Assembly: GCA_035697325.1 (NCBI GenBank)
Contig: DASSDB010000002.1
Location: forward strand, 341,232 to 405,231
Direction: 5' to 3'
DNA from: Candidatus Saccharimonadales bacterium
GTDB lineage: Bacteria > Patescibacteriota > Saccharimonadia > Saccharimonadales > Saccharimonadaceae
Length of the DNA stretch: 64,000 bases
Part shown: one piece after another, positions 1 through 64,000 of the stretch
How positions within the stretch are numbered: the first letter of the stretch is position 1
How the letters are laid out: every line of letters begins with the position of its first letter
Translations under genes and position numbers: made by a program
Notes under the pieces: generated by a model
The model's input: the letters and a program-made list of their open reading frames with translations, nothing else
Told to the model about the DNA's origin: nothing
Database searches by the model: none

Positions 1-66
1 ATAAAATATCGCAACCTTTGTGAAATTCAGTTTGTATAGTTTGAATATTTCTATGCACCACAGAAA

Positions 67-99
67 TGGTACGGCGTATTGTATGAAATTAGAACTGAG
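67..99 (-). repeat. Accessory-array repeat, copy R1
   Basis: First of four copies of a ~33-bp repeat (others near 751, 1772 and 2299), all in the same orientation. On the minus strand it reads CTCAGTTCTAATTTC, then a short inverted repeat with a 6-nt centre, then GTACCA. This copy is the most diverged: the centre is ATACGC, where the other three have ACACGC. It lies just past the 3' end of the kinase gene. Confidence 0.85.
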
Positions 100-110
100 T
101 TGGCAACTAA

Positions 111-641
111 CTAGGTGGGTGTTGCGATCTTTATAATGTCTTCCACGACTTGGTCGATCGGTTGAGTAGCGTTAACAAGGTATGCGCCAAGTTTTTCGTA
201 TTCGACCTTGGCTGTTTTTTGTCGCTCAATTAAGATTTCTAGTTCGTGTTTGGATTTACCAACATCGTTGTTTGTGCGAGTTGCTAGACGATGTTTCAGG
301 GTATCTTCATCAATTGTCAGCGCGATGACTTTATCGAATAGATCCCATAACTCGTCCTTATCATTACGTGTAACAGCACACAGAAAGACGGGTTTATCTT
401 CGCTATTTTGCTTTATTTCTTCAATTGTTTTGCGTGGGATCTTCCATGTATGATGTTCGTTCCATTCAGCCGTGCGATTGCTTGACTCAACCCAGTTGAT
501 TCTTTCGCCAGTCTCATTATTAAAAAATGCGGCTAATCCATCCTCGGCTCCGCCATATGCAGTAAAGCCCTTGCGTTGAAGTTCGTGTCTGACGGTAGAC
601 TTTCCAGAACTAGGCATGCCTGTGATGTAGATTAATGACAT
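111..641 (-). CDS. P-loop nucleoside/nucleotide kinase-like protein
   Basis: Protein of 176 aa with a Walker A motif, GMPSSGKST, at residues 8-16, and the size of a small AAA_18/adenylate-kinase-like NTPase. The middle carries DEDTLKHRLATRTNND, resembling the LID-region arginines of small-molecule kinases. Substrate unknown. On the minus strand a TATGAT hexamer sits 6 nt before the ATG and there is no Shine-Dalgarno, so the mRNA is probably leaderless. It is bordered by repeats R1 and R2 and shares no operon with a neighbour, as expected for an independently acquired single-gene unit. Kinase activity is inferred from the P-loop only. Confidence 0.75.
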   Translation of the reverse strand: MSLIYITGMPSSGKSTVRHELQRKGFTAYGGAEDGLAAFFNNETGERINWVESSNRTAEWNEHHTWKIPRKTIEEIKQNSEDKPVFLCAVTRNDKDELWDLFDKVIALTIDEDTLKHRLATRTNNDVGKSKHELEILIERQKTAKVEYEKLGAYLVNATQPIDQVVEDIIKIATPT

Positions 642-998
642 GTGGCTATCATAACAAATAAAATATAACCTTCGAAATAGTTTCCAATTCCAACTTGGCC
701 TATGTAATACTCGAATCAGAATTACAGATCAGAATAATAAATTCTCGAAATGGTACAGCGTGTTGTATGAAATTAGAACTGAGCTAACGGTTTAATAGCT
801 ACAAAGAGATAATTTTAATCTGTGGATTCGGCACAACGATAGTAGAAGGGTTTTTTACCCTTATGCCTAAACCGTTCGACTTATTTCCAGATTTCTTCAT
901 ATATTCATTATACACTGCCTGGTGTTTTTCGAATAGTATAGTAATTTATATTTTGCTTATACTTGCATATACTATCTCGTAAAGTCACAATAAACAAT
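642..998. other. Intergenic region with repeat R2 and promoters
   Basis: No convincing gene. It holds the outward promoter of the kinase (minus strand), repeat R2 at 751-783, a small AAGGG/CCCTT hairpin near 845-861, and TATACT at 968-973, the likely -10 box for the downstream plus-strand gene. An in-frame TTG at 963 overlaps that promoter and is not a credible start. Confidence 0.6.
751..783 (-). repeat. Accessory-array repeat, copy R2
   Basis: Minus strand reads GCTCAGTTCTAATTTC, then ATACA-ACACGC-TGTAC, then CA. It is identical to R3 over most of its length and separates the kinase gene from the membrane-anchored protein gene. Confidence 0.88.
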
Positions 999-1712
999 AT
1001 GTTTCAATCCTTAGAGAATTTTATTAACTCACAGTTCTTTAATGCATTCGTTACTTTGGTTGTGGGATCTTTTGCGTACGGTGTATACAGGAAGGGAAAA
1101 AGAGACGAGAAGCGTCGTGCTGCCAGCGTAGTATTATTAGAAATTGAAGAAGCAGAACAACATCTTTCTAAGGTAAGCGTGAGCACTCCATTTCCATCTG
1201 CTGAGGCAGATCAAGTGAAGCTCATGCCGGTATCGAGTTGGGGCATTTATAAGCATTTATTTATAAACGATTTTGATCGAAACGAAACCGATAAGATATC
1301 GGATTTTTATATGCGCTGTGAAGATTATGATCATGCGGCTACCCTAAAAACGAATATTACGTTTGAACAAACACAGCAAGAACTTCGAACAAATATGCAA
1401 CGTGTATTAGCAGATTATGCAAAAGACTATAATGATAATCTTGAGGCGGCTCAATCAGACGAACGAAAAAGTGAGCTTGAAAAAGCATATATTGAACGTA
1501 GAAAAAGGTTTGTAGATATTTATGGAAACACCTCCGAAACCCACATGTATACATATATACCAATCAAACCATACAATGATGCACAGAATGCGCTACAAGG
1601 CTTAGAACCCAGCCTCTCTCTTACAAGCGTAGGCACAAAGTTGAAATCTATCTCTCGCTCAAGAAGTCTGATAGGGATTATTATAGATAAGCTACGAGGA
1701 CGGAATACCTAA
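999..1712 (+). CDS. Membrane-anchored protein of unknown function
   Basis: Protein of 237 aa from the ATG at 999, chosen because TATACT at 968-973 lies downstream of the alternative TTG at 963. One N-terminal membrane segment (about residues 14-30) is followed by a basic stretch (RKGKRDEKRR) and a long charged, probably helical cytoplasmic part. I do not recognise a family. N-terminally anchored helical proteins of this kind occur among bacterial accessory and defence genes, but nothing here shows such a role. It lies between repeats R2 and R3. Confidence 0.7.
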   Translation: MFQSLENFINSQFFNAFVTLVVGSFAYGVYRKGKRDEKRRAASVVLLEIEEAEQHLSKVSVSTPFPSAEADQVKLMPVSSWGIYKHLFINDFDRNETDKISDFYMRCEDYDHAATLKTNITFEQTQQELRTNMQRVLADYAKDYNDNLEAAQSDERKSELEKAYIERRKRFVDIYGNTSETHMYTYIPIKPYNDAQNALQGLEPSLSLTSVGTKLKSISRSRSLIGIIIDKLRGRNT

Positions 1713-1752
1713 GGATTTCTTGGTCTATTTGAATTAAATTCTAAATCAACTC

Positions 1753-1803
1753 TTAAAAAACATAAGCGCTATGGTACAGCGTGTTGTACGAAATTAGAAC
1801 TGA
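1753..1803 (-). repeat. Accessory-array repeat R3 with tRNA-like flank
   Basis: The core (1772-1803) matches R2 and R4 and contains a perfect GTACA-ACACGC-TGTAC inverted repeat. The flank at 1753-1776 (AACATAAGCGCTATGGTAC) nearly repeats the sequence at the 3' end of tRNA-Arg (AACATAAGCACTATGGTAC, 3008-3026). The two copies bracket about 1.25 kb holding the VOC and peptidase E genes and R4. This links the repeat array to the tRNA 3' end. Confidence 0.85.
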
Positions 1804-1851
1804 ATTGTTGGTATAAGCAGGGGTGTGCGGATGATTTGTTACAATGAGTAC

Positions 1852-2229
1852 ATGAGCAATATAAAAAGAATTCATTCAAACCTGTACTTCGTTAAAGACT
1901 TAGGTGCAACAGCAAATTTCTACAAAAATCTCGATTTTGAGGTGGCTGCGACGGATGATGCCGTGCGTGTTAAATTAAATGATTTTACTCTCGCATTTAT
2001 GGACGAGAAACAAGTAGAGATCGCGGATGAAGCAGGAGTTACACCCAAAGGCATTGGTGTATTTACATATATAGAGACAGAAAATGTTGATGAACAATTT
2101 AACTTAGTAATAAATAACGGTATTAAAGTATCGAGTGAACCCAAGGATTGGCCTTGGGGTAAGCGTGAATTTGCGGTTAAAGATCCCGATGACTATAAGC
2201 TCGTCTTCTACTCGTCAATTAAAGGTTAG
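1852..2229 (+). CDS. VOC superfamily (glyoxalase/bleomycin-resistance-like) protein
   Basis: Protein of 125 aa from the ATG at 1852; an upstream in-frame start at 1825 would add nine unconvincing residues. The pattern is a typical single-domain vicinal-oxygen-chelate fold: an N-terminal RIHSNLYFVKDLGATANFYK segment followed by a C-terminal half ending in DPDDYKLVFYSS. Such proteins act as dimers in metal-dependent isomerisation, dioxygenation or antibiotic binding; the substrate cannot be told here. It is a single-gene unit between R3 and R4, and VOC genes are common in mobile cassettes. Confidence 0.8.
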   Translation: MSNIKRIHSNLYFVKDLGATANFYKNLDFEVAATDDAVRVKLNDFTLAFMDEKQVEIADEAGVTPKGIGVFTYIETENVDEQFNLVINNGIKVSSEPKDWPWGKREFAVKDPDDYKLVFYSSIKG

Positions 2230-2298
2230 AACTAAATAACAGATAAGCCTACAAAATAGTCTATAAGTTCGAACTGAATCGTATCTATTAACGAGATT

Positions 2299-2331
2299 TG
2301 GTACAGCGTGTTGTACGCTATTAGAACTGAG
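2299..2331 (-). repeat. Accessory-array repeat, copy R4
   Basis: Contains the perfect GTACA-ACACGC-TGTAC inverted repeat, with three changes upstream of it relative to R3. Its end overlaps the 3' end of the peptidase E gene: the last codons and the TAA stop of that gene lie partly in the repeat. Confidence 0.86.
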
Positions 2332-2959
2332 CTGGCACTTGGCCGTTAACGATTCGATGCGTACCGTTTTCAAATATAACTGCTTGCGAATCTTTTAGCT
2401 CGATAATTTCTTCTTGCTGGTGCAGCTTCTTGAATAATGGCACAACTTCAGAGAATTCTGGATTATCGAGATGGGGAAGAATGCTAAAAGGAACGATACC
2501 TATACCGCTATTAATTACTTCTTCGGAAAAGCCGGGTTCGTCGGCGGATTCTATGCCGTTTATAGACAATCCAGCCACAAGTGCTCCTGCACTGTCGCCA
2601 CCATATATAATTCCTTGATTCAGCAGATCTTGGATGATCTTATCAAAGCCGCTGCGTTTCATTTCATAGCGAAGCATGAAGGTATTACCGCCCATTGCCC
2701 AAATAAAGTCGTAATTTGACAGCTTATTTTTAAGTGCTGATTCTTCCATGTAATTCTTGAGGTCGACGACTTCAATATTCAATCCAAGACTTTTCATGTA
2801 TTCAATACGGCTATTGATTGTAAATTCCCATGCTCGTTTACTATAGTAATCTTTGGCATTTGGAATGAGCGCAACTGTTGTGGTATCTAGAGGTTTTCCT
2901 AAAAGTGTTACAAGTTCTTCAGGAGCTGGAATGCCTATTGAGGAGAGATATAACTTCAT
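2321..2959 (-). CDS. pepE: Peptidase E (dipeptidase E, family S51)
   Basis: Protein of 212 aa, close to the usual ~220-230 aa of S51 peptidases, which cleave Asp-X dipeptides in the cytoplasm. The nucleophile motif GGDSAGA places the catalytic Ser at 123; the upstream MGGNT motif (about 89-93) and a later PHLDNPEF histidine segment (about 162) fit the family. On the minus strand TATTAT lies 6 nt before ATG, so the transcript is probably leaderless. The gene ends inside repeat R4, so its last residues (about VPAQF) may derive from the repeat. Confidence 0.9.
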   Translation of the reverse strand: MKLYLSSIGIPAPEELVTLLGKPLDTTTVALIPNAKDYYSKRAWEFTINSRIEYMKSLGLNIEVVDLKNYMEESALKNKLSNYDFIWAMGGNTFMLRYEMKRSGFDKIIQDLLNQGIIYGGDSAGALVAGLSINGIESADEPGFSEEVINSGIGIVPFSILPHLDNPEFSEVVPLFKKLHQQEEIIELKDSQAVIFENGTHRIVNGQVPAQF

Positions 2960-2975
2960 GTATCTATAATATCAA

Positions 2976-3000
2976 ATAAAAAAGACTTCCGGAGAAGTCC
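2976..3000 (-). terminator. Terminator of tRNA-Arg(TCT)
   Basis: Minus strand: GACTTC-TCCG-GAAGTC followed by a T-run. The same hairpin follows tRNA-Lys (17390-17405) and recurs at 21392-21407. Confidence 0.9.
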
Positions 3001-3020
3001 CCTTTAAAACATAAGCACTA

Positions 3021-3096
3021 TGGTACCCCGGGTTGGAATCGAACCAACGGCCAAAAGCTTAGAAGTCTCTTGCTCTATCCACTGAGCTACCGGGGC
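3021..3096 (-). tRNA. tRNA-Arg(TCT)
   Basis: Cloverleaf on the minus strand: acceptor GCCCCGG, D-arm TAGCTCAGTGGATAGAGC, anticodon loop CTTCTAA (anticodon TCT, reads AGA), T-arm GTTGG-TTCGATT-CCAAC, discriminator A and encoded CCA. The first acceptor pair is G-U. Its 3' end and downstream flank resemble the array repeats, making it the likely original integration target. Confidence 0.93.
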
Positions 3097-3149
3097 ATGT
3101 TTGGTATTATAGCGAGAAAACTTTGCCGCGTCCAACAGGGGTTCTCGTA

Positions 3150-3155
3150 TATAAT
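3150..3155 (+). promoter_or_regulatory. -10 box of a leaderless ATP-grasp gene
   Basis: TATAAT ends 6 nt before the ATG at 3162. Transcription would begin at or next to the start codon, so the upstream in-frame TTG at 3123 is outside the message. Confidence 0.7.
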
Positions 3156-3161
3156 GAGATC

Positions 3162-3941
3162 ATGCAACAAGAAGAAGGGAGTCGATGGTTTGTGGAGATG
3201 ATTGGTGAGATCTGCCGCGAGCAGTCAATTGCGCTGCGTCTGCTTTCTGGAAACTGGCTTTTGGAGCTACGCAAAAACGACCGAACAGCTCGTATTTTGG
3301 GCTATACTTTTGATCTTAATAGCTCGGTGGCGAGTAGCATTAGCAAGGACAAGGTTGCAACCTCTGAACTTTTGGCAGCGTATGCAATTCCTGCAATCTC
3401 GCACACTCTTATTCGGCTTCATGATGCCAAGAAGGAGTGGCAGGCGCTAGATTGGAAAGATGGGGTTGTGGTAAAGCCGCTGACCGGCCTAGGTGGCCAG
3501 CACGTGAGGCTCTTTTATGATGACAAAAAAGCGGAAGAGTTTATGCGCAACCAACGTATTGAAGCTTGGGCCGTCTCTCCCTTGAGGAGTATTATTGAGG
3601 AAACGCGGCTTATTATGCTTGATGGGGAATTGCTTTTTGCCTACGGTAAGCAGCCAGTCGATATCGGCAACCTTAAGGTTTTCAATCTCAGTAAAGGGGC
3701 CCAGCCTATTGCAAGCTCGCCAGGAAAAGAATACATGGAGCTTGCCAAGCGAACCCAGGAAATAATTGGGCTTCGGGTGTGTGCGATTGATATAGTTCGG
3801 CTTGCCTCCGGTGAATTAACTATACTTGAAGTAAATAGTGGGGTTACGGCACAGAAATATCTTCAGCATAATCTGGACGATAAGGAAGAGGTGCGAAGGA
3901 TGTATGCGCGCGTTGTGGAGGCAATGTTCGACAAAAAGTAA
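3162..3941 (+). CDS. ATP-grasp (RimK-like) ligase
   Basis: Protein of 259 aa. The ATP-grasp pattern is clear: VVKPLTGLGGQHV (nucleotide-binding lysine and glycine-rich loop), a hinge around RSIIEETRLIMLDGELLFAY, and the metal-binding end AIDIVRLASGELTILEVNSG, where Asp, Glu and Asn are the usual Mg-ATP ligands. Such enzymes form amide or peptide bonds through an acylphosphate; the substrates are unknown. The start is set by the -10 box just upstream. It stands alone between tRNA-Arg and tRNA-Gly. Confidence 0.78.
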   Translation: MQQEEGSRWFVEMIGEICREQSIALRLLSGNWLLELRKNDRTARILGYTFDLNSSVASSISKDKVATSELLAAYAIPAISHTLIRLHDAKKEWQALDWKDGVVVKPLTGLGGQHVRLFYDDKKAEEFMRNQRIEAWAVSPLRSIIEETRLIMLDGELLFAYGKQPVDIGNLKVFNLSKGAQPIASSPGKEYMELAKRTQEIIGLRVCAIDIVRLASGELTILEVNSGVTAQKYLQHNLDDKEEVRRMYARVVEAMFDKK

Positions 3942-3964
3942 AAACACCCGAAAAGGTGCTTTTA
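3941..3964. terminator. Bidirectional terminator
   Basis: CACC-CGAAAA-GGTG stem flanked by A-rich and T-rich runs. It serves the ATP-grasp gene on the plus strand and tRNA-Gly on the minus strand. Confidence 0.7.
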
Positions 3965-3976
3965 CTGATCACATCT

Positions 3977-4051
3977 TGGTGCGGGCGGCGAGAATCGAAC
4001 TCGCATCACATGCTTGGAAGGCACGTATATTAGCCATTATACGACGCCCGC
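3977..4051 (-). tRNA. tRNA-Gly(TCC)
   Basis: Minus-strand cloverleaf: acceptor GCGGGCG/CGCCCGC, anticodon loop CTTCCAA (anticodon TCC), T-loop TTCGATT, encoded ACCA end. Confidence 0.93.
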
Positions 4052-4112
4052 AGGCTAAAGATCTTTTCCATTATACCAGGAGGTCGGCTATAATAAAAAG
4101 CATAAGGATATT

Positions 4113-4478
4113 ATGAATATACAACGCTTTGTTCACCCTACGGATCCCAATGAAAAAATATTCCACTCGAATGCGTATGCGCGAGTTGCTCACGGTGATT
4201 CAATCGGCTCAACCGACACGCAGAATTTTCAGGATCGCATGCACGTTCACCGCAACCGTAAGGCTGTGCGCCATTACGGAGACTCCCTTATTGGTCGGGG
4301 CGATATGCGTGAAACTGCCCGCACTGATATGGATAGTCCGCTGCGTCAGGCCGAAGATGCATCAAGTAGGCAACGTTTTAATACAAGAGGTGTGGGTGTT
4401 CCAAGGCGCACTTCACCACTTCCCCCGCGCCAGAGTTTTCGTGAGCCGCCATCTCGCGGCTATAATCCATTCGCGTAA
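4113..4478 (+). CDS. Arg/Pro-rich hypothetical protein
   Basis: Protein of 121 aa with no recognised domain. It is rich in Arg, His and Asp in the middle (DRMHVHRNRKAVRHYGDS) and has a low-complexity basic tail (VPRRTSPLPPRQSFREPPS), so much of it is probably disordered. TATAAT at about 4090 is followed by a short leader with AAAAAGCATAAGG before the ATG. Function unknown. Confidence 0.65.
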   Translation: MNIQRFVHPTDPNEKIFHSNAYARVAHGDSIGSTDTQNFQDRMHVHRNRKAVRHYGDSLIGRGDMRETARTDMDSPLRQAEDASSRQRFNTRGVGVPRRTSPLPPRQSFREPPSRGYNPFA

Positions 4479-4485
4479 TTAAAAT

Positions 4486-4521
4486 ACCGCTCTATTTGCA
4501 CGTGTGTACAAGTAGAGCGGT
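4486..4521 (-). terminator. Hairpin terminator of a GC-rich gene
   Basis: Nine-bp stem ACCGCTCTA/TAGAGCGGT, with further pairing inside, followed on the minus strand by TATTTTAATT. It lies downstream of the broken gene at 4546-4989. Confidence 0.75.
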
Positions 4522-4545
4522 ACCGACAGAGCGTACAAGCCGTCT

Positions 4546-4989
4546 CTAGAGGCAGTTCTTCAGCGCTTCGTACGCCTTCACGAGCCATGGTTCGCCGGAA
4601 GGATCACTGATGAGCCGGCCTTCGGTAAAAGATAGCCGCGCTGTCGTGGTGGAGCGAGCTGCTGCCAGAAGCACCCAGTATGGTGCGCTTCATGAAGGTG
4701 TCGGCTAAGTCTTTCGGCCGAACGATCATGTATCCCTCATCACTCGTCGGAGTGAGACGGTTGAGGCCGAAGCAGGAGCGTCCTGCTGGAGCAGTTCCAG
4801 ACGTTGGGCCTCTTGGTCTTCGTTTTGCTGAAAACCCGAGACAAAAACGTCCATGTAGTTACTGAGTCGAGCGGTCTCTCCTTCCACCCCTATGCGGAAG
4901 TAATGCGCATCGTAGTAGTAGGTGCCGGATGATTCGAGGAGTATGCGTCGGCATACCTCATAGAGTTCTTCGGATGTGAATACTCGCAA
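4546..4989 (-). pseudogene. Broken GC-rich hypothetical gene with two compensating frameshifts
   Basis: Minus-strand GC-rich gene. The first frame opens at TTG 4989 (MRVFTSEELYEVCRRILLES) behind AGGAGGGAG and stops at 4726. A neighbouring frame then reads like protein (SDEGYMIVRPKDLADTFM, to about 4690), and the original frame resumes (LISDPSGEPWLVKAYEALKN) to TAG at 4546. The original frame has three stops in the middle stretch. Two opposite single-base shifts explain this: a decaying gene, sequence errors, or less likely recoding. Intact length would be about 147 aa. No family recognised. Confidence 0.65.
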
Positions 4990-5095
4990 CTCCCTCCTGA
5001 TCGATTCTTCTCGTGTGAATATTATAACATAAATTCTTATAAAAATAAAGCATAGGAGTGAGACAAACAGGAGAACGCTGCCTCACCCCGAAGAG

Positions 5096-5512
5096 CTAAA
5101 GGTTATACCGATCCTTCCAGGCCTGATTGACTTGCAATAGCTCATACCTTTCGTCTTCGGTGAGTTCCGCGCCTTCCTGCGAAGTCACCACAAGATCTGC
5201 ACCGAACCGTGCGTGCAGTTCGCGAAGCCACGGGAGGTAGTGATTGGGATCAGTCTCCTCGTGAGGATAGGTAACTTTCGCCAATTCAGGGAACTGCCTG
5301 GCAAGAAAACATCCGGTAGTGGACGCAGAGACCACAAGCACGCGGCGGGTTGTGAGCATTTCGAGCTGTTCTTCGCTTGTGATTTCTCTGTCCATGAATG
5401 CGATGAGGTTCACGAGAGTCGGTTCGTTGGCCATGATCGGAATGTTGCTGTCGATCTTGTAGAATCCGATACAGGTTAGAACGACTTCGAGTGAAAACCT
5501 TTGCTGCGTCAC
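5096..5512 (-). CDS. GC-rich hypothetical protein
   Basis: Protein of 138 aa from GTG 5512, which has AGGAG about 5 nt upstream. Composition is plainly richer in G and C than the flanking core genes. The middle (RRVLVVSASTTGCFLARQFPE) and the later DLVVTSQEGAELTEDERYELL suggest a small alpha/beta fold, but I recognise no family. It follows the same layout as other GC-rich genes here: single gene, strong Shine-Dalgarno, hairpins nearby. Confidence 0.65.
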   Translation of the reverse strand: MTQQRFSLEVVLTCIGFYKIDSNIPIMANEPTLVNLIAFMDREITSEEQLEMLTTRRVLVVSASTTGCFLARQFPELAKVTYPHEETDPNHYLPWLRELHARFGADLVVTSQEGAELTEDERYELLQVNQAWKDRYNL

Positions 5513-5531
5513 GTTTGCTCCTGTTTGTCTG

Positions 5532-5550
5532 GTGATGAGGGCCTCATCAC
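5532..5550. promoter_or_regulatory. Palindrome upstream of a GC-rich gene
   Basis: Perfect GTGATGAGG-G-CCTCATCAC, centred about 30 nt upstream of the GTG start at 5512. Position suits an operator or a leader hairpin; no regulator is encoded alongside. Confidence 0.45.
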
Positions 5551-5594
5551 TTATTCACCCTAGCCGTAAGTATTTAATCTGTCAATTCTCCAAG

Positions 5595-5618
5595 TAAAAA
5601 GACCCTGCGTGCAGAGTC
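5595..5618 (-). terminator. Terminator of tRNA-His
   Basis: Minus strand GACTCT-GCACGC-AGGGTC followed by TTTTT, immediately after tRNA-His. Confidence 0.8.
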
Positions 5619-5626
5619 TATTTACT

Positions 5627-5704
5627 TGGGGCGAATGATGGGGATCGAACCCACTACCTTCGGAACCACAACCCGACGCTCTAACCAGATGAGCTACATT
5701 CGCC
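5627..5704 (-). tRNA. tRNA-His(GTG)
   Basis: Minus-strand cloverleaf with the extra 5' G typical of tRNA-His (acceptor GGCGAATG), anticodon loop TTGTGGT (anticodon GTG), T-loop TTCGATC, discriminator C and encoded CCA. Confidence 0.93.
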
Positions 5705-5751
5705 ATACGTGTTTCGTAGGTTATTGTAGCACATTTAACAGAGTAAGACTA

Positions 5752-7284
5752 CTATATTTCGCGGATTGTTTCTATTTCAGCACCTAGGGAATTAAGGCGA
5801 TTTGCAAAGTCCTCGTATCCACGATTGATTGAGTAAACGTCGCGCAAAACCGAAGTGCCCGGTGCGGCCAGCATTGCAAGTAATACAACTACGGAAGGAC
5901 GAAGCGCAGGTGGTGCAATGACATCTGCTGCCTTCCATTTTGTTGGACCTGTAATGTAGACGCGATGTGGATCTACCATTTCAATCTTGGCATTGAGTTT
6001 TGAAAGCTCGGTGAAGTAAATGGCGCGGTTTTCGTAGCTCCAGTCGTGAAGCAAAGTGCGGCCATAGGCTTTGGTGGCGATAAGGCCAAGGAAGGGGAGA
6101 TTATCCATATTAACACCCGGGAAGGGCATGCTGTGAAGCTTGTCTTTTGGCGCATGAAGCTCGGAGTGGCGCACAGTAATATCAACCAGGCGAGTGTGGC
6201 CGTTGCGTGCTTTGTATTCTTCGCTTCGTGAGTAATCGAGCCCCATGCCTTCTAGCACGGCAAGCTCGATCTCGGTAAATTCAATCGGCACGCGAGTGAT
6301 GGTAATCTCGGAATTGGTAACGATGCCGGCGGCAATAAGGCTCATAGCTTCAATGGGGTCTTCACTTGGGAAGTACTCGACATCTTTATTGATGGTTTTA
6401 AGTCCCGTAATCTTCAGCGTGGTCGTACCGATGCCTTCAATTTTAACGCCTAGTTTTTCAAGGAAGAAGCAAACATCTTGTACCATGTAGTTGAAGCTGA
6501 CATTACGAATGATGGTTGTTCCTTCGTATAGTGCGGCTGCCATGATAACGTTTTCCGATACCGTCTCGCCGCGCTCTGTGAGGAGAATAGCTCGCTCAAG
6601 CCTCGTTTCTTTAACTGTAGCGTGGTAGTAGTCGGTGTTGGGTTTAGCTTCAACATCCATGCCGAATGGAGCCAGTCCTACCAGGTGCGGCTCAACCGTG
6701 CGTGTGCCGAGGTTGCATCCGCCGGCAAATGGTAGCTTAAAATCGTTGTACTGATGAAGAAGCGGGCCAAGAAACATAATGATTGATCGTGTGCGCTTGG
6801 CTGCTTCGACATCGATTTTATCGAGGGCAAGGTGTTTTGGGGGGATAATTTCAAGGTCGTTACTGTCGCCGATCCAGCGAACTTTTACACCGATACTTTG
6901 CAGCACTTCAATGATACGGTTAACTTCTTCAATACGGGCAACGCGGCGAAAAACAGTTTTACCACGATTAAGCAGCGAGGCGCAAAGCAGGCCGACGGCT
7001 GCGTTTTTGCTCGTCTTTACCTCAATTGTGCCGGATAGTTTTTTGCCGCCATGGACACGAAAGTTAATCTTGCCAGTCTTATTGAGGGTGACGATATCGC
7101 TTGAAAGAACGTCGCTGATACGGGCGACCATCTCAAGGCTAATGTTTTGGCCACCTTTTTCAATACGATTTACAGCACTTTGGCTCGTGCCAAGTTCTTT
7201 AGCTAGCTCTGCTTGGGTGAGGCCACGATAAAGTCTCGCCTCTTGAATAAGATTTCCGATTTTTACCTTATAATCATCTGTCAT
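5752..7284 (-). CDS. murA: XRE-type HTH fused to MurA (UDP-GlcNAc enolpyruvyl transferase)
   Basis: Protein of 510 aa against about 420 for ordinary MurA. Residues 8-62 are an XRE helix-turn-helix (LIQEARLYRGLTQAELAKEL, then GTSQSAVNRIEKG). From about residue 68 the chain is MurA, which makes enolpyruvyl-UDP-GlcNAc in the first committed peptidoglycan step. Catalytic Cys190 lies in FAGGCNLGTR, matching Cys115 of the E. coli enzyme, and the Lys-Asn pair (K93-N94) is kept, so the enzyme should be active. TATAAT lies 6 nt before the ATG within a perfect palindrome, which suggests autoregulation; that is inference. Confidence 0.9.
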   Translation of the reverse strand: MTDDYKVKIGNLIQEARLYRGLTQAELAKELGTSQSAVNRIEKGGQNISLEMVARISDVLSSDIVTLNKTGKINFRVHGGKKLSGTIEVKTSKNAAVGLLCASLLNRGKTVFRRVARIEEVNRIIEVLQSIGVKVRWIGDSNDLEIIPPKHLALDKIDVEAAKRTRSIIMFLGPLLHQYNDFKLPFAGGCNLGTRTVEPHLVGLAPFGMDVEAKPNTDYYHATVKETRLERAILLTERGETVSENVIMAAALYEGTTIIRNVSFNYMVQDVCFFLEKLGVKIEGIGTTTLKITGLKTINKDVEYFPSEDPIEAMSLIAAGIVTNSEITITRVPIEFTEIELAVLEGMGLDYSRSEEYKARNGHTRLVDITVRHSELHAPKDKLHSMPFPGVNMDNLPFLGLIATKAYGRTLLHDWSYENRAIYFTELSKLNAKIEMVDPHRVYITGPTKWKAADVIAPPALRPSVVVLLAMLAAPGTSVLRDVYSINRGYEDFANRLNSLGAEIETIREI

Positions 7285-7291
7285 ATAAAAA

Positions 7292-7311
7292 TTATATCAT
7301 ACATGATATAA
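7292..7311. promoter_or_regulatory. Probable operator between murA and glyA
   Basis: Perfect TTATATCA-TACA-TGATATAA inverted repeat. It contains the minus-strand -10 box (TATAAT, 7291-7296) of the XRE-murA gene. A further half-site, TGATATAA (7322-7329), overlaps the glyA -10 box (TATAAT, 7325-7330). A dimeric XRE regulator bound here could block both promoters; the N-terminal domain of the adjacent MurA is the obvious candidate. Confidence 0.7.
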
Positions 7312-7353
7312 AAACAATAGGTGATATAATAGGGGTAAAGAGGAGAAAATGCT

Positions 7354-8631
7354 ATGAATGACACGCAGGTTGCCGATTTAATTGCTGGGGAAGAAAAAAG
7401 GGAAAGAGAAGGTCTTGAGCTTATTCCGAGCGAAAATTATGTCTCTCGGGATGTCCTTACTGCGCTTGGAAGCATTTTCACTAATAAGTATTCTGAAGGG
7501 TATCCGGGCAAGCGATACTATGGCGGCCAAGAATTTACCGACCAAATTGAGCAGCTGGCGATAGATAGGGCCAAGCAATTGTTTAAAGCCGATCATGCAA
7601 ACGTACAGCCTCACTCCGGTGCACCGGCAAATGAAGCAGTATATAGTGCATGGCTTGAGCCGGGCGATACGGTGCTGGCGATGGATTTATCTCACGGTGG
7701 GCATCTTACTCATGGAGCTCCCGTGACTCGTAGCGCCCATTTATACAACTTTATTCGCTATAAAATGAAAGATCCTGCGACTGGTGAGATAGACTATGAG
7801 GAGCTGCGAGCACTTGCGCTAGAGCACAAGCCAAAGATTATCTTGGCTGGTTTCAGCGCATATCCCCGTGAATTAGATTATGCGAAATTTGCAAGCATTG
7901 GTAACGAAGTTGGGGCTCTATTGATGGCCGACATGGCACACATTGCCGGCCTTATCGTTGGAGGTGTGGCGAAAAATCCGTTCGATTACGGTTTCCATGT
8001 TATTACAACAACAACTCACAAAACCCTTCGTGGTCCTCGCGGTGGTCTTATTCTTTCTAGAGGAACAGTCGGCAACCCTCTCAAGAAGCCGGAAAAAACG
8101 CTGGAAAATATCCCAACGCTCATTGATCGTTCTATCTTTCCTGGCATGCAAGGTGGCCCGCATATGCACGTTATTGCGGCCAAGGCTGTCGCATTTGGCG
8201 AGGCGCTGGAGCCCGAGTTTAAAAGCTACGCCGAGCAAATCGTAAAAAATGCAGCCGTGCTCGCGGATGAACTACAAAAACGTGATTTTCAGCTGATAAC
8301 AGGTGGAACGAGTAATCATTTAATACTGGCCGATGTTTACAAAAGCTTTGGGATCGATGGCAAAGTGGCTGAGCGAGCGCTTGATAAAATCGGTCTTACG
8401 CTAAACGCAAACTCAGTTGCCGACGATCCATTGCCACCATTCAAGCCAAGCGGCATTCGCCTGGGTACACCAGCCATTACAACTCGTGGGCTTAAAGAAG
8501 AGCATATGCCTCAAATTGCCGAATGGATGAAACAAGCTATCGACGTTCGCGATGACGAAGCTGCGCTCGCAAGTCTACGCGAAGAAGTGAAACAATTCGT
8601 CCTCGACTTCCCCTTGCCAAGCGACAGATAG
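7354..8631 (+). CDS. glyA: Serine hydroxymethyltransferase
   Basis: Protein of 425 aa, the normal family length. It converts serine and tetrahydrofolate to glycine and methylene-THF using PLP. The PLP lysine lies in TTTTHKTLRGPRGG, and the N-terminal LIPSENYVSRDVL and SGAPANEAVY segments are diagnostic. AGGAGA sits 7 nt before the ATG, so this gene has a normal leader, unlike the divergent murA. With folD at 26.9 kb it gives a short one-carbon pathway. Confidence 0.97.
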   Translation: MNDTQVADLIAGEEKREREGLELIPSENYVSRDVLTALGSIFTNKYSEGYPGKRYYGGQEFTDQIEQLAIDRAKQLFKADHANVQPHSGAPANEAVYSAWLEPGDTVLAMDLSHGGHLTHGAPVTRSAHLYNFIRYKMKDPATGEIDYEELRALALEHKPKIILAGFSAYPRELDYAKFASIGNEVGALLMADMAHIAGLIVGGVAKNPFDYGFHVITTTTHKTLRGPRGGLILSRGTVGNPLKKPEKTLENIPTLIDRSIFPGMQGGPHMHVIAAKAVAFGEALEPEFKSYAEQIVKNAAVLADELQKRDFQLITGGTSNHLILADVYKSFGIDGKVAERALDKIGLTLNANSVADDPLPPFKPSGIRLGTPAITTRGLKEEHMPQIAEWMKQAIDVRDDEAALASLREEVKQFVLDFPLPSDR

Positions 8632-8747
8632 CATTAGCTTAATCAGTAGTTAATATTTTTAATTGACGCGCATGATATAGTGTAATCGCTCTTCAGCAAA
8701 GCATAAGCTAGTAGCTCGTTCATTGACAACTCAGAATAGGGAAGGTC

Positions 8748-10322
8748 ATGAAACGGATTAAATATAGCATTCGAGCGCTATTGCTCGTAGCGACACTATT
8801 TGTATCACTTGTGGTATCTCCGGGTGTTGCAAGTGCGGCGAGTGATTATGATGATGTCATCAGCCATGTGGATAGTGTTCACTTGTCGAGGTCTGGAGTT
8901 CAAGGTACGCCAACTTGTGCTTCGTTGGATATAACCTCTTCATGGACAAGTATCTTGGTCAATTCATCGTCGTGGACTTCGAGAACACAAGTAATTGGAG
9001 GAGCAACCAGGGATGCAACGCTTGCAGATTGGGCTGCTGCTCGCACGGGTGGAGGCGGTTGGGCTGTTGTTCAGCAGCATAATAATAACGTTTCTTATCC
9101 GGATAGCGGGAGTCCTATCGGGGACGCTGTGTATGTGGTATTTACACCTTCAGCGTCTGCGCAAATTGCCTTCTCCTCTAATTCAATTTATTGGGGCCCT
9201 CAAAAGCAAGCATATTTGACGAATACGGATGATGGGTATGTATACTCCCTGCGTATTCAGTTTGATGATTTGGGTGCGGGTGGGGGTGACGATAAGTGTA
9301 CTCCGGTAGTTTCCATGGCACTGAGGGAAGTAAGTTCGACACCATCCTACTGGGAAAATGAATCTGTCGCAGCAACTTCGACTGAAAGTATGGGTGGCTA
9401 TAGCTTGAGGCCACTGTTCGTAAACGCTGCGATTAGCTACCCGGGATACGGAGGTGAAATTCCAGCGACTTCCGCGCCTCCTGCAAAATATGCGGCTTTG
9501 GGTGACTCATTTTCAAGCGGTGAAGGAAACCCGCTATTTGAGGCAGGGACGGACGAGAATGGAGTGGATAAGTGCCACCGAAGTTCTCGCGCGTATCCTC
9601 GGCTGATACAGAACGAGTTGGATCTTGGGCAAATTGCCTTTGTTGCATGTTCGGGCGCAACCACAAATGACGTACTGGGTATACCAGAAGGTGATGATCC
9701 GATAGGAAAGGGGATAGAGCCTACTCAAGTTGACTCTTTGTCGGAGGCTACAAGCACAGTAACGATCACAATAGGAGGAAACGACGTAGGATTTGGAGAC
9801 TTTGCATATGAATGCCTATTCCCTATTAATTTGACGCACGGGACTTGTGACGAGTTCACGGATATCTACACGACTACGGTTGGGAAGATCAATAACGAGC
9901 TTCCGGACAAACTCAAGAATCTCTACACTGTCCTTCTGAATAAAGCGGAAAACGCTAACATTTACGTATTGGGATATCCTCAGATTGCCCCCTATAAAAC
10001 CGTCGATGACCCGTTTGACCAAGATTGCGGTGGTCTTTATGACGAATTTCCAAACAATTGGGGGGATGCTCGTGCGGCTCATGAAGTTACGGGCTTGTTG
10101 AATGATACGATTGAGGGTGTAGTCGATGCGGTAAAGGTTCAGCATCAGACTAATCGACTGGTGTTTGTTCCTGTAAGCAATGGTGCCTTCGTGGGTCATG
10201 ACGCGTGTTCGAGCAATTCGTTTTTCAACGGGATAGTCATCTCAAATCCTGAATATTCCGTCCATCCTAACGCAGATGGTCAGATCGCTTACAAGGATGA
10301 TCTGAAGAGTGTGATGAATTAG
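8748..10322 (+). CDS. Secreted SGNH/GDSL-family esterase
   Basis: Protein of 524 aa with a signal peptide (KRIKYSIRALLLVATLFVSL, cleavage probably after GVASA). A ~220-residue N-terminal region of unknown fold precedes the SGNH hydrolase domain: ALGDSFSSGEG holds the nucleophilic Ser, ITIGGNDVGFGDF the oxyanion Asn, and SVHPNADGQIAY the catalytic His. This arrangement resembles Streptomyces SEST-type esterases. The substrate could be lipid or acyl-decorated polymer at the cell surface or on a host cell. The leader is long and contains AAAGCATAAG, with GGGAAGG before the ATG. Confidence 0.85.
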   Translation: MKRIKYSIRALLLVATLFVSLVVSPGVASAASDYDDVISHVDSVHLSRSGVQGTPTCASLDITSSWTSILVNSSSWTSRTQVIGGATRDATLADWAAARTGGGGWAVVQQHNNNVSYPDSGSPIGDAVYVVFTPSASAQIAFSSNSIYWGPQKQAYLTNTDDGYVYSLRIQFDDLGAGGGDDKCTPVVSMALREVSSTPSYWENESVAATSTESMGGYSLRPLFVNAAISYPGYGGEIPATSAPPAKYAALGDSFSSGEGNPLFEAGTDENGVDKCHRSSRAYPRLIQNELDLGQIAFVACSGATTNDVLGIPEGDDPIGKGIEPTQVDSLSEATSTVTITIGGNDVGFGDFAYECLFPINLTHGTCDEFTDIYTTTVGKINNELPDKLKNLYTVLLNKAENANIYVLGYPQIAPYKTVDDPFDQDCGGLYDEFPNNWGDARAAHEVTGLLNDTIEGVVDAVKVQHQTNRLVFVPVSNGAFVGHDACSSNSFFNGIVISNPEYSVHPNADGQIAYKDDLKSVMN

Positions 10323-10342
10323 GAGAGAATGCTGAAGAGTAC

Positions 10343-10371
10343 GAGCCTCCGGAACTTATTCCCGGAGGCTC
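10343..10371 (+). terminator. Hairpin after the SGNH esterase gene
   Basis: Ten-bp stem GAGCCTCCGG/CCGGAGGCTC about 20 nt past the stop codon, without a clean T-run. Confidence 0.65.
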
Positions 10372-10386
10372 TCTTCATGTGGCATG

Positions 10387-10417
10387 AAAAGCCACCGAGT
10401 AATACCGGTGGCTTTTT
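10387..10417. terminator. Bidirectional terminator
   Basis: AAAAGCCACCG/CGGTGGCTTTTT stem between the convergent esterase and pilin genes. Confidence 0.88.
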
Positions 10418-10434
10418 AGAGATCAAACTGAATA

Positions 10435-10908
10435 TTAAGTGGTTGCTAATGTGCAAGTACCGCCGACATCACCAGATGTAAAGGTAGTACCTGTGCTGAC
10501 CGCGGCATTAGCCACGTAATCCCAGTAACCGATCTTAACACCGGCACCTGATCCACAAGTATAGAAGAGGATCGAGTTAGGCGATGCGGGTGCTGAACTT
10601 GGAACTGAAGTTAGTAGAGTGACAGTACCGGTTGGTACATTGTAGGTCGTACTACTTGCAGCACTCGTTAGAGCTCCAAATGTAGTTGGATATAACCCTG
10701 CGGTTGTATCTGAGGCATACGCGGCTGATTTTTTGACTATGGTCTGAGCTGCCGCTTGTGCAGAAGATAGGCGTGCTCGATTCTGAATACCATTATAGGC
10801 AACAATAACAATCGCAGCCAGGATTGCGATAATCACAATCACGATCAAAAGCTCAACGATGGTAAAGCCGCGTTCTTCCTTTAAAGTTTTTATCTTGTTA
10901 AGAGTCAT
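10435..10908 (-). CDS. Type IV pilin-like major subunit
   Basis: Protein of 157 aa with the class III leader RGFTIVELLIVIVIIAILA: prepilin peptidase would cut before the Phe and methylate it, leaving Glu at +5. The hydrophobic helix continues into a small Ser/Thr/Ala-rich head with two Cys (TCGSG and GGTCT) that could form the C-terminal disulfide loop. AGGGGGC lies upstream of the start. It is transcribed separately from the minor pilin genes upstream and is the best candidate for the main fibre protein. Confidence 0.9.
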   Translation of the reverse strand: MTLNKIKTLKEERGFTIVELLIVIVIIAILAAIVIVAYNGIQNRARLSSAQAAAQTIVKKSAAYASDTTAGLYPTTFGALTSAASSTTYNVPTGTVTLLTSVPSSAPASPNSILFYTCGSGAGVKIGYWDYVANAAVSTGTTFTSGDVGGTCTLATT

Positions 10909-11006
10909 TTTCTCTTGCCCCCTAATTATTTTTTGAAGTGTATGTTTGTAATATACTACTACGTCCGCATAAGCGCAAGCACTATTTAATAATTTATATG
11001 GGGTAG

Positions 11007-13028
11007 CTACTGATCCCCCATAAAGGATATGCCGTCAAGACCGGTGTACGTGGTGTTGGCAATAACTGGATATATCTTTCCGTCTGTGTCGATGTCGAGT
11101 CGTGAATAACCGGCTGCGCTAATAGTGTGCACGAGGACTTTTTCTTTTGGTCGGTAGCCGGCTGGGAGTTGTGCAACTGGCAGCGTTCCGGAAGAGGTTC
11201 CACCCTTAATAATACCTTTGATAGTCACGAGACCGTCAGACGCTTTTGTGTATTGTGCTGTTGTGAATCCACTGCCAAAGTTTGACCAGCTGTTTTGGAA
11301 GGTAAGACTGCTCCATCCCGCAAAGCTGCTTGGGTAATATATAGCTTGTGGAGAATACCAACCGTTAGGGTTTATGCCACCTTTGGATTCTATACCTCTT
11401 CCGGCCGCATAGTTTATGCCCAGGGCATTAAATCCGCTCCCTCCGCGCGCCGGAAAGATAAGATACTGAGAGGGCTGTTTTGACGCAGGCAGGGCCGCGA
11501 TAAGAGTCTGGTCCGCAAAAGTACCCTGAACGATCATACCGCGTACGATGACCCGTCCTACCGTGTCCGTGGTGTACTGAAGGGCTGGTGGGTAAGGGCT
11601 GCCAAAGTTTGTCCATCCATTGCTCAGGGTAAGGTTAGTCCATGTGTATGAGGCTGTACTTGCGACAAAACGTATATTTTCAAGACTTACCCAGCCGGCG
11701 TTGGCGTTGCTAATAGTAACGTTGCCATCAGGCCATACGTCGATACGAGAGGCAGAATCTGGGCTGGAATTTTGGAATATTTGTGGGTAGGCGGGTCGTA
11801 GCCCTGGGGGCAGGGTACATACAGTGGTGCCGTCAGTTACAGTACCGCTCTTGATCATTCCTTTGAGCACTACAATGTCATTATTTGTCTTGGTATAGGC
11901 AGCTCCTGAATACCCAGGAGTGGGGCTGTAGTTAACCCATCCGTTTTTCAGATCGCAGTCCGTCCACAGTGGGAGAGTGGCCGCCTCTTGGTCGGCTGCT
12001 GAAGTGCCGGTTGAGTTGCGTGCGCTCACTTGAATAGTCACAGTGTCATTACGGTAAGCATTCACGCTGAAGCTGGTCGTGGTGCTGTCGTTAGTGGCGT
12101 TTACCCAGCTACCGCCATTGATGTTGTATGAGACATTGTAAGAAGTTGCCGCGGGTACTGCTGGCCATGAGAAGGTGATCGTATTAGGTCCGGAGACAGT
12201 CGAGGAGACAGTTGGTGTAGTGGGCGCGGCCAGGTCGGCATCGATATTGTTTATCTTTGCCGCGCGAACGGTTCCAGCATTTGTGACAGATCTTCCGGCA
12301 ATAGTTTTTTGGCCATTGATCGTGACTTCAATTGAGGTTGCGGAAAGGGCATTGATGGCGCCGATATCCGTCGTACTTTGTGGCGTGGCATAATATTTGA
12401 CACTGAAGCTGCTGACGTTTTGCATCATTTCGACGTCGTTTGTCTGGCAGCGTGAAGCGGTATATCCAGGGCTACATGAGTTTTGTTGCCATGGGGCCGA
12501 GCAAAGGGTTTCGTCATTTGGTGTGGCATTCTGATTCCAATTAAAGAGGTAGCTTCGGCGCCAGAGAGAGCCATTTTTTATAAAATACATCGTTTTGCTA
12601 ATGAAAGGCCTATTATAGCTTTGCTGTGGGCCACAGTCATTAGGTTGCTTCGCGTAAAATACCAGCTGACGGGTTGTGTCTGTGGGATTTTTATCTGTTG
12701 TAAGTGTACCGAGAATCAGGGAATTAGTGTTGCTAAAGGCGGCTGTTCCGGTAAAGTTATTGTCGCTTCCTTGGGGTGACAAAAGAGTATTGGAAGTGGT
12801 AAGAAATTGGGTACTAAGGCGTGTGTCTTGTTCGATGCGGTCGAGCGTATTGCGTATTTCAAACGCCATGTTGTTACGGTCACGAATGGCAAGCACATCA
12901 CCGACCATGGTGATAATAAGAGCGATAAATCCACTGATAACGATAATGACGACGGGGGCGATGATAAGAATTTCGACAAGCGTGAAACCCTCTTCTGCTC
13001 GTTTTTTAATTGTTGACAAAAATCGCAT
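11007..13028 (-). CDS. Large pilin-like protein with fibronectin type III domain
   Basis: Protein of 673 aa from ATG 13028, chosen because AGGAGG lies 6 nt upstream; an ATG at 13055 would add nine residues. The N-terminus is a prepilin leader (EEGFTLVEILIIAPVVIIVI). After a PilW/PilJ-like region (to about 260) comes a fibronectin type III-like domain (DLAAPTTPTVSSTVSGPNTI, then SYNVSYNINGG), followed by three similar repeats of about 90 residues containing NGWVNYSP/NGWTNFGS/NSWSNFGS. The repeats look like a tip adhesin. It overlaps the next gene upstream by 23 bp. Confidence 0.85.
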   Translation of the reverse strand: MRFLSTIKKRAEEGFTLVEILIIAPVVIIVISGFIALIITMVGDVLAIRDRNNMAFEIRNTLDRIEQDTRLSTQFLTTSNTLLSPQGSDNNFTGTAAFSNTNSLILGTLTTDKNPTDTTRQLVFYAKQPNDCGPQQSYNRPFISKTMYFIKNGSLWRRSYLFNWNQNATPNDETLCSAPWQQNSCSPGYTASRCQTNDVEMMQNVSSFSVKYYATPQSTTDIGAINALSATSIEVTINGQKTIAGRSVTNAGTVRAAKINNIDADLAAPTTPTVSSTVSGPNTITFSWPAVPAATSYNVSYNINGGSWVNATNDSTTTSFSVNAYRNDTVTIQVSARNSTGTSAADQEAATLPLWTDCDLKNGWVNYSPTPGYSGAAYTKTNNDIVVLKGMIKSGTVTDGTTVCTLPPGLRPAYPQIFQNSSPDSASRIDVWPDGNVTISNANAGWVSLENIRFVASTASYTWTNLTLSNGWTNFGSPYPPALQYTTDTVGRVIVRGMIVQGTFADQTLIAALPASKQPSQYLIFPARGGSGFNALGINYAAGRGIESKGGINPNGWYSPQAIYYPSSFAGWSSLTFQNSWSNFGSGFTTAQYTKASDGLVTIKGIIKGGTSSGTLPVAQLPAGYRPKEKVLVHTISAAGYSRLDIDTDGKIYPVIANTTYTGLDGISFMGDQ

Positions 13029-13383
13029 GAACGACCTCCTGCTGTGGGTTGCCATATTTTACAGAAACATACACTCTCCCTACCAAAGCGCCAAGTCCAT
13101 AAGGGCAATCGATAGTAACGGTAATCGATGGATTAGACAGACCACTACCAGATGGAATACTTGGGGTGGGACTAGGTGTAACATTAGAGCAAGGGTTGGT
13201 AACCTGAGGAACATAACGGCGAAGGTTTTCGTATGCGATACCGCTGGCGATTGAGCGCTGATTAGCATCCGTACCGTTTTTTAATACGACAGAGTAAAGT
13301 TGGTATCCTGTAGCAATGAAAATCGCTGCTATAAAAAGCGTAATAAGCAATTCTACGGCTGAGAATCCATCTTGGTTTTTCAT
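13006..13383 (-). CDS. Minor pilin-like protein
   Basis: Protein of 125 aa with the type IV pilin signature DGFSAVELLITLFIAAIFIA and a short head region with a Pro/Ser-rich linker (SPTPSIPSGSG). The gene overlaps its upstream neighbour by 4 bp and its downstream neighbour by 23 bp, so the three minor pilin genes form one translationally coupled operon. Confidence 0.82.
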   Translation of the reverse strand: MKNQDGFSAVELLITLFIAAIFIATGYQLYSVVLKNGTDANQRSIASGIAYENLRRYVPQVTNPCSNVTPSPTPSIPSGSGLSNPSITVTIDCPYGLGALVGRVYVSVKYGNPQQEVVHAIFVNN

Positions 13384-13886
13384 TGGACCTTGCTCGTTAC
13401 TTGTAAAACGGTACTCGTGTCACTTTCAAGCGTGTAAAAGATGGTGAACTTTCGACATTCCTGGGAACTATTTTGGCAAAGTGAACCGTCTGAAGCCAGA
13501 GGCATGTAGGTATAGATACTGACATTCGGACTAGGGGTGGTAGTATTGGTGGCCACGGTGAAGCTTGTTGCACCAGAGGTATCGACATCGGGGGCCCAGA
13601 GCGATTTGGTGTCAATATCACGAAGCGCGAGTTTGATATTAGCAAGGCTGTTAACGAAGCTGGTTGGAGGGTATTCTCCTGGCGGATACGTGCTTGCGGG
13701 GTCGGAGCCGGAGCTGTAGTAGGATTCCAGTTGCTGAGCGATGGCGGTGACATCACTTTTGCGTTTTTCGTCGCGAGAATTTTGCTGATTGTTACGAAGT
13801 AACACGACGGAAAGCGTGATAAGCGTCACCATAATTGTAATAGTGATCAGTAGCTCAATAAGAGTAAACCCAGCCCTGCGGTTCAT
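13380..13886 (-). CDS. Minor pilin-like protein
   Basis: Protein of 168 aa beginning MNRRAGFTLIELLITITIMV, a standard prepilin cleavage/methylation motif with Glu at +5. An extended helix with NNQQNSRDEKRKSDVTAIAQ is typical of pseudopilins. The soluble part contains two Cys (SLCQNSSQECRK) that may pair. First gene of the three-gene operon. No pilus assembly ATPase or prepilin peptidase lies in the window, so those must be elsewhere. Confidence 0.85.
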   Translation of the reverse strand: MNRRAGFTLIELLITITIMVTLITLSVVLLRNNQQNSRDEKRKSDVTAIAQQLESYYSSGSDPASTYPPGEYPPTSFVNSLANIKLALRDIDTKSLWAPDVDTSGATSFTVATNTTTPSPNVSIYTYMPLASDGSLCQNSSQECRKFTIFYTLESDTSTVLQVTSKVQ

Positions 13887-13925
13887 ACTCTATAGCATAA
13901 GGGGTTTAGGCATGGTGTGCAAGTG

Positions 13926-14945
13926 CTATATTTCGAGCGGCTCTTGCTCTATCTCGATGCGGAATTTATCGCGCACGGCGGTTTGAATTTCATCGCGAGC
14001 AGCTGCGAGATCAGCGTAGCTTTTGGCGGATTTGTTAATGAGAACCAGCGCATTTTTATCATGAACTTTCATGCCATGGAGCGTTTGACCTTTGAGGCCG
14101 GTCTGTTCAATAAGCCAACCGGTCGGCACTTTAAAACGCCCGTCGGGCATATCGTAGGTAGGTATATCAGGATAGGTGGTTTTGAGATCGTTTAGTTGCC
14201 AATCTTCAACGATGGCATTCTTAAAGAAAGAGCCAGCGTTTGGAAGTACTTTAGGGTCGGGAAGTTTATCGGTGCGGATAGCGATGACAGCATCACGAAT
14301 AACCTGAGGGGTAAATATGGTAATCGAGTTGGCTTCAAGATAATCTTGAACAGCCTTGTAAAAGGGCGGTTGAGGCGCGGCTTTGTAAAGCTTTAGTGTA
14401 ACAGCAAGAATCATATAGCGACCGCTTGCTTCGCCGCGAAAAATACTGTGTCGGTACGAAAAACCAAGATCGTTATTTTGGAGTGTAACAAGCGTATCAT
14501 TCTCAATATCGTACGCATCGACCGAAACGAGCGTGTCGGCAATTTCTTGTCCGTACGCTCCAATATTTTGCACAGGAGCGGCTCCGGCAGTTCCGGGAAT
14601 TGCCGAAAGTGCTTCGATACCACTTAAGTTCATGCCAACCGCGCGCTCTACAACGCTATCCCAGTTCTCGCCGGCTCCAATTTTAATGATCGTGTGGCTT
14701 GGGTCATCACTTACTACTTCAAATCCAGGAATACGATTGCGGATAACTATGCCAGGAAAGCCGTTGTCGGAGACAATAAGATTACTCCCTCCGCCCAAGA
14801 TAAAAATAGGAAGATTTTGCCTGTAGGCATTGCGGCATGCCTCCATTGCTTCTTCGGGCGTGTGAGCATCTGTCATGAAACGCGCATTACCACCAAGATG
14901 CATGGTGGTGTAATTTTTCATAGGTATATTGGTGTGTATATCCAT
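13926..14945 (-). CDS. murB: UDP-N-acetylenolpyruvoylglucosamine reductase
   Basis: Protein of 339 aa. The FAD-binding region carries ILGGGSNLIVSDNGFPG, followed by GAGENWDSVVERAVG and GIEALSAIPGTAGAAPVQNI. The SYRHSIFRG and PNAGSFFKN motifs match the family, with Ser as the proton donor. Length and the YRHSIFR loop suggest the E. coli-type (type I) enzyme. It reduces the product of MurA to UDP-MurNAc using NADPH. TATAAT lies about 10 nt before the ATG. Confidence 0.95.
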   Translation of the reverse strand: MDIHTNIPMKNYTTMHLGGNARFMTDAHTPEEAMEACRNAYRQNLPIFILGGGSNLIVSDNGFPGIVIRNRIPGFEVVSDDPSHTIIKIGAGENWDSVVERAVGMNLSGIEALSAIPGTAGAAPVQNIGAYGQEIADTLVSVDAYDIENDTLVTLQNNDLGFSYRHSIFRGEASGRYMILAVTLKLYKAAPQPPFYKAVQDYLEANSITIFTPQVIRDAVIAIRTDKLPDPKVLPNAGSFFKNAIVEDWQLNDLKTTYPDIPTYDMPDGRFKVPTGWLIEQTGLKGQTLHGMKVHDKNALVLINKSAKSYADLAAARDEIQTAVRDKFRIEIEQEPLEI

Positions 14946-15049
14946 CTTGCTTAAAATTATAGCTCATAGTCTGAAGATATTGCTAATCAGGAATGTGGTA
15001 TATTGTACCGGTAATCGATCTGGATTTTCATCTATGAAAGGCCGAACTC

Positions 15050-15442
15050 GTGGTTAAGCGGATTTCGAAAGAAGAGCTTGTCGAGCGCTTGGAAATTGCC
15101 CAGGCTCTGCTTGAGCAATTTGGGCTGACAGCGAGCTTGAATGAGCCCGGTTTCACTCCCTTGGAAGCGGTTGGTCTGGCGGCGGTGCCGGCCGACTATC
15201 GCATCAGGGTTGCTGCCGAGCTCAGCCAGTCCTACAACGGCAACAAGGGCATCCTCTACGTCAGTGAGGCCACCCAGGATTGCCTCCGTAGCGTGGGCGT
15301 GCGCAAGCTGGATGAGTATCGAGACGAGGTCAAGGCTGCCCTGGACAGGATTTTGGACGGACCTCGCGCCGGGCTACAGTCGGACCGGCCGGGGCTCTTG
15401 GAGGACACCCTCGCGGCGGTCCTGAGTTCCAGGAAGTCCTGA
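15050..15442 (+). CDS. GC-rich hypothetical protein
   Basis: Protein of 130 aa starting at GTG 15050 with GAAAGG upstream. The gene is much richer in G and C than its neighbours, with third positions mostly G or C. The N-terminus (KRISKEELVERLEIAQALLE) is predicted helical; no domain is recognised. It stands alone, ends in a 13-bp hairpin, and lies just upstream of tRNA-Arg(TCG), as other GC-rich genes here lie next to tRNAs. Confidence 0.68.
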   Translation: MVKRISKEELVERLEIAQALLEQFGLTASLNEPGFTPLEAVGLAAVPADYRIRVAAELSQSYNGNKGILYVSEATQDCLRSVGVRKLDEYRDEVKAALDRILDGPRAGLQSDRPGLLEDTLAAVLSSRKS

Positions 15443-15450
15443 TCGATGGG

Positions 15451-15486
15451 TATCTGACGTCGGCATCTACTGTCCGACGTCAGATA
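15451..15486 (+). terminator. Long hairpin after a GC-rich gene
   Basis: Thirteen-bp perfect stem TATCTGACGTCGG/CCGACGTCAGATA about 10 nt past the stop codon, not followed by a T-run. Confidence 0.75.
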
Positions 15487-15560
15487 CTCTATCATTAAAA
15501 TGTATTAATTTTAGCCTACCTGTAAGAACTAAAATTTGATGAACGTCATGGTGGTGTAAA

Positions 15561-15579
15561 CAGATTAATCTGGTATAAT
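15561..15579 (+). promoter_or_regulatory. Promoter of tRNA-Arg(TCG) with palindrome
   Basis: TATAAT (15574-15579) precedes tRNA-Arg by 17 nt. A perfect CAGATTAATCTG palindrome (15561-15572) ends one base before it and could be an operator. Confidence 0.6.
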
Positions 15580-15596
15580 TATTGAAGCATTAGTAC

Positions 15597-15673
15597 GCAC
15601 CCGTAGCTCAGTGGATTAGAGCACTGGTCTTCGGAACCAGGTGTCGTAGGTTCGAATCCTACCGGGTGTACCA
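15597..15673 (+). tRNA. tRNA-Arg(TCG)
   Basis: Cloverleaf with anticodon stem-loop CTGGT-CTTCGGA-ACCAG (anticodon TCG), T-arm GTAGG-TTCGAAT-CCTAC and encoded ACCA. The membrane protein ATG follows 12 nt after the CCA, so the two may share a transcript. Confidence 0.94.
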
Positions 15674-15685
15674 TAGGTATCATTT

Positions 15686-17221
15686 ATGACAAATATGTTA
15701 AATAATTTTGGCCAGCAGTTTGCGGGTGCACTTCGCGGGGCGGAGGCCCGTATCGATGCAACGGCCGCAAATGACGGTCATGCGCAAAAGGTGCATGTTA
15801 CCGGCGCAGGCCGGACGCTTACCTTTGCCTACGAACAGCTTCGTAACGCCGCAGAATACACTGAAGAGCATCTCCTTTTACAGCGGGCTATCCGTCGTTT
15901 TTATAAACGACTTTTCTTAACACGTGATGATGGGCGGATCCGATCAAGTGGAGAAGAATTGATCGTTGAGTTGACGCTCGCTGGCTATCTCCAGAATGAC
16001 AGTGTTCCCGTTCATGCGGTTGAAAAAATCAGCAAGATGGCGGTGGAGTATTATGCGGCTCATACTAATTATAATAAAGACGCGTGGACGATCGATATCT
16101 TAGCAGTAGAGGCCGAACGTTTGCTTAACGATGACACTAAGCGCATCACGTTTTCGCAATTTTCGTACGATCATTTCTTGGCGAGTATCGATAAGCAGAA
16201 AGTTCTTGGCGAACCGATCCATCACTATGAGGTCGCTTTGTTTGTTGCGGTTCAGCGCGCACTCTTGAAATCTGATCAGGCATCAATCCGCGCCAGCCTT
16301 TTACGACGCTACGAGCAAACGCCAAATACAGGTGCGTATCGAACAACCAACGAAATGATCGATAAGGTATTTGCGGCCACAACCACAGAGCGCCTTATCC
16401 GCGCGGTTGATCGCCGCGGTGCACCGTTTCGTATCTTATGGCGGCTTATCGATGAGCACGAGGATTTCCTGCGTATTCTTAACTCGCGAGAGCAATTCCT
16501 TTCGGCCTACGAAACGCAAATTAATAAAGAATATGCACGTATTGATAAACGTATTAATCGTGGAATCATCAAAAGTGTTATTTTTCTGATCATTACTAAA
16601 GTATTAATCGGTGTATCTATCGAAGTACCGTACGATTATCTTATTCACGGTGCTATCGTGTGGTTGCCGCTGGCTATTAATCTTTTATTCCCACCTGTCT
16701 ATATGATTCTGCTTCGTTTCACACTTACCCAGCCAAGCTCGGCTAATACGCAGGCACTCATTGATACGATCGACGAGCTCTTTTACGGTAAGGACGATGC
16801 GCTTGTCTTGTCGCAGCGTACTAATCGCGGGTTTGGGACTGCTTTCAATGTCCTCTATTCGCTCTTTTTCCTGGTCATCTTTGCAACCGCCGCATGGGGG
16901 CTTTACACACTTGGTTTCTCGGCCTTACATATGCTCATTTTCTTCGTTTTTCTTTCTACCGCCAGCTTCCTCGGTTTCCGCCTTTCTCGTCAGATTCGCG
17001 AACTCGAAGTGGTGCAAGGACAGCAAGATGGCTTTACGGTCATCCGTGACTTCCTCTACATTCCATTTGTAGTTGTTGGTCGCTGGATGAGTGAAAAATA
17101 CTCTCGTATCAATATCGTTGCCACGGTGCTCGATATGGTCATCGAATTACCGCTTAAAACCGTGCTCTACCTCATGCGGCAATGGGGCGCCTTCATCAAT
17201 AGCAAAAAAGACGAACTCTAG
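15686..17221 (+). CDS. Multi-pass membrane protein of unknown function
   Basis: Protein of 511 aa. A ~290-residue soluble N-terminal part (helical, many Arg and Glu) is followed by about four membrane segments: one around SVIFLIITKVLIGVSI, one around AIVWLPLAINLLFPPVYMIL, and a pair around FNVLYSLFFLVIFATAAWGL and ALHMLIFFVFLSTASFLGF. A conserved-looking basic/amphipathic tail follows. I do not recognise a named family. No Shine-Dalgarno is evident; it may be co-transcribed with tRNA-Arg. Confidence 0.75.
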   Translation: MTNMLNNFGQQFAGALRGAEARIDATAANDGHAQKVHVTGAGRTLTFAYEQLRNAAEYTEEHLLLQRAIRRFYKRLFLTRDDGRIRSSGEELIVELTLAGYLQNDSVPVHAVEKISKMAVEYYAAHTNYNKDAWTIDILAVEAERLLNDDTKRITFSQFSYDHFLASIDKQKVLGEPIHHYEVALFVAVQRALLKSDQASIRASLLRRYEQTPNTGAYRTTNEMIDKVFAATTTERLIRAVDRRGAPFRILWRLIDEHEDFLRILNSREQFLSAYETQINKEYARIDKRINRGIIKSVIFLIITKVLIGVSIEVPYDYLIHGAIVWLPLAINLLFPPVYMILLRFTLTQPSSANTQALIDTIDELFYGKDDALVLSQRTNRGFGTAFNVLYSLFFLVIFATAAWGLYTLGFSALHMLIFFVFLSTASFLGFRLSRQIRELEVVQGQQDGFTVIRDFLYIPFVVVGRWMSEKYSRINIVATVLDMVIELPLKTVLYLMRQWGAFINSKKDEL

Positions 17222-17295
17222 ACAAAATAGCGTCTTTCCGGTATAATTCTTAGGAGTAAATGCCACTAATATTTTTAGATGCATCTTACAAATAC

Positions 17296-17372
17296 GGGCC
17301 ATTAGCTCAGCTGGTTAGAGCACCTGCCTCTTAAGCAGGGTGTCCTGAGTTCAAGTCTCAGATGGCCCTCCA
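17296..17372 (+). tRNA. tRNA-Lys(CTT)
   Basis: Cloverleaf with acceptor GGGCCAT/ATGGCCC, anticodon stem-loop CCTGC-CTCTTAA-GCAGG (anticodon CTT), T-arm CTGAG-TTCAAGT-CTCAG and encoded CCA. Its last 11 bases and the following terminator are duplicated 4.0 kb downstream. Confidence 0.94.
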
Positions 17373-17411
17373 GGATATTATTTACAAAGGACTTCTCCGG
17401 AAGTCTTTTTG
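17362..17411 (+). repeat. Left att-like direct repeat (tRNA-Lys 3' end plus terminator)
   Basis: Fifty bases beginning in the tRNA acceptor stem. The first 21, including ATGGCCCTCCAGGATATTAT, are identical at 21364-21384; the remainder differs by an A/T shift and one loop base. It contains the tRNA terminator hairpin GACTTC-TCCG-GAAGTC with T-run (17390-17410). A repeat that starts inside a tRNA 3' end is the usual mark of tyrosine-recombinase integration. Confidence 0.85.
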
Positions 17412-17433
17412 GTGCTATGATCTTTTCTCTATG

Positions 17434-18015
17434 CTACCGGCTAGCGTTTACTGGCCTGGCTTCAATAACTTCGCGCCCAGCTTGCTCTCCTCTTAAATCA
17501 CAAGAGTATAATGTCATCTTAGCATCTGTGGAGGGGCCCTCAATGGCAATGGCGTAACGATCTACTTGGTATTTGCGGGTAATCTTGTAGTCAAAACGCT
17601 TGCCATTATAATCTACGTAAATATCGCCGCCTTCTTTTAGCTTATCGATGTGGTAGAAGGGCGATTTTTCATTTGTGTGTTGAGGGGTGATACCCATTTG
17701 AAAACGGTGAGCACTAAGCACAAAGTTGCCGCCTTTTTCGGGGTTACCATTCTCTGGCTGACGATGCCACGCGCCTTTTTCGAGCACTGCTTCAGTATCA
17801 CCTTCTACAACAGCAACATCAACGCCGATGGCAGGAATGTAGAGCCGATTTTCTTTTATCTCGGGCGCTTTCTCCAGCTTCTGTTCAATTGCTTGGGGCT
17901 GGACAGTAGGGATGTAGGCCGGTGCTAAAGCAACAAGAAGTATATAAATACCACTCACAAGGGCCAGGCAGCATGGGATGAGCCAAAGTTTGCGCGGGGC
18001 GAACAGTTTCTTCAA
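17434..18015 (-). CDS. Sortase
   Basis: Protein of about 193 aa from TTG 18015, preferred because AGGAAG lies 4 nt upstream and it starts two bases after the stop of the surface-protein gene; an upstream TTG at 18063 has no ribosome binding site. One N-terminal membrane segment (LWLIPCCLALVSGIYILLV) is followed by the sortase core: catalytic His in LSAHRF, Cys in TLYSCDLRG and Arg in GREVIEA. The Cys motif fits class D/E-like housekeeping sortases. Its substrate is very likely the adjacent LPSTG protein. Confidence 0.88.
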   Translation of the reverse strand: MKKLFAPRKLWLIPCCLALVSGIYILLVALAPAYIPTVQPQAIEQKLEKAPEIKENRLYIPAIGVDVAVVEGDTEAVLEKGAWHRQPENGNPEKGGNFVLSAHRFQMGITPQHTNEKSPFYHIDKLKEGGDIYVDYNGKRFDYKITRKYQVDRYAIAIEGPSTDAKMTLYSCDLRGEQAGREVIEARPVNASR

Positions 18016-18016
18016 G

Positions 18017-19993
18017 CTACTTCCTATCGTGGTGCTGTTGCCTTCGAGCCAAAAGAAATCCAATACCCGACAAAACGGCTAATCCCGCGGCTACGATTAT
18101 AGGGAGTATAATATTGCTTCCTGTACTCGGTAGGGGAGTTGTGTTCACGGTGTGATTCGTCTGGCAGTCGGAATCACTAACCACAAGCGCTCCGTTTACG
18201 ACATCGGGATGACAGCTAGTGGAATGAGCTGCAGTAACAGTATTTAAAAGCTGACTATTGCCTAGCGTGCCAAGTGCTTTAATTTTTACTGTATAGGCTA
18301 CCACTACAGATTGTCCAACAGGTATGTCACCAACAAACTCAAGGATATTTCCGTTAATGGTTGCCGTGCCCGCCGAGCCGGGGGTAACGGTTGGCATACC
18401 TTCTACGGTCGCATCGTCGAGTATGTTCGATAGATCGTCATCAATCTTGAGGTTTGTGAGTGCGGTAGCGCCAGTATTTTGGATAGTTATCGTATAGGTA
18501 ACATTTTGGCCGGGGCTTACCATGCTTCCTTCTGCTGGGTTGGCGGTTTTGCTCGCATCGTAACTTCCTACTTGCACGAGAACGTCTTCCACTTCACCAC
18601 CAGTTACTGGCTCGGTGGGAAGGGGATTAGCTACAGTACCACTGAACACACGAAATCGCGCATAAGTATTAGTGGTAAAAGTGGTGCTTGGGAAGTTCAG
18701 CTCATAGCTCACCGTTCCCGAATTTGCCGGAATACTAGTCGTGACTCGCTCTCCTGCTTCGAAAATCTGATCGTTATCCAGATCGATCCAGCCAGCAAGC
18801 GTTGCGGCTGACGCACTGGTATTCGTGACTTTAACCGGCACCCTTAAAGCAGTGGGAGTACCAGGTGTTGCAACGATACTTGTTACGCCGCGCTCATCAT
18901 CGACATATGCAGACCCTTGGTGATCGTTATCGTCACCTTTTGCCTGCACACCTGGAAAGCCATCGGCTTCGATATCAATGTGCGTACCAAGCATTAGTGG
19001 GGCGGTACTTGTATTAATATTGAAGTTGGCAATACTGTGTCGAGGGCCATCGCTGCCAATTAATGTCTGGTAGGTGTCTGGAGCATCACCGAGGTCAACT
19101 GGTACTGATGCTAAGGCGCAACGGGCACCATCATTACTATTTGCATCGCTTGCTCCTAGCTGCTGTGCTGTAAATGGTGGCGTGCCACTTAAATCAACTC
19201 GCCATACTCTGCCAGACTGATGTGACGACATATAGAAGTTACCATCTGGATCGGCATAGACTGCCCCCATGTTGCGATCGGCGGCCGCGGTAATATTTGA
19301 TACAACACCTATGGTTGAGTATGTTTTAGTTGTACGATTAAAGGCAACGATAGTGATATTTGTACCGTTGTCCATACCTCTATATAGACTATCGGTGCCG
19401 GGAATATATGCCCAGTCAGTACCTTCATTACCAGTTGGATTTGCGGTGTTGCCACTTCCAATGAAAGTAGGGACTGGGGTAGTAAGATCGACTTCATACC
19501 AGGTTGTTGTGCCACCCACCGTAAAGAACCAATAGTGGCCGTTCTCATCTACATCACCGGCGAAGATATTGGTTGTTGGCCCTGAGTAGCTGCTAATGGT
19601 AAGTGATTCAGGGGCTGCAGAAAAGTCGCTCTTAAAGCGCATGAAAGTTCCGCTACCTGTTAGATCCCAGCCGTAAAAGTAGTTATCATTAGGATTGTAG
19701 CCGACTGCGTTAAAGTTGCGGGCAGTTATCGTTCCGGCGGATGAATCGGTTCCGGTTACCATATCGATGGCTCGAACGTCAGTGTCTGGATTTCCTTGGT
19801 ATTTAAATATAAATCCATTTGCGCTACAGCCAAGGTATGGTGCGGCTTGTGCTTGCTTACCCGGTAAAAGCACTGAGATCATCATTCCGGCAAGGATAAT
19901 AACCGAGAGCATACCGAAAATAAAGGGTAACTCCATGTATTTTTTTATTTTAGCAGCGATCTCTTTGCGGATCGTTTTTTCTCGAATCATCAC
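18017..19993 (-). CDS. LPSTG-anchored surface protein
   Basis: Protein of 658 aa. The N-terminal membrane/signal segment (FIFGMLSVIILAGMMISVLL) is followed by a beta-propeller-like region (about 50-300), a GEVED-type domain (LGDAPDTYQTLIGSDGPRHS to TGGEVEDVLVQVG), and a DUF11-like repeat (SMVSPGQNVTYTITIQNTGA). The C-terminus is a classic sorting signal: LPSTG at about 621-625, a hydrophobic span, and the RRQQHHDRK tail. AAGAGG precedes the start. It is the first gene of the operon with sortase and sits in the tRNA-Lys-bounded block. Confidence 0.9.
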   Translation of the reverse strand: MMIREKTIRKEIAAKIKKYMELPFIFGMLSVIILAGMMISVLLPGKQAQAAPYLGCSANGFIFKYQGNPDTDVRAIDMVTGTDSSAGTITARNFNAVGYNPNDNYFYGWDLTGSGTFMRFKSDFSAAPESLTISSYSGPTTNIFAGDVDENGHYWFFTVGGTTTWYEVDLTTPVPTFIGSGNTANPTGNEGTDWAYIPGTDSLYRGMDNGTNITIVAFNRTTKTYSTIGVVSNITAAADRNMGAVYADPDGNFYMSSHQSGRVWRVDLSGTPPFTAQQLGASDANSNDGARCALASVPVDLGDAPDTYQTLIGSDGPRHSIANFNINTSTAPLMLGTHIDIEADGFPGVQAKGDDNDHQGSAYVDDERGVTSIVATPGTPTALRVPVKVTNTSASAATLAGWIDLDNDQIFEAGERVTTSIPANSGTVSYELNFPSTTFTTNTYARFRVFSGTVANPLPTEPVTGGEVEDVLVQVGSYDASKTANPAEGSMVSPGQNVTYTITIQNTGATALTNLKIDDDLSNILDDATVEGMPTVTPGSAGTATINGNILEFVGDIPVGQSVVVAYTVKIKALGTLGNSQLLNTVTAAHSTSCHPDVVNGALVVSDSDCQTNHTVNTTPLPSTGSNIILPIIVAAGLAVLSGIGFLLARRQQHHDRK

Positions 19994-20106
19994 ATGCCCT
20001 CTTTTGTTATCACGTTATCATAACTCTACATGAAATTGCTTATTCTTACAACTTGCGAGCAGCTAGCTTCGTGCTTTTTTGTGAGAGCCAGCTTATACTA
20101 AGCAAT

Positions 20107-21279
20107 ATGAGGAAGCGCTTCGTCATCATAGGTATTGGAGCCATTATATTACTGGCGGGGGTTGGCGGTTTGTTAGCTTATCAGAACGACAAAAAAGATA
20201 ACAACCCCGTCGAGACTTCATCGCAATCGCAAAAACCGCAGGAGCAACCCAGTCCTTCTCCGCCTCCGCTATCCTATCCCGATGAGGTTTTGGCAAAAAT
20301 GACCCTCCGCGATAAAATTGCTAGTCTTTTTCTCTTTCACTCGCCGGGCACCAACCTAGCCCCCTATCTTGCAGCCCATAAGCCTGCCGGACTTATCTTT
20401 ATGGGCGACAACATTCCCGCAACACTTGCCGAACTTCAGTTTGAGACCAAAGCACTCATCACCAATCCGAAACTCCCGCCTTTGCTGGCTGTCGATGAAG
20501 AGGGTGATACGGTAAAACGCTTGGCTGCGGATACCTTTCCAGGCGCTCTTACGTTGCCCGACATGCCGCCTGCAACCACCAGGGATGCGTTCGGCAAACG
20601 TTCCGATCTGCTAAAGAGTGTGGGGCTGAATCTTAATTTTGGTATCGTGGCGGATGTCACTGCAAATCCGCGTTCGTTTATCTTTCCGCGTGTTTTAGGT
20701 ACGACGCCTCAGACTGCCAGTGAGCGTGTTGCTCAAGCCGTAGAGGGTTCAAAAGGAAAAACGCTCTCAACGCTTAAACACTTCCCGGGTCATGGGGAAA
20801 CGAATGCCAACTCCCATACCTCTATTCCTACAGCTTCGACCAGCTACCCCGACTGGCAGCAACGCGTCGCTCTTCCTTTTAAGGCTGGAATCCAAGCTGG
20901 TGCCGACATGGTGATGTTCGGCCATTTACGCTACGAGGTAGTCGACGACGCGCCGGCTTCATTATCAAAAAAGTGGCACGATATTGCACGAAATGAGCTC
21001 GGCTTCAAGGGCATAATAGTGACAGACGATATGATTATGCTTCAGAATTCCGGTGATAGCAGGTATAAAGACCCAGTAGTAAATTCCATTACCGCTTTGC
21101 AGGCGGGCAATAATCTTTTACTTTTCGTAACTGATCACCAAGATGAAGCTTCTGCTATCGATCCATCCGTGCTCATAAATGGTATAGAGGCAGCGGTAAA
21201 TGATGGTCGTCTCGACGAGACGGTAATAAATGAAAATGCTAAAAAACTTCTTACTCTACGTTCCCAACTTGCCAGATAA
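20107..21279 (+). CDS. Membrane-anchored GH3 family enzyme (NagZ-like)
   Basis: Protein of 390 aa from ATG 20107, placed behind TATACT at 20094-20099. An N-terminal anchor (VIIGIGAIILLAGVGGLLAY) precedes a glycoside hydrolase family 3 barrel: LLAVDEEGDTVKRL, LKHFPGHGETNANSHTSIPT and GIIVTDDMIM, the last holding the usual nucleophile Asp. NagZ-type enzymes use an Asp-His dyad in a DSH motif as acid/base; here it reads NSH, with Asn for Asp. The enzyme probably acts outside the membrane on wall or host glycans. Last gene of the tRNA-Lys-bounded block. Confidence 0.85.
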   Translation: MRKRFVIIGIGAIILLAGVGGLLAYQNDKKDNNPVETSSQSQKPQEQPSPSPPPLSYPDEVLAKMTLRDKIASLFLFHSPGTNLAPYLAAHKPAGLIFMGDNIPATLAELQFETKALITNPKLPPLLAVDEEGDTVKRLAADTFPGALTLPDMPPATTRDAFGKRSDLLKSVGLNLNFGIVADVTANPRSFIFPRVLGTTPQTASERVAQAVEGSKGKTLSTLKHFPGHGETNANSHTSIPTASTSYPDWQQRVALPFKAGIQAGADMVMFGHLRYEVVDDAPASLSKKWHDIARNELGFKGIIVTDDMIMLQNSGDSRYKDPVVNSITALQAGNNLLLFVTDHQDEASAIDPSVLINGIEAAVNDGRLDETVINENAKKLLTLRSQLAR

Positions 21280-21363
21280 TCTCAAACTTTTTTCTACTGC
21301 TCTTGATCTAGGTCTACCTTGAGTACCTGGTCTCTCGTTATTATGGTTGCGATAGCGACCACT

Positions 21364-21413
21364 ATGGCCCTCCAGGATATTATTACAAAAGGACTTCTTC
21401 GGAAGTCTTTTTG
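21364..21413 (+). repeat. Right att-like direct repeat
   Basis: Copy of 17362-17411 without a tRNA upstream: the bases before it cannot fold as a T-arm. It keeps the final 11 bases of tRNA-Lys and a complete terminator (GACTTC-TTCG-GAAGTC, T-run, 21392-21412), which would also terminate the GH3 gene. It marks the right edge of the 4-kb block. Confidence 0.83.
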
Positions 21414-21477
21414 TTAGTTACTAAGCACGAGATTTTATACTATGATAAATAAGTATCATTCCAGTTGAGGAGGGTAA

Positions 21478-21825
21478 ATGCTTGGCAGTCACTTGCGGGT
21501 TATGCTCGACAGGTGTGTGGAATGCATGGCCGTTGGCGCCGAAGACCGACAGCTTGACTTCCTTCCGGTATGTAGTCAATTAGACGGTTGTCGACTAGAG
21601 TGTGCCGCCTACTTGGCGAAAAGGCTCGAGCAATTCACCAACAATCGCCTCACCGTACGAGCGCTATCTGGTGCTGCCATTACAGTAAGCCCAGGAGGCC
21701 TCGATAATCTGTTTTTGGCAGTTTGCGCTGCGTCGACACCTCCTGGGCCGATCACTGTCCTCGCGGATGAGATGATGCCATACATTATCTCTCCGGATAA
21801 AGGAATAGGCTGCTCAAGGATATAG
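21478..21825 (+). CDS. Cys-rich GC-rich hypothetical protein
   Basis: Protein of 115 aa with GAGGAGG upstream of ATG 21478. Seven Cys are spread along the chain (RCVEC, VCSQLDGC, LEC and others), suggesting metal binding or disulfides; no signal peptide is visible. No family recognised. GC-rich, Shine-Dalgarno-led single gene ending in a hairpin, directly beyond the tRNA-Lys att-like repeat. Confidence 0.62.
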   Translation: MLGSHLRVMLDRCVECMAVGAEDRQLDFLPVCSQLDGCRLECAAYLAKRLEQFTNNRLTVRALSGAAITVSPGGLDNLFLAVCAASTPPGPITVLADEMMPYIISPDKGIGCSRI

Positions 21826-21834
21826 CAGAGAAGT

Positions 21835-21870
21835 CCTCAGGCTAGCGGCCAAAAGCTGCCGGTCTGAGGG
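21835..21870 (+). terminator. Hairpin after a GC-rich gene
   Basis: CCTCAG/CTGAGG outer stem with inner GC pairing around a CAAAA loop, about 10 nt past the stop, no T-run. Confidence 0.6.
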
Positions 21871-21893
21871 CTACTAGCTTACCTCTCAGCAAT

Positions 21894-21915
21894 AAAAAGA
21901 CGTACAAGTGTACGT
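21894..21915 (-). terminator. Minus-strand terminator
   Basis: ACGTAC-ACTT-GTACGT followed by CTTTTT on the minus strand. No convincing minus-strand gene precedes it; the GC-rich stretch 21930-21997 could be a short transcript or the remains of a gene. Confidence 0.55.
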
Positions 21916-22060
21916 AGTGATTTTTCAGGAGTGTCGACCGCACGGTGGCGGTTCGGGGCCGGGTGATGTCGGTGATCGTGGTGAGCATCTCTGCCATAAT
22001 ATTTTCGTAAAAAATTACCCCTGATGATTTTTGAAAAAAGTCCTCTGCTATACTAGAAAA

Positions 22061-22522
22061 ATGAACTCATCAACTCTATTTCAGTACTGCCAAAAACTCA
22101 TTGTTCTATCAAACGACAAGTCGAAAGTATTGTTAGCACGCCGTAAGGGCGAGATGGATTACGACGGGGTCTATTCATTTATTGGCGGCAAGATGGAGGT
22201 TACCGACGAAACTATTCTGGCGGGGATGAAGCGTGAAAAAGACGAAGAAATCGGCAAGAATGCCAAGATAGCAGTATTACCTAATGAAACCTACAATTTA
22301 CTTTTTCGTAAAAAAGACGGTAATAGTATGATATTGCCGCATATTGCGGGCATGTTTATATCTGGTGATATTACTTTGAACGACGAGTATAGTGATTTTG
22401 AGTGGGTAAAGATAGACGAACTTGAAACATTTGGGCCAAAGATCGAGAACATTCCTGAACTCACAAAATGGGCTCACGATAAACTACAAAAGAGTGATGA
22501 GTCTCAATTAGTCCAGATTTGA
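22061..22522 (+). CDS. Nudix hydrolase
   Basis: Protein of 153 aa from ATG 22061. TATACT sits 7 nt upstream, so the in-frame start at 22031 lies outside the probable leaderless message. The Nudix box is GKMEVTDETILAGMKREKDE followed by EIG: the catalytic REXXEE core is intact, but the spacing between the leading Gly and the first Glu is one residue longer than consensus. N-terminal LIVLSNDKSKVLLARRKG is typical of MutT-like NTP pyrophosphatases. Substrate unknown. Confidence 0.86.
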   Translation: MNSSTLFQYCQKLIVLSNDKSKVLLARRKGEMDYDGVYSFIGGKMEVTDETILAGMKREKDEEIGKNAKIAVLPNETYNLLFRKKDGNSMILPHIAGMFISGDITLNDEYSDFEWVKIDELETFGPKIENIPELTKWAHDKLQKSDESQLVQI

Positions 22523-22670
22523 CTTCATGACTTACGAGGATATTAGTCATGTATTATTAATATTAATTTCTATTCTTCGATGAGGGGATGCCTGGTGGAA
22601 AATTATTTTTACCTGCGCCTGGCGGGTATCTTTTTATGCGATTGTTTTTGTGAGTTTACAGATTTTTTGT

Positions 22671-22701
22671 GTCCGGTTCCGCAGCGTACGCAGAACCGGA
22701 C
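22671..22701 (-). terminator. Hairpin at the end of a GC-rich membrane protein gene
   Basis: Nine-bp stem GTCCGGTTC/GAACCGGAC with a GC-rich loop, 5 nt past the stop codon of the minus-strand gene. No T-run on that strand. Confidence 0.65.
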
Positions 22702-22705
22702 ATCA

Positions 22706-23134
22706 CTAGAAGTCGACGCAGGTCATTCCCTGGCCTTTGGGGGCGAAGATCTCGCCAATCTGAAGCGCGGGAATGGCTCGCATGGCCCATATAGCTGTTC
22801 CGTTTCCTGCTCTGCATCCCGCCAAGGCAACTAAGGAGGAAGGGAAAGCAAAAAGAATCGACGTGACAAGGGGAACGATCAACAGCCACCGAAGTTGTCT
22901 GTGTAATACTGCCATAACAATCGGAAAGATATAGCTTGCGGCCATTGTGAGGATAATGTAAATCAGGAGTGTCGCACTGTTCTCTCCGATGAGTTGGCCT
23001 ATGAGAGCCAACAGCGCCAGGATTCCCAAGAAAATGGCGAACCCGGGAGCAGACACCATCCAGGCTATGAAAAGCGCGAGAATGCCAACTTCGAGTTTAC
23101 TCAAAACGTAGACCACCTTGTTTGCGAGGAACAA
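22706..23134 (-). CDS. Small integral membrane protein
   Basis: Protein of 142 aa with about four hydrophobic segments (VGILALFIAWMVSAPGFAIF, LGILALLALIGQLIG, LLIYIILTMAASYIFPIVMA, LLIVPLVTSILFAFPSSLVA). The C-terminus (RAGNGTAIWAMRAIPALQIG) is less hydrophobic and holds two Cys. No family recognised. Richer in G and C than the flanking Nudix genes; single gene with a hairpin at its 3' end. Confidence 0.65.
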   Translation of the reverse strand: MFLANKVVYVLSKLEVGILALFIAWMVSAPGFAIFLGILALLALIGQLIGENSATLLIYIILTMAASYIFPIVMAVLHRQLRWLLIVPLVTSILFAFPSSLVALAGCRAGNGTAIWAMRAIPALQIGEIFAPKGQGMTCVDF

Positions 23135-23190
23135 CTGCCCGTAGTGTTAGGGCATGCCTTACTATACCAGATATTTGGTATCATTAACGT

Positions 23191-23712
23191 ATGAAGCAAT
23201 TACTGACATTGAGAGACGAAGACGTATTTACTGACGCTAAAAACCTTACACCCGACGGATGGTTTACGCGTAATGCAGCAAGGGCAGTACTCTTTTCGGA
23301 TACAGGAGAAGTATATCTGCTCAAAATGTCGGCCCGTCATTACCATAAGTTGCCTGGCGGAGGAGTGAACGAAGGCGAGCCACGAGAAGATGCGCTGTAT
23401 AGGGAATTGCTTGAGGAGGTTGGCTGTCCCGCCACGATAGAAAGTGAACTTGGTGAGATAGTTGAGTATCGTAACGGTATGCAAATGGAGCAGCACTCGT
23501 ATTGTTACATCGCAAGGCAAAGCGCACCTTTAGGTGAAACTGCTTTGGAAGAAGGTGAGCTTGAAGAGGGCGCCGAGACTGTAGTAGCCAAGAACATTGA
23601 TGAAGCAATCGCACTTCTTGAAAATGATGAACCGACAAACTACGGAGGACATTTTATTAGGCAGCGTGATCTCTGTTTTTTGCGTGAAGCAAAAGCACGG
23701 GTAAATGGCTGA
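23191..23712 (+). CDS. Nudix hydrolase
   Basis: Protein of 173 aa with a consensus Nudix box, GGGVNEGEPREDALYRELLE followed by EVG. The N-terminal extension (LRDEDVFTDAKN) resembles Nudix enzymes that act on modified nucleotides, but specificity cannot be assigned. A -10-like TATCAT lies 6 nt before the ATG, so the message is probably leaderless. Confidence 0.9.
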   Translation: MKQLLTLRDEDVFTDAKNLTPDGWFTRNAARAVLFSDTGEVYLLKMSARHYHKLPGGGVNEGEPREDALYRELLEEVGCPATIESELGEIVEYRNGMQMEQHSYCYIARQSAPLGETALEEGELEEGAETVVAKNIDEAIALLENDEPTNYGGHFIRQRDLCFLREAKARVNG

Positions 23713-23757
23713 TACACTTGGTAATTAATAATTTAGAAAACCTGTATACTTAAGAGC

Positions 23758-24120
23758 ATGAAGAAAGAGCTTTTATATGGTGTGGGCGGACTTATTATCG
23801 GGAGTGTTATCGCCGTAGCAGTAACTTGGGCAATAACGAATAACCAAAGCACGAGCTCGCAGATGCATAATATGGACGCGACAAACGGAAAAACAGGTGA
23901 TGATTTTGATAAGGCATACCTTGATACTATGATTTCGCATCTGGAGATGTCGGTCGATATAGCAAAGCAAGCAGGCACTTCCGCCAAGCACGACCAAATC
24001 AAAATTGCCGCTGCCCAGCTTATTGAAACACAGTCACGTCAGATCGACGCAATGAAAGCATGGCAGATGGATTGGGGTTATATTATTAATGGAATGAACC
24101 ATAGGCAAATGCATCACTAG
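23758..24120 (+). CDS. DUF305-family membrane-anchored protein
   Basis: Protein of 120 aa. An N-terminal membrane anchor (LLYGVGGLIIGSVIAVAVTW) precedes a short DUF305 domain: FDKAYLDTMISHLEMSVDIA, then ETQSRQIDAMKAWQMDWGY. The family usually has an HH pair in MIPHH and further Met/His residues that may bind copper; here it reads ISHLE, so part of the site is missing, though the Met/His-rich tail NGMNHRQMHH remains. TATACT lies 10 nt upstream of ATG. It overlaps the convergent DedA gene by 4 bp. Confidence 0.8.
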   Translation: MKKELLYGVGGLIIGSVIAVAVTWAITNNQSTSSQMHNMDATNGKTGDDFDKAYLDTMISHLEMSVDIAKQAGTSAKHDQIKIAAAQLIETQSRQIDAMKAWQMDWGYIINGMNHRQMHH

Positions 24121-24758
24121 GATTTTGTAGAGTGAGCTTTTATTTTCTTGTATCGCCATATCAGCCACATGGCGATTAGAAGAACAAGAATGACGGTGGT
24201 AATCTGCGTGGTCGTGTCTAAGTGGCCGAGAAGTTCTGCCGTTTGTACGCCGGAATATCCAAGACCGAGGAAAAATATCGCTGCCACGGCTGAGCCAAGG
24301 GCGGATGAGGTAAAAAATATGGAAAGTGGGAGTCTGATAAACCCACTTCCTAACGATAAAAGCGTGCCGGGAAAAACAGGCAGCGCGTGCATCGTAAAAA
24401 GAATCCACCAGCTTTTTGCCGGTTTTTCCTTGCCTAATTTTATACCGTAGGATTCAATTTGTCTGTGAGTATAGCCAAAAAACTTGCGGCCATTTGCAAA
24501 TAAGACATTCTCTAATTTATCGGCAAGCAGATAAAGAATATATCCACTGAGAGCCCGTGCAACCCCTGATATAAGGGCGAGTACTCCCAAGTACCACCAC
24601 GGTAAGGATTGGACATGAGCGGCAATACCGGCAGGGAGAAGGACGAGGAGGGCGGGTATGGGTGAAATGATCTCATCGATGCATGTGCCGATAAAAACAA
24701 ACAATTCCAGCGGAACGGTCTTCATGAGCTGCTCTAAGAAATGGGCGATATCATTCAT
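24117..24758 (-). CDS. DedA/VTT family membrane protein
   Basis: Protein of 213 aa with the DedA pattern: an N-terminal re-entrant region (DEIISPIPALLVLLPAG), an Arg-containing segment (ISGVARALSGYILYLLADKL), a YTHRQIESYG motif and a C-terminal helix with GLGYSGVQTAELLG. DedA proteins take part in envelope homeostasis and undecaprenyl-phosphate or lipid flipping. Third gene of a minus-strand operon; its start overlaps the end of the upstream gene by 8 bp. Confidence 0.85.
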   Translation of the reverse strand: MNDIAHFLEQLMKTVPLELFVFIGTCIDEIISPIPALLVLLPAGIAAHVQSLPWWYLGVLALISGVARALSGYILYLLADKLENVLFANGRKFFGYTHRQIESYGIKLGKEKPAKSWWILFTMHALPVFPGTLLSLGSGFIRLPLSIFFTSSALGSAVAAIFFLGLGYSGVQTAELLGHLDTTTQITTVILVLLIAMWLIWRYKKIKAHSTKS

Positions 24759-26232
24759 ATGCGTTTACTTTCTGCTCAGCTGCTTCGAATTGTACCACCC
24801 AACCTGTTTGACGGATACTTTTATAGACACCATTTTGCAAGAAATCACCATTTGCTGTAAATGTTTCGGGGAAACCGCGTGTTTCGGCCATTTTTTGACG
24901 ATATTTTTGCACGGCTTGCGTGGCATCAGTAAGGTAGCTGAGATTATGAGTTTGTTCGTAGGTATCGGCGAGCAGCGTAATGTATTGCGCGCCCCAATAG
25001 CTCCATATGGCATCCCCTCCATAATTTGGAACGAATGTTTTTACTACCCAGGGGACATCCTTTGCACTTAGCTTAGCCTGGTATTTTATAGGGAATGGGT
25101 CGGCAATATGTTGGTCACGAATAAAGTGAATGCTTTTTTCAATATAAGGGAGGTGGGCCGGATTGGCGGCGCTAAGAAAGCCGGTGGGAAGTGCGATAAG
25201 CCAATCTGAAGAATAGTTCGTTTTTGGGTCGTGATTGCGGATATCATCTTTGAAGTGCCCTTCGCTTTCATCCCAATATCGCGCCAGGATCACTTCATGG
25301 AGGGCTGCTAGCTGGGAATCGGGTGTGCTTTGGATTCCAAGGTCGTTTGCGAGCGAAAGAGTCTTCCACAAGATGACATTATCGTAAAACGAACTTTCGC
25401 GGGTAACTCCATCGCGGGCAGCCGCAAGGTGGAGATCATTACGGATAAGCTTTGTATGAGGATCCTGAACTTGAGAAAGATAAATGCCGAGCAATTTTTG
25501 CAGGTCCGCTCGCCTTGAGGCGAGGATATCCCGCACTGTTTTTGTCGTTTGAAGCTTATAAGGACTGTTTTTGTAGGGTGAATCGTTTTGAAGTGCATTA
25601 AATGCATACAGTATGCCATAAAGTGTATCTGAGGGTACCGAACCGGGGTGAACTTCTGTTAAGGCAACCGATTTAGCTCCCGTTGGGACGATTGTAGTCG
25701 TCAACGTATCGCCATTTGTGAACGCGTCAAGCGCATACAGTGCCGACTGAAGATAGATACGCTGGCGATTCTCCCAATCTTTCTGATTATGAATTGTCTT
25801 AGGATCGAGCAAAGAATTATAAAAGACACCAAGGTTGCGCGGATATAACACACTAAATTGATCACCTGAAATGAGGTAGGGTTTTGAAGGATCGAAGCGA
25901 AGATTGTGAATATAGTCGATGATCTCATTGGGGTTGGAGGTGGGTGCCTTTGGGCTGCCCGTGTACGCATTCTGTACTATGAGAAAACCTGATTTGTAGT
26001 AGCCCACAGCTTGTGCGGCAACCCCACTGTACACATGAAGATCGAATTGTTTTTTAGCTTCGATCCTATTTTCCGCTACGGTCGTGATGTACGGTTGCTG
26101 AACAATATTCCAGCTGGCGTAAGGGTTGGTAAGAGAAAGCCATATATGAAAAATACCTATCACCACAATTGCAATAAGTGCGGTGAAGAGGTATTTCTTT
26201 TTTTGCGGAGTCTGTTTTTTAGACTGAGCCAT
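24751..26232 (-). CDS. Membrane-anchored six-hairpin-like protein
   Basis: Protein of 493 aa with a single N-terminal anchor (YLFTALIAIVVIGIFHIWLS) and a large extracytoplasmic domain. Repeated helical segments with aromatic and acidic residues (SLDPKTIHNQKDWENRQRIY, YDNVILWKTLSLANDLG, YGGDAIWSYWGAQYITLLAD, TGWVVQFEAAEQ) look like an alpha/alpha-barrel of the six-hairpin glycosidase type. The glycosidase call is inference; I cannot identify catalytic acids with certainty. It sits between a DUF5684-like gene (15-bp gap) and dedA in one operon. Confidence 0.6.
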   Translation of the reverse strand: MAQSKKQTPQKKKYLFTALIAIVVIGIFHIWLSLTNPYASWNIVQQPYITTVAENRIEAKKQFDLHVYSGVAAQAVGYYKSGFLIVQNAYTGSPKAPTSNPNEIIDYIHNLRFDPSKPYLISGDQFSVLYPRNLGVFYNSLLDPKTIHNQKDWENRQRIYLQSALYALDAFTNGDTLTTTIVPTGAKSVALTEVHPGSVPSDTLYGILYAFNALQNDSPYKNSPYKLQTTKTVRDILASRRADLQKLLGIYLSQVQDPHTKLIRNDLHLAAARDGVTRESSFYDNVILWKTLSLANDLGIQSTPDSQLAALHEVILARYWDESEGHFKDDIRNHDPKTNYSSDWLIALPTGFLSAANPAHLPYIEKSIHFIRDQHIADPFPIKYQAKLSAKDVPWVVKTFVPNYGGDAIWSYWGAQYITLLADTYEQTHNLSYLTDATQAVQKYRQKMAETRGFPETFTANGDFLQNGVYKSIRQTGWVVQFEAAEQKVNAYE

Positions 26233-26246
26233 ATGTGAAAATACGA

Positions 26247-26786
26247 TTATGGTGCCGGTGTAGGAGTGGTAGGGGGAGGTGTTGCATTAGTCGATGCTGC
26301 TGGCTTTGCGGATTCTAGCCCTTTCCAGGTTGATTTGTCGAAAGCGAGCCAGATAAGCCATACAATAGGCAAGAAGATGGCAAGGAGCACAAACCAGCCT
26401 TCTTTTTGAAGCTTGAGACCAATGTTGTATTCGGCTATGATCAGCATAACGACCGATATGATGTTAACGATCGGAATAAGCGCGATAACGGCCCAAAAAC
26501 CTTTTTGGTCACCCAGCTCGAGAAGAACCCACATATTGTAAATCGGTACCCAAGCTTTCCAGGCTTCAACGCCGGCTTTTTTAAAGATGCGGCTTAGGAG
26601 AAACGCGCTAATAACGTAACCGACAAGTGCAGCAATAAGGCCGAAAATAAGCATAAATGCCAACACGCCCGCCGCAGTCGCGCTGTCCATTTGCGAACTC
26701 GCGCCATACATTGAGTTTGTATCGTACATGTATGGATCACCGTAGTACTGATCTGACGCTTGTCCTAATAATGAAAGGAACTTCAT
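26247..26786 (-). CDS. DUF5684-like membrane protein
   Basis: Protein of 179 aa with about four membrane segments. The EAWKAWVPIYNMWVLLELGD and FWAVIALIPIVNIISVVMLI segments match the pattern of DUF5684, often found near signal peptidases. The C-terminus is a Pro/Thr tail (TPPPTTPTPAP). First gene of the operon; GGGGAG lies about 12 nt upstream of the start. Function unknown. Confidence 0.72.
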   Translation of the reverse strand: MKFLSLLGQASDQYYGDPYMYDTNSMYGASSQMDSATAAGVLAFMLIFGLIAALVGYVISAFLLSRIFKKAGVEAWKAWVPIYNMWVLLELGDQKGFWAVIALIPIVNIISVVMLIIAEYNIGLKLQKEGWFVLLAIFLPIVWLIWLAFDKSTWKGLESAKPAASTNATPPPTTPTPAP

Positions 26787-26850
26787 TGTTGCTATTTCTC
26801 CCCTATTGTTATCTTGAGCTCATTGTAGCACGGTGGTAAAATAAAGCATA

Positions 26851-27666
26851 GTGACAAAAAGCTTAAATGGAACTGAATTAGTCGGCTATATTAAAGAGCG
26901 CCAAGCACGACAAGTGCGGGGGCTTCGTCAGGCGCGCAAAATATTCCCTAAGCTCGTTATTATCAAAACACCCGGTGCCTCAAAAGTTATAAATACGTAC
27001 GTTCGTTTAAAGCAGTCGTACGGTGCAGACATTCTGATTCAAACAGATATAGAAACGGTTACTGAAGCCGAAATGCCGACAGTGATCAACCGGCTGAATA
27101 ACGATGAATCGGTTCATGGTGTTATTGTGCAGTTGCCTCTGGACGATCCGGCCAAAACCGATGAAATTCTGAACCTCATTGCTCCTGAAAAGGATGTTGA
27201 TGGGCTGGGTAATGACGCCGCCTTTGATAGTGCGACCGCCATTGCAATTAATTGGCTACTAGCGGGGTATGGGGTGGCTCTTGAAAATAAGCGCATTGCT
27301 ATTGTGGGGAATGGTCGTCTTGTAGGAGCGCCGCTTGCTCGCATGTGGACACGCAGTGGTTTTATGGTGAATGTACTCGATCGCTCGACGGTTGATATAG
27401 CTAAGGAATTGCGCTCAAGCGACGTTGTGGTAACAGCAACGGGCGTCCCTCGCTTGGTCACTGCCGCAATGCTGAGTGTAGGCGCGGTGGTTGTTGATGC
27501 GGGAACGGCAAGCGAAAAAGGCGTTATTGTAGGGGATCTTGACGAAAGCGTGAGAGAACGTGACGATCTTACGATCACTCCCGAAAAAGGTGGCGTCGGC
27601 CCGCTGACGGTAGCGGCACTTTTTGATAACGTTATTGCTGCGGCAATGCGTAGGGTAGAGAACTAG
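26851..27666 (+). CDS. folD: Methylenetetrahydrofolate dehydrogenase/cyclohydrolase
   Basis: Protein of 271 aa from GTG. The catalytic Tyr-Lys pair is in NTYVRLKQSYGAD; VIVQLPLDDPAKTDEILNLI, APEKDVDGLG and the Rossmann VGNGRLVGAPLARMWTR follow in order. The final family motif TPVPGGVGPMT reads TPEKGGVGPLT. FolD interconverts methylene- and formyl-THF with NADP. Slightly shorter than usual (~285 aa). A short leader with AAAGCATAG precedes the GTG. It overlaps the convergent response-regulator gene by 4 bp. Confidence 0.93.
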   Translation: MTKSLNGTELVGYIKERQARQVRGLRQARKIFPKLVIIKTPGASKVINTYVRLKQSYGADILIQTDIETVTEAEMPTVINRLNNDESVHGVIVQLPLDDPAKTDEILNLIAPEKDVDGLGNDAAFDSATAIAINWLLAGYGVALENKRIAIVGNGRLVGAPLARMWTRSGFMVNVLDRSTVDIAKELRSSDVVVTATGVPRLVTAAMLSVGAVVVDAGTASEKGVIVGDLDESVRERDDLTITPEKGGVGPLTVAALFDNVIAAAMRRVEN

Positions 27667-28034
27667 GCCAGCCCGAGAGCTTCTTTAACCCGTGCGACAA
27701 CTTGGCGTGGCGTGAGATCGGCTTTAACGATGTAGCTATGGATACCCAGTGAACGAAGCGACTTAGGTGCCTCTTCTTCGCCTAGGTTAGTAAGGATAAT
27801 GACAGGAATTTGTTTGCCCCAATCGGCGGCGCGGATTTGCGTAAGCGCCTCTTCGCCATTCATATTTGGCATCTGGAGATCGAGAAGAATGATGTCTGGC
27901 AAAAAACTTTTTACCATGGCTACACCTTGTTTGCCGTTGTCCGCTAGTTGCACCTCAAAACCGTCGGCCTCGAATTTCATACGGTACATTTGACTAATAA
28001 CTTGGTCGTCTTCAATAATGGCAATTTTTGTCAT
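27663..28034 (-). CDS. Single-domain response regulator
   Basis: Protein of 123 aa consisting only of a receiver domain: acidic pair EDD near residue 9, phospho-acceptor Asp52 in LLDLQMPNMNG, Thr in ILTNLG and Lys in IVKADLTP. No output domain, so it probably acts by protein contact or in a phosphorelay. The histidine kinase at 31.9-34.1 kb is the nearest possible partner, but the genes are not linked in an operon. Confidence 0.92.
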   Translation of the reverse strand: MTKIAIIEDDQVISQMYRMKFEADGFEVQLADNGKQGVAMVKSFLPDIILLDLQMPNMNGEEALTQIRAADWGKQIPVIILTNLGEEEAPKSLRSLGIHSYIVKADLTPRQVVARVKEALGLA

Positions 28035-28161
28035 ACGTAGTTCTTATAGTAGCACCATATGGCATATTCATACAGATGCTGGCATTTATACCGGTTATGT
28101 GTATATTTTCAAATCTTACTAGATAATTTATAGTGAATGGCTGAAGGATGTAACTATATCT

Positions 28162-29637
28162 ATGAAAAAGCCTCTTTTAGCTTTTGCGGCAAAATCCCCA
28201 GCTTCGTTAGAAATGGCCGGAGAAAAGAGAGCGCTTGCGCTTTTTCACGAAACCGCTCAAAAAGTTCCTGCGTATAAGGACTTTTTAGCCAAGGAAAAGG
28301 TAGACCACAAAAAAATTAAAACCATTGCTGATTTTAAGGCGTACGTTCCTATTGTCGATAAAAAAAATTACTTAAGTCAATACCCGCTAAAAGATCTCTG
28401 TTTTGAGGGAGATCTTTTTTCAAATCATATTGTGTCAGTGAGCTCGGGGTCCTCGGGTGTGCCTACTTTTTGGCCAAGGGGAACTTACCAGGACATAGAG
28501 GGTAGCGAGATGTTTGGTGAGATTTATGATAATAGTTTCGCAATGCAAACCAAGAAAACGCTTGCTGTAGTGTGCTTTTCTATGGGAACCTGGATTGCCG
28601 GAACATTTACCACGACCGCTACCCTTTTGTATGCCGACAAAGGGCGTCCGGTAAATGTCGTCACCCCTGGTCTTGAGAGGGAAGAGACGGTAAAAGCGAT
28701 TAAAAACCTGGCCGGAAACTATGAGCAGATTGTATTAATAGGTTACCCACCGTTCATAAAAGATATGCTAGACGAGGGAAGACGAGTTGGGATTAACTGG
28801 CGGCATTTGAAAGTGCGTCTTTTGCTTGCAAGCGAGTCATTTAGTGAAGAATGGCGTGATTATGTTTTGCGGGAACTAGGATCGAAAGATCCGTTTTATG
28901 ACACAAGTAGCATTTATGGGAGTGCTGATGCTGGCATTTTTGGTGTCGAGACGCCGCTATCAATTTTGATTCGCAGAATATATAATCAGCGCTCGCGGGT
29001 ACGGCAAAAGCTATTTGGTACACCAATTTTGCCCTCCTTTGTGCAATACGATCCTCGGCGGCGGTATTTTGAAAAAGTACAAGATAACTTAGTATTTACG
29101 GCGCGTTCGGGCGTTCCACTTATCCGGTATGATATTCAAGATGCGGGTGGAATAGTATCGTTTCAAGAGGCGATCGAGCCCATTCATGATCGACTGTATG
29201 AATTAGCTCAAAAATATAACGTGAATATTCCAAAGCTTCACCAACCGTTTTTGTATGTACATGGCAGGAAGCTGTTTTCGACAACAATTTATGGCGTCAA
29301 TATCTATCCAGAAAATATAAAGGCCGCATTGATTGACCGCCGTGTAAGAAAGTGGACAACAGGCTTGTTTACCATGAGCACGAAAAATTATTCGGATATG
29401 GATCAGTACTTTGAAATTAACGTAGAACTACGCCCCGGGTTTATAGCCAAATCGCAGCATCAGCTTACACTTGAAGCAGTTATTTTAGAGAAGCTAGTAA
29501 AGTTGAACGCCGAATTCCACAAGCTTCATGAAGTGATTGGGGTGAAGGTTCGACCCCAAGTTCACTTGGTGTCGTTTGGTGATTCGACCCATTTTCCTCA
29601 CGGCGCAAAACATAAGTGGGTCGAAAAGGAGACTTGA
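28162..29637 (+). CDS. Adenylate-forming enzyme (PaaK/LuxE-like)
   Basis: Protein of 491 aa. The phosphate-binding loop SVSSGSSGVPTFWPRG and the later SSIYGSADAGIFGVET (family motif YGSTE-like) and LIRYDIQDAGG segments match the phenylacetate-CoA ligase branch of ANL enzymes. These activate a carboxylate as an acyl-adenylate and pass it to CoA, a protein or another acceptor. The stop codon overlaps the start of the ThiF-like gene (TGATG), implying coupled translation and a shared pathway. Substrate unknown. Confidence 0.78.
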   Translation: MKKPLLAFAAKSPASLEMAGEKRALALFHETAQKVPAYKDFLAKEKVDHKKIKTIADFKAYVPIVDKKNYLSQYPLKDLCFEGDLFSNHIVSVSSGSSGVPTFWPRGTYQDIEGSEMFGEIYDNSFAMQTKKTLAVVCFSMGTWIAGTFTTTATLLYADKGRPVNVVTPGLEREETVKAIKNLAGNYEQIVLIGYPPFIKDMLDEGRRVGINWRHLKVRLLLASESFSEEWRDYVLRELGSKDPFYDTSSIYGSADAGIFGVETPLSILIRRIYNQRSRVRQKLFGTPILPSFVQYDPRRRYFEKVQDNLVFTARSGVPLIRYDIQDAGGIVSFQEAIEPIHDRLYELAQKYNVNIPKLHQPFLYVHGRKLFSTTIYGVNIYPENIKAALIDRRVRKWTTGLFTMSTKNYSDMDQYFEINVELRPGFIAKSQHQLTLEAVILEKLVKLNAEFHKLHEVIGVKVRPQVHLVSFGDSTHFPHGAKHKWVEKET

Positions 29638-30884
29638 TGGGCCAGGGAAGACTTGCGCAGAGTGATCATACAACCGAGTGGCCCGCCGTACTAAAGCGGG
29701 CGTATAAAGAAGCTCACCATGATAATTTGAGTTGGAATCCTATTATTGTTGAAATGGATAAGCCTAATGCCCACAAGACCTTTGAGGCACTGATAGAACG
29801 TGAGACTATTCTTAGGGTAATTGATAATTACGATGAACAGTTTGCTGAGCTTACTGTAAGTCGCCATCCGCAGTTATATCGAGCTTCGCTTGATGTAAAA
29901 CGCGAATCGCTAAAAGAGTACTTACTAAAGCACTATGCGGGTCAACAGTCGTGGCAATTGGGATCATGGGTATATTTTCCCTGGACTGGTGTGTTGGTGC
30001 ATATACTTCAAGATGAACTCTTTCAAGAATCGCGGACTATTCGAAATAAAAATCTATTAACAGTTGAGGAGCAGCAAAAGTATGCCGAATTTTCGGTAGG
30101 TTGTGTTGGCATGAGCGTGGGGAGCAATGTGGCACTTTCACTTGCAATTACCGGCGGTTCTAAGCGACTAAAAATTGCCGACGGTGCAGTTATTAGCGCC
30201 TCGAATCTCAATAGAATCGTGGCAGGTGTGGCTGATGTTGGCATGTCAAAGTCACTAGTGGTAGCTCGAAAGCTTTATGAAATGAACCCTTACCTTGAAA
30301 TTGAGCGGTTTGATCAGGATATTACAAAAGATTCGATACAGCGTTTTTTTGAAGCCCCATGGCAGCTTGACGCTGTAGTAGATGAAATCGATGACTTAAA
30401 GATGAAAATATTGCTTCGGGTAGAGGCCCGCAAGCGTCGTATACCCGTTGTTATGGCAACCGATCTCGGCGACGATGTTATGATTGACGTGGAACGATTT
30501 GACAAAGACGGTAACTTGCCACTATTTCATGGGCTAGTGGGTAATATTGAGGAGCTACTTGATCGCGAAGTCGGTAAGCAAGAATGGTTAAAATACGCCA
30601 TGCAAATTATTGGCGTAAAAAATGTCTCGTTGCGCATGCAGCAATCGCTTCTAGATGTGGGCACGAAAATAGTTACTCAACCCCAACTTGGGAGCACAGC
30701 CTTGATGTCCGGAGCCGTAGCAGCGTATGCAGTTCGTCAAATTGCTCTGGAGCATCCCCTACAAACAGGAAGAACACTTATCTCTCTCGATTCAAAACTA
30801 CGAAAAGACATCGTATCATTTGCCTACAAGCGTGAGCTGTCGCGTCATACAAGACAGCTCACGCAAGCACTTGAAGCTATGTAA
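29637..30884 (+). CDS. ThiF/E1-like adenylyltransferase (MoeY-like N-terminal half)
   Basis: Protein of 415 aa from the ATG at 29637. A ~140-residue helical N-terminal region precedes an E1-like Rossmann domain: SVGCVGMSVGSNVALSLA (nucleotide loop), KIADGAVISASNLNRIV (Asp and the Asn-Arg pair) and VVDEIDDLKMKILL. Such domains adenylate a C-terminal carboxylate of a small protein or peptide. No zinc-binding CXXC pairs are seen. Domain content plus the convergent nitroreductase-like gene recall M. tuberculosis MoeY, where as I recall both domains are in one chain. Confidence 0.82.
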   Translation: MGQGRLAQSDHTTEWPAVLKRAYKEAHHDNLSWNPIIVEMDKPNAHKTFEALIERETILRVIDNYDEQFAELTVSRHPQLYRASLDVKRESLKEYLLKHYAGQQSWQLGSWVYFPWTGVLVHILQDELFQESRTIRNKNLLTVEEQQKYAEFSVGCVGMSVGSNVALSLAITGGSKRLKIADGAVISASNLNRIVAGVADVGMSKSLVVARKLYEMNPYLEIERFDQDITKDSIQRFFEAPWQLDAVVDEIDDLKMKILLRVEARKRRIPVVMATDLGDDVMIDVERFDKDGNLPLFHGLVGNIEELLDREVGKQEWLKYAMQIIGVKNVSLRMQQSLLDVGTKIVTQPQLGSTALMSGAVAAYAVRQIALEHPLQTGRTLISLDSKLRKDIVSFAYKRELSRHTRQLTQALEAM

Positions 30885-31839
30885 GGAGCTCTTCAGCGGG
30901 GAGTCGTGGAGACGTATGCTTGAGGGGGTGAGTCGCTTTGCCAATGCGAATCATGGATTGAATACGATCTGTCGTGTGGAGCATTTTCTCAATATCTTCA
31001 TGAAATCGCGCTGCCTCAACGGGAGCAGTTAAGGTAGAGTGTGCGTACCCTTCTCGAGTGATTTCAAGAACTACTCGAAGATACGCCCTCCCTACCTCAA
31101 ACCAAAAATGAGGAACGTCCCCTCGTGAAGTAATAAAAAGAAGCCCCGAAGCTTGTAAGACACGCTGTTTATCGGCTTTTGCTTGGCGCTGACCATCGAC
31201 GCCTAATAGTATCGACCATTTTTGCCAGATGGAGCCTAGCCAATTATGGCCCATGACATATCCGTGGAGACCCGTCTTACTTTTTGACCAATTATAGTGT
31301 AAAAGGGGTGCCAGCTCCTTGCGAAACGCGCTGCTGCTAAGCGCTAAGCGCATACCTTTGTCTGTAATATCGGCAATCTGTTGAATAGTTTGAGTCGTTT
31401 CTACCAGTACTAGAGATGTGTTAGGAAGATCGTGGATTGTCTGACGGCATGAAGCAATGAGCGAAGGAGGCAGTGTGGTAGGCTTCATGTCATCACGATA
31501 GGAGTGGCGGTTTTGTAATAGTTCGAGTAATTCAGGCTGAGCTTCCGTCGCTTCTTCAAAACGTAATCGAGCAATCTCTTGGAGGGGATCGTCAGTTTGA
31601 ATAAAAGTGATAGTGGCTGTATAGCCTAAGCCTTTGCTTGCGAGAATAACAGCCTCAAGACAAATACCAAGACTTACCCACAGCTCGCGAGTTGTAGGAT
31701 CACCGGCCTTCAGAGTACGAGTTGGTTCAGAAAAAAGAGATAGTTCAACATATTTTGCTACAAATCGCCACGGCTGCGTGTTATGCACAGATGGGGCAAA
31801 ACTGGCGTAGTGTAGTATTTTTGCAATAGGTATAGCCAT
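30877..31839 (-). CDS. Acg-type nitroreductase-like protein
   Basis: Protein of 320 aa. The N-terminal LHYASFAPSVHNTQPWRF is the signature of the Acg/nitroreductase branch that binds FMN; LLQNRHSYRDDMKP and the later GLLFITSRGDVPHFWFEVGR are consistent. Members range from flavin sequestering proteins to peptide-oxidising dehydrogenases. It converges on the ThiF-like gene with an 8-bp overlap and diverges from the histidine kinase with a 34-bp gap. TATACT and AAAGCATAG lie in its short leader. Confidence 0.78.
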   Translation of the reverse strand: MAIPIAKILHYASFAPSVHNTQPWRFVAKYVELSLFSEPTRTLKAGDPTTRELWVSLGICLEAVILASKGLGYTATITFIQTDDPLQEIARLRFEEATEAQPELLELLQNRHSYRDDMKPTTLPPSLIASCRQTIHDLPNTSLVLVETTQTIQQIADITDKGMRLALSSSAFRKELAPLLHYNWSKSKTGLHGYVMGHNWLGSIWQKWSILLGVDGQRQAKADKQRVLQASGLLFITSRGDVPHFWFEVGRAYLRVVLEITREGYAHSTLTAPVEAARFHEDIEKMLHTTDRIQSMIRIGKATHPLKHTSPRLPAEELLT

Positions 31840-31873
31840 AATTCTATGCTTTATGAATTTAGTATAACATCGT

Positions 31874-34057
31874 ATGATGAATAGTATAATGCTTGAGCTT
31901 TATGTTGTAGGCTTTACGGTTATCGTTAACCTAATATTGGCGGTATTGGTTTTTGCCCAAAACACGCACAAGGAGGTTAATCGTTATTTTTCGCTCTTTG
32001 CGATTGCTTTAGTGGGCTGGTCGGTTACCAATTATATTTCAGTTAACCCTATTTTCTTCGATCAGCTATTTTGGATTCGATTGGATATGGCGTGGGCAGT
32101 ATTTATGTCTATGGCAATTTTGTTACTCACAAATGTTTTTCCCACCAATATCCCTTATTACTCTCGAACGCCAAAATGGGCAGTTATTGCTGGTGTATTC
32201 TTGGCAATTGCCTCTATGAGTCCGTGGCTGTTTACGACAGTTGATTATTCTAGTGGTCAGGCTCAACCGGTACCTGGTCCGCTCATTGTGCCGTTTGCTT
32301 TGTATAGTGTTGGAGCCCTGGGGTTGAGCGGATTTATTTTGATCCGTCGCTTCTTTACTCTTAAAGATCGAGCTAAGGAGTATGTTCGGTATGCTTTAGT
32401 AGGCATCGTATCTATGTTTGCTGCGCTAATTTTCTTTAACTTTGTTTTGGTTGTCGTTTTTCATAATACATTTTTCGTCGTATTTACTCCGGCATTCGTA
32501 CTATTGTTTAGTGCCAGCTTTGCGTATGGTATGATGCGTCGCCAGCTTTTTGATGTGCGTCTCATTGTGGCGCGCTTTATTGCGTACCTTCTCCTCCTTA
32601 TCGTTGCCGGCTCATTGTATAGTTTTACGGCAGTACTTTTCTCTTTTTTTGTGACAGGTGTACAGCCCAATTTATTACAAACAGCTCTGTCCACCTCGGT
32701 GGTCGGTATTCTCATCCTTTTCGTCCAGCCGCTGCGACGATTTTTGAATAAGATTACGCGGGCTATATTTTACCAGGATGCCTATGACACAAAGGACGTC
32801 CTTGATCATCTTTCTTCAGTATTGGTGCGTTCAATTGACACGGGGTCACTGGTAAAAAAGAGCACACTCGTTTTAAAAGAGGCACTAAAGTCGGAAAATA
32901 TCACGTTTATTCTTACAAATGCTTCGTCGCAAAGTAAGTATCGGGTATTAGGTTCGGGCGAGCGCTATGGGGATTTTTCACGATTGCTAGATGGTATTGC
33001 TGCCGAAACGGTTGATGATGTATATTTAGCCGATACGCTTGATGCTCGACCGGATCAACTTCAGGCTAAACTCCGAGCTCTCGATGTAGCCGTAATGGCG
33101 AGACTTGAGGCCTCCGATGGTATAATTGGCTATTGGTTTTTTGGAGATAAAACGAGTGGCACGGCATACAGCAAGCGCGATATCGACCTTATTCGAATCG
33201 CTGGCGACGAGCTGGCGGTTGCTATTCAAAACGCCATTCGGTTTGATGAAATCCAGGCCTTTAATGAAACCTTACAAGAACGTATCCAGGAAGCGACTAA
33301 GGAACTGCGGACAACCAATTCGCAGTTGCAGCGGCTCGACGAAGCGAAGGACGAGTTTATTAGCATGGCGTCTCATCAACTTCGTACACCGCTCACCAGT
33401 GTGAAAGGGTATATCAGTATGGTACTTGAAGAAGATGCGGGTAAGATTACCGGCGCGCAGCGTCAGTTACTTGACGAGGCGTTTGCCAGTAGTGAGCGCA
33501 TGGTGCATCTGATCAATGATTTCTTGAATGTATCGCGGCTACAAACCGGTAAGTTCATGCTGGAGCAGCGATCGATTGATTTATCAAAAGTTGTTGCCGA
33601 AGAGGTAGATAGCCTTCAATCAACCGTAAAGATGCATGCTTTAAAGATAAAATATAAGAAGCCCTCGTATTTCCCATTGCTGCTGATCGACGAAGCAAAG
33701 ATACGTCAGGTAATTATGAATTTTATTGATAATGCCATCTACTATTCACTCGAGGGCACGACGATTACGGTGACATTGGCTATCGAGGATGCTCAGGCCG
33801 TTGTGCGCGTTACGGATATGGGTATTGGTGTGCCGCAAAACGAGCAGCAGCATCTTTTTTCTAAGTTTTTCCGTGCTACTAATGCGCGTAAGCAGCGGCC
33901 CGACGGTACCGGGGTGGGCCTATTTCTTGCTAAAAAAGTAATCGACGCCCACGGTGGGTCAATCGTGTTCGAATCGACCGAAGGAAAGGGAAGTACGTTC
34001 GGCTTCCGCCTGCCTATCAAAAAGTTAACGCCCAAAGACGCCGACGGCACGAAGTAA
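31874..34057 (+). CDS. Membrane sensor histidine kinase
   Basis: Protein of 727 aa. About eight membrane segments fill residues 1-290 (7TM/16TM-type sensor). A GAF-like domain (about 300-450) and a coiled-coil linker (NETLQERIQEATKELRTTNS) follow, then HisKA with His501 in MASHQLRTPLTSVKGY and HATPase with NFIDNAIYYS, GIGVP, FFRATN and GTGVGLFLAKK. All kinase boxes are intact. No response regulator is adjacent. TATAAC lies 5 nt before ATGATG, so the message is probably leaderless. Its 3' end overlaps the next convergent gene by 33 bp. Confidence 0.92.
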   Translation: MMNSIMLELYVVGFTVIVNLILAVLVFAQNTHKEVNRYFSLFAIALVGWSVTNYISVNPIFFDQLFWIRLDMAWAVFMSMAILLLTNVFPTNIPYYSRTPKWAVIAGVFLAIASMSPWLFTTVDYSSGQAQPVPGPLIVPFALYSVGALGLSGFILIRRFFTLKDRAKEYVRYALVGIVSMFAALIFFNFVLVVVFHNTFFVVFTPAFVLLFSASFAYGMMRRQLFDVRLIVARFIAYLLLLIVAGSLYSFTAVLFSFFVTGVQPNLLQTALSTSVVGILILFVQPLRRFLNKITRAIFYQDAYDTKDVLDHLSSVLVRSIDTGSLVKKSTLVLKEALKSENITFILTNASSQSKYRVLGSGERYGDFSRLLDGIAAETVDDVYLADTLDARPDQLQAKLRALDVAVMARLEASDGIIGYWFFGDKTSGTAYSKRDIDLIRIAGDELAVAIQNAIRFDEIQAFNETLQERIQEATKELRTTNSQLQRLDEAKDEFISMASHQLRTPLTSVKGYISMVLEEDAGKITGAQRQLLDEAFASSERMVHLINDFLNVSRLQTGKFMLEQRSIDLSKVVAEEVDSLQSTVKMHALKIKYKKPSYFPLLLIDEAKIRQVIMNFIDNAIYYSLEGTTITVTLAIEDAQAVVRVTDMGIGVPQNEQQHLFSKFFRATNARKQRPDGTGVGLFLAKKVIDAHGGSIVFESTEGKGSTFGFRLPIKKLTPKDADGTK

Positions 34058-34252
34058 CTCAATCACGAGCCATACCACAATGACCGCAACGCCGCCGGCG
34101 ATAAGAGCGGGCTTAACAAACTTTTGCTTTTCAAACCACCACTGAGAAATCGGTGAACGATTTGCGGCCGTCAGCTTGGTGACGGACGGCTGCTTAATGC
34201 TTGCATTTGCACCGGTGTATTGTTTGTTGCGCTTCTTCTTTTGTTTGGCCAT
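34025..34252 (-). CDS. Small basic membrane protein
   Basis: Protein of 75 aa from ATG 34252, chosen because TATACT lies 9 nt upstream on the minus strand; an earlier ATG at 34279 falls before the promoter. Very basic N-terminus (AKQKKKRNKQYTG) and one C-terminal membrane segment (VKPALIAGGVAVIVVWLVIE). Function unknown. Overlaps the histidine kinase 3' end in convergent orientation. Confidence 0.65.
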   Translation of the reverse strand: MAKQKKKRNKQYTGANASIKQPSVTKLTAANRSPISQWWFEKQKFVKPALIAGGVAVIVVWLVIELLRAVGVFGR

Positions 34253-34270
34253 AGTACTTTTAGTATACCA

Positions 34271-34300
34271 AAAAACCACCCCTTTTTACAGGGGTGGTTT
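34271..34300 (-). terminator. Terminator of the LPKTG surface-protein gene
   Basis: AAACCACCCC/GGGGTGGTTT stem with a T-run on the minus strand. It abuts the TATACT promoter of the next minus-strand gene. Confidence 0.88.
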
Positions 34301-34341
34301 CTTCAAGAGGCTAGGCCTTCTTTTTTAGAGCGGTCAGTCTC

Positions 34342-36270
34342 TTAGGCGCTAAGCGCACGGCGGCTGGCAATGTAGTAGCCAAGTGCTGCGATCAATGAAC
34401 CTGCGCCGAGGATGGCGATGATGCCATCACCCGTACCAGTCTTGGGAAGTTCGCTTGGAATTTCCGGAGTTTTAGTACAAGCGGCGTCAGTACCAGGAAC
34501 ACATGGCTTTGGAACTTCAACAGTTGCTTTGTCACAGCTGTCTGGAGTGCCAGGAACCTGTGGTGAGTCAACACATGCGGTGTTAACGATGTTTCCTGCT
34601 ACGTAGTTAGGAACTTTGGCGGTAATAGTAAAGCTTGTGCTTTGACCAACCTTAAGACTAGCAATTGTGTACGTCCAAGCATTGTTGGCAATAGTACCAG
34701 CACTTGCTTTGATAAACGTTACACCAGCAGGGGCTTTATCAGTCACAACACTATCGGTAAGGTCTACTTCACCAGTGTTGGTAACAACGAGTTGGTAAGT
34801 GAATTCTTGATCAACACCAACTTGTTTTTGCTTTACGCCATCAACCTTCTTTTCGATGACGATACCAGGAGTGTTCTCCTTTACAACTTCGAAAGGCTTC
34901 TTACAAGCATCACTGGTTACAGTCTTGTCTTGGCCATCAACCGTGACGGTAAGAATAGCTTCAACGGTGTACTTGCCAACCTTGTCCTGAGTGTAGTCAG
35001 AGCCACTTTGACGAGCAATTTCTTTACCTTGCTCATCGCGGATAACGTACTGGATACCCTTCAATGTTGCGTTTTCAACTGTGTACTTCGTTTCAAACTT
35101 GAACTTAGTACGCTCGATCTTTGTAACGGTTAATGCGTCACAGGCATACTTAGCTTCTGGCTTACATTCTTTAGGAATGTTTACATCTGCGCCATCTTCT
35201 TTAGGGTTTTGACCTTCAGGTTGAGCGGAAGCGATGTTTGTGAGTTTGTTGGGACCACAAGTAGGCAGTTGGTCGTTTGCGGCTACCTTCGCATTGAAGA
35301 TAACAAGTGCATTTGAACCAGCGCTGTAGGCACCGATGTTGACACCACTTGTGACAATTTTGTCGCCATCTTGAATATACGCACCACCTGGGTTGTTAGC
35401 GTTAAGAATCTTCACCGTACCAGGCACGAAAGTCATACCAGTAGGAAGCTTGTCTTTTACGATAACGTTGTTAATCGTAGCGTTACCGGTGTTCTTTACT
35501 TCAATACGGTAGTTTACTGTGTCGCCAGGCATGACGTTGGTAGACTCAGCAAAAGCTGCGCCCGTACCATCTTTACGTACTTGCTTGTTGACTGAAAAGT
35601 CTGAACTTGGTGGAGTAGCAAACTGTGGTTTTACGACAAAGGTAAGGTAACCAGCGTATTGGAAACAACCAGGAATCTTACCATCAAGTTTGTCGTAACC
35701 AAGCTTAGCACCAGCGCTTGTGAAAACACTTTCAGGGATGTCAAATCCGTTTGCGCCAGATGCGTTTGTGAAGTACTTCAGTGTACCAGCCTGGTAGGCA
35801 AGGTTGAAGTCTTTATCACTATTCATAACAGCGTGGTCGTATACTTCTTGCGGGCTTGCGTTCGTAGAGTTGATGAAGCCATTTACTTGAAGTGACTTAG
35901 CTGTGTTTGTAGGAAGATTTACCTTCGCAGTTACATTTTGAGCAACAAGGTTGAGGCTTGAAGCTGCGTTGTTGTGGACGTACATACGAACCACGTATTC
36001 TTTACCTGGTTGGACGGTAATGTTGTCGCTCCAGGTGCTGTTGGAACCGTTTTCACGGATACCAACGAAGTTTCGCTCGTCACCGATACTAGGGTTGTCG
36101 GTGATTGAGTTGAACGTAATGTGATCGGCCGGATTATTAATTGTATAAGTCGGTCGGTCTGGACCCCATGCAAACAACGTTGCAGGGACAACGATTGCGG
36201 CAGCAACGATCGCAACAAGTGCAGTCGTACGCTTTGGCAAACGCTTTAATGCGTTAATGAGTTTACCCAT
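34342..36270 (-). CDS. LPKTG-anchored DUF11 surface protein
   Basis: Protein of 642 aa with a signal peptide (KRTTALVAIVAAAIVVPATL), a unique N-terminal domain (about 40-230), two DUF11-like repeats (NVMPGDTVNYRIEVKNTGNA; VGVDQEFTYQLVVTNTGEVD) around a PKD-like segment (YACDALTVTKIERTKFKFET), and a sorting signal: LPKTG at about 608-612, hydrophobic span, RRALSA tail. The sortase at 17.4 kb could anchor it. It has a consensus promoter, a long leader and a strong Shine-Dalgarno (AGGAG), unlike most genes here, so it is probably highly expressed. Confidence 0.92.
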   Translation of the reverse strand: MGKLINALKRLPKRTTALVAIVAAAIVVPATLFAWGPDRPTYTINNPADHITFNSITDNPSIGDERNFVGIRENGSNSTWSDNITVQPGKEYVVRMYVHNNAASSLNLVAQNVTAKVNLPTNTAKSLQVNGFINSTNASPQEVYDHAVMNSDKDFNLAYQAGTLKYFTNASGANGFDIPESVFTSAGAKLGYDKLDGKIPGCFQYAGYLTFVVKPQFATPPSSDFSVNKQVRKDGTGAAFAESTNVMPGDTVNYRIEVKNTGNATINNVIVKDKLPTGMTFVPGTVKILNANNPGGAYIQDGDKIVTSGVNIGAYSAGSNALVIFNAKVAANDQLPTCGPNKLTNIASAQPEGQNPKEDGADVNIPKECKPEAKYACDALTVTKIERTKFKFETKYTVENATLKGIQYVIRDEQGKEIARQSGSDYTQDKVGKYTVEAILTVTVDGQDKTVTSDACKKPFEVVKENTPGIVIEKKVDGVKQKQVGVDQEFTYQLVVTNTGEVDLTDSVVTDKAPAGVTFIKASAGTIANNAWTYTIASLKVGQSTSFTITAKVPNYVAGNIVNTACVDSPQVPGTPDSCDKATVEVPKPCVPGTDAACTKTPEIPSELPKTGTGDGIIAILGAGSLIAALGYYIASRRALSA

Positions 36271-36325
36271 CTCGTCTCCTCTTCTTATTAGCCGTCTCTA
36301 GGGCTAAATAAAGTTACTATTGGTA

Positions 36326-36354
36326 GTTATATCGTAAAAGTTGTAGAAAGTCAA
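36326..36354 (-). promoter_or_regulatory. Consensus promoter of the LPKTG protein gene
   Basis: Minus strand TTGACT (36349-36354), 17-nt spacer, TATAAC (36326-36331). It gives a ~50-nt leader ending in AAGAGGAGACGAG before the ATG. The clearest -35/-10 pair in the window. Confidence 0.85.
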
Positions 36355-36534
36355 TATATATTGTATTGATGCTTATGCTTAGCGCCGAATTATTAATGAA
36401 CGGACGGGAAATCAGACTATGCCTTATAGGTATTAGGTGATCTCCGAGGAGATCGGTGCATCGTGGGCTAATTAAAGCTCGAACGGAAACCGATCTCACT
36501 CGGTAGTCCGCGAAGTGGTATGAAGTTTAGGGGT
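36355..36534. other. Gene-free spacer with palindromes
   Basis: No gene seen. It contains GATCTCC-GA-GGAGATC (36439-36454) and a competing 9-bp pair GAGATCGGT (36449-36457)/ACCGATCTC (36489-36497), so a structured transcript or protein-binding site is possible. It marks the change from moderate GC to the GC-rich region. Confidence 0.5.
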
Positions 36535-36573
36535 GGATGGGTGCGGCAGCGTTATCGGCTACCGCACCCATCC
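36535..36573 (-). terminator. Hairpin after the GC-rich lipoprotein gene
   Basis: Twelve-bp perfect stem GGATGGGTGCGG/CCGCACCCATCC about 12 nt past the lipoprotein stop codon; no T-run. Confidence 0.75.
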
Positions 36574-36585
36574 GGGTGAAAAGGT

Positions 36586-37797
36586 CTAGCAGAAGTCCGG
36601 GTTGCCGCAACCGGGCCCGGTCGGTACAACTCCCGTGTTGGGAGGCTGGGTCGACGGGGCGACGGTGGGCGGGTTCGGATTCTGGGTGACCTTCACAGGC
36701 GGCGGGGGAGCCGCTGTGGTGGCCGCGGGCGGCGGAGCGTTCTTCCTGCTTGTGGCGGGCGGTTGCTCCATCTGGTTCGGCGGAATGTAGACACCCGATC
36801 CGGGGTCTTCGTTCCGGCCCAGGCCGTTGCCGTTGGTCGTGCCACGGGACGGGTCGTCCTTGCAGAGCGGCGGCTTGCCGTGAGGCTTGTCCGGGGGACA
36901 GACCTCGGGCGGCTTGCAGCCACCCGGCTTGGTGCATTCCGGCGGGGGAGGCGGCGTCACCGTTGTGCCCGGAGGCCGCTGGTGGTCCGTCGTTCCCATC
37001 GGGAGGTTGCCCGGCGCCGGGAGCGCTAGGTTGCCACACCGCTTCATCACGTACAGCTTGGAGCCGTCCGCGAAGGTGTAGACAACCGCGGCACGGTTGC
37101 CACCGATCCCCGGCTGGGAGTCAACCACGGGACGGCCGTTGACCATCCCGGTGTTGTAAAAATTTGCCGGAGCCTCACCATTGTTGTCCACCGTGGTGGA
37201 CTTGGCGGTGAGGCCACCCTTGAGCTGGTTGAACACCTCCTGACCTCTCTGGGAGAGGCAAGAGTTGTCCGGGACCAGCAGCGGGTTCGGATCGTTCGCG
37301 ACGTCGCCAAACGTCTGGCTTCCGATGAAACCAAGGTACCGCGCATCCTTGCCTGCGAGGGCCAGGATCGAGTTGGTGTCCTCGATCCCCTTGGAAGCGA
37401 AGTTACCGTGGTCGTTCGGGTCGAACGCCTGCTTCATGTTCTCGGGGCAGGGCCACGGCGCCGGAGCACCGTTTCCCTTGATGGGAGCGGCCGCAGGGGC
37501 GCCACCGCCACACTCGTGAATCTTGTTCTGGAGGGTGGTCTTCAGCGGTTCGAGGGAAGTGCTCCCCTCGTTCAGCTTCACGATGTCGCTCTCGGATTTG
37601 CCAGTGGCGGTGTTGACGAAGTTCAGTGTTGCCTGGAGCTTCGCCTTGTCCACCGTCTGGCAGTTGACCTGCGCCGCGTTGGCGGTGTTGAGCAGGCTCG
37701 GGTCGTAGGTGGTTTCCCCCGATCCGCAGGCCGTGAGGCCCACGGTGAGGACGATTGCCGGAAGAATGACCCTTCCGGCACGGAATGTGACCTTCAT
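36586..37797 (-). CDS. GC-rich lipoprotein with proline-rich C-terminal half
   Basis: Protein of 403 aa from the second of two close ATGs (37797), which is 7 nt after AAGGAG; the first is only 1 nt away. The lipobox LTVGLTAC ends a signal peptide, so the protein is probably lipid-anchored. A globular part (about 25-240) with several Cys is followed by a long Pro/Thr/Gly-rich region (TTVTPPPPPECTKPGGCKPP) and a short tail with GCGNPDFC. GC content and codon choice are like Actinobacteria, unlike the core genes here. Operon with the membrane protein upstream. Function unknown. Confidence 0.78.
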   Translation of the reverse strand: MKVTFRAGRVILPAIVLTVGLTACGSGETTYDPSLLNTANAAQVNCQTVDKAKLQATLNFVNTATGKSESDIVKLNEGSTSLEPLKTTLQNKIHECGGGAPAAAPIKGNGAPAPWPCPENMKQAFDPNDHGNFASKGIEDTNSILALAGKDARYLGFIGSQTFGDVANDPNPLLVPDNSCLSQRGQEVFNQLKGGLTAKSTTVDNNGEAPANFYNTGMVNGRPVVDSQPGIGGNRAAVVYTFADGSKLYVMKRCGNLALPAPGNLPMGTTDHQRPPGTTVTPPPPPECTKPGGCKPPEVCPPDKPHGKPPLCKDDPSRGTTNGNGLGRNEDPGSGVYIPPNQMEQPPATSRKNAPPPAATTAAPPPPVKVTQNPNPPTVAPSTQPPNTGVVPTGPGCGNPDFC

Positions 37798-37822
37798 GGT
37801 CATTCTCCTTGTTCGAGTAGGG

Positions 37823-38338
37823 TCAGTCGTCCAGGGCAAGGACCGGGGTGGTACGCCGGCTCTGTCGGACGCGGCTGAAGCTCCGGATGGAGCCCGCACC
37901 GCGGAAGGCGAGGCCGGTGGGGATGGCCAGGAACACCAGCGACATCCAGCCGAGGCCGGAGGGCAGGTGGATCCAGGTCAGGCCGAGCCAGGCCACGAAG
38001 ACGATGAAGACGACGCCGAGTCCGATGTGGAGCCAGCGACGTCCCTCGTCGTCGTCGTAGTTGGTCTTGCTCATGTAGTACAGGCCGTACACCACGATGC
38101 CGGTGACCGCGAGGGCCAGCAGCAGCGCGCCGAAGCTCGTGAGACCTCCGAAGAGGTCCGAGAGCGTGCCGAGCCCCTCGAACAGGTCGAAGGACTTGGT
38201 GACGGTGTTCCAGCCGAGGCCGGCCGAGAGGCCGAGGATCAGCACCAAGGCGATGATGGCCCAGTTGGCCGCATAGCGGCGGATGCTGAAACGCTTGACG
38301 CTGTCGGTGGTCTCGGTGTTGGTCGGGTTGTCGGGCAT
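37823..38338 (-). CDS. GC-rich integral membrane protein
   Basis: Protein of 171 aa with AGGAGG 4 nt before ATG. About four membrane segments: NWAIIALVLILGLSAGLGWN, SFGALLLALAVTGIVVYGLY, WLHIGLGVVFIVFVAWLGLT and LGWMSLVFLAIPTGLAFRG. A charged loop YMSKTNYDDDEGRRW lies between the second and third. No family recognised. First gene of a two-gene operon, 25 bp before the lipoprotein start; the two proteins may form one envelope complex (inference). Confidence 0.72.
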   Translation of the reverse strand: MPDNPTNTETTDSVKRFSIRRYAANWAIIALVLILGLSAGLGWNTVTKSFDLFEGLGTLSDLFGGLTSFGALLLALAVTGIVVYGLYYMSKTNYDDDEGRRWLHIGLGVVFIVFVAWLGLTWIHLPSGLGWMSLVFLAIPTGLAFRGAGSIRSFSRVRQSRRTTPVLALDD

Positions 38339-38412
38339 GATTCCTCCTCGTCGGGCCCGCGCTAGCGGACCTGTAGTTGGTCGCGAGCACGGTTGCTGCC
38401 CTAAAGGCTAGG

Positions 38413-38460
38413 GAGCAGCGCGATAGACAATCTCAGTGGTGATTGCCTGTCGCGCTGCTC
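38413..38460. repeat. Inverted repeat upstream of the GC-rich operon
   Basis: Eleven-bp stem GAGCAGCGCGA/TCGCGCTGCTC with further partial pairing (GACAATC/GATTGCC) inside. It lies about 75 nt upstream of the minus-strand operon, opposite the hairpin at 36535-36573. Confidence 0.65.
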
Positions 38461-38523
38461 TCGTAGAGGAGGAGCTAACTTCATATATTTCGCGCACTCG
38501 TATTCTTTTAAAAGAATACGGCT

Positions 38524-38575
38524 GCAAACGCAGCGCGCCGGGTACGGGTAAAAGTGCCCAGGGCGCTGCGTTTGC
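38524..38575. repeat. Inverted repeat with 13-bp stem
   Basis: GCAAACGCAGCGC/GCGCTGCGTTTGC separated by 26 nt that can pair further (GCCGGG, CCCAGG). No adjoining T-run in either direction and no gene next to it. Confidence 0.65.
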
Positions 38576-38593
38576 TATGAAATACAGATAAGG

Positions 38594-38700
38594 TATAATC
38601 TGATTTTTAATGAACCCATCTTAGGAAGTACCTCTGGTCTAGCCAGGGCTCTCCACCTCCTAATGCTATCTAATAATTTATCACAAAAGTGCTCAAATGT
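38594..38700 (+). ncRNA. Candidate small structured RNA
   Basis: TATAAT at 38594-38599 with no open reading frame downstream (an ATG at 38610 opens only four codons). The expected transcript folds into a nested hairpin: outer stem TTAGGA (38621-38626)/TCCTAA (38658-38663), inner stem CTCTGG/CCAGGG with TCTAG loop. No 4.5S, tmRNA or RNase P signature is visible. The 3' end is not defined by the sequence. Confidence 0.35.
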
Positions 38701-38767
38701 CAATACTGTCGGTGTTTTTACCTCTTGAAAAGCTAGCAAAAGACTGGTAAAATGTTTGAAGTCACAC

Positions 38768-38799
38768 TCTCATATGGATACTATAGGTACCATATGAGA
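38768..38799 (+). other. Hairpin upstream of tRNA-Glu
   Basis: Perfect 10-bp stem TCTCATATGG/CCATATGAGA around a 12-nt loop, about 70 nt before tRNA-Glu. Could end the candidate RNA or be an operator; there is no T-run. Confidence 0.5.
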
Positions 38800-38867
38800 C
38801 TTCGACGCTCCGGAAATTAGTGAAAAAATATGTAAACACATTTTGTTCACTATTTCGCTCACCGTCT

Positions 38868-38942
38868 GGTCTCATCGTCTAACGGTTAGGACACCAGGTT
38901 TTCATCCTGGCAATCCGGGTTCGATTCCCGGTGAGATCACCA
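38868..38942 (+). tRNA. tRNA-Glu(TTC)
   Basis: Cloverleaf with acceptor GGTCTCA/TGAGATC, anticodon stem-loop CCAGG-TTTTCAT-CCTGG (anticodon TTC), T-arm CCGGG-TTCGATT-CCCGG and encoded ACCA. The CCA is also the first part of the terminator stem. Confidence 0.95.
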
Positions 38943-38984
38943 TAGAAAAAGCCTCAGGCAACGTGTCTGAGGCTTTTTCTATGG
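38940..38984 (+). terminator. Terminator of tRNA-Glu
   Basis: Perfect 18-bp stem CCATAGAAAAAGCCTCAG/CTGAGGCTTTTTCTATGG. The tRNA's own CCA forms its base. Confidence 0.9.
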
Positions 38985-39218
38985 TTGTAAGATACGCAGT
39001 GAACCGGACATTAAAATATTGATCTTATCATATTTTTATTATATAAATATATACGAGAATTCAACTAACGACATCAGTTATAGTGTGATTCTATTCCTTG
39101 TACGTTTACAACTTGCGGATAGCTGTATTTTATCCGAGTGAGTAGCAGTCTGTGCATAGCCAAGGCGCTTAGGCTGCTGCTCAATCGGGTGGTAAGTGTA
39201 TTCGACGGAAGGTAGACC

Positions 39219-39944
39219 ATGGCACTGCCGAAAAATCGCCAGGCGGTTCAGGCACTCCTCAAAGAGCTGGAGCCGCGCGTTCTCGGAAAAGAGCGCCCGG
39301 GATTCAGTTGCAACTGCGGGGTGGTTCACTGCCCCACGGCCGTCGCGGAGAAAATCGAACCGGGTGGTGACAACTACCCAGGTCAAGAGACTAACTGGGC
39401 ACTCTGGTCGGTCAGTATGAAGGCACACGCTGGCTCCAATTGGAGCTGTGGCTTGTCTTTCTTCGTGGAGGCGGACGAGTTGGAGGCGATGTTCGCTCGT
39501 CACTTCGGTGATCAGAGCGACATCGAGTATCCGTACAGTCTGTCCACCAATGGTAAAGACCGTGTCTACGCCCAGCTGTCGGCTGCTGTGCGCATTCAGG
39601 AGAACGACGAGCAGATTCGTTTCTGTTTCGACTGGGGGCGCGAGCAGGAGACCGCCGAGTACCTCAAGGAGTACTGGAACTCTCGCCGCGTGCCCGCTGG
39701 TACCGAGGCTTACAGGCGAATCGTGTCTCTTCTGGAGGATCTCCAGCCAGAAACTTACCGCGGTGGGCCGGATCCCGAGCTTCCGCACGAGAGCACGTGG
39801 CTCTTGGATTACCGCACCGCTCTAGTGCGGGCTTCGAAGGAGGCGAACCACATCTTCCTCCAGGGTGGAGGGAGCTTCACCGACCATCGAGGCACGGTGT
39901 ACACCGACCTCGACGTGGCCTTCATGAGGCGCGAAGTGCAGTAG
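39219..39944 (+). CDS. GC-rich hypothetical protein
   Basis: Protein of 241 aa with GGAAGG upstream of ATG 39219. Three Cys near the N-terminus (SCNCGVVHCPT) could bind metal. The rest (SFFVEADELEAMFARHFGDQ, LDYRTALVRASKEANHIFLQ) looks like a soluble alpha/beta protein without a recognisable family. Strongly GC-biased third positions. It is a single gene between two identical 12-bp TTTTTCTATGGT sequences, the first in the tRNA-Glu terminator. Its antisense strand is also open over most of the gene, but that follows from the GC bias. Confidence 0.7.
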   Translation: MALPKNRQAVQALLKELEPRVLGKERPGFSCNCGVVHCPTAVAEKIEPGGDNYPGQETNWALWSVSMKAHAGSNWSCGLSFFVEADELEAMFARHFGDQSDIEYPYSLSTNGKDRVYAQLSAAVRIQENDEQIRFCFDWGREQETAEYLKEYWNSRRVPAGTEAYRRIVSLLEDLQPETYRGGPDPELPHESTWLLDYRTALVRASKEANHIFLQGGGSFTDHRGTVYTDLDVAFMRREVQ

Positions 39945-39985
39945 ATCCGCCCGAGAAAGAGAGCAAGTTTGCTCGACGTACGGGG

Positions 39986-40016
39986 AAAACCGCCTAGGTA
40001 ATACTAGGCGGTTTTT
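39986..40016. terminator. Bidirectional terminator
   Basis: AAAACCGCCTAG/CTAGGCGGTTTT stem followed by T-run on the plus strand, after the GC-rich gene. Confidence 0.9.
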
Positions 40017-40024
40017 TCTATGGT
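40013..40024. repeat. Short direct repeat matching the tRNA-Glu terminator
   Basis: TTTTTCTATGGT, identical to 38974-38985. The complement of its end (ACCATAGAAAAA) equals the tRNA-Glu 3' end plus flank (38939-38950). The two direct copies frame about 1.04 kb with one gene. Confidence 0.45.
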
Positions 40025-40035
40025 CCAAAAATGAG

Positions 40036-40074
40036 GTGGAACGGGCGCTTTGTTAAAATAAGTGCCCGTTCCAC
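40036..40074 (-). terminator. Hairpin after a GC-rich gene
   Basis: Eleven-bp stem GTGGAACGGGC/GCCCGTTCCAC about 20 nt past the stop of the minus-strand gene; CTCATTTTT follows on that strand. Confidence 0.78.
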
Positions 40075-40093
40075 ATGTCTATCCCGTGAGGGG

Positions 40094-40405
40094 CTAGCGG
40101 AAGCTCAGGGCCATCGAACTGCCGGCGGGCATGCGGACGATCATTTCCAGGCCGGCGGTGAAGAAGGTGCTGACGTCGACTCCCTCGTGCCTAAGGAAGC
40201 AGATCAGCGTCCCTTCTGCTTTGCCGGCTGTGATGTCCTCGGCGGTGGCTTTCCTGATCTCCCAAGAGCAACCATCGGGGCAGGGGGCTTCGACCTCCAC
40301 ATAATCCGTGTTGGCCGGTAGCTCTTGGGCGGTGAGGTTTCCTGCCCAGAAGACTGCCAGGGCCGTGGCATCGCCAATCTTGTGCGTTGCCTTGCTGCTC
40401 TCCAT
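40094..40405 (-). CDS. GC-rich hypothetical protein
   Basis: Protein of 103 aa with GGGAGA 5 nt before ATG. It contains a Cys pair in VEAPCPDGCSWEIRKA and ends in a hydrophobic-polar alternation (TFFTAGLEMIVRMPAGSSMA) suggesting beta-strands. No signal peptide. No family recognised. One of four consecutive GC-rich single genes. Confidence 0.62.
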   Translation of the reverse strand: MESSKATHKIGDATALAVFWAGNLTAQELPANTDYVEVEAPCPDGCSWEIRKATAEDITAGKAEGTLICFLRHEGVDVSTFFTAGLEMIVRMPAGSSMALSFR

Positions 40406-40521
40406 GTAGTTCTCCCGTGATGGGTGGATAAGACCGACATATAATAGGAGGAATAAATAATAATTGCAAGTGAGCTATGGAAGGTGAGCCAGTTTCACGA
40501 CATGGCTCGGGGTCGTTGTTC

Positions 40522-41034
40522 CTATGCCAAGTATTCCCAGGCGTCTTTCAAGAGTGCGAGAGCACGGTCGATCCGGAGCGCGTCGTGGCAGTAAAGAACC
40601 GCTACTGATTCATTCTCGGGTGTCGTGACACCGAAGCACATCATCGCGATGGGCAGCCTGTAGCGAGCTGTTTCTGCGCGTGCCGTACTAAAGAGCGCTT
40701 CTTCGGTTTTTGCCCAGGGGAATTCCTGCTCGATCGTCCTCTGGTGGAGGGTGATCCACTCCTTCCATTCGTCCGAAGGTGCGAAATCTCGGATGATCCG
40801 AGCTGCCTTGCGCTTGTTGATGTTCGGCCGACGCGTCGACCGTTCGCCAAGGATAGGAATTCCTTCTTGGCGCATCTCAATCCAGCGGTTTTTCGGTTCT
40901 TCTGCGTATATGCATGCCAGATCGGTGAACTCAACAATAGGGCTCTTATAAGGAATGAGTGAAGCGTGAAAAGGGTTCGGTCCGTACTCCTGTGCTAGCC
41001 ATTTTGCAGCGAGTCCATCGTTGGGGTGAGGCAC
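40522..41034 (-). CDS. GC-rich hypothetical protein
   Basis: Protein of 170 aa from GTG 41034 with GAAGGG upstream. Rich in Trp, Arg and Glu (KNRWIEMRQEGIPILGERST; DEWKEWITLHQRTIEQEFPW), soluble, without a recognised domain. Moderately to strongly GC-biased. Confidence 0.62.
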   Translation of the reverse strand: MPHPNDGLAAKWLAQEYGPNPFHASLIPYKSPIVEFTDLACIYAEEPKNRWIEMRQEGIPILGERSTRRPNINKRKAARIIRDFAPSDEWKEWITLHQRTIEQEFPWAKTEEALFSTARAETARYRLPIAMMCFGVTTPENESVAVLYCHDALRIDRALALLKDAWEYLA

Positions 41035-41107
41035 GTTTTTCCCTTCATTGTCGGGTAGGAACAGTCACTATTTTGAACCTCTTATTTGTTTGGTCAAGAG
41101 GTAAATG

Positions 41108-41152
41108 AAAAAGGTCAATGGTATGCGAGTAAAATATCACATACCATTGACC
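41108..41152 (-). terminator. Terminator of a GC-rich gene
   Basis: Thirteen-bp perfect stem GGTCAATGGTATG/CATACCATTGACC, followed on the minus strand by TTTTTC. A complete intrinsic terminator 9 nt past the stop codon. Confidence 0.88.
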
Positions 41153-41160
41153 ATGCTTGG

Positions 41161-41976
41161 CTACCAGCTCAGCCACTTACGAAGGCGCACCTTCATAGGT
41201 GCTCCGCTGAAATCGAACAGCTCGCCCGGATGCGCTTCACGCGGGTGCCAGTGAAGATAGCGGGCATCCGTCGCGAAGGCCGGGTTTCGTCCGTCGCTCT
41301 CGTCGAAGGAGACATAACGCCCCTTGTTGTCGACGCCCGACCACACCTCGCCGGGAAGCTCGTGGACTCGCTTGCGCAGTGAAATGAGTCGTCCGGACTT
41401 GATGAGATCGATGATCCGCCCGGCCCATCCTGAATCACTTTTCGCCATCCGCAGCTCCGAAGGCATTGAAGCCCCCTCCAGAACGTATACACATGGCTCG
41501 CCCCCCAGGAACTGCTCGCGCTCTTCGTCGTAGTCGTACTCCGCTGTGAAAAACAGCACGGTGATGCGTCCATCTTCCACCCACCCGTAGGGATAGGTTT
41601 CGGGGGTCAGCAGCGAGAAAGCGCTGAGTTCGCGAACACGCTGGTTGACCAGCGTGCGGGTCGGTCGCTCACCCTTGTAGTGAACGATGATGGTGGAGCT
41701 GTCTGCTTTGCACTCGAACGCAAGCGCCGGCCCCTCCTGATTGGAGAACACTACCGTGAACTCGCCACGAGGCCCATGCAACAACTGTGCACCCAAAAGA
41801 GGGGCGCTTGCGTTGGTCATGTAGTAGGTGACCGCACAGTGAATCGGCACGGCGAGGCCCAGTTTTCGAGCCTCCTGGGTCTTTCTGTCGACGATGCGAT
41901 ACAGTTGCGAAGCGAGGCTCCTGTCCTCGAAAGACCAAGTAGAAAGGCCCCATTCCTTTTCGACGACGGTGATCAT
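41161..41976 (-). CDS. GC-rich hypothetical protein
   Basis: Protein of 271 aa with GAGGGAG 4 nt before ATG. No signal peptide or membrane segment. The middle is beta-rich (GEFTVVFSNQEGPALAFECK; GRITVLFFTAEYDYDEEREQ) and the C-terminal third is basic with many Trp/His (DARYLHWHPREAHPGELFDF). No family recognised. It has its own promoter region and terminator, as a self-contained unit. Confidence 0.65.
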   Translation of the reverse strand: MITVVEKEWGLSTWSFEDRSLASQLYRIVDRKTQEARKLGLAVPIHCAVTYYMTNASAPLLGAQLLHGPRGEFTVVFSNQEGPALAFECKADSSTIIVHYKGERPTRTLVNQRVRELSAFSLLTPETYPYGWVEDGRITVLFFTAEYDYDEEREQFLGGEPCVYVLEGASMPSELRMAKSDSGWAGRIIDLIKSGRLISLRKRVHELPGEVWSGVDNKGRYVSFDESDGRNPAFATDARYLHWHPREAHPGELFDFSGAPMKVRLRKWLSW

Positions 41977-42144
41977 GACACTCCCTCAAGCGTAGAAAAG
42001 CTACACCTTGTAGCCTTTTTGACCATATAACGGGTAAATGGAATTGTCAAACAACTAGATCACGAGATAGTGGTCGGTCTGGTTGTACATCGGCCACTCC
42101 TGATGCCTAAAGACAGAAGCGCACGTATGTCATAAAATAAGAGT

Positions 42145-43281
42145 ATGAAACGTGCAGTAGTAATGCTTTATGGGCCATACGGCCAACATCCTTGGCAAGA
42201 GGATATGTTCCATCGTCCCGATAAAATACAAAGCGACCTCAAGGCATTAGGGTATGGTTTTGCTATTGCCATGGTTACTCATGCGCCGACTGGTAAAGAT
42301 GAGATTCCGGAAGTGAGGGTAGCCGAAGATCCTCTTTATGATCAAAAGACAGGAATACTTCTTGAGGCTCACTTTAAACCTGGAAACCTTGAGGATTACC
42401 CAAGTATCATTGATCATTGGGTGCATAACTTTCAGGATGAAGTGCAGCAAGCGGACGGAACCTTTCAACGGACAGCCTATGGTATCGGGCTTCCGCCGGA
42501 AAGGGTGTGGAATCATAAGAATGTCCAAACGTTTGGTAATCGTAAAGAGTTAATGAATAAAGTAATTGTGAGTGAGGGTGTGGGAATACCCACATTTGCC
42601 GTGCTTGATTATGCTCAATTTACTCAACAATTCGATGCCTATAGCCCGGTTATTTATAAACCCCAGGGAGGGTCGCGGGGAATAGGTATAGAGGTGTTTA
42701 AAAATATAAAGGAACTCCATGCTGCTATCCAGACTGACCAAATTGCTACGAATGGTTTTATTCAGCCGTATCTGCGAAATAATCAGCCGATTGAGGGAGT
42801 AAAACCGCTCACGAAAGCCGATGATGAGCTCTTGAAAAAATATAATACAAAGACAGATCGTCCCCGGGAGATTCGGATGCATGTCATTGCGTGCACAACC
42901 GAAGCAGGCGAACTTTTAGTAGAATCATACCCGATAATGAAAGTAAGTGAACCCCATCTTCCGTATCTTAAGTTTAAGCAAGCCATCGGTTTGGACCCTT
43001 CGTGCTTAGGACCGGGAAGTTTTATTTATGACAAAACTGTTGCACTTGCGAGAACTGTGTGTGCGGCAGCAGAGGTACCGCAGTATTACGGTGTTTTTGA
43101 CTGGCTTGTTGATGGAGATATTCATAACCCTAAGAACGTGTATGTCGTTGACGGAAATTGCCGTGGACCAGGCCTACCAGAAAATGCCCTGCCGGCTCGC
43201 GAGGCATTTCAGCGCGCCTTAGTCACCATGGGCGAGAGGTGTTTAGGGGAGACTAAAGAGCGGTTGTTTTGTGAAGGGTAG
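42145..43281 (+). CDS. ATP-grasp domain protein
   Basis: Protein of 378 aa. The lysine/glycine loop VIYKPQGGSRGIGIEVFKNI and the acidic end NPKNVYVVDGNCRGPGLPEN match an ATP-grasp ligase; DRPREIRMHVIACTTEAG is the connecting strand. The N-terminal VVMLYGPYGQHPWQEDMF is a pre-ATP-grasp domain. TAAAAT lies 6 nt upstream of the ATG. Product unknown. It faces the M20 peptidase gene with a 29-bp 3' overlap. Confidence 0.75.
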   Translation: MKRAVVMLYGPYGQHPWQEDMFHRPDKIQSDLKALGYGFAIAMVTHAPTGKDEIPEVRVAEDPLYDQKTGILLEAHFKPGNLEDYPSIIDHWVHNFQDEVQQADGTFQRTAYGIGLPPERVWNHKNVQTFGNRKELMNKVIVSEGVGIPTFAVLDYAQFTQQFDAYSPVIYKPQGGSRGIGIEVFKNIKELHAAIQTDQIATNGFIQPYLRNNQPIEGVKPLTKADDELLKKYNTKTDRPREIRMHVIACTTEAGELLVESYPIMKVSEPHLPYLKFKQAIGLDPSCLGPGSFIYDKTVALARTVCAAAEVPQYYGVFDWLVDGDIHNPKNVYVVDGNCRGPGLPENALPAREAFQRALVTMGERCLGETKERLFCEG

Positions 43282-44377
43282 AGGCGTGCCGACCTCTTTT
43301 TGCGGGGTGGTCGCCCAATATCCATAGTTGAATCAAGCGATAGTAGCGCTCAAGATCACTCGCGAGCAGCCATTCTTGCTTGCTGTGTCGCCCGCCTCCG
43401 CGGGGCTCCATGACAATACAGGGGATATCATACTGGGCAAAGTAGCGGGCATCAGATGCACCAAAAGAGCTGGTATATTGAGGCGTTTTTCCTGTAATTT
43501 TTTCAAGCGCACGAAGAAATCCTTGAGCTTCAGGTGACGTCTTGTCGAATAAAAGCGGGTCACCTTCTTGTATTGGGGTAACTTCAAGGTTATATTCGGC
43601 ACTGAGCCGGGCGACCTCGTCTCGAAATATGCGTAGATCTTCTCTGCTGAACGACCGGAAATCGACTTTTGCGGCTGCGTAGTCGGCGATTTGATTAATG
43701 GCATTTCCGCCTGCGATGTGGTTAACGGCAAGTGTTGAGCTATCTGGATGTTGGTGCGGAAAACGCTTACGAAGAACAGAGAGGACGTCCATAAGGTGGT
43801 GGAGTGCGTTGGTTCCTTCCCAAGGACGAGAGCCATGAGCCGTTTGACCGCGAGCGATAATTTCTATACCATAAAGCCCTTTGGCTCGCTCTTCGACATG
43901 CCAGTTATCTCCACCGTCAGGGATAAATGCGAGTTTTGGACGCCAGCCAGCCTCAAGAATAGGAGGCATGCAGGCACTATTTACCTCTTCGTCCGTGGTA
44001 AACATAATGCCTACATTGTGAGAACGAAGTTCGGCTATATGATGCTTGAAAAGAGTAAGATAGCAGGCAGCGGCGACCTTCATATCGTATACACCGCGGC
44101 CATACAGCTTGCCATCGCGGTTCGTGACGGCAAAATCCTCGGCTTCTGCGGGTACGACGTCGAGGTGAGCTACTAGCATGATATCAGGCTCTTTGGTAGC
44201 TTGGGTGGTAGCTATGAGCCACGGGCTTTCGCGATCTGTATCGCTGGTAATGTGAAGGCTGAGAGGGTGGAGGTAGCCTCGAACAAACTCGATAATTTCA
44301 TGACAAGCGGCAGAATTACTACTGACGCTTGGGATAGAAACAAGCTGGGATAATATCGCTTCGAGCTCTGTTTGCAT
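43253..44377 (-). CDS. M20 family metallopeptidase
   Basis: Protein of 374 aa. Two-zinc amidohydrolase motifs are in order: MLVAHLDVVPA (His, then Asp), LYGRGVYDMKVAAACYL (bridging Asp), FTTDEEVNSAC (catalytic Glu pair), FIPDGGDNW and the final EPRGGGRHSKQEW. The lid domain has GQTAHGSRPWEGTNAL. Related to ArgE/DapE/ACY1; likely cytoplasmic deacylation or dipeptide hydrolysis. AAAGGAAC precedes the ATG closely. Confidence 0.9.
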   Translation of the reverse strand: MQTELEAILSQLVSIPSVSSNSAACHEIIEFVRGYLHPLSLHITSDTDRESPWLIATTQATKEPDIMLVAHLDVVPAEAEDFAVTNRDGKLYGRGVYDMKVAAACYLTLFKHHIAELRSHNVGIMFTTDEEVNSACMPPILEAGWRPKLAFIPDGGDNWHVEERAKGLYGIEIIARGQTAHGSRPWEGTNALHHLMDVLSVLRKRFPHQHPDSSTLAVNHIAGGNAINQIADYAAAKVDFRSFSREDLRIFRDEVARLSAEYNLEVTPIQEGDPLLFDKTSPEAQGFLRALEKITGKTPQYTSSFGASDARYFAQYDIPCIVMEPRGGGRHSKQEWLLASDLERYYRLIQLWILGDHPAKRGRHASTLHKTTAL

Positions 44378-44479
44378 AAGTTCCTTTCTCTTTGGTGAGA
44401 AATAGACAGGTATAAGTATACGCCTATTAGGAGTAATAATAAAGTAAGGATTTGACGTAACAGTGGTACAATAGCAGTC

Positions 44480-45898
44480 ATGAGTGTTATTTTTAAACGA
44501 ACAAAAATTCTGGCAACCTTAGGGCCGGCGACAAATAGCTACGAAGCGATTGAAAAGCTCATCGTAGCGGGAGTGAATGGCTTCCGTTTCAACTTTAGTC
44601 ATGGAAGCTACGAAGAACGTGATCAGCAATTAGTATGGATCCGTGATGCAAGCAAAAAAATCGGCAAACCAGTGGCAGTCCTCCAAGATCTTCAGGGGCC
44701 AAAAATCCGGCTCGGAAATCTTACCCAAGATGTGCAAGTGGCAAGTGGCGATGAGCTTATTCTTGACTATGCTGCCGAGCACCACGAAAACGTGCTTCCA
44801 GTGCAATATAACCTGGCCGAAAAGGTGAAACCCGGTGAGCCGATTTATATTTTTGACGGAAAGGTGCGCACAACTGTACTTGAGATCGCATCGGAAACTG
44901 CGATTAAAGTTCGAGTTGAGAATTCTGGTGTGCTCATGAGCCGTAAGGGTATTAATTTGCCTGATACTAATTTTGGTGGCGATATCCTTACTCAAAAAGA
45001 TATCAAGGATGTAGAGTACGGGGCTCCCAAGGACATCGACTATGTGGCATTAAGTTTCGTGCAATCTGCCGATGATATTAATAATTTGCGCCAGATGCTT
45101 GTAGGGCTTGGTTCGAGCGCACAAATCATCGCAAAGATTGAAACGAAGGCAGCTATCGAAGACGAGGCACTCGAGGAAATTGTAAAAGCTAGCGATGGAA
45201 TCATGGTAGCGCGTGGTGATTTGGCAGTAGAAGCAGGTGCTGAGATCGTGCCGATTGTGCAGCGGAAGATCATTGCGCTTTGTCGTCAATACGGTAAGTT
45301 AAGTATCGTTGCGACGCAAATGATGGCAAGTATGGTAGATAATCCAGAGCCGACTCGCGCCGAGGTAAGCGATGTTGCCAATGCGGCTATTCAGGGCGCA
45401 GACACCGTTATGCTCTCCGATGAGACGGCAAACGGAAGCTACCCGCTTGAAACAGTTGCGGCAATGAAAAAAGTTATTTTGTATGCCCAGGAGCATGTTG
45501 CTATCAGGCCTCTTGACCAGATCGTTCACATGAAGAGTCCGACACTTGATGCCATCAGCACGGCAGCGGTAAGTCTTGCCGAGCAACTGAAAGTTCATGC
45601 CATCGTGGCCGAAACGAAATCTGGTGCAACCGCGGGTAATATCGCAGCCCATCGGCCGAATCTTCCTATTGTGAGTGTTACAAGCGAAGCGCGGACGGCG
45701 CAGCAACTGGCTTTGAGTTATGCAAATAAGAGTTTCGTGCGACCCGATGGCGAAAAAGCAGGTCTTGATCTTGTGAAAGAACTGAAGGCGAATGGTTACT
45801 TTGGGGATGAAGAAAAAGTCCGCGTTGTTATCGTAAGTGGCCGCCAACCAGGACTCGTTGGTGCTACCGACACGATCCGTGTTCGTGTGATAGAATAA
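44480..45898 (+). CDS. pyk: Pyruvate kinase
   Basis: Protein of 472 aa. It begins with TKILATLGPATNSYEAIEKL and contains NFSHGSYEE, VLQDLQGPKIRLG, FVQSADDINNLRQ, IIAKIETKAAIE (active-site Lys), DGIMVARGDLAVE (Mg ligands) and ATQMMASMVDNPEPTRAEVS. The C-terminal domain is complete. It makes ATP and pyruvate from PEP. First gene of the glycolytic run pyk-pgk-tpiA. TACAAT 7 nt before ATG. Confidence 0.97.
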   Translation: MSVIFKRTKILATLGPATNSYEAIEKLIVAGVNGFRFNFSHGSYEERDQQLVWIRDASKKIGKPVAVLQDLQGPKIRLGNLTQDVQVASGDELILDYAAEHHENVLPVQYNLAEKVKPGEPIYIFDGKVRTTVLEIASETAIKVRVENSGVLMSRKGINLPDTNFGGDILTQKDIKDVEYGAPKDIDYVALSFVQSADDINNLRQMLVGLGSSAQIIAKIETKAAIEDEALEEIVKASDGIMVARGDLAVEAGAEIVPIVQRKIIALCRQYGKLSIVATQMMASMVDNPEPTRAEVSDVANAAIQGADTVMLSDETANGSYPLETVAAMKKVILYAQEHVAIRPLDQIVHMKSPTLDAISTAAVSLAEQLKVHAIVAETKSGATAGNIAAHRPNLPIVSVTSEARTAQQLALSYANKSFVRPDGEKAGLDLVKELKANGYFGDEEKVRVVIVSGRQPGLVGATDTIRVRVIE

Positions 45899-45930
45899 AG
45901 GATATAAATAAGTATCTAGGGTGGGAGTTT

Positions 45931-47157
45931 GTGACGTTTTTCAAGCAGACAATTACATCGGTGCCATTAGAGCATAAAACCGTGCTGTTGCGGGCAGATT
46001 ACAACGTGCCGCTTGCGCCTGATGGTACCATTGCAGATGATTTGCGGATCCGAGCAAGTTTAGCAACCGTCAAGAAGCTGCTCAGCGAAGGTTGTAAAGT
46101 GGTGATTATCAGTCATCTTGGTCGTCCAGAGGGTCGGGATGAGAAACTTTCTCTAGAGCCCGTTGCTGCCCGACTTGCACAATTACTTGGCGAACCGGTA
46201 CGTTTTGTCGACCAAACCATCGGTGACAAGCCACATATGGCTATTAAACGGGCACCAAAAAGAAGCGTAATCGTTCTTGAAAACCTCCGTTTTCATAAAG
46301 GCGAAGAGGCGAACGACGATAATTTTGCACGTGAGCTCTTAAAAACGACCGGGGCGCGCTATTTCGTGCAGGACGGATTTGGTGTGGTTCACCGAGCTCA
46401 TGCGAGTACGGAAGCAATCACACATTATATTCCCAGTGTTGCGGGGTTGCTTTTGGAACGCGAGTACACCACCATCACTCGTGCCATGCGCGCGCCCAAG
46501 CGCCCACTGGTGGCTATTTTAGGCGGGGCGAAGGTGAGTGATAAAATTGGTGTCGTAACCGAGTTTATTAACGTTGCCGATACCATAGTTATTACAGGGG
46601 CAATGGCCAATACTTTCTTGGCGTATAAGGGGTATAAACTAGGTAAAAGCCGCGTTGAAGCAGGCATGAATGACACCGTTGCTGAGATTTATAAAGCAGC
46701 AAAAGCGAAAGTTGGTGAAGCAAACGTTGATGATTTCTTGGTGCTTCCCGCGGATTTGGCTGTTGCAAAAAGTGCCGACAAAACTCAAAAAAGACGAAAT
46801 GTTTCGCTTGACGATATCCAATCCGATGATATGGCATTGGATATGGGTGATAGAACGATCGAGCATATCATTAAGATCGTAGAGGCAGCAAAAACGGTGA
46901 TATGGAACGGTACTCTCGGCGTTGCTGAGCTGCCTGAGTTTGCTCATGGATCGGCGAGGCTGGCGCTTACCTTAGCTACTCATCCCCATATCACGTCGAT
47001 TATCGGAGGAGGCGACACAGCGGACTTTGTGCTTGATTGGGACGCGCGTGGCGGCGAAAGCTTTACGCATGTTTCTACCGGAGGCGGAGCAAGTATCGAG
47101 TTAATGGCGGGTGAAAAATTACCAGGGATCGAAAGCTTACTAGACGCCCCGCGGTAA
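45931..47157 (+). CDS. pgk: Phosphoglycerate kinase
   Basis: Protein of 408 aa from GTG. Motifs: VLLRADYNVPLAPDG, VVIISHLGRPEGRDEKLSLE, VVHRAHAST, GGAKVSDKIGVV, GGGDTADFV and the final STGGGASIELMAGEKLPG. Normal length. Transfers phosphate from 1,3-bisphosphoglycerate to ADP. GGGTGGGAG precedes the GTG. Located 32 bp after pyk, probably same operon. Confidence 0.97.
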   Translation: MTFFKQTITSVPLEHKTVLLRADYNVPLAPDGTIADDLRIRASLATVKKLLSEGCKVVIISHLGRPEGRDEKLSLEPVAARLAQLLGEPVRFVDQTIGDKPHMAIKRAPKRSVIVLENLRFHKGEEANDDNFARELLKTTGARYFVQDGFGVVHRAHASTEAITHYIPSVAGLLLEREYTTITRAMRAPKRPLVAILGGAKVSDKIGVVTEFINVADTIVITGAMANTFLAYKGYKLGKSRVEAGMNDTVAEIYKAAKAKVGEANVDDFLVLPADLAVAKSADKTQKRRNVSLDDIQSDDMALDMGDRTIEHIIKIVEAAKTVIWNGTLGVAELPEFAHGSARLALTLATHPHITSIIGGGDTADFVLDWDARGGESFTHVSTGGGASIELMAGEKLPGIESLLDAPR

Positions 47158-47195
47158 GTGCGGTACACTGAAATACAGTAAAGCATAAGCGGTAT

Positions 47196-47972
47196 ATGGC
47201 AAGTCGTAAAAAACTCATTGTTGGCAATTGGAAGATGAACCTCAATACGCATGAGGCGAGTTTATATCTCCATAAGTTAGCTGGTCTTATCGAATCTCAT
47301 CGTGACGTTGAGGTTGTGCTTGCGCCGACACTTCTTGCACTTCAGTCACTTAGCTTGCAGATTGATCGTCGCCAATTCAAGCTCGCCGTCCAAAATCTCT
47401 ACTGGCGGGATCATGGTGCCTTTACGGGCGAAGTATCCGCTAGCCAACTCCGAGGCGTAGCAGACTATGCCATTATTGGTCATTCTGAGCGTCGTCATAT
47501 CTTTGGCGAAACAGATAAAGATGTTCGCCACAAAGTACAGGCGGCAATTCGAAATGACATCCGGCCGATTCTTTGTATTGGCGAAACTGCCACCGAGCGC
47601 GCAGACGGTGAAACAAACGATGTATTACACGACCAGCTTTTAGGTGGTTTGGCGAATCTTACGGCCGAAGAATTGAGTAACGTCGTTGTGGCATATGAGC
47701 CCGTGTGGGCTATTGGAACCGGTAACAACGTCAAGCCTGATGAACTTAAGAATGCAGCAAAAGCCATTCGTCGACAAATAGCCCACCTCTATGGGGAAAA
47801 AGCGGCAGAAGAGCTACGCGTTCTTGATGGGGGAAGTGTCACATTGGCAAATGCTGCGGATTGCCTGGGAACGGAAGGAATAGATGGGCTGCTTATTGGG
47901 GGCGCGAGCCTTGATGCGCATGCGTTTAGTGGTATTGTAAAAAGAGCACATGATAATGCTGGTAAAAAGTAG
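47196..47972 (+). CDS. tpiA: Triosephosphate isomerase
   Basis: Protein of 258 aa. VGNWKMNLNTHE holds Asn and catalytic Lys; IIGHSERRHIFGE the catalytic His; VAYEPVWAIGTGNN the catalytic Glu; LLIGGASLDAHAF the phosphate-binding end. The leader contains AAAGCATAAGCGG and a TACACT hexamer at about 47163, so it may also have its own promoter in addition to pgk read-through. Confidence 0.97.
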   Translation: MASRKKLIVGNWKMNLNTHEASLYLHKLAGLIESHRDVEVVLAPTLLALQSLSLQIDRRQFKLAVQNLYWRDHGAFTGEVSASQLRGVADYAIIGHSERRHIFGETDKDVRHKVQAAIRNDIRPILCIGETATERADGETNDVLHDQLLGGLANLTAEELSNVVVAYEPVWAIGTGNNVKPDELKNAAKAIRRQIAHLYGEKAAEELRVLDGGSVTLANAADCLGTEGIDGLLIGGASLDAHAFSGIVKRAHDNAGKK

Positions 47973-47981
47973 GGGTGGGAA

Positions 47982-49085
47982 GTGAAAGACATAGATTTCG
48001 ACGAACTTGACAAGGCAGTAAACTCCTTGATGGCGGATGTGCCAAAAACTCCAACGCCCAGCAGTCCAACAGAAAAAACTGTTGAGATTCCAACAACAGG
48101 TAATTCTACTACAAGCACCTTGCCGACGCCAGTAACGTCACCTGAACCTAAAACGACGCCGACACTCCAGACGGCGCCAGCTTCTCGACGAGGGGGACGT
48201 TTTATGGATGTCGTTCATCCCTCTTCTGATATGAAAAAGCCTGAAGCAACCAAACCGGTTTCGCGGCAAGGTGTGACAATTGCACCCCGCTCTACCGCTA
48301 GTGAACCTTTGCCTACCGTGGATAAAACTATCCCTACTCCTATTAGCAAAGAGCCCTCGGACTCACCCGTATCCGAACCGCCGCAAGATCCCGTAGTAAA
48401 AACCGATTGGCCGGACCCTCTGGATATGGCAGGTTTTGGGGCGAAGGACAACACCGCTTCTCCTGTTGAGAAAGAGCCACCCGTGCCGGTACCGGATCAA
48501 AAAGATGAATTGGATGAACCGCAAACTTCTACGGAAGAACTCGCGGCAGAACCCCCGCTCACTTCTCCATTTCTTCCTGATACAAAGGTGGAAAAGCGAC
48601 CCCTAGGAGGTAACGCTTCGGAGGAATCAAGCAAGAATGACTTGCCGGTCGAAGTTAACGATGATCAACTTCCGGCGACGGCTGACGATGTCAAACCGCT
48701 CCTGCCTGAAGAGCTTCATAGCGACTTGGTGGCTATCGAGTCTGATGCGACCGAACATAAAGAGGATACCGAACCACAAACTGATGAGCACCCTGTTGAC
48801 TCAAAACCTGAAAAGCCCGCCCCTTGGGTTGAACCTATGAAAGAGGAAAAGCCAAAAGAAGCCCCTACGCCTACTGGACCAGCTTCTATCCCTCAGCAAT
48901 ATCGAGAAGAGCCCTCTTCTGGCGATCAAAAAAATGGTGCAATCTATGATACAGCTAATTACCACCAGCCCCTTGCTCATCCGGCCAAGCAAAAGTCAGG
49001 TTGGATGTGGGTTGTTTGGATCATATTGATTCTTATTATTGGTGCCGGCGGTGGTGCGGCGCTCTACTTTTTGCATATTGTCTAG
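47982..49085 (+). CDS. Pro/Glu-rich tail-anchored protein
   Basis: Protein of 367 aa from GTG 47982 with GGTGGGAA just upstream. A short acidic N-terminal helix (DIDFDELDKAVNSLMADVPK) is followed by ~280 residues of low-complexity Pro/Thr/Glu/Ser sequence and one C-terminal membrane segment (WMWVVWIILILIIGAGGGAA). It resembles tail-anchored or wall-spanning linker proteins. 10 bp after tpiA, so co-transcribed with glycolysis genes. Function unknown. Confidence 0.75.
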   Translation: MKDIDFDELDKAVNSLMADVPKTPTPSSPTEKTVEIPTTGNSTTSTLPTPVTSPEPKTTPTLQTAPASRRGGRFMDVVHPSSDMKKPEATKPVSRQGVTIAPRSTASEPLPTVDKTIPTPISKEPSDSPVSEPPQDPVVKTDWPDPLDMAGFGAKDNTASPVEKEPPVPVPDQKDELDEPQTSTEELAAEPPLTSPFLPDTKVEKRPLGGNASEESSKNDLPVEVNDDQLPATADDVKPLLPEELHSDLVAIESDATEHKEDTEPQTDEHPVDSKPEKPAPWVEPMKEEKPKEAPTPTGPASIPQQYREEPSSGDQKNGAIYDTANYHQPLAHPAKQKSGWMWVVWIILILIIGAGGGAALYFLHIV

Positions 49086-49091
49086 GAGTAT

Positions 49092-49144
49092 TCAAGGATA
49101 GCCGCTTATGAGCAAAAGTCAATGCTCCCGGCGGCTATCCTTGA
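49092..49144. terminator. Long hairpin between convergent genes
   Basis: Fourteen-bp stem TCAAGGATAGCCGC/GCGGCTATCCTTGA with GAGC/GCTC pairing inside. No T-run on either strand. Confidence 0.72.
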
Positions 49145-49152
49145 GGTATGAA

Positions 49153-49383
49153 TCACTCTGGCCACTTGGGGCGTAACCCTTGAGCCTGGTCGGCATGCCG
49201 CGAAAACTCATCCTGAAGTCGATCTGCCTCGTTCTCGTAGTCGCCCTGGATCTTGTCGAAGGCTTCTTTTGCGGCTGCGGCATTTTCGGCCACGGAATGT
49301 CCCGGAAGAACACTTGATTGTTCCGAGCCTCCTGGCTGTGAAATGGGTTTGGTTACTTCTGGTTTCTCAAACCATCCAGACAT
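49153..49383 (-). CDS. Small charged hypothetical protein
   Basis: Protein of 76 aa, soluble. The second half (ENAAAAKEAFDKIQGDYENE) is a predicted charged helix or coiled coil. GAAAGAGG lies about 9 nt upstream of the ATG. GC-leaning single gene ending at a long hairpin, as with the other accessory genes. No family recognised. Confidence 0.55.
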   Translation of the reverse strand: MSGWFEKPEVTKPISQPGGSEQSSVLPGHSVAENAAAAKEAFDKIQGDYENEADRLQDEFSRHADQAQGLRPKWPE

Positions 49384-49508
49384 GACTGCGCCTCTTTCGG
49401 AGTCGATACCATAAGCAGTATATACTCACCGTATACATACATCAAGTAAAGATGTAAAGATTACTATAATGTCATCATTCTGGCCCTTCGTTAGCTATAA
49501 TAGAAGCA

Positions 49509-51623
49509 ATGGATTTACTAAAAGGACTTAACCCCGCGCAAGCCAGCGCGGTTCAAACGACGTCAGGGCCTCTGTTGATTTTAGCCGGAGCTGGAAGTGG
49601 AAAAACAAAAACTCTCACGCATCGTATCGCTTATCTCATTGCTCATGAGCGAATATGGCCAAATGAAATCCTCGCGGTGACATTTACAAACAAGGCAGCC
49701 AAAGAAATGCGCGAGCGCTTGGGTCATCTTTTAGGGCAGGATGGCAGTGTGCGGGAGTTTATGCCCTGGATGGGTACATTTCATGGGATTTGTGTGCGCT
49801 TGTTGCGAATAGATGGCGACAAACTAGGCATCCAACCTAATTATGTAATTTATGACGAAGATGATCGCCAGGGCCTTATAAAGCAGGCTATGAAACAACT
49901 TTCTATTACAGATAAGCAGATTAAGCCCTCCGCTGTGAGCAGTATGGTTTCAAATGCTAAAAATGAGTTGGTAAGCCCTGAAGAGTTTAGTGAAACAGCG
50001 AGCTATCCGTTTCAAAAAGAAGTTGCAAAAATTTACGCACTGTACGAAAAACTTCGCCGTGATGCCGGGGCGCTTGATTTTGATGATCTGCTTATTGAGA
50101 CAGTTCGGCTTTTTAAAGAGCATCCTGATATTCGTGCCAAATGGTGCTCACAATTCAAGCATATTCTGATCGATGAGTACCAAGACACGAATGCGGCTCA
50201 GTACGCGATTGTTAAAAGTTTGGTTGGCGACGAACGCAACATTTGTGTTGTGGGAGATGATTGGCAGTCGATTTATAGCTGGCGCGGGGCTGATTTTACC
50301 AATATTCTTAATTTTGAACGCGACTTTCCGGGCGCGACAATTGTAAAGTTGGAGCAAAACTACCGCAGTACGAGTGCGATCCTTGAGGCGGCGCAAAGTG
50401 TCATTACGAAAAACACACAGCGAAGCGATAAAAAGTTATGGACTGATGGTCCGGCTGGTGCACCAGTGCAAGTTCATAGCGTATACGATGAAGCTGAAGA
50501 GGCGTATACGGTAGCAACGAGAATTGCTGCTCAGGCGGCCATAGGTGCTCGGACCTATGGTGATTTTGCGGTATTATACCGAACCAATGCGCAGAGTTAC
50601 ACCTTAGAACGTGCCTTGTTACAGCAGCGCGTTCCGTATCAGATCGTGGGCGGGGTGCGTTTTTATGATCGTAAGGAAATCAAAGATATTGTGGCGTATC
50701 TTCGCTTGCTCTACCAGCCAAGCGATCGCATGAGTTTCAGCCGAATCGTTAACGTGCCGACACGTGGCATTGGGGCGACGAGCCTTGAGAAATTTCTTGT
50801 ATGGCAAGGTACGAGTGGTCTGGATATTATTAGCGCGCTTACAAATGTCGAGCAGACAAGTAGCTTGACGCCGCGGGCAAAAACGGCGCTCGAAACGCTC
50901 GGCGAGCTGCTTCGTCTTTTACAGGCAAAAATAAGCAGCGATACGCCGCCCGCAGAGCTTATCGAGTTACTGATTAATAAGACAGGTTATCGCGATTTTA
51001 TTTTAGACGGAACACCGCAGGCGGAAGACCGCGAGGCGAACCTTGGTTCGCTTATATCGGATGCCAAAACATTTGCCAGTCTCTCTGATTTTCTTGAAGA
51101 AGTAGCGTTAATGTCGAGCGCAGATACAAGCAGTGATACCGAAAAAGTGACGCTTATGACTATGCACGCGGCTAAGGGTCTGGAATTCCCTGTAGTCTTT
51201 ATGGTGGGTATGGAAGAAGGAATACTGCCTCATTCGCGCGTGTATGAGGCAGGACCGAGCGAACTTGAAGAGGAGCGCAGGCTTTGCTACGTGGGGATGA
51301 CCAGGGCGCGTGAGGAGCTTCACTTAAGCTATGCACAGAGTAGGTTGCAGTTTGGTCAACGGGGATACAGCTCACCATCCCGTTTTCTTGAGGATATGGG
51401 GCATTCGGTGGTTTCAGCTCCGGTATCGTCATTTACGAGTCGAACACCAAGCGATTATGAATATAGCGATGATATTGGGCTGGACGTTGGTGACCAAGTA
51501 CGATCGAGTCAGTTTGGCGTTGGCGAGGTTATTGATGTCGATGGAATGGCGGTAACGGTTGAGTTCGCAAGCGGTCAAACGAAAAAACTGAACGTTGAGT
51601 ATGCTCATCTCGAAAAAATATGA
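49509..51623 (+). CDS. UvrD/PcrA-type superfamily 1 helicase
   Basis: Protein of 704 aa. It starts MDLLKGLNPAQASAVQTT (Q motif) and has Walker A GAGSGKTKTLTHR, TFTNKAAKEMRERL (Ia), ILIDEYQDTNAAQY (II), VGDDWQSIYSWRGA (III), VKLEQNYRST (IV), TMHAAKGLEFPVVF (V) and CYVGMTRAREELHLSY (VI). The C-terminal EYSDDIGLDVGDQVRSSQFG to HLEKI is the PcrA-type Tudor-like end. A 3'-5' DNA helicase for repair/replication. TATAAT lies 8 nt before ATG; probably leaderless. Overlaps the Nudix gene by 4 bp. Confidence 0.96.
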   Translation: MDLLKGLNPAQASAVQTTSGPLLILAGAGSGKTKTLTHRIAYLIAHERIWPNEILAVTFTNKAAKEMRERLGHLLGQDGSVREFMPWMGTFHGICVRLLRIDGDKLGIQPNYVIYDEDDRQGLIKQAMKQLSITDKQIKPSAVSSMVSNAKNELVSPEEFSETASYPFQKEVAKIYALYEKLRRDAGALDFDDLLIETVRLFKEHPDIRAKWCSQFKHILIDEYQDTNAAQYAIVKSLVGDERNICVVGDDWQSIYSWRGADFTNILNFERDFPGATIVKLEQNYRSTSAILEAAQSVITKNTQRSDKKLWTDGPAGAPVQVHSVYDEAEEAYTVATRIAAQAAIGARTYGDFAVLYRTNAQSYTLERALLQQRVPYQIVGGVRFYDRKEIKDIVAYLRLLYQPSDRMSFSRIVNVPTRGIGATSLEKFLVWQGTSGLDIISALTNVEQTSSLTPRAKTALETLGELLRLLQAKISSDTPPAELIELLINKTGYRDFILDGTPQAEDREANLGSLISDAKTFASLSDFLEEVALMSSADTSSDTEKVTLMTMHAAKGLEFPVVFMVGMEEGILPHSRVYEAGPSELEEERRLCYVGMTRAREELHLSYAQSRLQFGQRGYSSPSRFLEDMGHSVVSAPVSSFTSRTPSDYEYSDDIGLDVGDQVRSSQFGVGEVIDVDGMAVTVEFASGQTKKLNVEYAHLEKI

Positions 51624-52060
51624 CATGGTACTATCGGCTAGCATCAGCGATATGCAACCCGTTTTTCCTTGTTTTTATTCGTATCAAGTCGCGTTTTTCA
51701 AGACCGCGGGTGCGAATTATAGTTCGTAATATAAAAGGTGAAGTACTTCTTGTAAAATCGGTACTCGGCATGACGGAGTGGGAGCTTCCTGGTGGCGAGG
51801 TGAGGCGTAGCGAAACGGAGCTCGCGGCCATTGCTCGCGAATTAAAGGAGGAAACGGCACTTATTATATTAGAAGATACGATCAAAAAAAGACGGTCACT
51901 TCTTCAGCCATTTCCTCTTGAGCTGTTTGAATGCATAGAACCGATAACTGCCAATGCACAGATTAAGCGCCCCTGGGAAATACGGGAGATACGATGGTGC
52001 AATCCGCAGGAGCTGCCGATAGATACGGCAGGGTATGTCACGTCTTTTTTTATGAAATGA
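51620..52060 (+). CDS. Nudix hydrolase
   Basis: Protein of 146 aa with Nudix box GGEVRRSETELAAIARELKE followed by ETA, where the usual final Gly is Ala. A hydrophobic N-terminus (YYRLASAICNPFFLVFIRIK) may be membrane-associated. ATGA overlap with the helicase implies coupled translation; a housekeeping-type nucleotide pool role is possible but unproven. Confidence 0.85.
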   Translation: MTWYYRLASAICNPFFLVFIRIKSRFSRPRVRIIVRNIKGEVLLVKSVLGMTEWELPGGEVRRSETELAAIARELKEETALIILEDTIKKRRSLLQPFPLELFECIEPITANAQIKRPWEIREIRWCNPQELPIDTAGYVTSFFMK

Positions 52061-52102
52061 GGGTCACTCCGGGAGAGCTAAAAAGCCCTCCCGGAGTGAC
52101 CC
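52061..52102. terminator. Long hairpin between convergent genes
   Basis: Fifteen-bp perfect stem GGGTCACTCCGGGAG/CTCCCGGAGTGACCC, right after the Nudix stop and 7 nt from the stop of the convergent GC-rich gene. T-run weak on both strands. Confidence 0.8.
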
Positions 52103-52109
52103 TTGGTGC

Positions 52110-52991
52110 CTACGACCCGAGCAGCAGGTGCGTGAGCTTCTTGAGCCGCGCAGGACGCTGGAAGTGCGAAGGCTCTTGTGCCTTCGCCCACACCAGGTCA
52201 AGCGTCGTGTTCAACTCACTCGCGGCCGTGCAGACGAACAGGCGATCGTCTTTGAGCGCGGTACGCATAGTGTCGAACTGGGTGTACGTTTTCGGCAGTG
52301 AGTCAGGGCTGTAGTCTTTCAATGCCAGCAGCAGAACGACGCTGCCGTTTCGTAGGGCAGTCTCGCACTCACGCCTAGTGCCGTCGAGTCCGCCCACGCA
52401 CACGAGCACGTCGGGGATGGTACCGACCAGGATCTCGCGATCCTTGTAAGTGTCTCCCCAGGCGATCATGAACGACCGCTGACTAGCACACTTCAGGCCT
52501 TGGAGCGGAATGCACCCCAGCGTCTGAACACCATGCATCGCAGCGATGACGGCGTTCAAGCCGAGATTCCCATCGCTGACCCCGCCATCCACCGAAAGGC
52601 TCGGTGCACGTTCGGTGCCAACGAGATACCCGTAGAGTTCGCTGAGTGCTTTGGCTTCCGTGGTGTAATTGAAGCCGGCGCTGGCGAACCCCGAGACACC
52701 CCAGATGAGGTCGTCCTGCTGGAAGCGCCGTTCGATCAAAGCGACGGCATCTTCCAATGGGGCCGCGTGGATTCCTTTCTCCCCCAGGGCCAGCCGTACA
52801 TCCGGTCGGGCATGGATGCACCCCACCGAGCGGAGTGATTCCTTCTCGATAAGCACACTCCGTTCGCCGTCGTGGGGATGAGTGTAGGTCAGGTTGGGAA
52901 GGTGGAAGGTGCGGGCGTTCAGGGCGGGCGGAGTCCGACCCGTCAAGCAAAGTTCGTCGTAGGTCCGTCGAAGCTGAAGGCTGTTGTTCAA
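52110..52991 (-). CDS. GC-rich Rossmann-like protein, possibly SLOG-like
   Basis: Protein of 293 aa from TTG 52991 with GAGG about 10 nt upstream. The C-terminal half has the order expected for a SLOG/LOG-type Rossmann fold: DGGVSDGNLGLNAVIAAMHG, then TLGCIPLQG, then VLVCVGGLDGTRRECETALR, echoing the GG-loop and PGG-TxxE motifs of LOG enzymes in diverged form. SLOG proteins bind nucleotides or related ligands. The similarity is by eye and weak. GC-rich single gene bounded by a 15-bp hairpin. Confidence 0.6.
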   Translation of the reverse strand: MNNSLQLRRTYDELCLTGRTPPALNARTFHLPNLTYTHPHDGERSVLIEKESLRSVGCIHARPDVRLALGEKGIHAAPLEDAVALIERRFQQDDLIWGVSGFASAGFNYTTEAKALSELYGYLVGTERAPSLSVDGGVSDGNLGLNAVIAAMHGVQTLGCIPLQGLKCASQRSFMIAWGDTYKDREILVGTIPDVLVCVGGLDGTRRECETALRNGSVVLLLALKDYSPDSLPKTYTQFDTMRTALKDDRLFVCTAASELNTTLDLVWAKAQEPSHFQRPARLKKLTHLLLGS

Positions 52992-53123
52992 CGATTCACA
53001 TCCTCACCTCGCTGTATCAGAACGTAAGAATCATACCATAAAAACGAGCTTTTTACGAATAGGTATAGTAAAGCGAATAGACTTCTTTAAAAAAATAACA
53101 AGAAACAGTAAGCTAGAAGAAGT

Positions 53124-54071
53124 ATGATTGCCGCTATTAAAAATACACTCAATGCTTGGTTTGCGGGTAATGAGCCCCTAAAACTTATATTCGTCATGAT
53201 TGTGACGGCGCTACTTGCCTATTGGCTCAGTAAACTTATCGCGAATATCATCATTTGGATTGCTAAAAAGATTGCGGGTGAGTCGGACGTAGCTTCAAGT
53301 GAAGAGCGCTTTATCCAACTCCGACGTGTAGAAACGTACTTAAGTGTGTCTATCGCGCTCGTCCGTTTTGGGGTTGTTGTTGCGGCGGTGCTTTTTGCAT
53401 GGCTCGTCCTCTCCGACAGTAAGGCGACGAATGCCAACGCTGCCACGGCAATCGGGGCAGGAGCTATTTTTGCCGTTCTTGCGGGTGCAACGATAGGTCC
53501 GTTGCTTCGTGATATTACGGCGGGAGCAACTATGATTATCGAGCGATGGTTCGATGTGGGCGACTTTGTGCAAATCGATCCTTTTATGGATGTAAAAGGC
53601 GTAGTTGAGCGTCTCACGCTGCGCTCGACCCGGATCAGAAGTATTTCCGGAGAAGTGATTTGGCTTCATAATCAGCATATTCAAGGGGTGCGAGTAACAC
53701 CGCGCGGGGTGCGCACGATGGCAATAGATATCTTTGTGAACGATGCGGATAAAGCTAAAAAATCAATCGAAAAGCTCCTTAAGACTCTTAAGGCCGGCCC
53801 GACAATGCTGGCAACACCGCTTCATATCGTTGAAACAGAGAAGATATCCGAGGATTTTTATCGTATTACGATCATGGGACAAACCGCTCCTGGCCGCGAA
53901 TGGCTGATTGACAACTTCTTCGTTGAGGCACTCGAGAAGGCAGACAAGCGCAATCCGAACTTTGGTATTGCTTATGGACCGCTGGTTCGTTATGCCGATG
54001 AGGCCGCCGAACGCCGTTTCCGCCGTGCTGTTCGCGTTCAGCAATTCACCGCCAAATCTGATACGAAGTAA
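53124..54071 (+). CDS. MscS family mechanosensitive channel
   Basis: Protein of 315 aa. Three membrane segments (LIFVMIVTALLAYWLSKLIA, TYLSVSIALVRFGVVVAAVL, ATAIGAGAIFAVLAGATIGP) are followed by the family signature DITAGATMIIERWFDVGDFV and a beta domain with LRSTRIRSISGEVIWLHNQ. The third segment with repeated Ala/Gly is the pore-lining helix. Releases solutes on osmotic downshock. Confidence 0.93.
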   Translation: MIAAIKNTLNAWFAGNEPLKLIFVMIVTALLAYWLSKLIANIIIWIAKKIAGESDVASSEERFIQLRRVETYLSVSIALVRFGVVVAAVLFAWLVLSDSKATNANAATAIGAGAIFAVLAGATIGPLLRDITAGATMIIERWFDVGDFVQIDPFMDVKGVVERLTLRSTRIRSISGEVIWLHNQHIQGVRVTPRGVRTMAIDIFVNDADKAKKSIEKLLKTLKAGPTMLATPLHIVETEKISEDFYRITIMGQTAPGREWLIDNFFVEALEKADKRNPNFGIAYGPLVRYADEAAERRFRRAVRVQQFTAKSDTK

Positions 54072-54141
54072 TTGCTGCGACGTTTGACCGCAAATGGTAT
54101 AATAGATTTTAGTGCACCACGTGGAGGTGTTAACTGAATTT

Positions 54142-55299
54142 ATGAAAATACTATCGAGAAGGCCAGTAAAATTGTACGGCACGCTTGTTATCCTGCTATC
54201 CGCGTTTTTTATTGGCGCTGGAGTTGTTTTCGTTGCGGGACAAGTGAGCGCAGAGTCAACCATTGAACCTACTCCCGGCGAGCGTCTCATTACGCTTCAT
54301 GACGATGGCCAGGATAAAGGAATCCTCACCAAGGCAACTACCTTAAAAGATGCACTAAAGGAAGCTAATATTCTGATTGACCCGAATGATATCATCGAAC
54401 CGGGTCTCGATGAAAAGCTAATTGCTTCGACCTATGATGTGAATATTTATCGCGCACGGCCGGTGACGGTTGTTGATGGAGCTATTCGTCAAAAAGTGAT
54501 GTCACCGTATCAAACAGCAAAACAGATTGCTGAACATGCCGGTATTTCACTTCATGATGAGGATATTACAACGTTGGAGGCAAACACAGATATGGTTAGT
54601 GAAGGCGCCGGAATCCAACTGAACATTGATCGCGCAATCGAATTTACGTTTAATTTTTACGGAACGAAGGCAACCACCTACACCCAGAGCAAAACCGTTT
54701 CCGAAATGCTTAAACAAAAAGGGATTACTATAGGAGAAAACGATACGCTGTCCGTTCCTCTCGATACTTCTATGACACCGGGGATGGTGATAGAACTCTG
54801 GCGAAACGGTAAGCAGACGGCCGTGGGTGAAGAAGACGTCGCTTTTGACACGGAGAAAATTCAAGACGCTGATCGTCCTATCGGCTACCGTGCTATAAAA
54901 ACACCCGGCGTCGTCGGAAAGAAAAAAGTAACCTACGAGATTGAAATGAAAAATGGCCAAGAGGTACGAAGGACCGCGATCCAAAGCGTCATAACGAAGG
55001 AGCCTGTAAAGGCCGTGGAAGTTGTCGGCGCAAAGGCCGGATTTGGCGGAGACTTTGCCGAGGCGCTCGCAAAGCTACGAAGCTGCGAGGGCGGCTATAA
55101 CAGTTGGAACCCAGCCGGGCCTTACTACGGAGCGTATCAATTTAACGAAGGAACCTGGAATAGCGTTTCGAGTGCGCCATTTGGAAATGCAACACCTGCC
55201 GAACAAGATGCGGCTGCTCGCGCCCTCTACCTGCGCCGTGGTTGGCAGCCTTGGCCTTCTTGTTCACAAAAAATGGGCCTCCAGGATATCTACCGATAA
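54142..55299 (+). CDS. RpfB-like protein (DUF348, G5, resuscitation-promoting factor domain)
   Basis: Protein of 385 aa from ATG 54142. Membrane/signal segment (GTLVILLSAFFIGAGVVFVA), then DUF348 repeats (KGILTKATTLKDALKEANIL; TYTQSKTVSEMLKQKGITIG), a G5 domain (IGYRAIKTPGVVGKKKVTYE), and a C-terminal lysozyme-like Rpf domain: LAKLRSCEGGYNSWN with the catalytic Glu, GAYQFNEGTW and RRGWQPWPSCSQKMG. This is the layout of actinobacterial RpfB. It should cleave peptidoglycan outside the membrane. The stop overlaps the next start. Confidence 0.93.
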   Translation: MKILSRRPVKLYGTLVILLSAFFIGAGVVFVAGQVSAESTIEPTPGERLITLHDDGQDKGILTKATTLKDALKEANILIDPNDIIEPGLDEKLIASTYDVNIYRARPVTVVDGAIRQKVMSPYQTAKQIAEHAGISLHDEDITTLEANTDMVSEGAGIQLNIDRAIEFTFNFYGTKATTYTQSKTVSEMLKQKGITIGENDTLSVPLDTSMTPGMVIELWRNGKQTAVGEEDVAFDTEKIQDADRPIGYRAIKTPGVVGKKKVTYEIEMKNGQEVRRTAIQSVITKEPVKAVEVVGAKAGFGGDFAEALAKLRSCEGGYNSWNPAGPYYGAYQFNEGTWNSVSSAPFGNATPAEQDAAARALYLRRGWQPWPSCSQKMGLQDIYR

Positions 55300-56510
55300 T
55301 GGGCAGCCTAAGAGACGCCTTAATACACAGAGCACATATCGTTGTTATATCGTGCCTGGCTATAGCCACTCTGGGAGTAATATTGGCACATAGAGTAGGT
55401 GCTCAGCCGGTAGCGCCTGAAGGTGGCCAACGCCTTATCTCAGTGCATGACGAAGGGACGGAGCGCGGAATTCTAACTCATGCAACAACGCTTCGTGGTG
55501 CGTTTCATGAGGCAGGTATCCCTATTGACCCGAGTGATCTTGTTGAGCCTGGCCTTGACGAAAAACTTGAAGGAAATAACTATCAGGTAAATATCTATCG
55601 CGCGCGGCCCGTGACGATTGTCGATGGTAAAACGAGCATAAAGGTCATGACGCCGTATCGGACTCCTGCGCAGATTGCTCAACAAGCAGGCATGATACTT
55701 CACGATGAGGATATCGCGAACATGACCGTCAATACGGATATCGTAAGCCAAGGGGCGGGCCTCCAGCTAAGCATAACTCGAGCAACAGAATTTACTCTTA
55801 TGCTCTACGGAACAAAAACCACGGCGTATACACAAGGCAAAACCGTGGCAGCGATGCTAAAGGAAAAAAATATCAAGCTCGGTGCGAGCGATACGATCTC
55901 TTCTGGTTTGGATAGCACAATTCAGTCTGGAATGACAATTGAGATCTGGCGCGATGGTGCCCAGACGGTTACGCAGGAGCAAGAAATACCCTTTGATACT
56001 CAGAAAGTATTAGACATGGATCACAGTATCGGCTACCGCGAAATAAAAACACCAGGTAAAACAGGTGCACGACTTATAACGTATGAAGTAGTGAGACAAG
56101 ACGGCAGGGAAGTCAGCCGCAAAGAAATTCAAAATGTAATAAGCAGGCAACCAGTTCGACAAGTAGAGCTTGTTGGCAATAAGCCGAGCAACCCACTTAC
56201 TAAGTCAAAGGGCGCTGCCTACTTTGTGGATAGTCAGAGAATTGGGCATCGTGAAACATATTACGATCTTCCTATGAACGTTGTCATAGGAGCTTGTGGA
56301 GGAGGCACGTATGGTATCCGTGAGGATGGTGCCAAGGTAGATCAAAATGGGTATATCCTGATAGCCGCAAATTATAGCCGCTATCCGCGTTGTTCTATAG
56401 TAGAGACGAGTATGGGTTTGGGGAAAGTGTACGATACAGGTGGTTTTGCTAAAGTGCATCCCGATGGCTTCGATCTTGCGACGGACTGGACAAATTATGA
56501 CGGAAGATAG
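55299..56510 (+). CDS. DUF348-G5-3D domain wall protein
   Basis: Protein of 403 aa from ATG 55299 (TAATG overlap with the preceding gene). A paralogue of it over the signal anchor, DUF348 repeats (RGILTHATTLRGAFHEAGIP; AYTQGKTVAAMLKEKNIKLG) and G5 domain (IGYREIKTPGKTGARLITYE). Instead of an Rpf domain it ends in a 3D domain: GLGKVYDTGGFAKVHPDGFD then LATDW, with the Asp residues that name the fold in MltA-type lytic enzymes. The pair thus joins one wall-binding scaffold to two catalytic ends. Confidence 0.9.
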   Translation: MGSLRDALIHRAHIVVISCLAIATLGVILAHRVGAQPVAPEGGQRLISVHDEGTERGILTHATTLRGAFHEAGIPIDPSDLVEPGLDEKLEGNNYQVNIYRARPVTIVDGKTSIKVMTPYRTPAQIAQQAGMILHDEDIANMTVNTDIVSQGAGLQLSITRATEFTLMLYGTKTTAYTQGKTVAAMLKEKNIKLGASDTISSGLDSTIQSGMTIEIWRDGAQTVTQEQEIPFDTQKVLDMDHSIGYREIKTPGKTGARLITYEVVRQDGREVSRKEIQNVISRQPVRQVELVGNKPSNPLTKSKGAAYFVDSQRIGHRETYYDLPMNVVIGACGGGTYGIREDGAKVDQNGYILIAANYSRYPRCSIVETSMGLGKVYDTGGFAKVHPDGFDLATDWTNYDGR

Positions 56511-56516
56511 GAAAAG

Positions 56517-57296
56517 ATGACAGCGCCCAAAAAATCACTCGGTCAGCATTGGCTTAAAGACCGTGAGATTCTTGCTCAGATTGCCGATGCTGCTGGCTTG
56601 TCTGCTAACGACACGGTGCTGGAGATTGGTCCGGGCCTCGGAACTTTGACGAGTGAATTGCTTCGCAAGGCGCATAAAGTGCTTGCTGTTGAGTTTGATG
56701 AAGAGTTAGCGGCAAAACTTCCGGGACAATTTCCTGGTAAGAATCTTGAAGTAGTTCATAACGACATCCTTTCCTTCGACCTTACGCAGCTTCCTTCGGG
56801 GTATAAGGTAGTCGCGAATGTGCCGTACTATATCACGAGTAAAATCGTCCAGCTCCTCATGACGTCGAGCAATAAGCCGGCTACGACAGTTCTCCTTGTT
56901 CAAAAGGAAGTCGCGCAGCGTTTGGCAGCTCACCCTGGTGATATGAGTATATTGGCAGTGAGTGCCCAAGTGTTCGCCGAAGTATCTCTAGGCATCTTGG
57001 TTCCCGCCCACTATTTTACGCCGCCACCTAAGGTGGATTCGGCAGTGGTAACACTAAAAACAAGGAGCCAGCCACTTTTCGGTAGTATACCTGAAAAGAC
57101 ATTTTTCCGGGTGGTACGGGCCGGATTCTCTTCACCCCGCAAAAAACTACACTCGAGTTTGGCCGCCGGGTTGGGTATTTCAAAAGAGGCTGCTCGCGAC
57201 CTTTTGGAAAAGAGCTCAATCAACCCTGACGTACGAGCGGAAAACCTGTCTGTTGAAGACTGGGTCAGGCTGGCTGGTGAGTTTGATGGCGCTTAA
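56517..57296 (+). CDS. rsmA: 16S rRNA dimethyladenosine transferase
   Basis: Protein of 259 aa. It begins PKKSLGQHWLKDREIL and has the SAM-binding VLEIGPGLGTLTSELL, VAVEFDEELAAKL-like acidic end (VLAVEFDEEL), catalytic NVPYYITSKIV and the C-terminal PPPKVDSAVV. KsgA/RsmA dimethylates two adjacent adenines in helix 45 of 16S rRNA. It follows the 3D protein gene by 6 bp and is probably co-transcribed. Confidence 0.96.
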   Translation: MTAPKKSLGQHWLKDREILAQIADAAGLSANDTVLEIGPGLGTLTSELLRKAHKVLAVEFDEELAAKLPGQFPGKNLEVVHNDILSFDLTQLPSGYKVVANVPYYITSKIVQLLMTSSNKPATTVLLVQKEVAQRLAAHPGDMSILAVSAQVFAEVSLGILVPAHYFTPPPKVDSAVVTLKTRSQPLFGSIPEKTFFRVVRAGFSSPRKKLHSSLAAGLGISKEAARDLLEKSSINPDVRAENLSVEDWVRLAGEFDGA

Positions 57297-57320
57297 GAGA
57301 TTCGGTATAATAAAACGTGT

Positions 57321-58058
57321 ATGATTCAAATTAAATCGATCACGAAAACTTATGGAAAAAAGCAAAATATCTTTCAGGCGCTGAGCAATGTTAGTCTTGA
57401 AATTCCCGATGGCGCAAGTGTCGCAATTTTAGGCAAATCAGGCTCGGGTAAGTCGACACTTATGCACGCGATGAGTGGACTTGATCGCCCTGAAACTGGC
57501 CAGGTAATCATTAATGGCCAGGACATTCTCCAGTTGAAGGCAAAAGATGTAGATACATTTCGATCAAAGACGATCGGGTTTATTTTTCAAGCTTTTTTCG
57601 TTCAGGGTAATGAAACATGTTATGACAATGTCAGCCTTCCACTTGAAATCGCGAAAGTGCCCAAAAGTCAGCGCAAAGCACTTGTAGAAGAAGCCCTGAC
57701 TAAGGTGGATTTGGCGGATAAAATTAAAGAACGTGCTAAGAATCTTTCGGGTGGACAAAAACAGCGATTGGCAATTGCTCGAGCCATCGTTAATAATCCA
57801 AGTATCATTTTTGCGGATGAACCAACCGGAAATCTTGATAGCGCAACAGGTGAAATGGTTGAACAACTCCTCTTTGACTACAATAAAAAATCAGGCACGA
57901 CGTTGGTAATTGTGACGCACGATCCCGACCTTGCAAATAAATGTAATATGCAAGTTCATATTAAGGATGGCCAAATTGAAGCAGTAAAAGGTGTCGCGCC
58001 TACTGTGCGGGCAACTCAACCCCAGCCTGCTTCGGTAGCAGCTCAGGGGGTAAAGTAA
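57321..58058 (+). CDS. ABC transporter ATP-binding protein (MacB/LolD type)
   Basis: Protein of 245 aa. Walker [18 protein letters not shown]-loop region [20 protein letters not shown], signature [14 protein letters not shown], Walker [17 protein letters not shown] and H-loop VIVTHD are all intact. The [16 protein letters not shown] segment and DEPTGNLD are typical of MacB/LolD/FtsE ATPases. Coupled to the permease gene 2 bp downstream. TATAAT lies 9 nt before the ATG. Confidence 0.95.
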
Positions 58059-58060
58059 TC

Positions 58061-59326
58061 ATGACATTTCCTGATATACTCCGTCGAAGTTGGCATAATC
58101 TTGGTCGAGCGAAAGTGCGCGTCGGCCTTACGGCTGCGGCTCTTGCTATCGGTGCGGCCACAATGACTCTAGCATTGGCTATTACACAGGGTGCTCAAGA
58201 TAGCATTCAAAAAGGATTTGGTAATTTTAAAAATAACTTCGTGAGTGTCGATGGATTTACTGTGAAGAATTCTTCGGCAAATGGTATTCAAACCACCGAT
58301 GAAGCCAATAAGGCCAATCAAGATGCTCAGGATAAAAGTTTGGGAGTCAAGGACGTTGAAAAGTTCAAAGCGATTCCTGGCGTAACACAGGTTTTACCCC
58401 TCAGTTATTACAGGTTTGACGAAGTTGATATTAACGGCCAAAGTTACAAAGCTCCGTATGTTTCTCCACTTACACCACTCGATGATTTGAATGATCTAGT
58501 CGCGGGTAAGCGCGAAAACCTGAAAGGTGATACAGTCATTGTCCCTGAGAGGTACGCAAAACAGGCGGGCGTCGATGCATCCGCATTTATTGGCAAAAAG
58601 CTTACTTTTGTTAAAAAAGGTACGCCGGCATTCTTTAGTCGGCCAGCTCAGCCCGATACCGAAGTTGACTTAACGGTTGTAGGCGTCACAAAAAGCTCAG
58701 GCGAGAACAAAGACGCAAGCACTGAATATGCGTACCTTTCACCCGAAACTATGAGCAAGCTGGCTGATGACAGTCGTGGTACGACCAAACCGGAAAATGT
58801 CTACTATAACCGAATCCTTATCTTTACCGATGAATCGCAGACAGAAAAGGTAAAGTCAAAGCTTCAGTCCGATGGGTATGAAGCGAAAACGCGTGCCGAT
58901 AGCGTAGGCAAAGCCCTTGAAGCAGTCAGCGCCATCCGTACCGCCCTGCTGGTATTTGCTAGTATTGCCATCTTCACCGCCATCTTTGGTGTGGTAAATA
59001 CTCAATTAATGTCAGTCTTAGAGCGCACCCGTGAAATCGGCGTCATGAAAGCACTGGGTCTTTCTAGAGGTGGTGTGCTTCTTATGTTCAGTATTGAAGC
59101 AGGCTGGATTGGCTTTTTGGGAAGTATCATAGGAACGCTGATCGCCATACCGTTTGCACTGTTGCTTAGCGCACTTGGTGGAAGTGCAGGCTTCAGCGTG
59201 CCTATTACGATTCCGAACTTCCTTCTTGTCGTTGTTGTGCTTGTTGTCATTGCGATGCTTTCAGGCTTCTTGCCTGCCCGCCGTGCTTCCAAGCTTGATC
59301 CTGTTGAGGCTTTAAGAAGCGAATGA
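58061..59326 (+). CDS. MacB-like ABC transporter permease
   Basis: Protein of 421 aa. An N-terminal membrane helix (AALAIGAATMTLALAITQGA), a large extracytoplasmic MacB_PCD region (about 45-285), and an FtsX-type C-terminal bundle of three helices (ALLVFASIAIFTAIFGVVNT; WIGFLGSIIGTLIAIPFALL; LLVVVVLVVIAMLSGFLPAR) with TREIGVMKALGLSRGGVLLM and ASKLDPVEALRSE. Such pumps move peptides, lipoproteins or antibiotics by mechanotransmission. No periplasmic adaptor gene is adjacent, as expected for a one-membrane cell. Confidence 0.93.
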   Translation: MTFPDILRRSWHNLGRAKVRVGLTAAALAIGAATMTLALAITQGAQDSIQKGFGNFKNNFVSVDGFTVKNSSANGIQTTDEANKANQDAQDKSLGVKDVEKFKAIPGVTQVLPLSYYRFDEVDINGQSYKAPYVSPLTPLDDLNDLVAGKRENLKGDTVIVPERYAKQAGVDASAFIGKKLTFVKKGTPAFFSRPAQPDTEVDLTVVGVTKSSGENKDASTEYAYLSPETMSKLADDSRGTTKPENVYYNRILIFTDESQTEKVKSKLQSDGYEAKTRADSVGKALEAVSAIRTALLVFASIAIFTAIFGVVNTQLMSVLERTREIGVMKALGLSRGGVLLMFSIEAGWIGFLGSIIGTLIAIPFALLLSALGGSAGFSVPITIPNFLLVVVVLVVIAMLSGFLPARRASKLDPVEALRSE

Positions 59327-60045
59327 TAACTACCGACCAGCCCAAAATATTCGGAGATGCTGTTATTGCTGCGGTTTCATCGCGGAGTGATGGCAATCTG
59401 AAGTTTGGGCTGGGCGATGACTCTGAAACGCTTAAAAATCGTACGGCGTTTCTCTCCAAAATTGGTATTGATATATCACAGACAAGCCTTGTGGGCATCA
59501 CCTATGATACAGATGACTTTACCAAGTACCGTATCGCAGATGTGAGAGATAAATCTATCGGTATGTTGGAAGCGGATATGAGTGAATATGTAGATGCACT
59601 CGTGGTTCGAGACACAAGACATGCACTTTTTCTTCCGCTCGCTGACTGCGCTGGCGTGATTTTGTATGACCCCAACAATCGAGCCCTTATGGTATCGCAC
59701 CTTGGTCGTCATAGCGTCGAGCAGGAGGGTGCGAAGAAGAGCGTCGCATATCTTGAAGCTCACTGTAACTCGGATCCTGGAGAGTTACTGGTCTGGATAA
59801 GCCCGAGCGTCGGTAATGCTACGTACCCACTTCATACGTTTGGCGGCAAAAGCTTGCAAGAAGTTATTGTGGCACAGTTTAAAGAGGCTGGTGTGAAGGA
59901 CGATCGTATAGAGACGAGTCATATCGATACTGCGCACGACCCAAATTATTTTTCTCATAGTGAGTACCTAAAGGGAAATGAGCCAGAAGCTGGTCGTTTT
60001 GCGGTTGTCGCTGAAATGACCGCGCAGGGTGAGCCTGCTATTTGA
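59323..60045 (+). CDS. YfiH/DUF152 (laccase-domain, purine nucleoside phosphorylase-like) protein
   Basis: Protein of 240 aa. The family core is present: VDALVVRDTRHALFLPLADC, then VILYDP and ALMVSHLGRHSVEQEG; most family members have HAGWRG here, so the second motif is diverged, but the Cys and His ligands are kept. The later WISPSVGN replaces the usual GPxIG. Homologues show purine nucleoside phosphorylase/adenosine deaminase activity or peptidoglycan-linked roles. ATGA overlap with the permease gene. Confidence 0.82.
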   Translation: MITTDQPKIFGDAVIAAVSSRSDGNLKFGLGDDSETLKNRTAFLSKIGIDISQTSLVGITYDTDDFTKYRIADVRDKSIGMLEADMSEYVDALVVRDTRHALFLPLADCAGVILYDPNNRALMVSHLGRHSVEQEGAKKSVAYLEAHCNSDPGELLVWISPSVGNATYPLHTFGGKSLQEVIVAQFKEAGVKDDRIETSHIDTAHDPNYFSHSEYLKGNEPEAGRFAVVAEMTAQGEPAI

Positions 60046-60089
60046 TTTTCACTAAATTAACTGTTTAATCTGTTACACTGGAAATAACT

Positions 60090-61586
60090 ATGGGAAAAAA
60101 GCTATATATTACGACCGCAATACCATATGTCAATGGCACGCCGCACATTGGCAATGCACTTGATTACCTCTTGGGCGATATCTGGACGCGTTATCAAAAA
60201 CAAAATGGCAAAGAAGTCCGTTTTCAGGTGGGTACCGATGAGCACGGCAACAAAATAGCCGCGAAAGCCGCCGAATCTGGTCTCGATCCACAAGCCTTTA
60301 CTGATAAAATGTATATTAATTTTGAGAACCTCATGAAAAAGATGGGTGCCGAATACACCGACTTTATCCGCACTACTGATATTCACCACAAGGCCGCCGT
60401 GCAATATATTTGGCAAAAACTCCAGCCGTATATTTACAAGGGCAAATATGAGGGCTGGTACTGTATCGGTCACGAAGCCTTCTTTACTGATAAAGAAGTA
60501 GAGGCAACCGGGGGTGTTTGTCCGGATCACCAAAAACCGTACGAACGAGTTAGTGAAGAAAACTATTACCTAAAGGCGAGCGCCTTCAGTGATCAAATCC
60601 GCGAAGCTATCACAACTGGTCGCATGCAAATCGTACCTGATTTTCGAAAGAACGAGTTTCTTGAACTCATAAAAGATGGGCTGCCCGATGTGAGCATATC
60701 CCGACCTAAGAAAACACTCACCTGGGGAGTTCCTGTGCCTGATGATCCGGAGCAGATCATGTATGTATGGCTGGATGCGCTTTCGAATTATATTACGGTA
60801 ATTGGCTACCCTGATAAGCAAGAATGGAAAGATTACTGGCCAGCTGATGTACAGGTAGTAGGCAAGGATATCTTGCGTTTTCACGCGGGAATTTGGCCAG
60901 CGATGCTCTTGGGGCTTGATTTACCACTGCCTAAAAAGCTCCTCGTGCATGGTTTTGTGAATGTTGGCGGCGCCAAGATGAGCAAATCTGTAGGGAATGT
61001 CGTTGACCCGAACGAAATCATCGATACCTATGGTGTTGATGTATTCCGCTACTATTTTTCGCGCCATATTCCAACGCTTGATGACGGCGATTTTACCTGG
61101 GAAAAGCTTGAGAATGCCTATAATAACGAGCTCGGTAACGATCTTGGAAACCTTGTGTCGCGTGTGGCAAGTATGGTGACGCGTTATCAGTCAGGTGTTA
61201 TTGGTGAAGCACCTACGGGTGAACACGACATGGGTCCATACCGTCAGGCGATGGAACAACTCCACTTTAACCGAGCAGTAGACGAAGTGTGGGTGATGGT
61301 CCGCTCTCTCAATCAGTATCTTGAGAGTGTGAAGCCATGGGAAATCGCTAAAAAACGTGAAGACCCCGAGGCCGAACAACACCTTACGGAAGTGCTTGGG
61401 CATGCCGTTAATACACTTCTTCAAATCAGCGACTTGCTTCGTCCCTTCATGCCTACTGTTGCCGAAACGATTCACAAAACGTTCGATTCTGGCGTCATTG
61501 TGCCTATCGAGGCTGAAGGCGGACTGTTTCCTAAAATTTACAATCACACAGAAAATCCCAGAGCTCCTAAGCCCCAGGCATCGTGA
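60090..61586 (+). CDS. metG: Methionyl-tRNA synthetase
   Basis: Protein of 498 aa. TTAIPYVNGTPHIGNALDYL holds the HIGH-type motif (HIGN, residues 19-22); KMSKS lies at 296-300 in GAKMSKSVGNVVDPNEI. TDEHGNKI and the anticodon-binding helices (LNQYLESVKPWEIAKKRED) are present. It lacks the C-terminal EMAP-like dimerisation domain found in some enzymes. TACACT lies about 10 nt before ATG. Confidence 0.97.
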   Translation: MGKKLYITTAIPYVNGTPHIGNALDYLLGDIWTRYQKQNGKEVRFQVGTDEHGNKIAAKAAESGLDPQAFTDKMYINFENLMKKMGAEYTDFIRTTDIHHKAAVQYIWQKLQPYIYKGKYEGWYCIGHEAFFTDKEVEATGGVCPDHQKPYERVSEENYYLKASAFSDQIREAITTGRMQIVPDFRKNEFLELIKDGLPDVSISRPKKTLTWGVPVPDDPEQIMYVWLDALSNYITVIGYPDKQEWKDYWPADVQVVGKDILRFHAGIWPAMLLGLDLPLPKKLLVHGFVNVGGAKMSKSVGNVVDPNEIIDTYGVDVFRYYFSRHIPTLDDGDFTWEKLENAYNNELGNDLGNLVSRVASMVTRYQSGVIGEAPTGEHDMGPYRQAMEQLHFNRAVDEVWVMVRSLNQYLESVKPWEIAKKREDPEAEQHLTEVLGHAVNTLLQISDLLRPFMPTVAETIHKTFDSGVIVPIEAEGGLFPKIYNHTENPRAPKPQAS

Positions 61587-61589
61587 ACT

Positions 61590-62339
61590 ATGCTGGTCGA
61601 CACCCACTGCCATATTCACGAACCAAACTATCAGCTTAATGCGGACGAGACGATCGCTCGGGCGAATGCGGCGGGTGTTACCGCGATGATTTGTGTCGGT
61701 ACGAGTGAAACAAGCTCAAAGCAAGCGGTGGAATTTGCGGCCACACGTGAGGGTGTGTATGCTGCCATCGGTGTTCACCCTCACGATACAAAGGATAATT
61801 GGCGAGGCATTTTTGGACTGGCTGATACCCCAAAAGTAATAGCTGTAGGAGAAATTGGGCTCGACTATTATTATAACCATAGTCCGCGTGAGATTCAGCT
61901 AAAAGCGCTCGAGGAGCAGTTGGATTTTGCATTAAAACACGACTTACCTGTTATTTTTCATGTGCGCGAGGCATTTGACGATTTTTGGTCGGTGTTTGAT
62001 AATTTCCACGGCATAAGGGGCGAATTACATAGTTTTACCGACTCAATGGCGCATTTGGAGGAGGGGTTGAAACGAGGCCTGTACATAGGTGTCAACGGAA
62101 TCAGTACGTTTACGAAAGACACAAAGCAAAAAGAGATGCTTGCCAGCATTCCGCTTGATAAAATGCTTCTAGAAACAGATGCCCCCTTCTTGACGCCAGC
62201 GCCACTCCGTGGTAAAGTAAATGAGCCAGCGTTTGTACGGCACGTAGCGGAATTTCATGCTCATGCTCGCGGTATTTCACTCGATGAAATAGCCACCGTG
62301 ACAACGGCAAACGCTCGTGTAGTATTTACACTATCTTAA
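61590..62339 (+). CDS. tatD: TatD family metal-dependent DNase
   Basis: Protein of 249 aa. Metal ligands: MLVDTHCHIHEPN, AIGVHPHDTKD, VGEIGLDYYYNHSPREIQ, PVIFHVREAFDDFW, LLETDAPFLTPAPLRGKVNE. Likely 3'-5' exonuclease/D-tyrosyl-type hydrolase of the amidohydrolase superfamily. Starts 3 bp after metG; the two genes are commonly adjacent in bacteria. Confidence 0.95.
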   Translation: MLVDTHCHIHEPNYQLNADETIARANAAGVTAMICVGTSETSSKQAVEFAATREGVYAAIGVHPHDTKDNWRGIFGLADTPKVIAVGEIGLDYYYNHSPREIQLKALEEQLDFALKHDLPVIFHVREAFDDFWSVFDNFHGIRGELHSFTDSMAHLEEGLKRGLYIGVNGISTFTKDTKQKEMLASIPLDKMLLETDAPFLTPAPLRGKVNEPAFVRHVAEFHAHARGISLDEIATVTTANARVVFTLS

Positions 62340-62388
62340 AACAAACACCTCTTTAACTAACCGATCCCCGGAGGAAGCGGGTTTTATT

Positions 62389-62649
62389 ATGTCTGAAACT
62401 AACAACCACTTACCAGGCTACAAATTTGAGACAGGCGGCGAAGTTCGCGTTGATTTCCATATGGCAAGTGAAGATCTTTCCTCGTGGCAAGAAGGTCGGG
62501 AAATTGCCGATGCACGAGTGCTTGTTGAGCAAGCCCAGGCAAAAGAGGTAAAACTGACAGAACGAGACATTGCGCTTGGTTTGGGTCAGCGTGTTCTGAC
62601 AATCCGTCGCTGGAAAGCATCTGATGTCGAGGAATTCTCTAAGAACTAG
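62389..62649 (+). CDS. Small hypothetical protein
   Basis: Protein of 86 aa with GGAGGAAG about 10 nt upstream of ATG. The C-terminal half reads TERDIALGLGQRVLTIRRWK, which could be a small helix-turn-helix, but the match is weak. Acidic overall. It is followed 11 bp later by another small gene, and the two probably form an operon. Confidence 0.62.
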   Translation: MSETNNHLPGYKFETGGEVRVDFHMASEDLSSWQEGREIADARVLVEQAQAKEVKLTERDIALGLGQRVLTIRRWKASDVEEFSKN

Positions 62650-62660
62650 TAGGATAGATT

Positions 62661-63095
62661 GTGAGTGTTTTTTCTAAAGTACTGAAACTAATAACCGGTG
62701 ATCCCATGTCACCTTCGCTAAAAGTTCCCAAAAACCGTCCTCTTAAAAAACTTACCGAGCGTGAGCTTCTCCAAATGGAGAGCGAAATCGGTGCTAAGTT
62801 ATTTGGTGATGTGCCTGCTGGACACCGTCGTGAGTTCTTTTGTTTCGATGAAAAGACCTGGATTTGGTATGAAGAATGGAAAGATGCAAAGACCGGAAAA
62901 CTCCACAATACGACTACTCGTTATGAAGTCCACGAAAAAGGCATTCTCAAAGTTCAGGAAGGAGCGCGCTACTCATTTATTGAAGGCGACGAGCTCAAAA
63001 ACCTGATTGCTGCTATGACAATGTACTACGAGCAAGTTGCGCGTCACGTATACGGATTCGATCCAAAAACCGGGCTGCCTCTCCAGGTGGCGTAA
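62661..63095 (+). CDS. Hypothetical soluble protein
   Basis: Protein of 144 aa from GTG. It contains HRREFFCFDEKTWIWYEEWK and YEVHEKGILKVQEGARYSFI, an aromatic-rich beta pattern, ending with a helix LKNLIAAMTMYYEQVARHVY. No named family recognised; probably conserved in related genomes given its neighbours, but that is a guess. Confidence 0.65.
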   Translation: MSVFSKVLKLITGDPMSPSLKVPKNRPLKKLTERELLQMESEIGAKLFGDVPAGHRREFFCFDEKTWIWYEEWKDAKTGKLHNTTTRYEVHEKGILKVQEGARYSFIEGDELKNLIAAMTMYYEQVARHVYGFDPKTGLPLQVA

Positions 63096-63133
63096 GCTCG
63101 TTCGCGAAAGGGATAAATGCTATACTAAATACA

Positions 63134-64000
63134 ATGATGGACGAGCCTATCTATCTTGATCATGCCGCTGCAACCCCGCTTGATCAGCGGGTATTTTTAG
63201 CGATGGAGCCCTATTTTTCACAGTTGTTTTACAATCCTTCCAGCCCGTACGCGCCCGCGATTTCTGTCCGCCGGGACTACAATGAGGCAAAGGCTGTGAT
63301 TGCAAAAACTATCGGTGCAAAGTCCGATGAATTGGTAATGACAGCAGGCGCGACAGAATCGATTAATTTAGCATTCGGAAGCATTGGCGGCCATATAGTT
63401 ACGGCAGCGATTGAACACCATGCGGTGCTTGAAGCGGCTAAGCGATATGACCACACGATCGTACCGGCTGATAAAAGGGGCATTATTTCTGCCGATGTTA
63501 TTAAAAAAGCAATCACGCCCAAAACGCGGCTGGTCAGTGTTGCACTTGCTAATAATGAGATTGGAACCGTACAGCCACTTCGTGATATCGCTCAAATTAT
63601 AAAAGGAGAGCGCGAAAGGCGTCTTAAGGAAGGTGATACGACACCTCTCTATCTTCATAGCGATGCGTCCCAAGGAGCTGGCTTGCTTGATATTCATGTT
63701 GCTCGGCTGGGTATTGACCTGCTGACGTTGAACGCGGGAAAAATCTATGGACCAAAACAAGTCGGGCTTCTGTTTGCCGCATCACACGTTCGTCTTGCGC
63801 CGCAGATTGTGGGTGGCGGTCAGGAGCGAGGACTTCGTAGCGGTACAGAAAATGTTGCTGGTGTTATTGGTTTTGCCCGGGCTATACAACTTGCCGAGGC
63901 AGGACGAAAAACAGAAGTCGAGCGGCTTCATCAGCTGCGAAATAATCTGGAGCAGCGGCTCATAACGGCGTTTCCCGATGCGGTCATTTCGGGTCATTCT
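63134..64000 (+). CDS. Cysteine desulfurase (NifS/IscS family), truncated by window end
   Basis: The first 289 residues are in the window with no stop. Starts MMDEPIYLDHAAATPLDQRV; TAGATESINLAFGS, TAAIEHHAVLE, SVALANNEIGTVQP, LYLHSDASQGAG and LTLNAGKIYGPKQVG follow. The PLP lysine is K203; the His usually before it (SAHK) is Gly. It would take sulfur from cysteine for Fe-S clusters or tRNA thiolation. TATACT (63121-63126) lies 7 nt before the ATG, a leaderless arrangement. Confidence 0.93.
   Translation, partial: MMDEPIYLDHAAATPLDQRVFLAMEPYFSQLFYNPSSPYAPAISVRRDYNEAKAVIAKTIGAKSDELVMTAGATESINLAFGSIGGHIVTAAIEHHAVLEAAKRYDHTIVPADKRGIISADVIKKAITPKTRLVSVALANNEIGTVQPLRDIAQIIKGERERRLKEGDTTPLYLHSDASQGAGLLDIHVARLGIDLLTLNAGKIYGPKQVGLLFAASHVRLAPQIVGGGQERGLRSGTENVAGVIGFARAIQLAEAGRKTEVERLHQLRNNLEQRLITAFPDAVISGHS

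Follow-up and report, generated by a model that had tools for sequence, protein, structure and literature searches.

The window, as the whole analyzed stretch of 64,000 nucleotides is called here, belongs to a nearly complete 1.03-Mb genome of the Saccharibacteria and contains a 4-kb block behind a tRNA-Lys(CTT) gene. The block and its surroundings consist of the following features:

15686..17221, plus strand: conserved upstream neighbor of 511 aa, the synteny anchor (comparison of the locus with relatives)
17296..17372, plus strand: tRNA-Lys(CTT), the anchor gene, with an encoded CCA (ARAGORN)
17362..17411, plus strand: repeat copy 1, comprising the last 11 nt of tRNA-Lys, the flank GGATATTATT and a hairpin terminator; left end of the proposed cassette (repeat comparison)
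17434..18063, minus strand: sortase, cargo (PF04203, E = 5e-21)
18017..19993, minus strand: LPSTG-anchored surface protein, probable sortase substrate, cargo (GEVED, DUF7927, DUF11 and LAVTG-type sorting-signal models)
20107..21279, plus strand: GH3 NagZ-like beta-N-acetylhexosaminidase with an N-terminal membrane anchor, cargo (PF00933, E = 2.5e-47)
21345..21374, plus strand: right-end junction, the 19-nt non-tRNA motif GGTTGCGATAGCGACCACT followed by ATGGCCCTCCA (matrix rank 1 in 64 kb)
21364..21413, plus strand: repeat copy 2, comprising tRNA 3' end, flank and terminator; inferred to be the left end of an older neighboring insertion
21414..26232, no strand given: remainder of the variable interval until the 26247 gene and folD, with lineage-specific content (NUDIX and others)

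The two repeat copies are identical in 46 out of 50 nt (92%, E = 1.8e-14 in a whole-genome comparison), including the first 21. The repeat starts with the first nucleotide of the acceptor 3' strand of tRNA-Lys, contains 11 tRNA nucleotides including the CCA and extends 39 nt beyond the CCA through the hairpin terminator. A direct repeat of the tRNA 3' end is present at the far boundary of the block, no tRNA was identified ahead of this second copy (ARAGORN, window) and a scan of the tRNAs of the genome revealed no comparable tRNA-end copies on their upstream side. Only the genes for the sortase, the LPSTG protein and the NagZ-like GH3 enzyme are enclosed by the two copies, and the sortase gene starts only 22 bp past the left repeat. 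A foreign base composition of the block was rejected, as its GC content displays no anomaly (47.7% compared with 47.8%).

The sortase assignment is well above the curated Pfam cut-off (75.1 bits vs. 26.6), the LPSTG motif and hydrophobic tail of the surface protein and the membrane anchor of the GH3 protein were read from the sequence, and the match of the GH3 protein to PRK05337 is under the cut-off of that model. Sortases are common in the family (51 out of 151 genomes) and the block sortase is related to them, while a sortase tree placed it nowhere with support. The LPSTG protein gave only partial matches in the search of relatives, and GH3 proteins of the block type are patchily distributed (16 out of 151 family genomes, about five of them matching closely) and located at other places. 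Several relatives (G001, G009, G029 and G023) carry a sortase beside rmuC and NUDIX genes, whereas the rmuC-NUDIX locus of the genome studied here (L199 2984-5987) contains none. The block may therefore have replaced or relocated the rmuC-linked sortase function, a possibility that the tree leaves undecided. Elsewhere in the genome (L147 7134-14912), another sortase gene precedes that of a surface-like protein of 2061 aa.

An earlier note, made from the sequence alone, had described the 50-bp repeat with its identical first 21 bases, the lack of a tRNA at the second copy and the three enclosed genes (a sortase, its probable LPSTG substrate and a membrane-anchored GH3 enzyme). These claims held. 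The role in surface remodeling that it proposed remains an inference: the cargo is predicted to act in surface display and cell-wall processing, and its function is untested. The comparison of gene phylogenies that it suggested is unresolved for the sortase.

The tRNA-Lys locus in relatives

The gene order tRNA-Arg, 511-aa gene, tRNA-Lys, variable stretch, 26247-like gene, folD and response regulator is common to the representatives of three sister genera (G029, G023 and G061), and the variable stretch contains different genes each time but never the block. In the one other member of the genus that was compared (G001), the tRNA-Lys gene is identical over 77 nt with the identity ending at the CCA, and NUDIX and nitrilase-like genes are located behind it. 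Among the other loci compared, folD directly follows the 511-aa gene in L037 and L038, and the order in L034 is 511-aa gene, 26247-like gene and folD. The sortase/LPXTG/GH3 trio is absent from the syntenic place at all loci read (G001, G029, G023, G061 and L034-L038). The absence of the three genes from relatives, which the earlier note had put forward as a check, was thus confirmed, and the finding that would have refuted its reading, relatives that all carry the genes together with both repeats, was not made.

The flank and terminator behind tRNA-Lys are of one conserved type in the genus member and the three sister genera. This type is absent from the window, where both repeat copies carry another type, and an ancestral terminator shifted further downstream was not found in the window either. 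Since neither window copy has the conserved flank of the relatives, at least two events are inferred to have occurred behind tRNA-Lys. Of the single-copy empty site that the note had also proposed to look for, no clean joined example was found, because both the flank and the genes behind tRNA-Lys vary by genus.

Right-end motif and cassette arrays at other tRNA genes

A matrix was trained on the tRNA-Lys junctions of four other genomes (G042, G058, G039 and G089), using only the 20 nt before the last tRNA-derived bases. With this Lys-only matrix, 21345-21374 ranks first among all positions of the 64 kb on both strands (16.0 vs. 13.0 for the next position). The consensus of the Lys-type motif is AGTTGCGATAACGTCCACTA, and five other genomes have equivalent right-end motifs in the same position behind tRNA-Lys. 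Within the collected DNA, the motif scores at least 12/20 at 8 out of 71 distinct GGCYCTCCA sites, where about 0.15 are expected (0.22% of random positions reach this score), and all eight are located downstream of tRNA-Lys in six genomes including that of the window. The junction in G042, a member of another family, bounds an element that carries a serine recombinase. As a caveat, the Lys junctions of the other genomes were found via a pattern from the first arrays, and discovery and test are not fully independent. A matrix lacking the Lys junctions was too weak as a detector, placing the Lys site of the window only 6th of 116 CCA-ended sites, which indicates that the motif varies between tRNA types. 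No matches to the junction motifs, to relatives of the G042 recombinase or to relatives of the block sortase were found in IMG/VR.

Tandem arrays with regular junctions are present behind other tRNA genes of the window and of a sister genus:

3021..3096, minus strand: tRNA-Arg(TCT), anchor of the second window array (ARAGORN)
67..3020, minus strand: four one-gene cassettes behind tRNA-Arg(TCT), with junction ends at 2299, 1772, 751 and 67
L273 172-9336: tandem cassettes behind tRNA-Trp of G023 (GH16, AlkZ-like, SET, 2-hydroxyacid dehydrogenase and others)
L286 3268-10215: six junctions behind tRNA-Arg(TCT) of G023, with genes unlike those of the window array at the same tRNA

The cassettes behind tRNA-Arg(TCT) in the window measure 702, 507, 1001 and 664 bp and encode an S51 peptidase, a glyoxalase, an unknown protein of 249 aa and an AAA_18 protein; the GC content of the array (67-3096) is 38.4% compared with 47.8% for the window. 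A matrix derived from other genomes ranks 21345-21374 first in the window, followed by three of the tRNA-Arg(TCT) sites, with a fourth at rank 7. The tRNA-Trp array of G023 contains at least 9 junctions that are 0.5-1.7 kb apart and mostly enclose single genes; AAGTTCGAAGTRCGTCCAYKAG precedes GGGGCTGCCA at these junctions and a hairpin usually follows. Tandem insertions parted by the same repeat are seen in the tRNA-Arg array of the window and in the G023 arrays, and the Lys block displays one junction and the replaced flank only. Across the tRNAs of three genomes (G000, G023 and G029), tRNA-end copies were found downstream and none upstream, the inverted matches being those of one tRNA-Ser gene to another. 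A hairpin with a T-run follows 14 out of 28 junctions that score at least 12, compared with 25 out of 500 random positions. Several insertions of this kind, the block among them, are present in the genome.

Further arrays are located behind tRNA-Gln in the same genome (L206 7290-9870 and L203 6545-10012), where one cassette of about 0.65 kb consists of a single serine-hydrolase gene between 16-bp repeats. The post-CCA flanks TAGTGCTTA.., SGATATTAT.. and AGCATAAGC.. recur across tRNAs and genomes (L273 5180 and 7615, L028 3011, L286 5963), a possible hint of cassette movement between tRNAs.

Recombinases and competing explanations

No integrase was identified inside or adjoining the block, and no remnant of a serine recombinase was found in 15000-28500. 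Elsewhere in the genome, where the earlier note had suggested that an integrase be sought, there are one Xer-like tyrosine recombinase (PF00589, C2:16240), which is distant from the two window arrays, and a single large serine recombinase (PF07508) in a separate island at tRNA-Gly(GCC) (7 kb, L172 6781-13928). The gene of the latter ends within the tRNA on the opposite strand, and a 66-bp repeat of tRNA end and flank delimits the island, an anatomy like that of the Lys block. The flank of the island is similar to the 3' portion of related recombinase genes (G041 and G017), so that the far copy here, too, has the appearance of an older sibling's left end, possibly reflecting two successive insertions. 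This recombinase was rejected as the direct mobilizer of the block, its element being without the end motif (score -7.8).

In 36 out of 51 cases (a few loci were counted twice), the end of the serine-recombinase gene lies within a tRNA of the opposite strand. The last codons of such genes (L143, L173, L174, L177, L184, L224 and others) are antisense to the tRNA 3' end, so that the C-terminus of the recombinase depends on the tRNA used. Four loci have a serine recombinase at tRNA-Lys (L143, L173, L174 and L037), and elements of this kind are located at the tRNA-Lys 3' end in G026, G053, G042 and L037; in these relatives, but not in the block, the recombinase overlaps the left attachment site. 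The G042 protein contains Resolvase, Recombinase and zinc-ribbon domains. A PF07508 match is absent from three genomes with junctions (G029, G039 and G037) and a PF00589 match from a genome with two junctions (G058), and the system thus follows no single recombinase family. Nearly all junction-bearing genomes, including those without serine recombinases, encode an Xer-like PF00589 protein.

The 4-kb block is most likely an insertion cassette without an integrase, which gained entry at the tRNA-Lys(CTT) 3' end by means of a recombinase acting in trans, probably of a sibling serine type. The island without an integrase that the earlier note had inferred is thereby supported, as part of a wider cassette pattern. 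The repeat, the end motif, the absence in relatives, the replaced flank, the arrays at other tRNAs and the G042-type element with the same right end are shown. The route of entry is inferred. A circle of the cassette would join to the tRNA 3' end via its own tRNA-end copy, and the left end of the cassette would provide a new tRNA 3' end and terminator, so that the tRNA would remain intact and properly terminated. The old tRNA 3' end would be pushed downstream, directly behind the right-end motif, and cassettes would accrete successively behind several tRNA genes in Saccharibacteria. The enzyme would most likely be a tRNA-targeting large serine recombinase from sibling elements, which is favored because no other recombinase was found in physical linkage with the motif; given the three junction genomes without a PF07508 match, this step remains an inference. 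No excised circle was observed, and the circular intermediate and the order of accretion are likewise inferred.

A bolder reading, about as likely as not, is that Saccharibacteria operate a system resembling an integron in which no integrase is resident. Cassettes of mostly one gene, marked by a conserved right-end motif of 20 nt and often equipped with a terminator of their own, would be caught in tandem behind several tRNAs by trans-acting, tRNA-targeting large serine recombinases and exchanged between tRNAs and between the families of the order.

An unlikely alternative is that the block is the remnant of a single ordinary tRNA-integrated element whose own integrase (serine or tyrosine) next to tRNA-Lys was deleted. 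The serine-recombinase elements at the same tRNA end in relatives and the right-end motif common to the block and the G042 element favor this view. It is opposed by the lack of a recombinase remnant around the block, by the 22 bp that leave the sortase gene so close to the left repeat and by the many one-gene cassettes, in this and sister genomes, that have no room for an integrase.

Two further explanations are very unlikely. The repeat might be a duplication in which site-specific recombination played no part. Natural transformation with illegitimate recombination at the tRNA-terminator would be one example, and a tandem duplication with subsequent deletion another. The absent integrase and the host-like GC content are compatible with this, and relocation is conceivable given that the sortase is related to those of the family and the rmuC-side sortase is missing. 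However, the repeat begins exactly at the 3' acceptor strand, a non-tRNA end motif is common to several families, and arrays with regular junctions exist. Alternatively, a host Xer-type tyrosine recombinase might move cassettes at tRNA ends, in line with the near-ubiquity of PF00589 proteins among the junction-bearing genomes. Against this stand the two junctions of G058 without a PF00589 match and the serine recombinase of the sole Lys element that has both motif and recombinase. There is also no obvious two-arm dif layout at the junctions; a dif/Xer-like core was sought by eye only and no convincing match was seen.

Comparison with known systems

Given their tiny genomes and their life on other bacteria, how Saccharibacteria gain genes is an open question. 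A recognizable cassette end offers a sequence handle for listing cargo, finding the recombinase that moves it and testing exchange. The cargo of the block, a sortase, its candidate substrate and a hydrolase of cell-wall sugars, could plausibly serve in contact with the host bacterium. Insertions that accrete behind an RNA gene, some of them without an integrase, are already known from ssrA islands, SCC and tRNA additive islands. Three features were not found described in the open-access literature searched: a conserved end motif that is not tRNA-derived, the occurrence of this motif in several families of Saccharibacteria, and arrays of mostly one-gene cassettes at multiple tRNAs. This is weak evidence, as most subscription papers and all preprints were outside the search.

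Tycheposons of Prochlorococcus (cited in PMC10872708) are likewise cargo islands at tRNA genes of streamlined genomes; they differ in having a tyrosine recombinase (xerD), none of which is present in the block, and a size of 4-200 kb (PMC10872708). Integron cassettes resemble the arrays in being mostly one-gene and in encoding accessory enzymes (NUDIX, glyoxalase, APH, hydrolases), but the arrays have a tRNA anchor, tRNA 3' ends as junctions and mixed gene orientation. No IntI-like integrase is present in the block, and the lone PF00589 protein of the genome is remote from both window arrays. The additive flexible islands of Ca. Methylopumilus (PMC10872708) and Ca. Actinomarinales (PMC7771536) share the streamlined genomes, the small cassettes at tRNAs and the tRNA-end repeats, which in Ca. 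Methylopumilus occur even at tRNA-Lys(ctt) (PMC10872708). By comparison, neither a conserved non-tRNA end motif nor a linked serine recombinase is mentioned in the relevant passages of these two papers.

The SCC elements of Staphylococcus use large serine recombinases (CcrA/CcrB). They resemble the cassettes in having a single conserved gene whose 3' end is the insertion site and in forming composite tandem arrays parted by direct repeats (in part PMC3146451), but their anchor is the protein gene rlmH, the elements are larger and ccr genes are usual. The ssrA islands of Dehalococcoides (PMC3146451) are also tandem insertions behind an essential RNA gene with direct repeats of its 3' end. An integration module is missing from about half of them, which are presumed to be mobilized along with their neighbors by accretion, and dsiB is described as overlapping the attachment site in the way that the serine recombinases of Saccharibacteria do (PMC3146451). 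In contrast to the single tmRNA site of these islands, Saccharibacteria use several tRNA genes and mostly one-gene cassettes of 0.4-1.5 kb, with a conserved non-tRNA right-end motif and often a terminator after the junction.
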